A DNA stretch of 39,206 bases from an uncultured Lachnospiraceae bacterium (GTDB lineage: Bacteria > Bacillota > Clostridia > Lachnospirales > Lachnospiraceae), in NCBI GenBank assembly GCA_947627245.1, contig CANQVH010000032.1, forward strand, positions 1 through 39,206, given 5' to 3'. This document shows positions 1-39,206 of the stretch, piece by piece. Below the pieces are notes generated by a model that saw nothing but the letters and a program-made list of their open reading frames with translations, had not been told where the DNA came from and made no database searches. Numbering within the stretch: the first letter of the stretch is position 1; every line of letters begins with the position of its first letter. The translations under genes and the position numbers were made by a program.

Positions 1-128
1 TGCACCTCGCGAACAGGTTCGCTCGGCCGCGGCTGTCGCCGTATAGGGCAAATCCCGAAGCCGCCCTTATGTGAGCAAGCTCCCATCGGGCGTCCGGTCT
101 TGCTCTGCATGGCTCGTAGCTTACGCGT

Positions 129-149
129 AATTGGTGTAAAATTGGTGTA
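129..149 (+). repeat. Tandem 10-bp direct repeat
   Basis: The word AATTGGTGTA occurs at 129-138 and again at 140-149, an 11-base period. Two copies only; role unknown. It could be a protein-binding site or a piece of a recombination site, but nothing else in the window supports either. Confidence 0.5.
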
Positions 150-190
150 GTAAGCCTAAAAAACGGGGAAATTGAAAAACTGCAAACGCT

Positions 191-217
191 GTGAAGTTCA
201 TAAATTCGGGACTTCAC
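191..217. repeat. Inverted repeat upstream of the CIRCE promoter
   Basis: GTGAAGT (191-197) pairs with ACTTCAC (211-217) across a 13-base loop. It lies about 20 bases upstream of the CIRCE element. It may be a second operator or the hairpin of an upstream transcript. There is only a short T-run after it (218-226 is mixed A/T), so a terminator is not convincing. Confidence 0.4.
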
Positions 218-235
218 AAATTTTTCACAAAATAA

Positions 236-278
236 TTAGCACTCACCTCTTGACAGTGCTAACAATGAGTGCTATATT
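236..278 (+). promoter_or_regulatory. CIRCE operator overlapping a sigma-A promoter
   Basis: TTAGCACTC (236-244), nine bases, then CAGTGCTAA (254-262) matches the HrcA operator CIRCE with one mismatch in the right arm. A -35 box TTGACA (250-255) lies inside it. A 17-base spacer (256-272) leads to the -10 box TATATT (273-278). A second copy of the right-arm word, GAGTGCTA, lies at 267-274. HrcA bound here would cover the -35 directly, so repression at normal temperature and release on heat shock is the expected behaviour. The long leader to the start at 382 is about 95 bases. Confidence 0.9.
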
Positions 279-381
279 ACGTCTAGAACGAGCAAGGAAG
301 AGGAATTTTAAAGAATTTCTTTTCCCCAGGTTCTAAAAACTATAAACATGGAAACAATAAAACAAAAAGGAGAGATGAATT

Positions 382-831
382 ATGATGATGCCCAGTATTT
401 TTGGAAGAGATATGTTTGACGACTTTTTCAGCTTCCCGTTCAACGCGTTCCGGACGAGCGAGCTCGACCACAGCAATATCGCGAAAGCCGGCATGATGAA
501 GACCGATATCAAGGATACCGATCAGGGATACGAGATTACGATGGATATCCCGGGCGTTGACAAGGACCATGTACAGGCCGAGCTGAAGGACGGCTACCTG
601 ACGATTCAGGCGAGCACCGACACGAACGATGAGGAGAAGGACGAGAACGGCCGCTTCATCCGCCGTGAGCGCCATTACGGCACCTGCAGCAGAAGCTTTT
701 ACGTAGGCGAGGCCGTCACGCAGGATGAGATCAAGGCAAAGTTCGAGAACGGCACGCTGAAGATGCTCGTTCCGAAGAAAGAGAGCAAGCCGGCCGTGGA
801 AGACCGGAAATATATCGCGATCGAAGGTTAA
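382..831 (+). CDS. hsp20: Small heat-shock protein, Hsp20/alpha-crystallin family
   Basis: A 149-residue protein of normal length for bacterial Hsp20. These are ATP-independent holdase chaperones that bind unfolding proteins in the cytoplasm and pass them to ClpB or DnaK systems. The alpha-crystallin domain runs from about residue 38 to 138. Its hallmark near the end reads FENGTLKMLVPKK, the A-x-x-x-n-G-x-L motif of the family. The extreme C-terminus YIAIEG supplies the I-x-I motif used for oligomer assembly. AAGGAG stands 8 bases before the ATG. The gene is alone: a CIRCE promoter precedes it and a strong terminator follows, so it is probably a monocistronic HrcA regulon member. Confidence 0.95.
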   Translation: MMMPSIFGRDMFDDFFSFPFNAFRTSELDHSNIAKAGMMKTDIKDTDQGYEITMDIPGVDKDHVQAELKDGYLTIQASTDTNDEEKDENGRFIRRERHYGTCSRSFYVGEAVTQDEIKAKFENGTLKMLVPKKESKPAVEDRKYIAIEG

Positions 832-864
832 TCCTCCGCATTTTGCGGTAGGATTAAGATTTCA

Positions 865-906
865 GGCTGCTTCCGGATACGACGAGGTATCAGGGAGCAG
901 CCTTTT
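865..906 (+). terminator. Rho-independent terminator of hsp20
   Basis: A long hairpin, GGCTGCTTCC (865-874) with GGGAGCAGCC (893-902), is extended inward by GATAC (876-880) with GTATC (887-891), then followed by TTTT (903-906). It lies 34 bases after the hsp20 stop. Confidence 0.85.
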
Positions 907-943
907 CTCTCTTATTTCTCTCTTTTATTTTTTTATTCTTTTC

Positions 944-1701
944 TCAGCCCTTCTTAAGCGTCTTCAGAATAAATGCTTCATAGATCGGCAAAAGTTTTCT
1001 GTATGCGGCCGGGCTGAAATGATAATTAAGGCCTTCTCCGAAATAAGCGCTTTCGCTGCCCCATGCGCGCCATGTATCACTGAAAAATCAACGCCGCTGT
1101 CATGGTAATTGTCAAAACAGGGGATATGCCTTTTCTTGCAGACCTGCAGCATCGCATTCACATAATCCAGATCGTACAGTCCCAGATCATTTGCTGCCTT
1201 GCGACGCGCATAATTCGTCATACAGAAAATTTTTGCGTGCGGATAATTCTTTTGAAAAAACGTGATCGTCTCGTTCAGCGCGCCGCAGAAAGTGTTCCTT
1301 TTCGTACTGTTTATGTCTCCCAAAGGCACATTCACACGCTGATCATTCGCGCCGCCCTGCAGGACAATAAAATCCGCATTTTTTACCTCACGTTTTATTT
1401 CTTTGCACCTTTTGATCATAGACGTGGGTCTCTCCGGCGCATTTGCCACAGGCAGAGCCGACCTCCCGTAATTGTAGGTTTTCATTTTATATTTCGAGCC
1501 GAGCAAATTCAGCCAGCTATATTTCTTCCCAAGCTTGTGCGCAGACAGCAGGCTGTCTCCGACTCCGATGATCGTTTTTCCATAGAGCAGATCCTTGCCG
1601 CTCGCCTGCGTGGTTTTTTTTGCCGACGCGGCGCACACCGTCAGATTCACACAAAAAAACATCAATGCCGCAATCCCAAAAATCTTCCGTATTCTTTTCA
1701 A
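944..1701 (-). pseudogene. Secreted SGNH/GDSL hydrolase, interrupted by one frameshift
   Basis: The reading frame opens at a TTG (1701) preceded by GGAGGAAGG, with a signal peptide over residues 1-26. The SGNH blocks are GDSLL (block I), the YGRSA glycine (block II) and GGAND (block III). Such enzymes are extracytoplasmic esterases, often polysaccharide deacetylases. The frame as it stands runs to 964, but its last 40 or so residues look unlike the family. Shifting frame at the five-base A-run 1083-1087 restores a natural end: DTWRAWG, then GLNYHFSP with the block V histidine, then AAYRKLLPIYEAFI, stopping at 944. One extra base in the run would repair it. As read, the protein lacks its catalytic His. 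It is a real null allele, a phase-variable state or a sequencing error. Confidence 0.8.
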
Positions 1702-1820
1702 AATAGCCTTCCTCCATGCCGTATCATTTTTTGTATTATGATTATATACTTATATAGGACAATTTGGCTATCGTTTTTTGAAATATATTCTCCCGCCTGT
1801 GCAGAAAGCGACAGAACTTC

Positions 1821-1849
1821 TTGCAAACTCTCCCCGCCGCGCTTATAAT
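1821..1849 (+). promoter_or_regulatory. Promoter of the MoxR operon
   Basis: TTGCAA (1821-1826), a 17-base spacer and TATAAT (1844-1849) make a good sigma-A promoter. It is about 85 bases before the moxR-type start at 1934. Confidence 0.65.
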
Positions 1850-1933
1850 ATTTTCGTACCTTTCCCGCAGGAAGGGCTTACGGACTGTGTATAAAATGAT
1901 CCGAATATTTTTTGAAATTCCGAGGGTGTCAAA

Positions 1934-2878
1934 ATGGAAGAAAACATTTTACAGAATCTGAAAGAAAACATCGCAAAGGTCATCATCGGCAACGAGCGGA
2001 CGATCGAGCTGATCCTCACCTGCATTCTGGCGAAGGGGCATGTTCTCCTCGAGGACGTTCCCGGCACCGGCAAAACCGTGATGGCAAAATCGCTGGCGCG
2101 ATCCATACAGGCGGATTTCGGCCGCGTGCAGTTCACGCCGGATCTGCTGCCCTCCGACGTCACCGGGCTGAATTATTTCAACGCGAAAAGCGGCGAGTTC
2201 GTCTTCTCGGAGGGACCGGTCTTCTGCAACATCCTGCTGGCGGACGAGATCAACCGCGCGACGCCGAAGACGCAGAGCAGCCTGCTCGAATGCATGGCGG
2301 AACGGCAGGTCACGGTGGACAAAGTCACCCGCCCGCTGTCCGAGCCGTTTCTGGTGATCGCCACGCAGAATCCGCTGGAAACGCTGGGAACCTTTCCTCT
2401 ACCCGAGGCGCAGATGGACCGTTTTCTGATGCAGATCTCGATGGAGGATCTCTCCCCGGCACAGGAGCGCGCCATGGCAGAGCGTTTTCTCACCGACGAA
2501 CCGCTGGAGCAACTGGGCGCCGTCTGTACAAAGGAAGACATCATACGGCTTCAGAGCGCGTGCCGGGAGGTCTACCTGCATCCGGAGCTTCTGAAATATA
2601 TCGTGGACGTGATCCACGCCACCAGAGACCACGCGAAGGTACTGCACGGCGTCAGCCCCAGAGGAACGCTGGCGTTTGTGCGCGCGTCGCAGGGCTTCGC
2701 GCTCGTGCAGGGACGGCGCTACGTCGTTCCAGAAGATATCAAAACTGTCGCTGTTCCCGTACTCGCGCACCGTCTGGATCTTGCGGCCGGTGAGGACGAG
2801 GCGCGGCTTTCCGCGCAGATCATCCGCGAAATTCTCTCGAGGATACCGCTGCCCACCGAGGACTGGGGGAAACATTGA
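1934..2878 (+). CDS. MoxR-family AAA+ ATPase
   Basis: A 314-residue AAA+ protein of the usual MoxR length. MoxR ATPases act as chaperones that help mature or insert metal or peptide cofactors, usually with von Willebrand or DUF58 partners. Walker A is GTGKT at residues 44-48, Walker B is NILLADEINRA around 99-109, and sensor 1 is ATQNP near 147-151. The C-terminal lid domain is complete. The ribosome binding site GAGGGTG sits 5 bases before the ATG. It is first in a three-gene operon with a DUF58 protein that begins right after its stop codon. The true client is not evident from the sequence. Confidence 0.92.
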   Translation: MEENILQNLKENIAKVIIGNERTIELILTCILAKGHVLLEDVPGTGKTVMAKSLARSIQADFGRVQFTPDLLPSDVTGLNYFNAKSGEFVFSEGPVFCNILLADEINRATPKTQSSLLECMAERQVTVDKVTRPLSEPFLVIATQNPLETLGTFPLPEAQMDRFLMQISMEDLSPAQERAMAERFLTDEPLEQLGAVCTKEDIIRLQSACREVYLHPELLKYIVDVIHATRDHAKVLHGVSPRGTLAFVRASQGFALVQGRRYVVPEDIKTVAVPVLAHRLDLAAGEDEARLSAQIIREILSRIPLPTEDWGKH

Positions 2879-3982
2879 ATGCTGATTCTCCTGCTGCTCG
2901 GCGTGCTGTTCGCTTATCATCTGCAAAAATATATTTACGGAAAATACTGGGACACAAATCTTCAGGTGTGCGCCTCCTTTTCCGACGCATACGTGTATGA
3001 GGGGGACAAATCCTCGCTTCGAGAGGAGATTTCCAACGACAAGAAGCTTCCTCTTCCCGCGGTCGAGGTGCGCCTTGCCATCAGCCGCGATCTGGAGTTT
3101 TCCGGAGACGCCAGAGCAAACACCAATGTGACCGATCTGAGCTACAAGCGTGATGTGTTCTCCTTTCTGTTTCACCAGAAAGTGATCCACACGCTTCCTT
3201 TTCTTTGCCGCAAACGCGGATTTTACCAGATCTCCAATGTGGAGGTGGTCGGCTACGACTTGTTTTTCCGCACACAGCACTATCTGAACGCGTCTCAGCA
3301 GACACAGCTCTATGTCTATCCGGCGCAGATCGATACCGCCCGGATCCGGCTGATCTGCCGGACGATCTCCGGCATGGTGCTCGTGCAAAACCGGCTGTAT
3401 CCCGACCCGTTTGAATTTTCCGGCATCCGCGAATATCGGCGCGATCCTATGCACAATATCAACTGGAAAGCGTCCGCGCGGAGCAATTCCCTGATGGTGA
3501 ACCAGTTCGACTCCACTACCAGCATCCGCACGACGATCATCCTCGACGTGGAGGATTCTCATATTCTGCGCAGTGAAGCGCTGACGGAGGAGAGCATCCG
3601 CATCGCCTCGTCTCTCGCCGCCCGTCTGGTGAAGCAGAATACAGAGCTTCGGCTTGTGAGCAACGCCGGATTCCGCGTCTGGCACGCCAAACCCGGCGCG
3701 GCGAACATCCACGAGCTGAATCGTATGCTTGCCTGCATCGACACGCAGCAGCATACCGCCCCGGTCAGCGATCTGCTGTCGGAAGAAGCCGCAGGAAAAC
3801 AATCCGGACAGATCTATGTCCTGATCTCGAAAAACCAAGACAGCGCCATAGCGCCGCTTTTGCGCACGCTGTCTGTCGGAAACGAAATTCTCTGGATCGT
3901 TCCCTTGGCTCCCGGTGAGGCTCTGCCTCTCGCGGATGCTCCGGGAATTCATCTGATGCGATGGGAGGTGGGCCGGTCATGA
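2879..3982 (+). CDS. DUF58 domain protein
   Basis: A 367-residue protein with an N-terminal hydrophobic segment (residues 2-13) that probably anchors it in the membrane. The DUF58 signature reads FSGIREYRRDPMHNINWKAS, the conserved G-x-R-E-Y ... I-x-W-K-A-S-A-R block, in the middle of the protein. DUF58 proteins contain a vWA-like fold and are constant partners of MoxR ATPases. The ATG follows the moxR-type stop directly (TGA then ATG), and GGGGGAAA in the upstream gene end serves as ribosome binding site, so the two are translationally coupled. The biochemical role of this family is not settled. Confidence 0.9.
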   Translation: MLILLLLGVLFAYHLQKYIYGKYWDTNLQVCASFSDAYVYEGDKSSLREEISNDKKLPLPAVEVRLAISRDLEFSGDARANTNVTDLSYKRDVFSFLFHQKVIHTLPFLCRKRGFYQISNVEVVGYDLFFRTQHYLNASQQTQLYVYPAQIDTARIRLICRTISGMVLVQNRLYPDPFEFSGIREYRRDPMHNINWKASARSNSLMVNQFDSTTSIRTTIILDVEDSHILRSEALTEESIRIASSLAARLVKQNTELRLVSNAGFRVWHAKPGAANIHELNRMLACIDTQQHTAPVSDLLSEEAAGKQSGQIYVLISKNQDSAIAPLLRTLSVGNEILWIVPLAPGEALPLADAPGIHLMRWEVGRS

Positions 3983-5325
3983 AGGATTTGCAAAAAAACA
4001 AGGTCTTATCGGCATCCAAAGAAAAACCGGTGCGAATCGGCAAGATCAAAAAGCCGGAGGATCATCTGAGCCTCGCCGTGCTTTCGTGGCTTCATATTCT
4101 GCTGATCTGCGCAGGCATGTACCTGCTGTCAGTCCTCGCCTACGATGTGGAGATACCTGCGGAATTGCCGGCCTTTGCGGTCAAAAGTCCCGCCCGACTG
4201 CTGGCGGAGTCGCTCTGGCTCATCGTCCCGCTCGCGCTCAGTTGGATCTTCATCCGCACAATCCGATCTCTTGTCGTCTATCTGCTATGCTCCTGCGCGG
4301 TCTGCGCGCTGCTTGCGGTCCTGTCCGGCTCCGCCCTGACGACCGCACTCGCCGCATTTCTCTTTGCGGTGCGCTGCTACATGCGTATCAAAAAAGGCCG
4401 ACTTGCGCGTATTCTCGCGGAAACGCCCGGCGAGATCGACGAGAAAACCGCTCCTGAGCTCTGGGAAATCCCGACCTTCTTAGATCGCCCAACTGCGGCG
4501 CACTGGTCCGTGTTTGCATTTTACTATGTGATCTTTCTGCTGACAGGAAAATTTGATCTCCTGAAGTACGTCTTCTTCCTGCTGCTCGCCGATATTTTTG
4601 TCTGTTTTCTTTTCGGTTATCTGGATAATATGTGGAGGTTCATTCGTGAAAACAGGCGGATCGCCAATCTCCCGGTTCATTCCATCCAGAAGGTCGGCCG
4701 GATCCTGCTTCTTGTCAGTGTGATCCTGCTCGGGCTGATCGTGCTTCCGTCCGTGCTTTACGGGCAGGAACCGCTGACCGGACTGCGTTCCCGCATCAAA
4801 CCGGTCGAGCTTACGCCGTCGACGGAGATGATCGAGATGATGCCGGAAGGATTTTCCGGCGCGGATTTCGGCATGCCGGAGGATGTCCCGTCCGAGCCGC
4901 CCGCGTGGCTTGTTGCGCTCGGCAACGTGCTTTTCTATCTGGGGGCGGTCGTCGTCTCCGTCGTGCTGCTGATCGTCGTCTACCGCGTCTGTAGAAATGC
5001 CCTCGCCTACTTCGCGCAGGGAGAAGAGGATGAGATTATTTTTCTCGGAACGGAAGAAAGCTCCGGCATCCGCGCCGGCAGACAGATTTCGCGCGAAAAG
5101 AAGGAACGCCGGAATTCGCCGAATCAAAGGGTGCGCAGACTTTACAAAAAAACGATCCGCCGCGCCATGAAAGAGCGTCCGGCAGGATGGGAGACACCGT
5201 CCGAGCTGGAAGCAAAAGCAGAGCTTGCCCGGGAAGGATCCACAGACAAGCTCCACACATTGTACGAAAAAGCGCGTTACAGCGCCGGGGGATGCACCGC
5301 CGAGGACGCGGAAACCTTGCGATAA
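3979..5325 (+). CDS. Multi-pass membrane protein with DUF4129-like C-terminus
   Basis: The start is the ATG at 3979, overlapping the previous stop as ATGA. GGAGGTGG (3964-3971) precedes it by 7 bases. An in-frame upstream ATG at 3961 has no such signal. The 448-residue protein has hydrophobic segments near residues 32-55, 70-90, 92-118, 170-200, 225-245 and 305-330. A cytoplasmic tail follows, in which RRLYKKTIRRAMKERPAGW, TPSELE and LYEKARYS match the C-terminal DUF4129 pattern. In related operons this domain is fused to or sits next to a transglutaminase. No transglutaminase core is visible here, so this is a reduced version. Function unknown; likely membrane partner of the MoxR/DUF58 pair. 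Confidence 0.8.
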   Translation: MKDLQKNKVLSASKEKPVRIGKIKKPEDHLSLAVLSWLHILLICAGMYLLSVLAYDVEIPAELPAFAVKSPARLLAESLWLIVPLALSWIFIRTIRSLVVYLLCSCAVCALLAVLSGSALTTALAAFLFAVRCYMRIKKGRLARILAETPGEIDEKTAPELWEIPTFLDRPTAAHWSVFAFYYVIFLLTGKFDLLKYVFFLLLADIFVCFLFGYLDNMWRFIRENRRIANLPVHSIQKVGRILLLVSVILLGLIVLPSVLYGQEPLTGLRSRIKPVELTPSTEMIEMMPEGFSGADFGMPEDVPSEPPAWLVALGNVLFYLGAVVVSVVLLIVVYRVCRNALAYFAQGEEDEIIFLGTEESSGIRAGRQISREKKERRNSPNQRVRRLYKKTIRRAMKERPAGWETPSELEAKAELAREGSTDKLHTLYEKARYSAGGCTAEDAETLR

Positions 5326-5343
5326 GGCTTTTCCCCTTGCATT

Positions 5344-7674
5344 TTACCTGCTCAGATATTTCTTTCGATTATTCGCCGTATTCTTCACGAAATTCATCTT
5401 CTGCCTCTTCGTTCCTTTCGTGATATCCGCAAGGACGTCCTTGAATTCTTCCTCGGTGGAGTCCTTGCCCACGATCCAGTCTCCGAGCAGCTCATCGTAC
5501 TGCGATTCCGGAACGGAAGCATCGCTGAAATAATAGTAACCGTACTCCTTAATGCCGTTGGGCGCCTCCCACGATTTTGTCAGGACTTCCATCAAAGCGT
5601 GACTGTAACCCTTCTGACGGCACGGAGCGAAGGTGCAGTAATCCTCCCAGTAATAAACCTCAGGTATCGCCTCCTTGTAACGATACATCACAAGGTTGCG
5701 CTTCGGGTAATAATAATACGTCAGCTTCATGCCGGGATCGCCCGCAGCCATCATGAGCATCGTCTGATCCGCAGCCTCTTTGCCGTTGATGTAATACACA
5801 TAGTTGCTGCTGTTTTTCCCCGTGACCGCCATCAGATCAGGAATATCGTCTTCGTTGATATAGCAGACGCTGAAATACTTGTACTTTTGATTTTTGACCA
5901 GCATTTTTTTGTATTTCGCGAGCGCCTGTTTTTTCTTAGCACTCAGGCTCTGCGCTTCCTGACTCTGGCTTTCTTTTGTGACCGTTACCTGACAGACGGC
6001 TTCCTTGCCGTTTCCGGTCCTGACGGTGATGGTCGCTTTTCCGTTCTTTTTCGCGGTCACCTTTCCGTTCTTTACCGTCGCTACCTTCGTATTGCTGCTC
6101 TTCCACGTCAGCTTCTTCACCGCGTCGGCCGGAGTGACGGTCGCTTTCAATGTCGCGCCCGCACCTACGCTCAGGGTCAGCTTCTTCTGATTCAGGGCTA
6201 CCTTTGTCGGCTGCTTCTTCGCGGGCGCCTTTGTGGTAACCGTCACCTTGCAGACCGCTTTTTTGCCGTCGGAGGTCGTGACGGTAATGGTCGCTTTCCC
6301 TTCTCTCTTCGCAGTCACCTTCCCGTTCTTCACGACCGCCACTTTTTTATTGCTGCTCTTCCATGTCAGCTTTTTCGCGGCGCTCTCCGGGGTAACGGTC
6401 GCTTTCAGCACAGCGCTCCTGCCCACTCCCAAGGCCAGCTTTTTCTTGTTCAGCGTAACGTTTGCAGGCGCGACCGTCTTGTACGCCTCCGCCAGCCCGA
6501 ATCCGGAGTCTCTGTCCCAGCCGGCCGGGCCAAGATCCCTTGCGTTGCTCTTTATCAGCGCTTCAATCTGCGCGGGATTTCGCGACAAGTCCTGAAGCTT
6601 GTACATCGCCGCAAGCGCCGCCACATGCGGAGCCGCCATAGACGTCCCGCTCAGGGTGTCGAGCCCGTTGCCAAGAACCGGCCCGACAATACTCACTCCC
6701 GGCGCGACGACATCCAGCGAATTTCCCTTATTGGAAAAAAACGCAACATTCATCCCGGAATCAACCGCACCGACGACAATCGCCTCGTCGAGATGCGCCG
6801 GACAGAACTGCGCGGTATCTCCCGCCTCGTTTCCGGCCGCGACAACAACCGTCACGCCGTTTGCAATCGCATAGGAAATGTTCGCGTCCAGAAAATTGCT
6901 GTGCCGTCCGCTCAGGCTGAGATTAATCACATTCGCCCCGTGATCCACCGCGTACCGCACGCCCAGAGCGACAGTCAGCGTCAGACCGCTCCCGCGCTCG
7001 TCCAAGACCCGAACCGGCATGATCTTCACATTCAGACCCGGCGTGCAGTCCACAACCGTACCCGCCACATGCGTTCCGTGTCTGTTCCGATCCTCCGGAG
7101 CTTCGTCGTTATCTACAAAATCATAGCCGGCCGTCAGCCTTCCGTCGAGGAACGGATGCGAAGCGACGCCGCTGTCTATCACGGCCACCTTGATCTCCTG
7201 CTGTCTGGTCGGAGCAAGCTCCGCGGCAAGCCTGTCCGCGCCGATCACGGAGACGCCCCATGAATAATGTTGCGCCGATCCCGCGTCCGCCGCGCCCTTC
7301 ATGTTGAAATCCGGCTCCGCATATTCCGCCTCGCCCGATGCCTGCAATTCCTTCATGGCCGTCTCCGCCTCCTGGCAGGTGGCAAACTGAAGGATATACA
7401 TCGGACCGGCTTCTACGACGCTGGTCGGATTATATTTTTTCAGATCCAATCCGGCCGATTTCGCCTTTACAATAAGCCTCTTGTTGCAGAAAATATTCTC
7501 CGATCCGGCTATGCTCTGTTCCACGACAGGGCTGTTCTTGTCAATCATGTCGATCACCGCATCGGTTAATTGATTAAAATCGCTTACCACGACAACCTTA
7601 TTGTCATCCGCCTGTGCACAGAGCGGCCGCACAAACAGAAAGCAGCACGCAAGCAACAATAGCCTTTTTTTCAT
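5344..7674 (-). CDS. Secreted subtilisin-like serine protease (S8) with two Big_2 domains
   Basis: A 776-residue exported protease. A signal peptide covers residues 1-20. A propeptide-like region (about 25-125) precedes the S8 domain. The triad is visible: Asp167 in VAVIDSG, His199 in RHGTHVAG and Ser345 in SGTSMAAPH, with the oxyanion Asn282 in AAGNEAG. Two bacterial Ig-like (Big_2) repeats follow (about 405-485 and 490-570), each with LTWKSSN and GKVTAK-type strands; such repeats often hold proteins at the cell surface. The last 190 residues form a Tyr-rich domain I do not recognise. GGGAGG stands 7 bases before the ATG. It is transcribed alone and converges on the DUF4129 gene with an 18-base gap. 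Confidence 0.93.
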   Translation of the reverse strand: MKKRLLLLACCFLFVRPLCAQADDNKVVVVSDFNQLTDAVIDMIDKNSPVVEQSIAGSENIFCNKRLIVKAKSAGLDLKKYNPTSVVEAGPMYILQFATCQEAETAMKELQASGEAEYAEPDFNMKGAADAGSAQHYSWGVSVIGADRLAAELAPTRQQEIKVAVIDSGVASHPFLDGRLTAGYDFVDNDEAPEDRNRHGTHVAGTVVDCTPGLNVKIMPVRVLDERGSGLTLTVALGVRYAVDHGANVINLSLSGRHSNFLDANISYAIANGVTVVVAAGNEAGDTAQFCPAHLDEAIVVGAVDSGMNVAFFSNKGNSLDVVAPGVSIVGPVLGNGLDTLSGTSMAAPHVAALAAMYKLQDLSRNPAQIEALIKSNARDLGPAGWDRDSGFGLAEAYKTVAPANVTLNKKKLALGVGRSAVLKATVTPESAAKKLTWKSSNKKVAVVKNGKVTAKREGKATITVTTSDGKKAVCKVTVTTKAPAKKQPTKVALNQKKLTLSVGAGATLKATVTPADAVKKLTWKSSNTKVATVKNGKVTAKKNGKATITVRTGNGKEAVCQVTVTKESQSQEAQSLSAKKKQALAKYKKMLVKNQKYKYFSVCYINEDDIPDLMAVTGKNSSNYVYYINGKEAADQTMLMMAAGDPGMKLTYYYYPKRNLVMYRYKEAIPEVYYWEDYCTFAPCRQKGYSHALMEVLTKSWEAPNGIKEYGYYYFSDASVPESQYDELLGDWIVGKDSTEEEFKDVLADITKGTKRQKMNFVKNTANNRKKYLSR

Positions 7675-7894
7675 AACATTCCTCCCGCATCATTCTGTCT
7701 GTTCCATCTTGCATTTTAGAAAATTTTAATGCATGCAGGTTCATTTGTAAAGCAAAACCGGAAATTATGACCTGATTCCGTCTGTCTTCCTGTCCATCAC
7801 CTTCAGCCCCGCCGGGACAGCCGTCAGCCCAGCCCAAGGAAATTAGCCGGATGTCAGGTAGGACGAAAAAGGATTTTCCATTTTCAGCAAATTA

Positions 7895-8404
7895 TCACCT
7901 TCTCCAACGAAAGTGATATTCTTCTTTCAAGCGCTCATATATCTCAAACGCAACCGGACAGACTTCGATCACATCCAGAACACTGTACAGACTTTGCAGC
8001 CGCTCCGGCTGGTTTGTATATGGATATTTCTTACAACTGTCAGGTCTGTAGTCACCCAGCCTGCAGGAACCGTCCGATTCCAGAAAGTCGCATGGCATAT
8101 GCTTGGTCTGATAATTTCCCTCTACTGTTTCGTCTTGCAGATATGTATCCATAAACTGTTCGCGTGTCATGCCCAGACACTTTGCGTCACGATCCACCTC
8201 TTCCTCCGGAATACTTCCCGCGTACATTTTGCAGCAATTTCTGCATCGACTGCAGTCGTAGTCCGCGAATAATTCTTCATGCAGTTCCCGAAACTGCCTG
8301 TCCAATGTCTCCTCATCCGCATGGCCTTTTAAAAATGTGCGGAACGCAAGGTTTTCATTTTCTTTCTTTTTTGATTCAAATTTTACTTTCCTCGGTTCGA
8401 TCAT
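7895..8404 (-). CDS. YkgJ-type Cys-cluster protein (putative Fe/Zn binding)
   Basis: A 169-residue protein of the YkgJ/UPF0153 family, thought to bind zinc or an iron-sulfur cluster through a conserved set of cysteines. Visible are CSRCRNCC (51-58, the CxxCxxCC core), the single Cys in AKCLGM, and the CDFLESDGSCRLGDYRPDSC block with KYPY after it. The function of the family is not established. The ATG at 8404 has a weak GGAAAC signal ahead of it. It stands between the protease and a decayed regulator, with no evident operon partner. Confidence 0.85.
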   Translation of the reverse strand: MIEPRKVKFESKKKENENLAFRTFLKGHADEETLDRQFRELHEELFADYDCSRCRNCCKMYAGSIPEEEVDRDAKCLGMTREQFMDTYLQDETVEGNYQTKHMPCDFLESDGSCRLGDYRPDSCKKYPYTNQPERLQSLYSVLDVIEVCPVAFEIYERLKEEYHFRWRR

Positions 8405-8481
8405 TTTCTCTTTGTTTCCTTTCTAAATACCATCTTTTCAATATTCATTTACATAATTCTCATAATTAACCATGATCTTCC

Positions 8482-9746
8482 TCAATTTCCCGAATAAAAA
8501 ATGTGCCGTCCCCTTCTTTGCTTTGTCAACAAGTTTCTTTTTATCATCCTGTTCAATGCAACGATCGCCCCCTGTACTGTTGTAATGTCGGTGATATCTA
8601 CTACCTGCTGCTTTGTTCTTTTGAAGGCAGATGCTGATAATTAACCCCAAATCTATTCAACAGAAATTCTGTACATTCTTCCGGCATTAACGATACCATC
8701 CACAATTTCAGTTCTACCTGGTGTAATTCCTGATCATCATATAAATCCGGCTGCCTCCATTTTTCCTTCCCCCATGCACTTAAAATTGCCGGAAAGCCAG
8801 AGCCAATATTATCCCCTAATCCGATCATTCGGAACATATTCTGAATTTTAGGATTTCTGGCAACGGAATGCTCCTTCATATATCGCACGCACCGGCAATT
8901 TCAAATTCCCCGGATTGGAAAAGAAAAATCCGTTTTCCCGTTTTACAACTTTCAAAATTCCTGTGCTGTAATAGTCGGCATGAATGACCATATTGACAAC
9001 AGCTTCCCGTATCGCTTTGTGAACTGCTGTATCATCCTGACGAATCATTCCTTCCAGTCTGAAAGGCCTTTTTATATCACTGACCAGTTTTGGCATCACC
9101 CTTTTTACGAAATTATAAAGATTATTCTCCCAGATTTCTTAAAAAATCTTTATCTTTCGCTCCGTTCCACACATGCTCCGGATTATGCAATTCATATTCA
9201 ATTTATAGGCTTTTAAAGTGCCTGTATCAATATCGTCCATTGTAAATCCTTCCAAAAGAGAGCCGTCGATTCCAAAATCAGACGCATCTCTTAGCATTGC
9301 CTTTACTTCTCCTTCTGTGCAATGGTAATCGCCTTCATAATTTCTTTTATAACTTCCTTTTAGGGGATTTTCATTCAAATATACAGGACGATATCGATAA
9401 TCTGCCTGCGGAACCTCTATCCATATAATGTTACATTCATTTATCCGACAGATTCCAACATTTTCATCCAGCAAAAGATTAGCACTGACTTTTTTGCTAT
9501 TGATCGTGTCCCAAAAACTTTTTATCATTTTTTCAGGATTATTTAAATTAAAAAAGGAATATTTTTTCTCTGGTTCGGTTTCTTTTATATGTTCTTCTAC
9601 GCCAAGTAAAATTAAGCCTCCACTTGTATTTGCAAATGAAGAATACGTCTCCCAAAGCGAATTTGGAATGCCCCCTCCGCTTTCTTGCATTCAAGAGTAA
9701 GCCGTTCCCCATATCTCAATAAATCCAGTATTTCTTTATCGGTCAT
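8482..9746 (-). pseudogene. Decayed AlbA_2-domain / ATP-binding transcriptional regulator (COG2865-like)
   Basis: Fragments in several frames rebuild one protein. The start at 9746 (MTDKEILDLLRYGE) has GGAGG ahead of it. A frame shift falls at the five-base C-run 9671-9675, after which the AlbA_2 core continues (SSFANTSGGLILLGV). A shift near 9200 leads to NPEHVWNGAKDKDFLRNLG, then stops appear near 9115-9135, where 80 or so family residues also seem missing. The next part runs from 9099 (FRLEGM, HKAIREAVVNMVIHADYY) and shifts again near 8880 into MIGLGDNIGSGFP. A last shift near 8605 leads to a winged-helix-like tail (ITDITTVQGAIVALNRMIK) ending at 8482. With at least four lesions it cannot make a full protein. 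It is much more AT-rich than its neighbours, which suggests it was acquired. Confidence 0.85.
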
Positions 9747-9783
9747 CACGTATCCTCCAATTTGTACAACTGTTATTTCAACA

Positions 9784-9867
9784 ATATTTCAATTTTTCGG
9801 ATATATTTCAATTACTAGTTGTATTATAATCCCGCAAAGTTGATTTGTATACCTATAATATTTCAAT
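9784..9867 (-). repeat. Three copies of a 10-bp word upstream of the decayed regulator
   Basis: ATTGAAATAT (minus strand) occurs at 9784-9793, 9803-9812 and 9858-9867. The first two are 19 bases apart, about two helical turns. They lie just upstream of the pseudogene start at 9746, where an autoregulatory operator would be expected. The AT-rich setting makes chance recurrence possible. Confidence 0.45.
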
Positions 9868-9896
9868 TTTATTTCATTAAATATTTAAAATATCTA

Positions 9897-10499
9897 TTAT
9901 CGCTTCCTGTCCATCAGCTTGCAGAGCACCACCGCCACCAATGTGCTCACCGCCGTCGCCGCGATCCCCGGTCCGACGATCGCCGTGGGGTTCACGCTTC
10001 CGTACTGCGCACGGTAGGCGATGACGTTAACAGGAATCAACTGCAGGGAAGAAATGTTCAGGATCAGGAAAGTGCACATCTCATTGCTGGCAGTGCCGCG
10101 AGGCATGGTGGATATTTTTCGCCCGCGCCGCTCCTCCTCCAATTCTGCCAGACTCTCCATCGCCTTCAGGCCCGCGGGGGTCGCCGCCCAGCCGAGTCCG
10201 AGAAAATTCGCGACAAAATTCATCGTAATGTGCTCATTCGCAGGGTGTTCCTCCGGAATGCGGGGAAACAGAAAACGAATCAGGGGCCGGATCCGCCCCG
10301 AAATCGAGCGAACCAGCCCCGCATCCTTCGCAATTTCCATCAGGCCCATCCAGAACCCCATGACCCCGAGCATCGTGACGCACAGGGTGACCGCCTCCCG
10401 CGACGAGCTCAACACCGCGTCCGAAACCGCCTCAATGTGCCCCGTCAAAGTCCCGTAGACCATTCCGATCAATATCATTCCCGCCCAAATATAATTCAC
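9897..10499 (-). CDS. spmA: Spore maturation protein A
   Basis: A membrane protein of the SpmA family, needed in Bacillus for full spore core dehydration. Family-typical text includes NYIWAGMILIGMVYG at the N-terminus, FWMGLMEIAKDAGL, the NFVANFLGLGWAATPAGLKA block, and EMCTFLILNISSLQLIPVNV followed by IVGPGIAAT. I place the start at the GTG at 10499 (200 residues) because it aligns with the family N-terminus and has AGGTG close upstream. A longer frame from an ATG at 10568 also has a GGGAG signal and cannot be excluded. In other spore formers spmB follows directly. Here the decayed AT-rich regulator lies in its place. Confidence 0.85.
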   Translation of the reverse strand: MNYIWAGMILIGMVYGTLTGHIEAVSDAVLSSSREAVTLCVTMLGVMGFWMGLMEIAKDAGLVRSISGRIRPLIRFLFPRIPEEHPANEHITMNFVANFLGLGWAATPAGLKAMESLAELEEERRGRKISTMPRGTASNEMCTFLILNISSLQLIPVNVIAYRAQYGSVNPTAIVGPGIAATAVSTLVAVVLCKLMDRKR

Positions 10500-10678
10500 C
10501 GTTGCACCTGTACTCCGCCTGCCCGGCTCTGACCGCTCTTCTCCCGATGCACCACCTATCGCATGCATCCCGTCGGCTCCCTGCCGCTGTCAGGCAATCG
10601 CTTTGGTACAGTATATTTCCAAACTTGCCGCCACATTCTGCCTTTTACACGGATCCTGCGGCTCCTCTTTCGATCTCC

Positions 10679-11671
10679 TCAAGTCCGTCCCGGCTCACCC
10701 GCCGTTCCCGCTTCCTGTCTGTCGGCGTTCTCACAGTCATCATCCGATTTCCGCGCAGACGACCCGATCCTGCGCGAGATCAGATATCTCGGCCGTCCTT
10801 TTACTTCCTCGTAGATCTTTGCGATATAGTATCCGATGATCCCAAGGCTGATCATGATGACGCTCCCGATGATAAGAACCAACAGGATCACCGTCGTGAA
10901 GCCCTCCACCGCATGACCGCTGAAATACTTGACGAGCGACTGGATGCCGAGGACCAGCGCCAGCAACAGCACAAAAAATCCCGCTACCGTGACGCACTGC
11001 ATGGGAACCGTCGAAAAGGAAACAATGTTCTTGACCGCATATTTGATCAGCGACCATGTAGACCACTTCGACTCGCCCTCCGTGCGCTCCTGTACGTCAA
11101 ACTCCACAGAGACCGCACGGAATCCGATCCACGAGGACAACGCCCGAAAGAACGTGTTCCGCTCCGGCATCAGAAGCAGCGCGTCGACCGCCCGCCGATC
11201 GAGCAGCTTGAAGTCCGAGGCGCGCGACATGTCGATCTTCGCCGCTTTTGAGATGATACGGTAAAACAGTCCTGCACTCGCGCGGTGCAGCGCGCTCTCT
11301 TTGCCTCTTGTGCGCTTGACGCCCTCGATCACCTCATATCCCTGCTCCCAGAGCCGATACATCTCCACAAGTGTCTTCGGCGGGTGCTGCAGATCACAGT
11401 CCATCACGGCGCAGCAGTCGCCCGAAGCGTTTGCGAGCCCCGCAAGCATCGCGGCCTCCTTGCCAAAATTTCGCGAAAAACAGACGGCCGTCACATGCGG
11501 ATCTTCCGCCGCCGTCCTCTCGATCTCTTCCCATGTCCCATCCTTCGAGCCGTCGTTCACAAAGACAAGCTCGTACGATATGCCGGCCCCGTCAAGCACA
11601 CGTCCGACCGCATCCGCCGTCCTTCGTATCATTTTTTCCTCGTTGTACGTCGGCAATATCACCGAAAGCAT
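10679..11671 (-). CDS. Membrane-anchored family 2 glycosyltransferase (polyprenyl-phosphate type)
   Basis: The ATG at 11671 follows AAAGGGA by 9 bases and gives 330 residues beginning MLSVILPTYNEEK, the typical GT2 opening. The frame stays open upstream through the 29-bp repeat array, but that part is repeat-derived. Motifs include FVNDGSKDG, the metal-binding VMDCDLQHPP and RNFGKEAAMLAG, as in DPM1/GtrB/CsbB enzymes, which move a sugar from a nucleotide donor to polyprenyl phosphate. Two C-terminal membrane helices (about 240-262 and 275-300) anchor it. It is the last clear gene of the polymer operon and probably provides a lipid-linked sugar for modifying the polymer. Confidence 0.88.
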   Translation of the reverse strand: MLSVILPTYNEEKMIRRTADAVGRVLDGAGISYELVFVNDGSKDGTWEEIERTAAEDPHVTAVCFSRNFGKEAAMLAGLANASGDCCAVMDCDLQHPPKTLVEMYRLWEQGYEVIEGVKRTRGKESALHRASAGLFYRIISKAAKIDMSRASDFKLLDRRAVDALLLMPERNTFFRALSSWIGFRAVSVEFDVQERTEGESKWSTWSLIKYAVKNIVSFSTVPMQCVTVAGFFVLLLALVLGIQSLVKYFSGHAVEGFTTVILLVLIIGSVIMISLGIIGYYIAKIYEEVKGRPRYLISRRIGSSARKSDDDCENADRQEAGTAGEPGRT

Positions 11672-11733
11672 TTCTTTATCCCTTTCTTTGCAAATCTCTT
11701 CTTCATCCAAATTATGCTTATGCAGAACTTTTC

Positions 11734-11936
11734 CTCCGCATGTTCGCGCAAATTCCTTCCACGTCTTCACGTTCACGCAGATTCTTTCCACATTCGCACG
11801 CTCGCGCAAATTCCTTTCACATCTTCACGCTCACGCAGATTCTTTCCGCGTTCGAACGCGCACGCGAATTCCTTCCATGTCTGCACGCTCACGCAAATTT
11901 CTTCCATGTCCGCATGCTCACGCGAATTCCTTCCAT
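11734..11936 (-). repeat. 29-bp tandem repeat, seven copies
   Basis: Read on the minus strand from 11936, seven units of exactly 29 bases follow one another, each a variant of (A/G)TGGAAGGAATTYGCG plus GTGAGCRTGMRGAC. The first unit is the last codons and stop of the epimerase gene, whose C-terminal peptide TWKEFA is encoded there. A degenerate eighth unit may follow below 11734. The unit length is not a multiple of three, so each unit falls in a different frame. Every unit carries an SD-like GGAAGGA-type core. The array arose by serial duplication of the gene end and fills the gap before the glycosyltransferase. There are no spacers, so it is not CRISPR. Confidence 0.9.
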
Positions 11937-13003
11937 GTCTGCTTCATGCTCGCGAGCAGCCGGTCAAACATTTCCTTCAAATCTGCCTCTGGCTTCCAGC
12001 CGAGCATACGCAGCTTCTCCGCGTTTACCAGCATTCTCGAAGTCGGCGCGTAACCGAACCTTCCGGCGTCCTCCGGAATGTCGAACACCAGCCCTGAGCC
12101 GCTTTCCGGATACGCCCCGATCAGCATCTGTGCCATTTCCCGGATCGTCGAAAACGTCTCCTCATTCGAGACATTGTATGCCTCGCCGGGCGTCCCGTCG
12201 AGCAGCACCTTCAAGATCCCGCGCACCGCGTCCGCCGTGTAGCAATAGCAGTGCGCCTTGCTTCCGTCCGTGTGAAGCACGATGTCCTGTCCGGTAAGAA
12301 TGCTGCGCGCGAACTGCGCGAACACGCGATTCTCGCTCTCCGGAATCCCGGCGCCGAACGTCTGCGCCAGACGCACCGTCTTTACCGGCACCTGATATTC
12401 GTGCGCGTACGCCGCGCAAAGCCCCTCCGCCATACGCTTGCTCTCCGAATAGCTGCTGCGCGGCTGAAGCGGATCGATGTATCCGTAATCCGTCTCGCGG
12501 ACGTTCCAATGCTCTGCGTCCACAACCCCGTATGCCTCCATAGAGGAGAGATACACCATACCCCGCACCCGTTTCGCACGCGCCAGCTCAAGCAAATTTT
12601 CCGTCCCCTTTAACGCCGTCAGGATCGTCTCCACCGGGCGGTCCACAAAGTCTTTCGACGTCGTCACGCCCGCTCCGTGCACAATATAATCCACCTCCTG
12701 CGGCAGCTCGATCGGAGAAAGGATATCGCAAACCAGAATCTCAAGCCCCGCCTCCAGAAAAGTCGTAAACAACTGCTCTGCCTTCGCGCGGTTCCGCACC
12801 GCCGCGAGCACACGGATACCAAGACCGCGGTCTTCGCCCGCACAGATCAGCGCCCGTGCCAGAATACTCCCGATCAGCCCGGTCGCTCCCGTCACAAGCA
12901 CCGTCTTCCCTCTCAATTTTTCCCAATCGATCTCATCCGAAGCGGCGATCCTCTCCAGATCCCGCTGCAGGATCTCGTCTTCACACCATACTTTTTTGCT
13001 CAT
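11918..13003 (-). CDS. NAD-dependent epimerase/dehydratase (extended SDR)
   Basis: A 361-residue extended short-chain dehydrogenase. The NAD-binding GATGLIG is at residues 39-45, a serine of the catalytic set is in YLSSMEAYG (153-154) and the YxxxK motif is Tyr185-Lys189 (YSESK). These enzymes act on nucleotide sugars: epimerisation, dehydration or decarboxylation. The exact substrate is not readable. It follows the cytidylyltransferase by 25 bases with AAGGA before its ATG. The pairing of an IspD/TarI-type enzyme with an SDR in a polymer locus suggests a CDP-activated polyol or sugar. Its last codons are the first unit of the 29-bp array. Confidence 0.88.
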   Translation of the reverse strand: MSKKVWCEDEILQRDLERIAASDEIDWEKLRGKTVLVTGATGLIGSILARALICAGEDRGLGIRVLAAVRNRAKAEQLFTTFLEAGLEILVCDILSPIELPQEVDYIVHGAGVTTSKDFVDRPVETILTALKGTENLLELARAKRVRGMVYLSSMEAYGVVDAEHWNVRETDYGYIDPLQPRSSYSESKRMAEGLCAAYAHEYQVPVKTVRLAQTFGAGIPESENRVFAQFARSILTGQDIVLHTDGSKAHCYCYTADAVRGILKVLLDGTPGEAYNVSNEETFSTIREMAQMLIGAYPESGSGLVFDIPEDAGRFGYAPTSRMLVNAEKLRMLGWKPEADLKEMFDRLLASMKQTWKEFA

Positions 13004-13028
13004 AAGCCGATCCTTCGCCTCTTTCTTC

Positions 13029-13796
13029 TCACTCGCGGTAACGGTTCATCTTCGCCGCCAGCCGATCCGTCAGACCGAAGCCGAACGCCTGCTCGTTTTC
13101 CTTGTACTGCAAAAGCGCCCGGAAAATATAGACGTCCTCCGGCGTCGTCACCTTAATGTTGCCGCGATTGCCCAGCACTATGTGCGGCTGTCTCCCCAGC
13201 TCCCGGTAGATCGTGCATGCATCCACCATATTTTCATAGCCCGGATTGACTGTGCGGATCGACCGGTGCGCCTCCAGAATATCCTTCAGATAAAAGCTCT
13301 GCGGCGCCTGCGCTGCGTAGCTCTCCTTTCGCAGCGGCAGCTCGTCCACCTGCTGTCCGTCCCTGCTCACAAGGATCGTCTCATAACATGAAGTAGACGT
13401 GATCGCGCTCCCATACTCCCGAACGCTTTCGATGTTGCTGCTGATCACGCCATACTCGACGAACGGCCTCACGCCGTCGTGGATCAGCACGATCGAATCT
13501 CCGGGGTTCTCCTGCTCCGCTTTTTCCAGCGCATTGTAGATCGAATCCTGCGCCGTCGCCCCGCCCGGCACGACCGCCGCCACTTTATCGATCCGATAGT
13601 CCAACACCAACTGCTGCGTATAGCGGATGAAATCTCTGCTCATCGCCAGATAAATCTTGTCAATCTCCTCATGCTCCTGAAACAACTGCAGCGTATGGAT
13701 CAGGATCGGCTTGCCGTTGATCTCCAGAAACTGCTTCGGCACGCCCGCGCCCATGCGCACGCCGCTCCCTCCTGCAAAAATGATCGCAATGTTCAT
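13029..13796 (-). CDS. IspD/TarI-type cytidylyltransferase
   Basis: The start is the ATG at 13796 with GGAGG 4 bases ahead, giving 255 residues; the open frame continues further upstream without a signal. The enzyme couples CTP to a sugar- or polyol-phosphate. Motifs: AIIFAGGSGVRMGAGVPKQF (CTP-binding Gly-rich loop, Arg14 and Lys21), IHDGVRPF, and NIKVTTPEDVYIF near the end. The family contains both IspD (methylerythritol phosphate pathway) and TarI/Bcs1 (CDP-ribitol). The setting among teichoic-type export genes favours a TarI-like role, activating ribitol phosphate or a similar compound. The sequence alone does not exclude IspD. Confidence 0.88.
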   Translation of the reverse strand: MNIAIIFAGGSGVRMGAGVPKQFLEINGKPILIHTLQLFQEHEEIDKIYLAMSRDFIRYTQQLVLDYRIDKVAAVVPGGATAQDSIYNALEKAEQENPGDSIVLIHDGVRPFVEYGVISSNIESVREYGSAITSTSCYETILVSRDGQQVDELPLRKESYAAQAPQSFYLKDILEAHRSIRTVNPGYENMVDACTIYRELGRQPHIVLGNRGNIKVTTPEDVYIFRALLQYKENEQAFGFGLTDRLAAKMNRYRE

Positions 13797-13853
13797 ATGT
13801 CCTCCGTCGCCCTTATTCCTCTGACAAGGTTCCTCTGTCCGCGCCCGGCTCAA

Positions 13854-13905
13854 ATTGTCCCGGCGGTGCTTCTCTATAATCGTCCGGGCGGCGCTTCGCC
13901 GCTCA
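13854..13905 (-). repeat. GC-rich inverted repeat in the intergenic gap
   Basis: The 114-base gap between the glycerophosphotransferase stop and the cytidylyltransferase start contains GC-rich complementary words around 13886-13903 (GGCGGCG with CGCCGC across a 3-base loop). There is no T-run, so it is more likely an mRNA-stabilising or processing hairpin than a terminator. Confidence 0.4.
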
Positions 13906-13910
13906 CAAAT

Positions 13911-15170
13911 TCAACCGTTCAGGCCGACCAGCTTCAGGATGCGCTCCGTCGCATGCCCGTCGCACGCGCCGACATACTCCTCCCGGAACCGTTCAACCTC
14001 CTCGGGAACCGCGTTCTCCGACCCGTCCCGACCGCATGCCCCGACCGCGCGCGCAAGCGTTTCCTCCGTCTGCACGATCGGGTACGGTATCTTATGGTAA
14101 TCGATGTAAAATCCCCGTCCCGCCCCGTACTGCTCAAGATCCGGCGCAAACAGCACGATCGGTCTTTGGTAAAACAAGAAATCAAACATCACCGACGAGT
14201 AATCCGTGATCAGCAGATCCGCCACGGGAAGAAGCTCCTCGGTCGGTATGGCGCAGTTCGAGATCATCCCATGCGCATCGATGTGTGGATGCGCCTTGAT
14301 CACAAAATACCACTCTTCGGAAAGCGCTTCCGAGACCCGCCGCACTTCCTCCAAACCTTCCAGCCACGGCTTCGCCGCATTTCCGCGAAACGTCGGCGCC
14401 CAGAGCGCGATTTTTCTGCCGCGCGCCTGCGGGTACCGCTCCCGAAACGCCCTTCGGCATCTGTCGTTCCAGTCCTCGTCAAAATAATAATCCGTCCTGC
14501 TGACTCCGACCGCGCAGATCCGCTCCTGCGGAAGCCGAAGCGCCTGCGCGTGCACCGGCACACAGACCGGCGCGCTCAGAGTGAGATACGTATAATTTCC
14601 AAACATATCGCCGCGATATCCCTTGGGAATGTCGTCGCCCGCGTCATACGCGATCTTTTTCATCAGCCCGCAGGAATGCCACAGTTGTACCACCTTCGTC
14701 TCCGGACGTTTGCGGCAGGATGCGACCGGAAGATAGTAATCGCAGACAAACACATACTCTGCCGTCGCGTATTCCTTCATGAATCGCAGAAGGTAGCGCA
14801 GCAGCTCCATATACGGCATCTGCTCAAAATCCCGGACATACGCCGTGATCCGAAGCCGGCCTGCTTCCTGCCCGAACGTCTTCTCCGGCTCCCTGTTTCC
14901 CTGTCCGAACATCTTCTCTGACGCGCCATTTTCCTGCCCGAATATCTTCTCCGGTTTCCCGTTTCCCTGCCCGGGCGTCTTTTCCGACCCTGACGACCCG
15001 CCTGTCAGCGCCTCGTAGACCCTGCGCATCGAAAACGGGATCTCCTCGTGATGGGCGTCCGCGAAGATAACGCGGCTCTGCTCGACCGGCTTTCTCGCGT
15101 ACCATGCGTAAAAAAGCGGCAGGAGTATGTTCTGCAAAAACATTTTTAACAGTTGTTTTATCCGAAACAT
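13911..15170 (-). CDS. CDP-glycerol glycerophosphotransferase family protein (TagB/TagF-like)
   Basis: The ATG at 15170 has AAAGGA 7 bases ahead; 419 residues. Family members move glycerol or ribitol phosphate from the CDP donor to a lipid-linked teichoic-acid chain at the inner membrane face. An amphipathic or membrane-binding N-terminus (residues 1-25) fits that place. Key features are VVQLWHSCGLMKK, the IALWAPTFRGN block, IKAHPHID with the expected histidines, and TDYSSVMFDFLF. Between residues 63 and 106 there is a four-fold 11-residue repeat (EKxFGQxNGxx) not expected in the family. It begins 10 bases after the ABC-mutase fusion, in the same operon. Confidence 0.9.
   Translation of the reverse strand: MFRIKQLLKMFLQNILLPLFYAWYARKPVEQSRVIFADAHHEEIPFSMRRVYEALTGGSSGSEKTPGQGNGKPEKIFGQENGASEKMFGQGNREPEKTFGQEAGRLRITAYVRDFEQMPYMELLRYLLRFMKEYATAEYVFVCDYYLPVASCRKRPETKVVQLWHSCGLMKKIAYDAGDDIPKGYRGDMFGNYTYLTLSAPVCVPVHAQALRLPQERICAVGVSRTDYYFDEDWNDRCRRAFRERYPQARGRKIALWAPTFRGNAAKPWLEGLEEVRRVSEALSEEWYFVIKAHPHIDAHGMISNCAIPTEELLPVADLLITDYSSVMFDFLFYQRPIVLFAPDLEQYGAGRGFYIDYHKIPYPIVQTEETLARAVGACGRDGSENAVPEEVERFREEYVGACDGHATERILKLVGLNG
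14853..14984 (-). repeat. 33-bp in-frame tandem repeat, four copies
   Basis: Within the glycerophosphotransferase gene, four consecutive 11-residue units read EKTPGQGNGKP, EKIFGQENGAS, EKMFGQGNREP and EKTFGQEAGRL. Each is 33 bases, so copy-number change would keep the frame. The stretch is hydrophilic and lies between the membrane-binding N-terminus and the catalytic body. Confidence 0.88.
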
Positions 15171-15180
15171 ACTGATTCCT

Positions 15181-17097
15181 TTACTGTATCCAGATATGAA
15201 GCTCCTTCGCCGCGTCGGCAATCGCAGCCTCGATCACCTTGTCCATGTCATAATACCGGTAGGAGGCCAGCCGCCCGCCGAATATGACCTTCTTCTCCTG
15301 CTCCGCCAAAGCGCGGTACTTCTCGTAGAGCGCATTGTTCTTCTCGTCGTTGACCGGATAATACGGATCGATGCCCGGCTTCCACTCCATCGAGTATTCC
15401 CGTGAAATGATTGAGAAATCCTTGGGATTCTCCTGCTCCTCCTCCGGCTCAAAATGCTTGTGCTCGATCACCCTCGTGTACGGCACCTCGCGATCCGTGT
15501 AATTGATGACCGCGTTCCCCTGATAATTCGCTTCCTCCACGCGCTCTGTCTCAAAACGCACCGTGCGGTATTCCAGATGCCCGTAACAGAAATCAAAATA
15601 CTCGTCGATCATGCCGGTATAGACGACCTTCTTAAACATATCCGGATGCTCTTTGCGGTATTCAAAGAAATCCGTCTCCAACATGACATCGATGTTGTTC
15701 AGCAGCTTTTCCATCATCTTCGTATAGCCGCCGCGCGGGATTCCCTGATACAGATCGTTGAAATAATTGTTGTTGTACGTAAAGCGCAGCGGAAGCCTCC
15801 GGATAATGAACGCCGGAAGATCCTTGCAGTCTCTTCCCCACTGCTTCTCCGTATAGCCCTTGACCAGCTTCTCATAGACGTCCCGTCCTACCAGAGACAG
15901 CGCCTGTTCCTCGAGATTCTTCGGCTCTTCGATATGGAGATCCGCGATCTGCTCCGCGATCCTCGCCTGTACCTCCTGCGGCTTTTTCAGCCCCCAGAGC
16001 TTTGAGAACGTGTTCATATTGAACGGCAGGTTGTAGAGCTCGTCCTTGTAGACTGCCATCGGAGAATTGATGTAATTGTTAAATTCCGCGAAGCGGTTGA
16101 CATACTTCCAGATCTTTTTGTTGCTCGTGTGGAAAATATGCGCCCCGTACTTGTGAACCTGAATGCCGTCTACATCCTCCGTGTAGATATTTCCCCCGAT
16201 ATGGCTGCGCTTGTCGATCACCAGACAACGCTTGCCGCGCCTCGTGAGCTCCCGGGCAAACACCGCGCCGTACAGGCCGGCGCCGACGATCAGGTAATCG
16301 TATTTCTTCCCTTGTTTTCTGAGAAGCTCCCGCTTCTCCGCCTGTCTCTTCCGAAGCTGCTCCTCCTGCTCCTCGGCGTACGCGTCGCACACATCGGAAG
16401 CCGGTCCGACCATGCGGATCTTTCCCTCGTCCAGCCATACCGCGTACTGGCAGAGATTTCTCACCGACTCGATATTGTGCGAGACATAGAGAAGCGTCGT
16501 CCCGCCGGAAAGCATCCGCTGCATGCGCTCGTTGCACCTGCGGCGGAAACGCATGTCTCCCACCTCAAGAACCTCGTCCACCACGAGAATGTCCGGATTT
16601 ACAACCGTAGCGACCGCAAAGCCGAGACGGGCTTTCATGCCGGATGAAAAGTTTTTGACCGGGGAATCCAGAAACTGTTCGAGATTGGAGAATTCCACGA
16701 TCTCGTCAAAATGCTTCTCCATAAATTCTCTGGAATGCCCGAGCACCATGCCGTTGAGGTAAATATTCTCACGGGCGGTCAGCTCCGGATCGATCCCGGC
16801 GCCGAGCTCGATCAGCGGCGCAATGTGGCCGTTGACCTTCACCGTGCCCTCGTACGGCTGCAGGATCCCGCTGATTGTCTTCAAAAGCGTGGATTTTCCG
16901 GAGCCGTTGACCCCGACGAATCCCCACGACTCGCCTTTCTTGATCTTGAGGTTGATATCCTGAAGCGCTATGAACTCCTGAAACATCAGCTCATGCTTTA
17001 TAAGCTTGATCGCGTACTCCTTGAGGTTGTCCACTTTCTCGTTCGCAAGGTTAAAACGGATTTTTACATTTTCTACTTCTATTGCGTATTTAGCCAT
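15181..17097 (-). CDS. Fusion of TagH/Wzt-type ABC ATPase and UDP-galactopyranose mutase
   Basis: From the ATG at 17097 (GGAGG 5 bases ahead) one frame encodes 638 residues. Residues 1-240 are an ABC ATPase of the polysaccharide-export class: Walker A GVNGSGKST (62-70), signature FSSGMKAR (150-157), Walker B ILVVDEV (170-176) and the H-loop His207. A charged helical linker (about 241-264) follows. Residues 265-638 form a full-length UDP-galactopyranose mutase: FAD-binding DYLIVGAGLYGAVFARE, then SHIGGNIYTED, KYGAHIFHTSN and a C-terminal FGGRLASYRYYDMD. The mutase makes UDP-galactofuranose from UDP-galactopyranose with reduced FAD. No stop or ribosome binding site is seen at the junction. The permease partner is the gene just upstream. 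I know of these two only as separate proteins. Confidence 0.93.
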   Translation of the reverse strand: MAKYAIEVENVKIRFNLANEKVDNLKEYAIKLIKHELMFQEFIALQDINLKIKKGESWGFVGVNGSGKSTLLKTISGILQPYEGTVKVNGHIAPLIELGAGIDPELTARENIYLNGMVLGHSREFMEKHFDEIVEFSNLEQFLDSPVKNFSSGMKARLGFAVATVVNPDILVVDEVLEVGDMRFRRRCNERMQRMLSGGTTLLYVSHNIESVRNLCQYAVWLDEGKIRMVGPASDVCDAYAEEQEEQLRKRQAEKRELLRKQGKKYDYLIVGAGLYGAVFARELTRRGKRCLVIDKRSHIGGNIYTEDVDGIQVHKYGAHIFHTSNKKIWKYVNRFAEFNNYINSPMAVYKDELYNLPFNMNTFSKLWGLKKPQEVQARIAEQIADLHIEEPKNLEEQALSLVGRDVYEKLVKGYTEKQWGRDCKDLPAFIIRRLPLRFTYNNNYFNDLYQGIPRGGYTKMMEKLLNNIDVMLETDFFEYRKEHPDMFKKVVYTGMIDEYFDFCYGHLEYRTVRFETERVEEANYQGNAVINYTDREVPYTRVIEHKHFEPEEEQENPKDFSIISREYSMEWKPGIDPYYPVNDEKNNALYEKYRALAEQEKKVIFGGRLASYRYYDMDKVIEAAIADAAKELHIWIQ

Positions 17098-17127
17098 TCT
17101 TTCCTCCAAATGCTTTTTTTGTCATAA

Positions 17128-17919
17128 TCAAATATAAAGGATAAATTTGTCTTTTGATTTCTGGAAAGCCCACACTCCGAAAGCCAGCATGAGGAACGCG
17201 ATGATCCATCCGCCGAAAAAGATCCTCGGGCCCGGAATATTTCCGTAGTAAATGATGTCACGGGACTGCGCAACGTAATAATACATCGGGTTTATCGTCT
17301 TGACCGCGATCTGATACCAGCGCGGGAAGCGATCGTCCAACTGATAGATGATCGGGGTGAAATACATCCATGCCGTCAGCACCACGCTGTAAATGTACTG
17401 GATATCCCGGAAAAAAACATTGAGCTGCGCCAGCAGAAATCCCAATCCGCAGCAGAAAATGTAGAGCTGCAGAATGATGATCGGAAGCATCAAGGCCGTC
17501 GGGTGAAACGGCGCCCGCGTCACGAGCATTACGATGAACAGCGCGACAAGAGACAGCACCATATCCACCATACAGCTTGTCACCTTCGCGAGCGTAAAAA
17601 TATATTTGGGAACGTATACCTTCCGCAGCAGGGCCGCGTTGCCGACCACGGATTTCATCGCGTTGTTGGTGCTGTTCTTCATAAAGTCATACAGCATGCG
17701 CCCGCTGAGCAGGTAAACAGGATAATTCACAATCTTTTTCCCGAGAAGATGCGTAAACACGATCGTGAGCACGATCATCGTCAGAAGAGGATTCAGCACG
17801 CTCCACACATAGCCAAGGAAGCTGCGTCTGTACTTGAGCTTCAGGTCGCGCGCGACGAGCTCCTTGAGCAGATCCGTATATTTGCGCAATGTTTTGATTC
17901 TGTATTTGAATAAACTCAT
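17128..17919 (-). CDS. ABC-2 type polysaccharide/teichoic acid export permease (TagG/Wzm-like)
   Basis: A 263-residue integral membrane protein with about six helices. Its opening (RDLKLKYRRSFLGYVWSVLN) is the usual ABC-2 export permease signature, and the family pattern continues to the C-terminal hydrophobic helix near residues 235-252. With the ATPase encoded 30 bases downstream it should form the exporter that flips a lipid-linked polymer across the membrane. GGAGG stands 6 bases before the ATG. It is the first gene of the operon, behind a promoter at 17955-17983. Confidence 0.92.
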   Translation of the reverse strand: MSLFKYRIKTLRKYTDLLKELVARDLKLKYRRSFLGYVWSVLNPLLTMIVLTIVFTHLLGKKIVNYPVYLLSGRMLYDFMKNSTNNAMKSVVGNAALLRKVYVPKYIFTLAKVTSCMVDMVLSLVALFIVMLVTRAPFHPTALMLPIIILQLYIFCCGLGFLLAQLNVFFRDIQYIYSVVLTAWMYFTPIIYQLDDRFPRWYQIAVKTINPMYYYVAQSRDIIYYGNIPGPRIFFGGWIIAFLMLAFGVWAFQKSKDKFILYI

Positions 17920-17954
17920 CTTTCTCCTCCAATATTCTCTGTACCGTTCCTGTT

Positions 17955-17983
17955 ATATTACCATATTCGCCCCGCGCATTCAA
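17955..17983 (-). promoter_or_regulatory. Promoter of the polymer export operon
   Basis: On the minus strand TTGAAT (17978-17983), 17 bases and TAATAT (17955-17960) form a sigma-A type promoter 35 bases before the permease start codon. Confidence 0.6.
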
Positions 17984-18127
17984 TAAAATATGGTTTTTTT
18001 GTGGAAAATATCCTGATTTCATGTTAAGATGTTTGCGACCGTACCGCGGCAAAGCGGAGGCGAAAACGGCACGGTCCGAAGCCGAAAACACCGGCGGTGC
18101 AGCACCATACAAAGAAGGAGCATCCCT

Positions 18128-19120
18128 ATGAAAAAAGCCCGTTTATCTTATCTTGACGCAGCCAGAGGGCTGGCGATCCTGCTCGTCATCCTCGGTCATA
18201 TATGGGAGACAGACCGGCCTTTGCCGGTTCTGATCTATTCCTTTCATATTCCTCTGTTTTTTATAATCAGCGGAATACTGACCGCCTACACCGGACAGGA
18301 GCAGAGAAGCATGGGACAACTCGTTCTCTCCAGACTGCGCGGACTGATCGTGCCCTATGTGTTTTTTGAGGCGGTTTTTGCGTTTATTTTCGGAATCCGG
18401 AATCACCTTGACCTCGGCTCGCAGTGCGCACACATCCGCGACGCCCTTTTCCTTTCTCCTCAAAACGTGCCTCTGTGGTTCCTCCCGACGCTCTTCCTTG
18501 CGGAGCTCTTTCTCCTTCTTCTGGTCCGGACGCTTCCTGACAGGCGTCTTGCCGCTGCGATCTGCCTGATCCTGTATCTGCTTCCCTTCGTACCCGGAGC
18601 CGGACGGATCCTGCCGGACGCCGTGCTGCGCTGCCTTTCCTCTGTCGGTTTTCTCGCCGTCGGATACTTCGGCGCGGATCTGTTTCTCAAAAAAAATCCG
18701 CCTCTGTATCTGCTGCTTCCCGCGGCGGCTGCAGGCTTCCTGCTTGCGCTCCAAAACGGAAAGACCGGGATCTACAAGCTGACCTTTCACAATCCCGTAC
18801 TCTTTACGGTCTGCGCGCTCACAGGCTCGTGCTGCATCATCTTCCTGCTAAAAAAAATAACGCCGGAGGAGACGGTTGACATCTCCACCGGCGTCAGGAA
18901 ACGCAGGTATTTCTTTTTATTAGAACTTATAGGACAAAACAGTCTGACAATCCTCGGACTGCACATCATTGTGCTGCGCGTCCTACAGGAAATCCTCGGA
19001 CTGCGCACCGAATCCGTCCCCGGCGGTCTTCTCGCGCTTGCCGGAATTTGTGTACTGCTCGCTCCGGTATGCGCTTTCCTGAACCGTTTCTTCCCCTTTC
19101 TGGTCGGAAGACGCCATTGA
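18128..19120 (+). CDS. Acyltransferase family 3 membrane protein
   Basis: The ATG at 18128 has AGAAGGAG 8 bases ahead and gives 330 residues. The opening RLSYLDAARGLAILLVILGH with its histidine, and FHIPLFFIISGIL, mark the acyltransferase-3 family (PF01757), multi-pass proteins that move acetyl or other acyl groups onto surface sugars. About ten hydrophobic segments are present. It is divergent from the polymer export operon, so O-acetylation of that polymer is a reasonable guess. Its last 138 bases overlap, on the other strand, the end of the VirD4-like gene. The C-terminal helix and GRRH end look natural, so the overlap probably belongs to the other gene's run-on. Confidence 0.88.
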   Translation: MKKARLSYLDAARGLAILLVILGHIWETDRPLPVLIYSFHIPLFFIISGILTAYTGQEQRSMGQLVLSRLRGLIVPYVFFEAVFAFIFGIRNHLDLGSQCAHIRDALFLSPQNVPLWFLPTLFLAELFLLLLVRTLPDRRLAAAICLILYLLPFVPGAGRILPDAVLRCLSSVGFLAVGYFGADLFLKKNPPLYLLLPAAAAGFLLALQNGKTGIYKLTFHNPVLFTVCALTGSCCIIFLLKKITPEETVDISTGVRKRRYFFLLELIGQNSLTILGLHIIVLRVLQEILGLRTESVPGGLLALAGICVLLAPVCAFLNRFFPFLVGRRH

Positions 19121-20302
19121 GAACGGGTCATAGCGCTTCATGAGCTTTGCTCCCCGACCGCGTTCGTACACATAGACCTCATCCAGTTGCATGTGAAGCA
19201 CGGTATCCTCAGGCTTATTTGCCAGCCGCGCGATATGCCGGATCGTTCTCTCGTCCTGCCCTCCCAGATAGAGCAGATGATCGAACTGGTTCACGATCGT
19301 GTCCGCCGCAAATCCCCCGTACAGGCTGTCAAGCTGCGTGAGGCTCTGAAGTATCACGCTGACGGATATTTCCCTCGAACGGATCACCGAGACAATTTTG
19401 TCAAAGTCCTTGACTATGCAATTCGTGGCAAAGTCGTCCATGTACATGCAGACCGGCACCTTGAGCCTGCTGTCCTCGTTGGAATCCGCTTCTTTCACAA
19501 GCTGCTGCAGCGCCTGTTCGTAGAAAATGCTCAGCAGATCGTCGAATGTGCGGTCCGTATCGCTGACATTCACAAACAAGGCAATTTTGCGCCTGCCCAT
19601 ATCCGCGAACCGGAATTTCTGTTCTCCCGTGACGACGCGCCGGACATCACGCGAATTGAAGGCCTCGATGGCCTTGGCCACAAACGCCATGATGCTCGCG
19701 TAGGTCTTCTCGGAAGTCGCCGTCTGCCCGAACGTCTGGAATTCCCGAACGGCAAAGCTCTCACGATCCTGCAGGAATCGCTCAAGCATGAGCATTTCAA
19801 AGAGATCCTGCTGCTGCGCGGCAAGCGTATACATTTCTATAACAGAACACAGGTTTTGTTCCTCAACGGGCTGCGTTTCCATCACATAGGAGATGAGACA
19901 CGCAAGAACCGCTTTGGCGGACTCGGGCCAGAACGGGTCACGATCGTACAGCTTGAGCATAAGCGTGTTCGCAATGGATAGGATATCCCTTTGAGACGCA
20001 TGTCCGTCTTCGTCTTTTCGGATAAACGCAAGCGGATTGTACGTGATGGAATTTTTCATGTCGACCAGATCCAGCAGCATGACCTGATAGCCTGCCGCCT
20101 CAAGCTTCGGGCGCAGTTTGCGTTCCAGATTTCCCTTTGTGTCTGTGACGATCATGCTGCCGTCGCACCGCTCAATGTTCGGAATTACGTAGCCTGTCGT
20201 CTTACCGGCGCCGCTTGTACCAACGATCAGATCATTGTTGTTGAGTTTTGTTTGATGCGTATTGCCGGATACCTCATAATCTTTTGCAAGGATTCTTCTC
20301 AT
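18983..20302 (-). CDS. Soluble VirD4/TraG-like ATPase
   Basis: A 439-residue ATPase resembling the motor domain of conjugative coupling proteins. Walker A is GTSGAGKTT (28-36), Walker B is VCMYMDDF (284-291), and VILQSLTQLDSLYG (317-330) matches the family. Unlike normal VirD4/TraG proteins it lacks the N-terminal transmembrane part: the frame opens nearly at the Walker A strand. From residue 395, right where the acyltransferase stop codon lies on the other strand, the tail turns hydrophilic and low in complexity. It appears to be the antisense of a membrane helix, which suggests the true 3' end was lost. ATGA overlap with the gene before it, and GGGGG 8 bases ahead. No relaxase or T4SS gene is near. 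Confidence 0.85.
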   Translation of the reverse strand: MRRILAKDYEVSGNTHQTKLNNNDLIVGTSGAGKTTGYVIPNIERCDGSMIVTDTKGNLERKLRPKLEAAGYQVMLLDLVDMKNSITYNPLAFIRKDEDGHASQRDILSIANTLMLKLYDRDPFWPESAKAVLACLISYVMETQPVEEQNLCSVIEMYTLAAQQQDLFEMLMLERFLQDRESFAVREFQTFGQTATSEKTYASIMAFVAKAIEAFNSRDVRRVVTGEQKFRFADMGRRKIALFVNVSDTDRTFDDLLSIFYEQALQQLVKEADSNEDSRLKVPVCMYMDDFATNCIVKDFDKIVSVIRSREISVSVILQSLTQLDSLYGGFAADTIVNQFDHLLYLGGQDERTIRHIARLANKPEDTVLHMQLDEVYVYERGRGAKLMKRYDPFSMASSDQKGEETVQESAYRSEQYTNSGKREKTAGDGFGAQSEDFL

Positions 20303-20754
20303 AAAGAATTCCCCCTTTCTATTTCGTTGTAATAGCTCTCATAATTGCGCAGCCGCTTTGTCGTCCGCTCCGAATCATATCCGTTTTCTTTGTTCGCCCA
20401 CACAAGCGGAGCCACGAACAATTCATAGACGCATCTGCTCAGATAAGCTATTCTGTTTGCCGATTTCTGAATTTCCTGATATTCCTGATCGCCGACCTCG
20501 TCTACGTATAGATCGTCCTGCTGCATGTCTTCATACTCGAGACGCCGGATTATCGCTTTTCCCAGTGTCCGCATACTGTCCGTCTTGCTTACGTTCAATT
20601 TGTCGCAGAGTTCTCCGACAAGCAACTTGTAATGCTCAGGATCACCCGGAGTATACTCTTCCAGAAACTGAAAGTAATTTTCGACGGACGTCCCGAGGAG
20701 GTAGATCATACAGGTGCGTCCTGAAAATCCCGCAGGGATCTGATGATCTTTCAT
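20299..20754 (-). CDS. Hypothetical protein of the ClpP/VirD4-like module
   Basis: A 151-residue protein with no family that I recognise. It starts at the ATG at 20754 inside an ATGA overlap with the gene before it, with AAGGGGTG 6 bases ahead. It ends in an ATGA overlap with the VirD4-like gene. It looks soluble and helical, with a central acidic stretch (EYEDMQQDDLYVDEVGDQEY). Tight coupling on both sides says it works with the ATPase, for example as adaptor or assembly factor, but nothing in the sequence shows this. Confidence 0.75.
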   Translation of the reverse strand: MKDHQIPAGFSGRTCMIYLLGTSVENYFQFLEEYTPGDPEHYKLLVGELCDKLNVSKTDSMRTLGKAIIRRLEYEDMQQDDLYVDEVGDQEYQEIQKSANRIAYLSRCVYELFVAPLVWANKENGYDSERTTKRLRNYESYYNEIERGNSL

Positions 20755-21113
20755 ATTATCACCCCTTTTCTCTCTCTCGCGCTGACTCTCGCCCATAAGG
20801 GAAAAACCTCTGTCGCTGTTCTCAACAGCCCTTTCATTCTTTTCTCTTTCCCCGAGCAATCTCCCGTTTGGATCATACGGGCTGCGGAATCCAGAAATGC
20901 GGCATAGTCACCCACCCGCAAATTGGATTCATATCCCGGCGGGAAGGAGTAATCGTCAAAATCCGTTTCCCGCATAAGGTCCTCCAGCGCATTCACAAGG
21001 CTTGCTTTTGTCTGGGGATTTATGGTTATTTCCGAAAGCTGCATAAGCGTCAACTGGCGGTATAATTCCGCCAGCCATTCCGATTCTCTTATTTTTTGCA
21101 ATTCCTTCTTCAT
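20751..21113 (-). CDS. Hypothetical protein of the ClpP/VirD4-like module
   Basis: A 120-residue protein without a recognised domain. AGGTGAAGGA stands ahead of the ATG, which lies 22 bases after the ClpP-like stop. The sequence looks helical and soluble; the C-terminus is basic (RVSARERKG). The stop codon overlaps the next start as ATGA. Role unknown; it is part of the same four-gene transcript. Confidence 0.75.
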   Translation of the reverse strand: MKKELQKIRESEWLAELYRQLTLMQLSEITINPQTKASLVNALEDLMRETDFDDYSFPPGYESNLRVGDYAAFLDSAARMIQTGDCSGKEKRMKGLLRTATEVFPLWARVSARERKGVII

Positions 21114-21135
21114 TTTCCTTCACCTCGCTTTCCGA

Positions 21136-21732
21136 TCAGATTTTTTCTGTTGTGTCGACAATGTCTGTGGCAAGTCCGAATCTCAGCGCCTCTGCGGCAT
21201 CGAAGTAACTGTCCTTGCGTGTGTACCTCGCAACCCTCTCCTTCGACTGTCCCGTGCGCTCGGCAATGATATCCCTGATGATACCACTTACTTTGCGCAA
21301 ATCGTTGAGACGCGGCTGGATCTCGTTCGGCTTCATTCCTGAGAAATCGGCCTTTCCATAAGACGGGTCATGGATCATGATCTTTCCGTGCGGCAATATG
21401 CAGCGTTTATCCGCCCCGAGAAACAGGATCGAGCCCATGCTTGCCGCCGTTCCGGAGCATACCGTGATCAACGGCCTCTTCATGCTCCGCATATAGTCGT
21501 ACACGGCAAGTCCGCTGTCCACCTCCCCTCCCGGAGAGTTGATGTAGAGCTGTACAGGACTTTTGTCTTCTTCGTGTTCCAGATACATAAGCTGCATAAG
21601 AAGGCTGTTCATGGATTCCGCCGTTACCTCTTTGGTGAGGAACAGTTTTTTCCGTGAGAACAGCTCGTCGGTCAGTGACACGATTTCCAGTCCTCTGGAT
21701 GTTTCTCGAACGATATTAGGTGTAATACTCAT
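21136..21732 (-). CDS. ClpP-family serine protease (divergent paralogue)
   Basis: A 198-residue protein of normal mature ClpP length. Catalytic residues are in place: Ser98 in GTAASMGS, His121 in KIMIHDPS and Asp174 in RKDSYFDAAEAL. The oxyanion-loop SPGG is at 66-69. Housekeeping ClpP forms a 14-mer barrel fed by ClpX or ClpC. Here no Clp ATPase gene is near. The gene instead leads an operon with two unknowns and a VirD4-like ATPase. The sequence differs enough from housekeeping ClpP (for example FSRKKLFLTKEV in place of the usual RIIMLG part) to be a paralogue. A GGGGG signal precedes the ATG by about 9 bases, after a long leader. Confidence 0.88.
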   Translation of the reverse strand: MSITPNIVRETSRGLEIVSLTDELFSRKKLFLTKEVTAESMNSLLMQLMYLEHEEDKSPVQLYINSPGGEVDSGLAVYDYMRSMKRPLITVCSGTAASMGSILFLGADKRCILPHGKIMIHDPSYGKADFSGMKPNEIQPRLNDLRKVSGIIRDIIAERTGQSKERVARYTRKDSYFDAAEALRFGLATDIVDTTEKI

Positions 21733-21805
21733 AAGCTTTCGCCCCCTTCTCAGTGTTTGTGTTTGTTTTTTGAGTAAATTCTTCTCTTCTCAAGATCAAT
21801 CTCGG

Positions 21806-21850
21806 GTGCGCGATGAGCGCACAAAGGGAGAATATATACGTACAATTCTC
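21806..21850 (-). promoter_or_regulatory. Leader hairpin and palindrome upstream of the ClpP-like operon
   Basis: The leader between the terminator at 21961 and the ClpP-like start holds a perfect hairpin, GTGCGC (21806-21811) with GCGCAC (21817-21822) over a 5-base loop. Just upstream of that is a 23-base imperfect palindrome, GAGAAT (21828-21833) with ATTCTC (21845-21850), centred on TACGTA. The second looks like an operator. No clean -35/-10 pair was found near it. Confidence 0.45.
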
Positions 21851-21960
21851 GAATTCGTAGACTCTCAGCGAAAACCTTCCGTCCTCATGTTTTTGTGTGG
21901 GGGTATTTTGGGGAAATATACAAATATCATTTATAAAAAATTAGTAAAAAACGACATTAA

Positions 21961-21987
21961 AAAAAGCCCGAAAGGTACGGGCTTTTT
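21961..21987 (-). terminator. Rho-independent terminator after the kinase-like gene
   Basis: AAAAAGCCCG and CGGGCTTTTT pair over a 7-base loop. On the minus strand a run of seven T follows the stem, so it ends the transcript of the TPR-AAA / cytidylate-kinase-like pair. It also insulates the ClpP-like module downstream. It could work in both directions. Confidence 0.88.
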
Positions 21988-22049
21988 CGAATTTCTATGA
22001 AATATAATATCGCTGTTTTTGATCTTTTATCGCTTTTTGATCCGTATTA

Positions 22050-22661
22050 TCATTGTTTTTGTCTGTATCGGATATAGTCCATGATAAGATCCACAGACCC
22101 GTCAATCCCGAGTGAACTGCTTTCCACACAGAGATTGTAGCTCGACGCGGCGCCCCACTTTTTCTCCGACTGGAAATTATAGTAGCTCGCGCGCTTCTTA
22201 TCGGTCTTCACCAGCATATCCTTCGCCTTTGCCTCTGAGACCTTATACTCCTCGGCGACGCGGGCGGCGCGGAAATCCGTATTCGCGTGGACAAAAACGC
22301 TGATGAGCTCCGGACAATCCCTGAGCGTGTAATCCGCGCAGCGTCCTACGATCACGCACGAATCCTCCGAAAGCTTGCGTATCGCATCGTAAGTCGCCTG
22401 ATAGATCTGCTGGTCGATCGTCGGACCCGAATACATCACAGACGGATAAATGTCCATCACGATAGAATACAGAAGGCTGTTCGTCGGCTTCTCATCGTAG
22501 CTTTCGAGTACCTTTTCACAGAGGCCGCTTTCTTTCGCGACCAGCTTGAGCAGCTCCTTATCGTAGAACTTCACTCCCAGCTTCTTCGCAATCTTCTCTC
22601 CTATCTCGTGTCCTCCGCTGCCAAACTGGCGTCCTATTGTAAGAATTACTTTTTCAGACAT
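22050..22661 (-). CDS. Cytidylate kinase-like family protein
   Basis: The ATG at 22661 follows GGAGG and gives 203 residues. The opening ILTIGRQFGSGGHEIGEKIA contains the P-loop variant of the cytidylate-kinase-like family (PF13189). Also visible are VKFYDKELLKLVAKESGL and the CVIVGRCADY strand with its Arg. Members are common in Clostridia beside the housekeeping Cmk and their substrate is not settled; a nucleotide or other small-molecule kinase is likely. It is co-transcribed 45 bases after the TPR-AAA gene and ends at a strong terminator. Confidence 0.83.
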   Translation of the reverse strand: MSEKVILTIGRQFGSGGHEIGEKIAKKLGVKFYDKELLKLVAKESGLCEKVLESYDEKPTNSLLYSIVMDIYPSVMYSGPTIDQQIYQATYDAIRKLSEDSCVIVGRCADYTLRDCPELISVFVHANTDFRAARVAEEYKVSEAKAKDMLVKTDKKRASYYNFQSEKKWGAASSYNLCVESSSLGIDGSVDLIMDYIRYRQKQ

Positions 22662-22706
22662 ACTGCTCCCTCCTGTCTCCTGCAAATTTGATATAACTGC
22701 TTGTTT

Positions 22707-25127
22707 CTATTTGAAATCCTTCGGGAAAAGGATCACAAAATCATTCTCGTCGTAGCGCTTCTTGCCCATCGCCATCTTCCGGAAGAATTTTCCGGAGCGT
22801 GTGATCGCCTTGCTCACGATATCGATAACGCCGGAAATCGTCATCGGCGTCCCGTCCGGATTCCCCGCCGCAATCTTCTGGCAAAAGGTCTCATACGCTT
22901 CTTCGCCGATCACATAGTCCTGAGCGTTCGCATAAATGCGCCCGAATCCCGCCAGCTCCTCCACCGTATACTCCGGCAGGTAGATCTGCGCCGTAAACTT
23001 CATCGTGAAACGCGGATGGCGCATCAGCATCTCGTGGATGTATTGCTGCTCATCCTCGAGAATTATGATCAGGCCGTCCGTCCGGAACTCCATCGCGGTC
23101 GTCAACTGCTCGACGGTATTCGGCTCAAGATCGCCGGCCTCCTCGATGATCAGCGTGCCGCCCGCGATCTTTGCGATCGTCGCTGCGATATCCTTGCGGT
23201 TCATATCCGCCGCATAGATCCGCGCGATTTTCATCGTCTGGCTGCCCTTGTCCTGCGCGATCGCCTTCGCGAGACTCATCGCCAGCGTCGTCTTGCCGGA
23301 GCCGTGCGCGCCGAAGATCAGGATGTTGCCGCTGCGGGAGGTCTTATCGTCTCCCTTGGCCTCCGTCTGAAGGATCGCGTTCGCAATCTGATCCTCCAGC
23401 CCTTCAACCTCTGTGAATCCGCTGAACAGTCCGCGCAGATACTGCGGGATCGTCAGATATTCCTCCTCATATTCTTCCTCGTACTCGTCCGAGAGAGCCT
23501 CCGCCTCCGTCGGCGCCCCGTCATCATACTGCTGCTCCGGCATATCATCACCCGAAAGCTCCTGCGCGCCGTCCGCCGATTCGGCCGTCTCCTCCTGAGG
23601 AAGCTCCTCGCCGAGCCTGCGGGAAATCTCTTCCGTCGGAATGCGCTTCGTCTTTCCTAAGAGCGCATCCTGCCTGACCGCCTCCATCAGCTCCTCCCGG
23701 CTGTTTCCGATCCTGCGGGTCTTTCCCAGATCGTCCGGCTCCTCCGCATAAGTCGGAAGAGAACTCTTATTCCGCAAAAGCTTCTCCGGATTGTTCGTAT
23801 ACTGAAGCGCCTCGCGCTGCGTCTCCGTCAGCTCATCCGCCGCGGCCTCCGTCACGCTTCGGATCGTCTTCTCCGGCACAGGCGCCGCATCGTCTTCGTC
23901 CGCCTCCAAGGTCTCCGGCGTCTCCCCGCCGTCCTCCGGCTCCTGCCCGTCCTGCATATCCTGCGCAGGCTGCGAAGCGTCGGTCTCCTCCTCGTTCTCT
24001 CCGAGTACCGTATCTACTATCTTTCTTCCCTGATCGCTCATCGAAAGCAGAACATCGTCAATCGACAACTGACCGGCAATCTGCTCCGACTCCTCCGGAA
24101 CCTCCGTCCTTGTCTTGCGCGGAACGCCGTCCACGGAAGCCGGGATATCCTCCTCGAGCGCATCATCGCGCTTCACCACGCCGGATATGATATTCCGCAT
24201 GCTCTTCGCCAGCTCCACCTGCAGATCTTTCGGATCCATGTCGTCCGGATCCGAGGACTCTCTCTCCGGCATCACATACTGTCTGGTCTTCTCCAGCTCC
24301 GGCGTTTTCTCCTCCGGCTCCTTCTCCATCTCGGCCTTGTGGGCCGCCACCTGTCCGGCGATCTCCTTCTCCGTCTCTGCCATGATCGTCTCCGCGATCA
24401 CTTCTCCGTCCGTGCTCTCGACGTTCCGGATCACATTGTCCTCTTCCTGCTCCTCGGCGGACGACAGCTCCTCCTCCAGATTCTCCTCCAGACACTCCTC
24501 GTAGATCTGCTGCTGCTTCGGGGTGAGCGCGGCATAGCGCTTCTTGAGCTCAAGCGCCTTCGCCACGTACTTGCCGCTGTGGAACCAGAGCACCAGATCG
24601 TCGCACGCGGCGAGGCACTTCTGCATCTGCCCGGACTGCTGGTACAGCTTCGCGAGCTCATACGCCCATTTCTCCGTGTACTCCTGTCCGAGATATTCCT
24701 CAAGGATCGCGATCAGCTCTTCTATTGAGCTTCCCCTGCCTTTGTAGATCTTATACTTGAGGATGTAGCGGTTGTTGTCATGAGGAGCCGCCTGCACATA
24801 CTCCGTGTAGTACTCGATCGCCTCATCGTACTGCTGCAACTCCGTCGTCACCTCGATCAGACGGTACAGCACCGTCCGTCCGACCGGCGAACGTCTGTAT
24901 GCGCGTACCAGAATATTCTTGCTGTCCTCCAGCCTTCCCGACGCCTCATAAATCTCGCTGATCAGGCAGAGCGTCCGGATATTGCGAACCCTCCTCCAGT
25001 CAATCGAATCGGCAAGACCGGCCGCCTCCTCATAGTTCCCCTGATCCACCAGCTTGTCGATTTCCTCCAGCTTGAGATTGTATTCATACTTATCCAATTT
25101 TATCCACCCCGCCATTGCTTTCGGCAT
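22707..25127 (-). CDS. TPR protein with acidic linker and C-terminal AAA ATPase domain
   Basis: I place the start at the ATG at 25127 (806 residues); the open frame extends further upstream through the promoter. Residues 10-205 are helical repeats of TPR type (LISEIYEASGRLEDSKNILV, EYYTEYVQAAPHDNN, LAKLYQQSGQMQKCL). About 215-560 is a long acidic, disordered linker. The C-terminal 230 residues form an AAA+ domain with Walker A FGAHGSGKTT near 605-614 and Walker B GGTLIIEEAGDL. This layout recalls the CbxX/EccA group. In the linker, KT followed by basic residues recurs (LEKTRQY, PRKTRTE, LGKTRRI, LGKTKRI). The function is unknown. Confidence 0.82.
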   Translation of the reverse strand: MPKAMAGWIKLDKYEYNLKLEEIDKLVDQGNYEEAAGLADSIDWRRVRNIRTLCLISEIYEASGRLEDSKNILVRAYRRSPVGRTVLYRLIEVTTELQQYDEAIEYYTEYVQAAPHDNNRYILKYKIYKGRGSSIEELIAILEEYLGQEYTEKWAYELAKLYQQSGQMQKCLAACDDLVLWFHSGKYVAKALELKKRYAALTPKQQQIYEECLEENLEEELSSAEEQEEDNVIRNVESTDGEVIAETIMAETEKEIAGQVAAHKAEMEKEPEEKTPELEKTRQYVMPERESSDPDDMDPKDLQVELAKSMRNIISGVVKRDDALEEDIPASVDGVPRKTRTEVPEESEQIAGQLSIDDVLLSMSDQGRKIVDTVLGENEEETDASQPAQDMQDGQEPEDGGETPETLEADEDDAAPVPEKTIRSVTEAAADELTETQREALQYTNNPEKLLRNKSSLPTYAEEPDDLGKTRRIGNSREELMEAVRQDALLGKTKRIPTEEISRRLGEELPQEETAESADGAQELSGDDMPEQQYDDGAPTEAEALSDEYEEEYEEEYLTIPQYLRGLFSGFTEVEGLEDQIANAILQTEAKGDDKTSRSGNILIFGAHGSGKTTLAMSLAKAIAQDKGSQTMKIARIYAADMNRKDIAATIAKIAGGTLIIEEAGDLEPNTVEQLTTAMEFRTDGLIIILEDEQQYIHEMLMRHPRFTMKFTAQIYLPEYTVEELAGFGRIYANAQDYVIGEEAYETFCQKIAAGNPDGTPMTISGVIDIVSKAITRSGKFFRKMAMGKKRYDENDFVILFPKDFK

Positions 25128-25172
25128 ACGCCTTATTTCTGCACTACTTAATTTATACGGTATATTTTTTTT

Positions 25173-25201
25173 AGTGTACCATACCTGCATTTTGTTGTCA
25201 A
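25173..25201 (-). promoter_or_regulatory. Promoter of the TPR-AAA operon
   Basis: Minus-strand TTGACA (25196-25201), 17 bases, TACACT (25173-25178). Start of the coding region is 46 bases beyond. The sequence of both boxes is the same as in the promoter at 28536-28564. Confidence 0.8.
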
Positions 25202-25240
25202 AACCAACCTGTCGAAAATAGTCTTTTTTGCGCAAAAAAA

Positions 25241-25271
25241 GGAGATATTTTTTCTTTAAATATCTCCTTTT
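25241..25271 (-). terminator. Bidirectional terminator between the small unit and the TPR-AAA operon
   Basis: GGAGATATTT (25241-25250) pairs with AAATATCTCC (25258-25267) over a 7-base loop. On the minus strand seven T follow (complement of 25234-25240); on the plus strand four T follow. It should end the small transcript coming from the promoter at 25670-25698. Confidence 0.82.
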
Positions 25272-25293
25272 GATTTTTTATTTGGTTTTTTAT

Positions 25294-25482
25294 TCAGTTT
25301 TTTCTTTTATCTGGAATGATAGTCGGAGAGTTTTTTTCCTGCTCTGAATTATAAAAGAAGTCTTTTTCTTTTATAACCATGCGGCTTTTCTTTGTTGCTT
25401 TTTTCTTCGAACCTGCGCGTTCGATCTTTTCCGTTCTACCCGGATAAATGTGCTCTATCAGCAGATTCTTTTTGCTCTCCAA
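25294..25482 (-). CDS. Possible small protein, 62 residues
   Basis: An open frame on the minus strand, rich in Lys and Glu, begins at a TTG with no good ribosome binding site. Just upstream in the same frame, after a TAA, an ATG at 25545 opens MFPVKKTSIRIDSD. If that single TAA were read or mutated, one frame of about 95 residues would result. It lies inside a transcription unit with a good promoter and terminator. This may be a decayed small gene, or only RNA sequence. Low confidence. Confidence 0.3.
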   Translation of the reverse strand: MESKKNLLIEHIYPGRTEKIERAGSKKKATKKSRMVIKEKDFFYNSEQEKNSPTIIPDKRKN

Positions 25483-25510
25483 CAGATCGTTTTCATACGA
25501 TTAATCTGAA

Positions 25511-25591
25511 TCAATTCTGATAGAGGTCTTTTTTACAGGAAACATTTATCCAGCCGCATGTATCTGAATAGAAATGTGCGACTATATCCAT
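25511..25591 (-). CDS. Possible 26-residue leader peptide or small protein
   Basis: ATG at 25591 is preceded by a strong GGAGG (9-base spacing). The frame codes MDIVAHFYSDTCGWINVSCK followed by KDLYQN, then stops at 25511. It is the first good translation start after the promoter at 25670-25698. Two cysteines and an aromatic-rich body are all that can be said. Confidence 0.35.
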   Translation of the reverse strand: MDIVAHFYSDTCGWINVSCKKDLYQN

Positions 25592-25669
25592 TGGAATCGA
25601 CCTCCTGTCCTCTTTGTATTTCTATAGGTGTGATCTATAGGAACAACAAATGTTTTTGTTGATGGTTGT

Positions 25670-25732
25670 ATCTTATCACACAGCTTTTCATTTGTCAACA
25701 CTATTTTTCATTTTTTGTAAAAATATTTTTAC
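25670..25732 (-). promoter_or_regulatory. Strong promoter with upstream 16-bp palindrome
   Basis: Minus-strand TTGACA (25693-25698), 17 bases, TAAGAT (25670-25675). Ahead of the -35, at 25717-25732, lies the perfect palindrome GTAAAAATATTTTTAC, a likely protein-binding site. The expected transcript starts near 25663, has inverted repeats in its leader (around 25624-25662) and would end at the terminator 25241-25267, about 420 bases. Confidence 0.7.
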
Positions 25733-25812
25733 TGTAATTGCCATTATTGTTTGTTGATTATTAATTTACTGAATAATGCATAAAATTCAGATTATTTATC
25801 CAGTAAAAACAT

Positions 25813-27699
25813 TTATCGACAATTCCGGCAGCGGTAGCTGGAATATTCCCCGAGATCCGTCACCACGATGCTGTGGCTCGTCCGCCGCTCGCTGACCGGA
25901 AGCATCTGCATGTAATCTCCATATAGCCATTTCAGATACTTGTCGTATTCCTTCGGCACGGGGAACTGATATCCCTCGAAGTCCACGTAAACCGCTTCGT
26001 CAAGCCATGCCTTTGGGAAGGGTCCCCGCTTCAGGTTGCGGCCCATTCCGTCGTACAGGTATTCGCTCTTCCTGTGCTGGAAGAACCGCAGCATCCTCTC
26101 CTGAAACCACTCCGCCCACGACATCGGGACAAGCTGTTTCAAATGGTTGAGCACCGCGCACACATGAGGATGCTTTCCGCCGCTTACGATATCCGTATTG
26201 CCCCACTTGCGGAACACAAGCGTGCGTCCCAGAATCGTCGCGTAGAGATGCACCTTTTGCGACCACTTATGGTTGGCGGTCTTGTCATGCGCTAAGATAT
26301 CAAAGAAAACTCCGTTGTGCATGTTCAGAAATTTCGCGGTGAACAGCGTCGAGAACATGGTATTGTTGATGCGCAGCTTCGCGAACGCGTTGTGGTTGCC
26401 CTTCTCCGTCGAGGGAATCTGCAGGAAAATATTGTCCGGGACCTCCTCCTGCACGATCTGCATAAAGCGGTCGTAATCTTCACGGAGCATCATCACGTCT
26501 GCGTCGTCATCCCACGGAATGAATCCGTGATGGCGGATCGCTCCGAGCAGCGTCCCTCCCGCCAGGAAGTATTTGATCCCGTGTTTTTTGCATATCCGGT
26601 CGATCTCCAGAAGGTAGCCGAGCAGAAGCTCCTGAACCGCCGTCAGTTTCCCCAGATACGTATTGTCGAAAATGAAGATACCCTCCTGCTCCTGCATGCT
26701 CTTGATGAGCATGATCAGCCCGTCCTCCAGCGTGACCTTGGGAAGACCCCTGGGAACACCCTTGGGGGTGGGCAAAGTCCTGATGATGAGCTGGGAATTC
26801 ATCAGAATCCCCGTATCTTCCTCTTTCTCTTTGTTCCACCGCAGCCCGATCCGGCATTGATCCGGAAAATTCCGGTACAGCATCGTAACCATCTCGCTCA
26901 TGGATGCGTCCGCTTCTTTTCCGACAATGTTGAAGATCTTGCTGGCCGGGCAGGCGCCCAGCATGAAATGCATCGCGGTCAGCACGTCGTGGATGCTGAC
27001 ATAGGAGCTCTGCTCTGCGCTGAAATCCAGCGTGTCGGCCCGGCCCTCCGCGACCGTGCGCGCCAGACGGTACGCGCCGTGCTCCATCACGTCGATATAT
27101 GCGCCGAGAATCAGCCCGGTGCGCAGAATATAGTATTTGACGCCGGCCTCCCGCGCGCAGCTTACCACGATACTTTCCAGCGTCTGCAGAAAATACTGCG
27201 CTTCATATCCGGCCGCGCACGGATTTGTCTCCCCGGCCTCATATTCGGACGCCGCAAACCCGTGGGGCAGACGCCCGTACACCCTGCCGTCGGACAGAAG
27301 AAGGATCTTTTCACATGCGTTTCCGATCGCCGTCCGCACAACATCCAGATAGCGCGTCAGAAAGTCTATCTCCTCCTCCGCAGTAAAAGAGATCTCCTTA
27401 CAGCAGAATCCCGGCAGAATGACATAGTTCGCCTCCTCCGGCGCAAAACGAGGTCCCGCGCAATGCTTGAGCTCTCCGTCCAGCGACATGCGCTCCACGC
27501 TTATTCCCGCCTTGCAGTTATCGTTCCACGCCTCAAAGGACCATGCCACCGCATCGCTCAGGGAATCCTTCCCGCCGATCAGCAGGACCTTTTTCCCCTT
27601 GATCTGATCTACGGTCACAAGCTCGGATCTGATAGCTGCCTGCGCCCAGTCCAGTTGAAACTCATTCAGCCGGTCTCGCAGCAACTTCTTTTTTGCCAT
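25813..27699 (-). CDS. Degenerate SDR domain fused to a LicD-family phosphotransferase
   Basis: A 628-residue protein. Residues about 34-330 follow the fold of extended SDR epimerases (LLIGG strand, LLLSDGRVYG, ILRTGLILGAY, VSIHDVLTAMHFML). The Gly-rich NAD motif is broken and the YxxxK motif is missing (Tyr165 is followed by no Lys at +4), so redox catalysis is doubtful. Residues 352-628 are LicD: IDRICKKHGIKYFLAGGTLL, then HHGFIPWDDDADV with the metal-binding Asp cluster. LicD enzymes attach phosphocholine or related phosphodiester groups, or ribitol phosphate, to surface glycans. AGGCGGAG precedes the ATG. It is 24 bases after another degenerate SDR gene. Confidence 0.88.
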   Translation of the reverse strand: MAKKKLLRDRLNEFQLDWAQAAIRSELVTVDQIKGKKVLLIGGKDSLSDAVAWSFEAWNDNCKAGISVERMSLDGELKHCAGPRFAPEEANYVILPGFCCKEISFTAEEEIDFLTRYLDVVRTAIGNACEKILLLSDGRVYGRLPHGFAASEYEAGETNPCAAGYEAQYFLQTLESIVVSCAREAGVKYYILRTGLILGAYIDVMEHGAYRLARTVAEGRADTLDFSAEQSSYVSIHDVLTAMHFMLGACPASKIFNIVGKEADASMSEMVTMLYRNFPDQCRIGLRWNKEKEEDTGILMNSQLIIRTLPTPKGVPRGLPKVTLEDGLIMLIKSMQEQEGIFIFDNTYLGKLTAVQELLLGYLLEIDRICKKHGIKYFLAGGTLLGAIRHHGFIPWDDDADVMMLREDYDRFMQIVQEEVPDNIFLQIPSTEKGNHNAFAKLRINNTMFSTLFTAKFLNMHNGVFFDILAHDKTANHKWSQKVHLYATILGRTLVFRKWGNTDIVSGGKHPHVCAVLNHLKQLVPMSWAEWFQERMLRFFQHRKSEYLYDGMGRNLKRGPFPKAWLDEAVYVDFEGYQFPVPKEYDKYLKWLYGDYMQMLPVSERRTSHSIVVTDLGEYSSYRCRNCR

Positions 27700-27723
27700 T
27701 TTGTCTCCGCCTTTCTTTTTCTG

Positions 27724-28476
27724 TCACAGACTTTTTATCTTTGTCAGCTCTTCCACCACGATATTGGGCGACAGCGGCGATAGCTTTTCCGCCTTCCCGG
27801 GTATCTGTCGGGGACCCGGAATGTTGTACGGCTCTCCCGCCGTGCCGAAGATCAGCACCCGCAAAAGGCTTCCCGCCATATCGGGTATACCGTCCAAAGA
27901 ATCTCCGTCTCCCTGCAGCGGGCTTTGGATCCGCGCAACGCGGATGTTGATCCCGTCCTCCCGCGCCAGACGTCCGCACAGATGCTCCGCCACTCTCAGC
28001 GACTGGGCTTCCTGGAAATCCTCGTCGGTGTGGCACAGATAGCCGATCTCATCTTCACGGACCGAATGCGGCTCTCCGAACAGCTTACCATAGACCGTGC
28101 TGTCCGACACGAAGGCCACGGCTGCCGGCTTCGCACCTCGGATGCCCTGAAGCGTATCGGTCAGCGTCCGGAACTCCATCCAGCTTCCGAGGTATTCTCC
28201 CTTTCCTTTTTTTTCTCTGATCCACGAATATTTCTGCGTTTCCCGCTTTTGCGCCTGCTTCGGCGCGGCCGCCGCGGTTCCCATCAGTATCACGTAATCC
28301 TCCGGCGCGATCTCTCCCTGCGCCGAAACCTCAAACCGGGCTTCCGTCTGCCGGCTCATCTTTTTCAGTTCTTCCATAAGGGACGTTTTTATCTCTGACT
28401 CACGGCCCAGCACCAGAATGCGCCGTCCCTGAAGACGGTCGAGAACATCCTGTCCGCAAATCGGCTCTTCGCGCAT
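27724..28476 (-). CDS. Degenerate SDR-like protein
   Basis: A 250-residue protein similar in layout to the N-terminal half of its downstream neighbour: RILVLGRESEIK in place of the Gly-rich nucleotide loop, then AFVSDSTVYGKLFGE, RVAEHLCGRLARE and INIRVARIQSPLQGD. The YxxxK motif is lacking. It probably descends from the same SDR gene by duplication and may serve as a structural or binding partner, not as an oxidoreductase. GGAGGAGTG stands before the ATG at 28476. It is the first gene behind the promoter at 28536-28564. Confidence 0.75.
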   Translation of the reverse strand: MREEPICGQDVLDRLQGRRILVLGRESEIKTSLMEELKKMSRQTEARFEVSAQGEIAPEDYVILMGTAAAAPKQAQKRETQKYSWIREKKGKGEYLGSWMEFRTLTDTLQGIRGAKPAAVAFVSDSTVYGKLFGEPHSVREDEIGYLCHTDEDFQEAQSLRVAEHLCGRLAREDGINIRVARIQSPLQGDGDSLDGIPDMAGSLLRVLIFGTAGEPYNIPGPRQIPGKAEKLSPLSPNIVVEELTKIKSL

Positions 28477-28535
28477 AACGCACTCCTCCGTTCTAATATG
28501 GTTGTGTCCTTATCAATCAGGCAATATTGTAAAAC

Positions 28536-28564
28536 AGTGTATCATATCTGTTTTTCCTTGTCAA
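28536..28564 (-). promoter_or_regulatory. Promoter of the SDR / LicD operon
   Basis: Minus-strand TTGACA (28559-28564), 17 bases, TACACT (28536-28541), 60 bases before the SDR start. The opposite strand leads into the sulfation genes: a doubled GGTATA word lies on the plus strand at about 28640-28660, with no clear -35/-10 pair for cysD. Confidence 0.8.
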
Positions 28565-28701
28565 AAATAACCTTTTTTTATTTACATACTTTTGAAAAAA
28601 TGTTATGCTAAAGGAAATTTTCTTTTTTGCATCACAATCTATCGGTATACTGGTATATCTTTATGATGCAATCAACACTGGATAAGGAGTTTGTGACGAC
28701 A

Positions 28702-29595
28702 ATGACTCATCTCGACAAATTAGAAGCAGAAGCGATCTATATCATGCGTGAAGTTGCGGCCGAGTGCGAAAAGCCGGTCATGCTCTATTCGATCGGCAAA
28801 GACTCCTCCGTCATGCTGCGTCTCGCGCTGAAGGCGTTCTATCCGGAGAAGCCGCCTTTCCCCTTTCTCCACGTAAATACCACATGGAAATTCCGGGAAA
28901 TGATCGAATTCCGGGATCAGATCGCAAAGAAATACGGCATCACCATGCTCGAATACATCAATCAGGACGGCGTCGCTCAGGGCATCAATCCGTTCGATCA
29001 CGGCGCGGCCTATACGGATATCATGAAGACGCAGGCGCTGAAACAGGCGCTTGACAAATACGGTTTCACTGCCGCGTTCGGCGGCGGAAGACGGGACGAG
29101 GAAAAGTCCCGCGCCAAGGAGCGCATCTTCTCCTTCCGCAACGCGAGCCACGCATGGGATCCCAAGAATCAGCGCCCGGAGATGTGGAAGCTCTACAATA
29201 CCCAGATCCATCAGGGCGAGGAAATCCGCGTCTTCCCGCTGTCCAACTGGACCGAGGCCGATATCTGGCAGTACATCCGTCAGGAGCAGATCGAGATCGT
29301 TCCTCTGTACTTTGCCAAGGAACGCCCCTTCGTCCGGCGGAACGGCAATATCATCATGGTCGACGACGACCGCATGCGCCTGAAGGAAGGCGAAGTCATT
29401 GAGCACGGCATGATCCGTTTCCGGACGCTCGGCTGCTATCCGCTGACCGGCGGCATCGAAAGCACGGCCGACACGCTTGACGCGATCGTCGAGGAAACGC
29501 TCGGCGCGGTCTCCTCGGAGCGGACAAGCCGCGTGATCGACAGCGACGGCGGAAGCGCCAGTATGGAAAAGAGAAAGAAGGAGGGCTATTTTTAA
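28702..29595 (+). CDS. cysD: Sulfate adenylyltransferase subunit 2
   Basis: 297 residues from the ATG at 28702 ([20 protein letters not shown]), near the 302 of E. coli CysD. Upstream in-frame starts exist, but the family begins here; AAGGAG lies 12 bases ahead, a long spacing, and a GTG at 28693 is an alternative. CysD is the catalytic PP-loop subunit of ATP sulfurylase, which makes adenosine 5'-phosphosulfate from ATP and sulfate. The PP-loop is [34 protein letters not shown] and [11 protein letters not shown] are textbook CysD. Two bases separate its stop from cysNC. No reductase genes (cysH, cysI, cysJ) lie nearby. Confidence 0.96.
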
Positions 29596-29597
29596 TC

Positions 29598-31457
29598 ATG
29601 AACAGTCTTCTTAAATTTATTACCTGCGGCAGTGTGGACGACGGAAAATCCACGCTGATCGGACATCTGCTCTACGATGCGAAGCTTCTCTTCGCCGATC
29701 AGGAGCAGGCATTGTATCTTGACAGCAAGGTGGGCTCCCGCGGCGGCGCCATCGATTATTCCCTTCTGCTTGACGGACTGATGGCCGAGCGCGAGCAGGG
29801 CATCACGATCGATGTGGCGTACCGCTATTTCACGACGGAAAAGCGTTCTTTCATCGTCGCCGATACGCCGGGACACGAGGAGTATACGCGAAATATGGCG
29901 GTAGGCGCTTCCTTCGCGGATCTCGCTGTGATCCTTGTGGACGCCACGCACGGCGTTCTCGTACAGACACGGCGCCACACGCGCATCTGCTCCATGATGG
30001 GGATCCGGCACTTCGTCTTTGCCGTCAACAAGATGGATCTGATCAACTACGACGAGAGCCGTTTCGAGAAGATTTCCCGGGACATCCGCCGCATGATGTC
30101 GGAGCACGATTTTGAGACCATGAAGATCCTTCCCGTCTCCGCGACGGAAGGCGACAATATCACACAGAAGTCCAGCCACATGCTGTGGTACAGAGGCGTC
30201 TCCCTGCTGACCTACCTTGAGAACATCGACATCCATGAAGCGGAAGACGACGCGGGCTTTGCGATGCCCGTACAGAGAGTCTGCCGTCCGGACCGCACGT
30301 TCCGCGGTTTTCAGGGGCAGATCGAGTCCGGCGCTTTGAAGGTCGGGGATGAGATCACGACGCTCCCCTCCAACGAAAAAGCGATTGTCAGCCGAATCAT
30401 CGACGCCGGGAAGGACGTCGACTCCTCCGAGCGCGGCCACGCGGTCACGATCTCTCTCGACCGCGAAGTGGACGTCTCCAGAGGCTGCGTGCTCGTGAAG
30501 GATTACCATCCCTACGTCGGTACTCTTTTCACCGCGCGTCTTCTGTGGATGGACGACAACGCCCTCATCGCAGGGAAGAACTACTATCTGAAGCTCGGCA
30601 CGCGCCTGATCCCCGCCATCGTGATGAACATCAATCACAAGATCGATGTGAACACCGGCAACGAGATCCCGGCGGACGCCACCTTCAAGAATGAGATCGT
30701 AGAATGCGATCTTTCCGTCTCGGACAAGATCGTCTTTGATAAATTTGCCGGCAATCAGGCGCTCGGTTCGCTGATCCTGATCGACCGTGTCACAAATATG
30801 ACGTCGGCCTGCGGCGTTGTCCTGCGCAGCATTCAGCGCTCGAACAATCTGACGTGGCAGAAGCTCGACGTTACGAGAGAGTTCCGCGCCGCCCAGAAGG
30901 GGCAGACCCCCTTCACCGTCTGGATGACCGGACTGTCCGGCGCAGGAAAATCCGTCGTATCCAACGAGCTCGAGAAGCGTCTCGTCTCCCTCGGCATGCA
31001 TACAATGCTTCTGGATGGCGATAATATCCGTATGGGCCTGAACCGAAACCTCGGCTTCAAGGAATCGGACCGCATCGAAAACATTCGCCGTATCGCCGAG
31101 GTATCCAAGCTGATGAACGACGCGGGGCTGATCGTTATCACCGCGTTTATCTCTCCGTACGCCCGTGACCGGCAGATTGCGAAGGATATTATCGGCTCGG
31201 ATTCCTTTGTGGAGGTCTATGTGAGCACGCCGCTGGAGGAATGCGAACGGCGCGACATCAAAGGTCTTTATATGAAAGCGCGCAGGGGCGAGATCTCGGA
31301 TTTCACGGGAATCTCAAGTCCTTATGAGGTTCCGCAGCACGCGGACATTTCCATCGATACGACTTCTCTGGATCCGGAGAAATGTGTTGACCGCATCTGG
31401 AGCGCGCTTATCGAGCGTTTCCCGCAACTGAAGCATTTCACGGAAGAGACGAACTGA
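29598..31457 (+). CDS. cysNC: Bifunctional sulfate adenylyltransferase subunit 1 / APS kinase
   Basis: A 619-residue CysN-CysC fusion. The GTPase part has GSVDDGKSTLIGHLL (G1), DTPGHEEYTRNM (G3) and NKMDL (G4), and drives ATP sulfurylase. The kinase part begins near residue 435 with WMTGLSGAGKS, and has DGDNIRMGLNRNLGF and ITAFISPYARDR; it phosphorylates APS to PAPS. Making PAPS in the same chain channels sulfate toward sulfotransferases or PAPS reductase. GGAGGG at the end of cysD serves as its ribosome binding site. Only 19 bases separate it from the first sulfotransferase gene, which favours the sulfotransferase fate. Confidence 0.96.
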   Translation: MNSLLKFITCGSVDDGKSTLIGHLLYDAKLLFADQEQALYLDSKVGSRGGAIDYSLLLDGLMAEREQGITIDVAYRYFTTEKRSFIVADTPGHEEYTRNMAVGASFADLAVILVDATHGVLVQTRRHTRICSMMGIRHFVFAVNKMDLINYDESRFEKISRDIRRMMSEHDFETMKILPVSATEGDNITQKSSHMLWYRGVSLLTYLENIDIHEAEDDAGFAMPVQRVCRPDRTFRGFQGQIESGALKVGDEITTLPSNEKAIVSRIIDAGKDVDSSERGHAVTISLDREVDVSRGCVLVKDYHPYVGTLFTARLLWMDDNALIAGKNYYLKLGTRLIPAIVMNINHKIDVNTGNEIPADATFKNEIVECDLSVSDKIVFDKFAGNQALGSLILIDRVTNMTSACGVVLRSIQRSNNLTWQKLDVTREFRAAQKGQTPFTVWMTGLSGAGKSVVSNELEKRLVSLGMHTMLLDGDNIRMGLNRNLGFKESDRIENIRRIAEVSKLMNDAGLIVITAFISPYARDRQIAKDIIGSDSFVEVYVSTPLEECERRDIKGLYMKARRGEISDFTGISSPYEVPQHADISIDTTSLDPEKCVDRIWSALIERFPQLKHFTEETN

Positions 31458-31476
31458 CATTTTACAGGAGGATAAC

Positions 31477-32688
31477 ATGGCGACCGTTTATCTGCACATC
31501 GGTCCCCCGAAGACCGGAACGACCGCAATCCAGAATTTTTTAGAAAAGAACAAAGAGGCGCTGGAGAAAAACGGCGCCTGTTTCCCTGATTTCAACTTGC
31601 GCTATATCCGACCCGATCATTATTTCAAGGTCGCATATGTCCGGAACGCGCACTTTCTCGTCAAGTCATGGAAGAGCATTCTCACCGACAAGCCGAACGC
31701 GACTTATCTGTCGGTGCTTGAGCAGCTCGGAGAGCTCGGCAAAAAATACGACAAGATCATCCTCTCGGACGAATCGCTCTGGATTTTCGGCGACAAGCAT
31801 CGGGAGGGTTGGTTCGTCCTGAAAAATGATCTCGAGAAAAAGGGCCTGAAGCTCTGCGTCATCGCCTACCTCAGACGGCAGGACAGTTTTGCCCTGTCCT
31901 ACTACCGCCAGATGGTCCGGGTCGCGATCACGGAGCTTACCTTTGACGAGTACTGGGAAACGCTCCAGAGGAAATATCCGCTGGATTATTATGCCTATAT
32001 CGAATATCTGGCCGGCGTCATCGGAAAAGAAAACGTCTTCTTCCGCGTCTTTGAAAGAGGGCAATTCCGTGGAGAGGAACACAATATTTATTCCGATTTT
32101 CTTGAGATCCTCGGTCTTTCCCTGAAGGACGGCTTTATTCTGGATAAAGAGATCTATAATACCGCTCCGGACGATTCTCTGCTCGAGCTGCGGCGCACGC
32201 TCAATCATCTTCCCAATCCGGACCGCTACAACCAACTGCTGATGAACGGCTACCGGGCGATCCTGCGGGACCGCGCGGAGGAGAGGCCCCCGAAGACCTC
32301 CTTCTTCCGCCCCGGAGAGCAGACTGCGTACCTTGAGAGCTTCTCGGAGTCCAACAGCCGCTTTGCCCGGGAATATCTCGGGAGAGAGGACGGGACGCTT
32401 TTCTACGATGAATCGGACACGGAGCTCCCGGAGTACCGGGTCATCACGGAGGATCTGCTGCGCGATACCATTCTCTACTATGCTAAGGTCGCAGAGCTCC
32501 TCGAAAAAGAAAACAACAAGCTCCGCGAGGAGTTTGAAGAGGTCCGCAAATACTCGCCGATGTATCAGTGGCATATAAAATACCAGAAGATGCGCAAATC
32601 CCTTCTGGCGTTTCTCGACCGTATCGGCCTGAAAGAACCTCTCAGACACCTTCTCGGCAGAGACCGCAAGAAGTCAAAAAAGAAATGA
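31477..32688 (+). CDS. PAPS-dependent sulfotransferase family protein (first copy)
   Basis: A 403-residue protein. The N-terminus MATVYLHIGPPKTGTTAIQN carries the 5'-phosphosulfate-binding loop PKTGTT (11-16). A second block YLRRQDSFALSYYRQ fits the 3'-phosphate-binding Arg...Ser motif. It ends in a short coiled coil (LLEKENNKLREEFEEV) and a basic tail. There is no signal peptide, so it acts in the cytoplasm on an intracellular or lipid-linked acceptor. The acceptor cannot be read from sequence. AGGAGG stands 6 bases before the ATG. It is nearly a twin of the gene at 34129 (ESNSRFAREYLGREDG is shared). Confidence 0.88.
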   Translation: MATVYLHIGPPKTGTTAIQNFLEKNKEALEKNGACFPDFNLRYIRPDHYFKVAYVRNAHFLVKSWKSILTDKPNATYLSVLEQLGELGKKYDKIILSDESLWIFGDKHREGWFVLKNDLEKKGLKLCVIAYLRRQDSFALSYYRQMVRVAITELTFDEYWETLQRKYPLDYYAYIEYLAGVIGKENVFFRVFERGQFRGEEHNIYSDFLEILGLSLKDGFILDKEIYNTAPDDSLLELRRTLNHLPNPDRYNQLLMNGYRAILRDRAEERPPKTSFFRPGEQTAYLESFSESNSRFAREYLGREDGTLFYDESDTELPEYRVITEDLLRDTILYYAKVAELLEKENNKLREEFEEVRKYSPMYQWHIKYQKMRKSLLAFLDRIGLKEPLRHLLGRDRKKSKKK

Positions 32689-32698
32689 TCGCAGACAT

Positions 32699-34018
32699 AT
32701 GAAAACACACAAACTCACTTCCGTCACCGGCAATATGCTGAAGATCGGACTTATCGGATTCGGAGGCGGCACCGCGCTGATCCCCGTTTTGGAAAAAGAG
32801 CTGGTCGGTCGCTCCAAAATCGTCTCCGAAGAGACCTTCAACCGCGACGTCACGATCGCCAGCATTACGCCCGGCGCGCTTCCCGTGGAAATCGCTGCGG
32901 GCATCGGCAAGGAAGCGGCAGGAAACGCCGGCATGATCGCCGCCGCGGCCGCTATGGCATTCCCCGGCGCGTTTTTGACGCTTCTTCTGCTCCTGTTATT
33001 TTCCGGAATGAACAGCACGCTGCGCGATTTCATCAACATTCTCGCAGCAGCAGTCTCCGTCTATATTATCGTGCTGCTTCTGCGATACGTAGCCGGCACA
33101 CTGAAGCAGTCCTCCACAGACCGCGAGAAGCTTCTTTATCTTCTCGTCATTCTTTCTGTCTTTGTGCTCTCGGCGGAAAAAAATCTTTACCGGCTCCTTG
33201 GGACGTCGCGTAAGCCTCTGTTCGCCGCTTCTTCCGTACAGATCCTCGCCGCGGCTTTCTTTGTAATCCTCTTTACAAAGGGAGAGCTTCGCAGGCTCAA
33301 GCGGACGATGCCGGCTTTGCTTCTCACTCTTGTATACTTTCTGTGCGCCGGCGACGCGCAGATTCTCCCAGCCGGCTTGGTTCCTTTTTTGACCGTATTG
33401 ATGATCGTTCTGGCCGCTCTGGGATTTTTTCAGTCTGTCCGCGAGGCTAAGGCCAAAAGCCCTTCCGGATCGGAGCAAAAGGATTGTTTCTCGGGGCTCG
33501 GCCTTCTTCGGACTATGTTCTTCTGGCTTTTGTTTTTGCTCGTTCTGTCTCTGCCCGCCATCCTGCTGACGGTCAAAAGCCTCTCCTTCATCGGGACAGG
33601 CGTCCTCTCCTCCGTCATGTCATTTGGCGGAGGCGACGCGTACCTCACCGTGGCTCAGGGACTGTTCGTCGAGAGCGGAATGATCAGCCGCGCCGATTTT
33701 TACAGCAATATCGTGACCGTGGCAAACGCCCTTCCCGGATCCATCCTCTGCAAGATCCTGACCGGCGTGGGCTACTCTCTCGGCTATCATTTGCATAATT
33801 CCGTTCCGGAGGGAATTATGATGGCCGTATGCGGCTTTGCCTGCAGCGTCGCGGCCTCCGGTTCCATTTATCTCATCGTATGGGGACTTTTTCAAAAATA
33901 CGGAGATTTGCGTATCTTCGCAACGATTCGGCATTTTATCCGGCCTATTGTATCCGGCCTGCTTTTGAATGTTGCGCTCACTCTTTTCCTCTCCGTCATC
34001 TGTCCCGTTGTTTTTTGA
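32699..34018 (+). CDS. CHR-family (ChrA-type) anion transporter
   Basis: A 439-residue membrane protein with duplicated CHR domains. The first half has IGLIGFGGGTALIPVLEKEL and ITPGALPVEIAAGIGKEAAG, the second SVMSFGGGDAYLTVAQGL and VANALPGSILCKILTG. Known CHR proteins export chromate and are thought to exchange it with sulfate or related oxyanions. Here the gene lies between two sulfotransferases and behind the PAPS genes, so sulfate uptake, or exchange of a by-product anion, is a reasonable guess. It begins 11 bases after the first sulfotransferase stop and has no clear ribosome binding site, so it is probably coupled in translation. Confidence 0.88.
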   Translation: MKTHKLTSVTGNMLKIGLIGFGGGTALIPVLEKELVGRSKIVSEETFNRDVTIASITPGALPVEIAAGIGKEAAGNAGMIAAAAAMAFPGAFLTLLLLLLFSGMNSTLRDFINILAAAVSVYIIVLLLRYVAGTLKQSSTDREKLLYLLVILSVFVLSAEKNLYRLLGTSRKPLFAASSVQILAAAFFVILFTKGELRRLKRTMPALLLTLVYFLCAGDAQILPAGLVPFLTVLMIVLAALGFFQSVREAKAKSPSGSEQKDCFSGLGLLRTMFFWLLFLLVLSLPAILLTVKSLSFIGTGVLSSVMSFGGGDAYLTVAQGLFVESGMISRADFYSNIVTVANALPGSILCKILTGVGYSLGYHLHNSVPEGIMMAVCGFACSVAASGSIYLIVWGLFQKYGDLRIFATIRHFIRPIVSGLLLNVALTLFLSVICPVVF

Positions 34019-34128
34019 AGAATATTCCGGATAAAATATAGGATCTGACGTATTTTCTTCACATTCCGTCTATATACTATCCGTATCTTTTAAAAAGGGA
34101 GTATATTTTACAGTAAGGGGAAAATTTT

Positions 34129-35343
34129 ATGGCGACTGTTTATCTTCACATCGGTCTTCCAAAGACCGGGACCACTGCAATTCAGCATTTTTTGTGGGAC
34201 AACACACCTGTTCTGGGCAAAAACGGCATCTGTTATCCGGACTTTGACGTGCGGTATCCTCACGTCATGTTTCTTCGGAACGCGCATTTTCTGATCGCCT
34301 CCTGCAAAAAGGCGGACGACAGCGACCAGCTTGTCACAGACGAGAACTACACGCGATTCATGGATCAGATCGCCGAGCTCGGCACGCACTACGACCGCAT
34401 CTTCCTTTCGGAAGAAGCGCTCTGGTCCGCCAAGAGGAATCAGCATGCGTTCTGGGAAAAGATCAGGACAGATTTCGAAAAGCGCGGGTTGTCTCTATGC
34501 ATCATCGTGTACCTGAGACGGCAGGATACTTTTGTCCAGTCCCTGTACCGACAGAAGGTCAAGGCTCGGCTTACCGATCTTCCGTTCAATGACTTTCTGA
34601 GCGTTTCTATGAAATCCTATCCGCTGGATTACTATTCTTATCTCAAGAGGCTGGCTGATGCTCTGGGCAAGGAAAACCTGATCATCCGGGTCTATGAGAA
34701 AGAGCAGTATCACGGAAAGGAACACGATCTTTTTTCGGATTTCCTTGATATTTTCGGATTGTCCGTCGGCGACGGATTCACCATCGGTCAGGCAGCTCTG
34801 AACCTGCCGCTCGACAACTCCAAGCATGAGCTGAGGCGTCTTCTCAACAAGGCCTCCGATCCGAGAGCAGGAAACACGATCCTGACGCAGAGCTTCCGGG
34901 ATATCCGTTCCTACGCGGCGAACGGAGAGAACGGCTATGGGGATGTCTCGTTTTTCCGTCCGGGTGAGCAGGCTGCCTATCTTGAGAGCTTCGCCGAATC
35001 AAACAGCCGGGTCGCAAGGGAATTTCTCGGCCGGGAGGACGGCGTACTTTTCCGGGAAACCGCGGACAAAATACTTCCGGAATATCAGGTGGACAACGAC
35101 GCCTTGCTGAAGGATACGATTTTGCTGTATGCAAGGTCGATCCTGCACCTCGAAGAAGAGTGCCGCGCGCTACGGCAGGAGCTGCAGAATGTTCGCTCCG
35201 AGCTGCGCGACGTCCGGGAAAATGTTGTCCTGTACCGCCTGAAAAGAAAGCTTCGGCACGTATCGGGCAGCGACGAACCGAATACGGACGCGGACACAGA
35301 TGCAGACGCGGATACGGACGCAGATGCAGAAGATATTTCATAA
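34129..35343 (+). CDS. PAPS-dependent sulfotransferase family protein (second copy)
   Basis: A 404-residue paralogue of the gene at 31477. MATVYLHIGLPKTGTTAIQH carries the phosphosulfate loop; YLRRQDTFVQSLYRQ is the second motif; FRPGEQAAYLESFAESNSR is nearly the same in both. The middle parts differ (for example EEALWSAKRNQHAFWEKI), so the acceptors may differ. It ends in an acidic tail of Thr, Asp and Ala (positions 35281-35340) built from short repeats, absent from the first copy. AAGGGG stands 9 bases before the ATG. A terminator follows directly. Confidence 0.88.
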   Translation: MATVYLHIGLPKTGTTAIQHFLWDNTPVLGKNGICYPDFDVRYPHVMFLRNAHFLIASCKKADDSDQLVTDENYTRFMDQIAELGTHYDRIFLSEEALWSAKRNQHAFWEKIRTDFEKRGLSLCIIVYLRRQDTFVQSLYRQKVKARLTDLPFNDFLSVSMKSYPLDYYSYLKRLADALGKENLIIRVYEKEQYHGKEHDLFSDFLDIFGLSVGDGFTIGQAALNLPLDNSKHELRRLLNKASDPRAGNTILTQSFRDIRSYAANGENGYGDVSFFRPGEQAAYLESFAESNSRVAREFLGREDGVLFRETADKILPEYQVDNDALLKDTILLYARSILHLEEECRALRQELQNVRSELRDVRENVVLYRLKRKLRHVSGSDEPNTDADTDADADTDADAEDIS

Positions 35344-35351
35344 AATAAAGG

Positions 35352-35386
35352 GGTCAGGACATCCGGAAATGTCCTGACCTCTTTTT
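35352..35386 (+). terminator. Terminator of the sulfation operon
   Basis: GGTCAGGACAT (35352-35362) pairs with ATGTCCTGACC (35369-35379) over 6 bases and is followed by TCTTTTT. It begins 9 bases after the second sulfotransferase stop. It could also serve the convergent aconitase-type gene. Confidence 0.92.
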
Positions 35387-35404
35387 CAGTCGTTCTTTCA
35401 GTTG

Positions 35405-37705
35405 CTATTTCACGCGATTATAGTTAATCAGGCAGCCGTCGAGGATGATCTGCCTCTCCTCATCCGTCATCTCGCCGAGCCGCAGGGTAAACGGTTTGAG
35501 CGCTCCGTCCTTCACGACGTAAGCCTTCACCTCGGCCGCCTTGTCCTGCACCGCCTTGCGGATGCCCGGAATGAACAGGTAGTCTTTATTCGCAAACGGA
35601 AGCTCGCCTTCATCGATCAGGAACGGAAGCATTCCCCAGTTAATCAGGTTCGAACGGTAGCGCTTCGTCGCATAGCTGTTCGCAATGTTCGCCCAGCCGC
35701 CAAGCACCTTCTGGCAGGACGCCGCCTGTTCTCTGGCAGAGCCGTCGCCCGGCTTTACCGCGAAGATCGTGCTGCCGACGCCGGTGTTCTTTCCGCACAC
35801 GTCCTTGAATTCCGGCACCGCTTTGACCGTGTGCATCGCAGTCCGCAGCTCCGGAAGCACCTCTCCCATACACTCGCCGGCCTCGCGCGCCTTCTCGGCT
35901 TTCTGCACTTCCTTCGCCAATCCTACATACGCCGGATCCTTTCTGGAAAGCGTGAACTCCGCCAACCCCAGCGGATTCGAGCGATAGGAAGACGTCTCAC
36001 CGGACGGGATCAGCTCATCGGTCGTCGTCACCGGATCGTGAATCTCGGAGACCACCTTGAGCATCAGGTTTTCCGTCAGCTCGACCATCGGCGGCCAGTC
36101 CTTGATGTTCGGGCCAAACTTGATCTCGACGGACGGGTCCGCCACGCCCTTGCTGTCAAAGACACGATTCGCATAGATGCTGCTGTCAAAGAAGTATTTC
36201 GGCTTCCCGTAATCCGCGTCGATATCGGTCGCCGCGGTCAGACAACCCTTGTTCGCCGCGGTCGCCGCGATCGAGCGCGCGTCCATGAGAGCGACGGACG
36301 CGATCTGTCCGCTCTGCAGCTTCGAGCCCTCGCGGTTCGGGAAGTTCCGCGTCGAATGACGGATACTGAACGCATTGTTCGCCGGCGTATCGCCCGCGCC
36401 GAAGCACGGCCCGCAGAACGCGGTCTTCACAATCGCGCCGCTGCCGATCAGGCTCGCCAGCCTGCCGTTCTTTGCCAGTTCCATATAGATCGGCGTACTC
36501 GCCGGATAAACGCTCAGCGTAAACTCATCCGAGCCGATGAATTTGCCCTTCAGGATGTCGGCCGCGTCGCAGATGTTCTCGAATCCGCCGCCCGCGCAGC
36601 CCGCGATGATCCCCTGATCCACATACAACTTCCCGTCGCGCACCTTATTCTTCAGCGTGAAGTCCACCGCCCCGTCGAGACTCACCTTCGCGCGCTGCTC
36701 CACGTCGTCCAAAATGTCCGTCAGGTTTGCGTTCAGCTCCTCGATCGTGTAGGTGTTGCTCGGATGGAACGGCATCGCGATCATCGGACGGATCTCACTC
36801 AGGTCCACGCAGACCATGCCGTCGTAATAGGCCACCGCGCCCGGAGCGAGCTCCTTGTAATCCCCGCTCCTGCCGTGGATCTCATAGAACTCTTTGATCC
36901 TGTCGTCAGTCTTCCAGATCGAGGACAGACAGGTCGTCTCGGTCGTCATGACGTCGACGCCGATGCGGAAGTCCGCGCTTAAATTCTCCACGCCCGGTCC
37001 GACAAATTCCATGACCTTATTGTTCACATAACCGTTGGCAAAGACCGCGCCGATGATCGCCAACGCCACATCCTGCGGACCGACGCCCGGCACCGGCTTC
37101 CCGGTCAGATAAATGCCGATTACACCCGGCATATTGATATCGTAGGTCTGTCCGAGGAGCTGCTTGACGAGCTCCGGACCGCCTTCGCCCATCGCCATCG
37201 TACCAAGCGCGCCGTAGCGCGTGTGCGAATCCGAGCCGAGAATCATGCCGCCGCCGCACGCGAGCATCTCCCGCGCGAACTGGTGGATAACCGCCTGATG
37301 CGGCGGAACATAGACGCCGCCGTATTTCTTCGCGCAGCTTAATCCAAACATGTGGTCGTCCTCGTTGATCGTGCCGCCGACCGCGCACAGGGAATTGTGG
37401 CAGTTCGTCAGCACATAAGGCACCGGGAATTTCTCAAGTCCCGACGCGCGCGCCGTCTGAATGATCCCGACGAACGTGATGTCGTGCGAGGTCAGCTTGT
37501 CAAACTTGATGCGCAGCTTCTCCATATTTCCGGACGTATTATGCGCCTTGAGGATCGAATACGCGATCGTCTGACACGCAGCCTCCTCCTTTGTCGGAGC
37601 CTGTCCGCCCGTCTTCTGCGCAAGCGCCGAAAGCGCCTCCGAACCGTCCTCGATGAGCTCCGTGCCGTTTACCAGATAGACGCCGTTTTCATACAACTTG
37701 ATCAT
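35405..37705 (-). CDS. Aconitase-family hydratase
   Basis: 766 residues from the ATG at 37705 (GGAGG 7 bases ahead). The 4Fe-4S ligands are visible: one Cys in IIAGCAGGG and two in FCGPCFG about 61 and 64 residues on, the aconitase spacing. Other signs are [29 protein letters not shown] and FPNREGS. Members convert citrate to isocitrate or do like reactions on other hydroxyacids. The length and motif variation resemble the AcnA-related YbhJ-like group, so I give no symbol: it may be the main aconitase or a relative with other substrate. Located between murA and the sulfation operon; transcribed from the murA side. Confidence 0.88.
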
Positions 37706-37736
37706 GTCGTTTCCTCCTGAAAATAACTGAATTCTA

Positions 37737-37810
37737 TTCGTGTATCGTATTGAGCTATACACGAAGACTGCCGCGAAACCCTCACCTTCTGGTGCCAGCC
37801 TTGCGGCAGT
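37737..37810 (-). promoter_or_regulatory. Two inverted repeats between murA and the hydratase
   Basis: The gap holds a perfect 9-base inverted repeat, TTCGTGTAT (37737-37745) with ATACACGAA (37757-37765), and beside it ACTGCCGC (37767-37774) with GCGGCAGT (37803-37810), which encloses CACC-TTCT-GGTG (37783-37794). The second may be a hairpin at the murA mRNA end; there is no T-run after it. The first may be an operator or a leader hairpin for the hydratase. Confidence 0.55.
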
Positions 37811-37814
37811 CCCT

Positions 37815-39107
37815 TTACCCTACGCGAAGCCGGAACTTCCGGGCCTCTTTGTCGTCGTGTATCAACTCGATCTCTGCTCCGAGACTGCGAAGCTTTTCGT
37901 CAAACAGTTCATATCCGCGTTGGATATAAACGATGTCGTCAATCGTCGTGACCCCCTCCGCAGCGAGCGCCGCGATCACAAGCGCCGCTCCGGCCCGCAG
38001 ATCCGGGGCGCTGATCCGTGCTCCCGTAAGCCTTTCCACGCCGGTGATGATCGCCGTGTTGCCTTCCACGCGCGCCACCGCGCCCATGCGCGCAAGCTCA
38101 TCCATGTATTTGAATCGATTCTCGAAAATACTCTCCGTCACAATGCTGGTCCCCCGCGCGAGCGAGAGCGCCACGCTGATCTGCGGCTGCATGTCCGTCG
38201 GATAGCCCGGATACGGCGACGTCTTCACATTTGTACTGTTCAGACGCTTCGACGCGACCACGCGCACCGCGCTGTCAAACTCTTCCACCTCGCAGCCGAT
38301 CTCGATCAGCTTCGCCGAGGTCGCCTCGAGATGCTTCGGGATGACGTTCTTTACCATGACGTCGCCCTTTGTGGCCGCCGCGGCAAACATGAACGTCCCC
38401 GCCTCGATCTGATCCGGGATAATGGAATATTCCGTCCTGTGCAGCTTCGCCACGCCGCGGATACGGATCACATCCGTACCTGCGCCCCTGATGTTCGCGC
38501 CCATGCTGTTCAGGAAGTTCGCGACATCCACCACATGCGGCTCACGCGCACAATTCTCTATGACGGTGTAGCCTTCCGCCATCGACGCTGCCATCATGAT
38601 ATTGATCGTAGCGCCGACCGAAACCGTATCCAGATAGATTCGGCTGCCGTGCAGATGTTCGGCTTTTGCGATAATGAATCCGTTGCGGATCGTCACATTC
38701 GCGCCGAGCGCCCGGAATCCCTTCAGGTGCAGATCGATCGGCCTGCTACCGATGTTGCATCCGCCCGGAAGCGGAACCTCCGCCTCCTTGTATTTCCCGA
38801 GCAACGCCCCGATCAGATAATAAGAGGCCCTTATTTTTTTGATATATTCATAATCTACGCTGACTTCACCGATATGCGCGCTGTTTGTCTCAACCGTGTG
38901 CCGGTCGATGCGATCCACGCTGACTCCGATACTCTCCATCGCTTCAAGAAGAACATTCGTGTCCCTCACATCCGGCATATTCTCGATGCGCACAGTGTCG
39001 TCCGTCATGATTGCGGCCGCAAGAATACCCAGCGCCGCATTTTTCGCGCCGCTGATCTCTACTTCACCCACAAGCGGGTTGCCGCCTCTGACAATATACT
39101 GTTCCAT
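37815..39107 (-). CDS. murA: UDP-N-acetylglucosamine 1-carboxyvinyltransferase
   Basis: A 430-residue MurA, which transfers enolpyruvate from PEP to UDP-GlcNAc, the first step of peptidoglycan building, in the cytoplasm. Lys22-Asn23 in [10 protein letters not shown] and Cys117 in [13 protein letters not shown], the residue hit by fosfomycin, are present. The C-terminus [17 protein letters not shown] is typical. AGAGGTG stands before the ATG. Clostridia often have two murA genes; which of them this is cannot be told. Confidence 0.95.
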
Positions 39108-39133
39108 ACGGACACCTCTGCAGACAAAAAATC

Positions 39134-39167
39134 ATTATAAGTATATCACATCTCCATTATTTGTAAA
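39134..39167 (-). promoter_or_regulatory. Promoter of murA
   Basis: Minus-strand TTTACA (39162-39167), 16 bases, TATACT (39140-39145), with an alternative -10 TATAAT just after it (39134-39139). About 30 bases before the start codon. Confidence 0.6.
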
Positions 39168-39206
39168 GAAAAATTAATTTTTTCTTCACTTTTTCCTCAC
39201 ACTGTA

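Follow-up and report, generated by a model that had tools for sequence, protein, structure and literature searches.

The window, a stretch of 39,206 nucleotides that makes up the entire contig C32 of an uncultured Lachnospiraceae bacterium, carries five genes on the plus strand, all open and with no internal stops: cysD, cysNC, ST1, CHR and ST2. This order agrees with that of the initial annotation once the coordinates are checked; the intergenic gaps are 2, 19, 10 and 110 bases, the third having been listed as 11 and the other three correctly. Divergent genes for SDR-like and LicD proteins and a polymer exporter nearby, also reported before, were found in place. The features are as follows.

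10679..11809, minus strand, family 2 glycosyltransferase (PF00535, 102 bits)
11918..13003, minus strand, NAD-dependent epimerase/dehydratase (PF01370, 141.7 bits)
13029..13853, minus strand, IspD/TarI-type cytidylyltransferase (PF01128, 158.9 bits)
13911..15221, minus strand, TagF/TarL-type CDP-glycerol (or ribitol) glycerophosphotransferase (PF04464, 174.2 bits)
15181..17109, minus strand, ABC exporter ATPase fused to UDP-galactopyranose mutase (PF00005 and PF03275)
17128..17919, minus strand, ABC-2 polymer exporter membrane subunit (PF01061, 70.8 bits)
25813..27699, minus strand, SDR-like domain fused to a LicD phosphotransferase domain, 628 aa (PF04991, 145.2 bits)
27724..28476, minus strand, SDR-like protein, 250 aa, no Pfam match, possible partner in surface polymer modification
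28477..28701, no strand assigned, divergent intergenic region, sigma-70-like sites on each strand (promoter scan)
28702..29595, plus strand, cysD, ATP sulfurylase small subunit, 297 aa (TIGR02039 and NF009214 over cut-off)
29598..31457, plus strand, cysNC, ATP sulfurylase GTPase subunit fused to APS kinase, 619 aa (NF004035, TIGR00455, PF00009, PF01583)
31477..32688, plus strand, ST1, predicted sulfotransferase of a family with no Pfam or NCBIfam model, 403 aa (motifs, profile match)
32699..34018, plus strand, CHR (chromate/sulfate family) membrane transporter, candidate sulfate importer, 439 aa (PF02417)
34129..35343, plus strand, ST2, paralogue of ST1, 404 aa (BLASTP)
35352..35379, no strand assigned, terminator-like stem shared with the convergent aconitase gene

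The cysD gene has its ATG at 28702, preceded by AAGGAG; another possible ATG lies at 28663. The sigma-70-like sites in the divergent region occupy 28581-28609 on the plus strand and 28564-28536 on the minus strand, and the eight sites that the scan reports over 28477..28701 are not above chance (mean of 7.5 in shuffled sequences). The single terminator described earlier at the end of the operon corresponds to the stem at 35352-35379, which has 12 pairs and lies between the operon and the convergent aconitase gene; the scan reports it on the minus strand, and a T-run on the plus side is visible by reading. An Rfam search gave no matches. The genome is a bin of 151 contigs, 97% complete and 7% contaminated, and absences at the genome level are valid only if contig C32 belongs to the bin. 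As expected, the contig has its closest relatives among Lachnospiraceae. Cultured carriers of ST genes include Bacterium 1XD42-54 (locus L063) and Clostridium oryzae DSM 28571 (locus L110), neither of which is known to be a pathogen.

Synthesis of PAPS by CysD and CysNC, as first proposed from the gene order, is secure at the level of protein families, because both proteins exceed curated NCBIfam cut-offs. CysD scores 478.4 bits with TIGR02039 (cut-off 396.6) and 506.9 bits with NF009214, also over its cut-off. CysNC scores 832.4 bits with NF004035 (cut-off 715) and 234.9 bits with the apsK model TIGR00455 (cut-off 138.7), and contains the Pfam domains PF00009 and PF01583. We propose, with a probability of roughly 70%, that the operon is a dedicated sulfation module for a surface glycopolymer, possibly of the teichoic type; in this proposal we infer both the acceptor and the direction of transport by CHR. 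Sulfate would enter the cell, probably through the CHR transporter. CysD and the GTPase half of CysNC form APS and the APS-kinase half forms PAPS, as their family assignments show. ST1 and ST2, as soluble enzymes, would then transfer the sulfuryl group of PAPS to the glycopolymer, each at its own hydroxyl position or sugar, at the cytoplasmic face of the membrane and ahead of export, which would probably proceed through the ABC exporter whose genes lie about 11 kb from the operon. The acceptor would most likely be a capsular polymer or a polymer containing glycerol or ribitol phosphate (teichoic-type). The genome yielded no CysQ-type PF00459 protein, and we therefore propose an NrnA-type DHH phosphoesterase as the probable means of removing PAP.

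The CHR protein has many hydrophobic segments and matches Chromate_transp (PF02417) with 127.6 bits against a cut-off of 28.6; it scores below the NCBIfam cut-offs for chromate efflux. A CHR gene is seen in 16 of the 79 loci that carry an ST gene, many of which end at contig ends. CHR is probably a sulfate importer, as its gene sits inside the run of PAPS and sulfotransferase genes and a search for other sulfate transporters, which covered the SulP type (PF00916), found no clear one in the genome. The genome's only PF00916 match is weak and falls in a short frame, itself the continuation of a frame for a PF00860 permease. The opposite direction, with CHR exporting an anion such as excess sulfate or chromate and not acting as the supply route, would fit a family best known for chromate efflux (PF02417 and the NCBIfam names), and a second CHR is encoded as a two-gene pair elsewhere, on contig C95. 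We consider export rather improbable for the gene within the operon; it would alter one part of the proposed pathway and is compatible with the rest.

Several of the gene neighbourhoods favour a surface polymer as acceptor. The SDR-like and SDR-LicD genes adjoin the operon in two other loci (L053 and L058) as well. The TagF-type gene of the window is 13.5 kb from cysD and in a separate transcription unit; in several close relatives, TagF-type (PF04464) genes adjoin cysD, some with TagD, and in genome G171 (L048) frames for cysC, CHR, ST, TagD and TagF follow one another on one strand. Locus L112 has five ST genes in succession, the maximum seen, beside TagF- and TarI-type genes, and two of the three distant ST homologues examined lie in polysaccharide clusters. 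The sulfated surface polymer suggested in the initial annotation is still a proposal, although a stronger one because of the TagF and TagD genes beside cysD in relatives and the homologues in polysaccharide clusters. In gut Bacteroides, PAPS genes and a sulfotransferase serve steroid sulfation. Here too the acceptor could be a lipid or another small compound, such as a sterol, bile acid, phenol or glycolipid, as the operon of the window shares no transcription unit with polymer genes and a Paracoccus homologue has surroundings that are not a clear polysaccharide cluster. However, the run of up to five ST genes at L112, the PF04464 and TagD genes next to cysD, the distant homologues inside polysaccharide clusters and the fast diversification of the STs at a fixed site (see below) all argue for a polymer, and we judge small-molecule sulfation unlikely.

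Many orphan ST loci lie amid housekeeping genes. Among 116 neighbours from 34 of the 36 orphan loci (at most four each, proteins of more than 1200 residues excluded), Pfam families include Glyphos_transf (7), PS_pyruv_trans (6) and Glycos_transf_1 (4), and also Response_reg (10), CTP_synth_N (7) and Ribosomal_L10 (6). In a control tally of 115 proteins from 19 regions, the first three, which are glycan families, are absent among the 25 families listed, which include Polysacc_synt_2 (2) and GDP_Man_Dehyd (2). A GT2 model built for this analysis matched a single protein and was set aside.

ST1 and ST2 are 46% identical (BLASTP), and ST1 has no hydrophobic segment by hydropathy. In place of a Walker A motif both carry a PKxGTT/S loop, HIGPPKTGTT in ST1 and HIGLPKTGTT in ST2, which we take to be of the 5'-PSB type. 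ST1 also carries a YLRRQD....S motif; an Arg and a Ser of the family are presumably those of a 3'-PSB motif, judged by the spacing that we assume for the SULT residues. Among 103 relatives of normal length from the 79 loci, which were recruited by patterns covering parts of these motifs, K12 and S141 are conserved in 102, T13, R133 and E99 in all 103, and G14 in 82, with Ala in the other 21. The initial annotation called both proteins sulfotransferases, a label it would have given up if they failed sulfotransferase profiles, and at the curated cut-offs they do fail. Neither matches any Pfam or NCBIfam model at cut-off: ST2 reaches 17.4 bits with Sulfotransfer_1 (PF00685; cut-off 22, E 0.0032), and ST1 and 61 of 67 aligned family members fail to reach E 0.01. 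Sequence searches of the PDB with ST1 and ST2 gave no match at cut-off, the sulfotransferase 3rnl (E 0.31) ranking below an unrelated protein (0.025). The family nevertheless shares nucleotide-binding motifs and distant profile similarity with PF00685. Its profile matches six PF00685-type proteins with E 2.4e-6 across 205 columns (hhalign) against 0.41 for a kinase control, and the Paracoccus homologue, found using ST1, exceeds the PF00685 cut-off (25.1 against 22 bits). On these motifs, the profile match and the homologue, which outweigh the missing matches, ST1 and ST2 are very likely sulfotransferases. The missing curated match marks a divergent family and is a matter of library thresholds, not a biochemical feature. 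In Foldseek searches, a weaker model has 3rnl on top (E 1.5e-4); the better model (pLDDT 92.8) has no match with E < 0.001, P-loop kinases and GTPases ahead, and no sulfotransferase among the best 50 of 681 matches. The ranking of the better model and the absence of curated matches would suit other P-loop enzymes, for example kinases, lying beside PAPS genes by chance. This is very unlikely given the sulfotransferase-type motifs at the Walker A position, the profile values, the homologue over the PF00685 cut-off and the finding that 15 of the 16 genomes with an ST gene carry the APS-kinase fusion.

That co-occurrence comes from a survey of 299 genomes of the family. An ST gene is present in 16 and cysD in 55; all 16 ST genomes have cysD, and 15 of them have the fused cysNC (Fisher 3e-16, uncorrected for kinship). 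A phylum-wide search with the ST profile matched 3 of 397 genomes besides the own one; the three belong to a single other genus, and their matches are only distant. In G295, two other frames lie between cysD and cysNC. Fused cysNC was seen at 30 of 59 cysD places, with no fusion in view at the other 29. A sulfite-reductase gene is nearby in none of the 30 fused stretches, compared with 10 of the 29. The 30 fused loci include 11 with this ST family, 5 with another type of sulfotransferase and 8 with a CysQ-like gene; in 14, the models used detected no sulfotransferase in the fetched stretch.

PAPS had been read as made for sulfation and not for assimilation, because the window holds no genes for PAPS or sulfite reductase, and this reading is supported. 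A search of the whole 97% complete genome, window included, gave no match to the sulfite-reductase domain PF01077, with a control positive in 11 of 14 genomes. The sole PF01507 match in the window is CysD, and those elsewhere in the genome are a BrxP-like defence protein, a 446-residue protein and a fragment truncated where its contig ends. The initial annotation's other refuting case, a complete assimilatory pathway relying on this cysD/cysNC only, therefore does not apply. A link between ST and the absence of sulfite reductase fails across the 299 genomes, since 10 of the 16 ST genomes, including G152 of the same genus, have some PF01077 protein (Fisher p 0.31); the PF01077 proteins of 860-890 residues may not be sulfite reductases. 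The separation of sulfation from assimilation is visible only between cysD loci, not between whole genomes. G103, G286 and G295 each hold one cysD copy of each kind. Although CysD and CysN also start assimilation and at one of the 79 ST loci (L128) a gene resembling sulfite reductase lies some 5 kb from cysNC, an assimilatory or dissimilatory role for these genes is hardly credible and was rejected on the lack of a PF01077 match in this genome and on the split between loci, where the fusion accompanies ST and unfused cysN accompanies sulfite reductase.

The STs diversify at one conserved chromosomal site on a constant PAPS module. In L056 and L064, murA is 97% identical, aconitase 96-97% and cysD 95-96%, but the STs only 41-51%. 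Near-constant PAPS enzymes together with fast change of the STs between close relatives suggest that the pattern of cell-surface sulfation varies. A bolder version of our proposal is that gut Lachnospiraceae sulfate a teichoic-type (glycerol- or ribitol-phosphate) polymer through this unmodelled ST family, whose rapid turnover beside the constant module would make sulfation a variable surface antigen, perhaps a mimic of sulfated host mucin. We offer this tentatively, and would put it well below even odds.

Rhizobial NodPQ-NodH resembles the operon in that a sulfotransferase has PAPS synthesis dedicated to it, with a cysNC-type fusion among the enzymes, but its acceptor is a lipochitooligosaccharide signal. 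The logic of the operon is already known from marine Gram-negative capsules. As described in PMC11766843, the capsule cluster of Cobetia marina KMM 1449 combines sulfotransferases with a single operon for cysD, a bifunctional cysN/cysC and a sulfate permease, and its polymer contains both sulfate and glycerol phosphate and leaves by ABC export, as proposed here; unlike the present case, it is from a Gram-negative marine bacterium with cysQ in the operon, a transporter named sulfate permease and a Kps/Kdo-type capsule. Vibrio sp. KMM 8419, according to extracts of PMC11641403, has a second copy of cysD, cysN and cysC and sulfotransferases in a polysaccharide cluster; it is also Gram-negative, its sulfotransferases were recognised by annotation programs, and CHR is not mentioned in those extracts. 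Two sulfotransferase genes likewise occur in the surface polysaccharide cluster xss of Synechocystis, whose product synechan has about two sulfates per eight sugars, but this is a cyanobacterium with Wzx/Wzy export, and the term PAPS is absent from the text of PMC8205485. The Gram-positive Actinoplanes missouriensis has two in the exopolysaccharide cluster wps-1, with a product proposed to be sulfated; it differs as an actinomycete with known sulfotransferase domains and a putative sulfated product, and the text of PMC13390465 lacks the term PAPS. Sulfated polysaccharides are called rare in bacteria in the extracts of both of these articles (PMC8205485, PMC13390465), and a phrase search of 5.39 million open-licence papers found none on sulfated teichoic acids. 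What looks new is the ST family and its setting in Lachnospiraceae.

The ST family, labelled 'hypothetical' by automatic annotation, gains a testable function. For genome-based inference of gut sulfur metabolism, a fused cysNC with no sulfite reductase nearby may serve as a marker that tells sulfation apart from assimilation. If our proposal is true, common gut Bacillota, living where sulfated mucin abounds, would be sulfating their own surface.

The operon was found on contig C32, covered here in its entirety, whose nearest named relatives are Lachnospiraceae; the genome is split over 151 contigs that total 3.84 Mb, with a completeness of 97% and a contamination of 7%. It consists of five open frames:

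28702-29595, plus strand, cysD
29598-31457, plus strand, cysNC
31477-32688, plus strand, ST1, putative sulfotransferase
32699-34018, plus strand, CHR transporter
34129-35343, plus strand, ST2, putative sulfotransferase

The successive gaps are 2, 19, 10 and 110 bases, and the operon ends at a stem that it shares with the aconitase gene converging on it. The initial annotation had described this layout correctly except for the third gap, given as 11 bases. CysD and CysNC exceed the curated NCBIfam cut-offs, as does the APS kinase domain, confirming the assignment of cysD and cysN-cysC to PAPS synthesis; predicted PAPS production is as secure as annotation allows. Based on the sequence evidence below, we propose that the operon performs PAPS-dependent sulfation (probability about 0.9).

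ST1 and ST2 share 46% identity, and ST2 bears a repetitive Asp-Ala-Asp-Thr tail at its C-terminus (gene 34129-35343). Neither protein matched a sulfotransferase model, or any other model of Pfam or NCBIfam, at cut-off. The nearest Pfam model was Sulfotransfer_1 for ST2, with an E-value of 0.0032, under the cut-off; 6 of 67 aligned family members reached 0.01 against it, and the 13 NCBIfam families that members matched include no sulfotransferase. Therefore, the family lacks a model in current libraries. The HIGxPKTGTT start of both proteins resembles in shape a sulfotransferase 5'-phosphosulfate loop rather than a Walker A motif. Among 103 members of 330-500 residues from 79 named loci (L053-L131), counted with no motif filter, Lys12 is kept in 102, Thr13 in 103, Arg133 in 103 and Ser141 in 102, although this motif conservation is partly by construction, because the two patterns that recruited the loci overlap parts of the first and second motifs. 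Glu99, Gln19, Asn25 and Asn293 are each kept in 103/103. Position 14 is glycine in 82 members and alanine in 21, the latter, with KTA replacing KTG, being a subgroup worth separating.

The family profile was compared with that of six PF00685-type proteins taken from genomes nearby (two scanned with PF00685 and positive, the other four their homologues), yielding an E-value of 2.4e-6 and a probability of 89% over 205 columns including both motifs. A kinase control (four APS kinase domains plus a cytidylate kinase-like protein) had an E-value of 0.41. A Paracoccus yeei protein matched by ST1 in tblastn (E 4e-6) exceeds the PF00685 cut-off, and neither the Gloeothece nor the Leisingera homologue exceeds a sulfotransferase cut-off. 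Distant ST-like proteins also occur at three loci (L241, L242, L243) of one other genus of the phylum, one of them 659 residues long and extended at its C-terminus. The counter-evidence comes from Foldseek. With a model built on 13 sequences (pLDDT 86), the sulfotransferase 3rnl was the top match (E 1.5e-4); with an improved one built on 67 (pLDDT 92.8), no match had E < 0.001, P-loop kinases and GTPases ranked first, and the 50 matches listed included no sulfotransferase. The comparison of predicted folds shows a P-loop enzyme, and the putative sulfotransferase identity is decided by motifs, profiles and gene context, not by fold.

The system is of an otherwise known kind, in which the family as yet without a model looks new. 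Published cases are dedicated PAPS and sulfotransferase cassettes in capsule clusters of Vibrio (PMC11641403) and Cobetia (PMC11766843), where the Cobetia cluster includes a sulfate permease and its polymer carries both sulfate and glycerol phosphate; a cyanobacterial sulfated polysaccharide cluster, that of synechan (PMC8205485); and a proposed actinomycete case (PMC13390465). Among the titles and abstract openings listed, open-licence literature on gut bacteria and cysD, Lachnospiraceae sulfotransferases, Gram-positive sulfated polysaccharides, Firmicutes cysNC and capsules, chromate transporters and cysD, and Bacillota or Clostridia sulfated glycans and cysN gave no description of the present system; no open-licence paper on sulfated teichoic acids was found. 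Being limited to open-licence papers, this negative is no proof of absence.

The initial annotation favoured sulfation over assimilation. As expected from this, the sulfite-reductase domain PF01077 had no match across the genome (11 of 14 control genomes were positive); such genome-level results presuppose that C32 belongs to the bin. Other matches to the PAPS-reductase family PF01507 were a BrxP-like protein, a 446-residue frame and a frame truncated by a contig end, the last possibly a piece of a reductase-like gene. The BrxP-like protein (contig C115) is of defence type and could pass for cysH. The sole PF00916 match was weak, in a short frame continuing a PF00860 permease frame, and the CHR transporter is a likely candidate for the sulfate importer; contig C95 carries a CHR pair of two genes. 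A CysQ-type PF00459 protein was not found in the genome; an NrnA-like DHH/DHHA1 protein was.

Among 299 genomes of the same family, the ST family was found in 16, cysD in 55 and PF01077 in 146. All 16 ST genomes carry cysD (Fisher 2e-13) and 15 carry fused cysNC (Fisher 3e-16), with genomes treated as independent and kinship ignored. In the sixteenth (G171, L048), one strand carries a cysC-type frame that stands alone, a CHR frame of short length, an ST, TagD and a TagF-type frame. Across 59 cysD loci (50 retrieved by cysD, nine known from an adjoining ST), fused cysNC was visible at 30 and no fusion at 29, including two truncated by contig ends (L174, L199) and one with a separate cysC (L211). 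Within the stretches examined, a sulfite-reductase gene lay near cysD at 0/30 fused loci versus 10/29 others. The fused loci carry an ST of the ST1/ST2 family at 11, another sulfotransferase type at five (three Pfam-tested and used as seeds of home-made models), a CysQ-like gene at eight and a CHR gene at seven; at 14, the home-made models found no sulfotransferase in the stretches examined. Therefore, in the surveyed family fused cysNC accompanies sulfation genes and unfused cysN sulfite reductase, and many fused loci have no visible sulfation partner nearby. At one of the 79 named ST loci (L128), a sulfite-reductase-like gene lies about 5 kb from cysNC.

A surface polymer had been suggested as the acceptor. 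The window carries, by Pfam:

10679-17919, polymer genes: GT2, epimerase, TarI-type, TagF-type, ABC-GLF fusion, ABC2 membrane protein

These lie at least 10.8 kb from cysD in a separate transcription unit. The fusion, judged unusual, joins an ABC exporter ATPase and UDP-galactopyranose mutase in a single frame (15181-17109, minus strand). Next to the polymer genes lies a T4SS coupling protein (PF02534; 18983-20302, minus), and near it a ClpP-like protease recognised by eye (21136-21732, minus), possibly a conjugative element remnant. Two tandem SDR-like proteins (25813-28476, minus), one fused to LicD and the other without Pfam match, adjoin the operon here and in L053 and L058.

The named relatives provide 79 ST loci, which come from the 80 top-ranking of 446 confirmed stretches; 43 of the loci have cysD or cysN in view and 36 ("orphan") do not, L055 and L077 among the latter being truncated by contig ends. 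An 873-912-residue protein with a C-terminal CDP-glycerol glycerophosphotransferase domain lies immediately upstream of cysD and in the same orientation in L054, L056, L058 and L064, about 3 kb upstream past two opposite-strand genes in L057, and on the opposite strand within a TagF-TagD-TagF run in L061 and L063; the cysD strand of L054 further carries TagD and another TagF-type gene. TagF-type identity was Pfam-tested in L054 and L056 and assigned elsewhere by a home-made model. With home-made models, TagF-type genes were found at 18 of these 79 ST loci (1332 kb), 1/50 cysD loci (637 kb) and 0/19 arbitrarily chosen regions (294 kb) from ten genomes with an ST, counts that are not independent, because seven of the 18 are close relatives (L054, L056-L058, L061, L063, L064) and four of the nine orphan positives look alike (L070, L071, L080, L087). 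Five STs in a row adjoin TagF- and TarI-type genes in L112. Distant homologues gave 18 plasmid records, three of which were examined. Those of Gloeothece and Leisingera (25-26% identity, annotated hypothetical) lie amid glycosyltransferases and ABC transporters, the Leisingera cluster also holding three annotated sulfotransferases and UDP-galactopyranose mutase; no clear polysaccharide cluster surrounds the Paracoccus homologue. With TagF/TagD genes near cysD in relatives and homologues in polysaccharide clusters, the suggested function is probably right. PAPS is cytosolic and hydropathy revealed no hydrophobic segment in ST1 or ST2, so it fits that they would sulfate the polymer in the cytosol, ahead of ABC export. 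The acceptor is quite probably a surface glycopolymer; a teichoic-type polymer is a tentative choice.

At the site ahead of aconitase-murA, identity between the window and either of L056 and L064 is 96-97% for aconitase and murA, 95-96% for CysD and 86-90% for CysNC, but only 41-51% between their STs (one and four, respectively) and ST1 or ST2. In L053, the partners of ST1 and ST2 show 88% and 64% identity. A tree of 67 STs unites ST1, ST2, the two L053 partners, the L056 ST and three L064 STs in one supported eight-member group whose inner branches are long, and places the fourth L064 ST outside it. This points to a history at this site that would be mostly duplication and rapid divergence, together with some exchange, while the donor module stays constant; a surface structure under diversifying pressure would be expected to show such a pattern.
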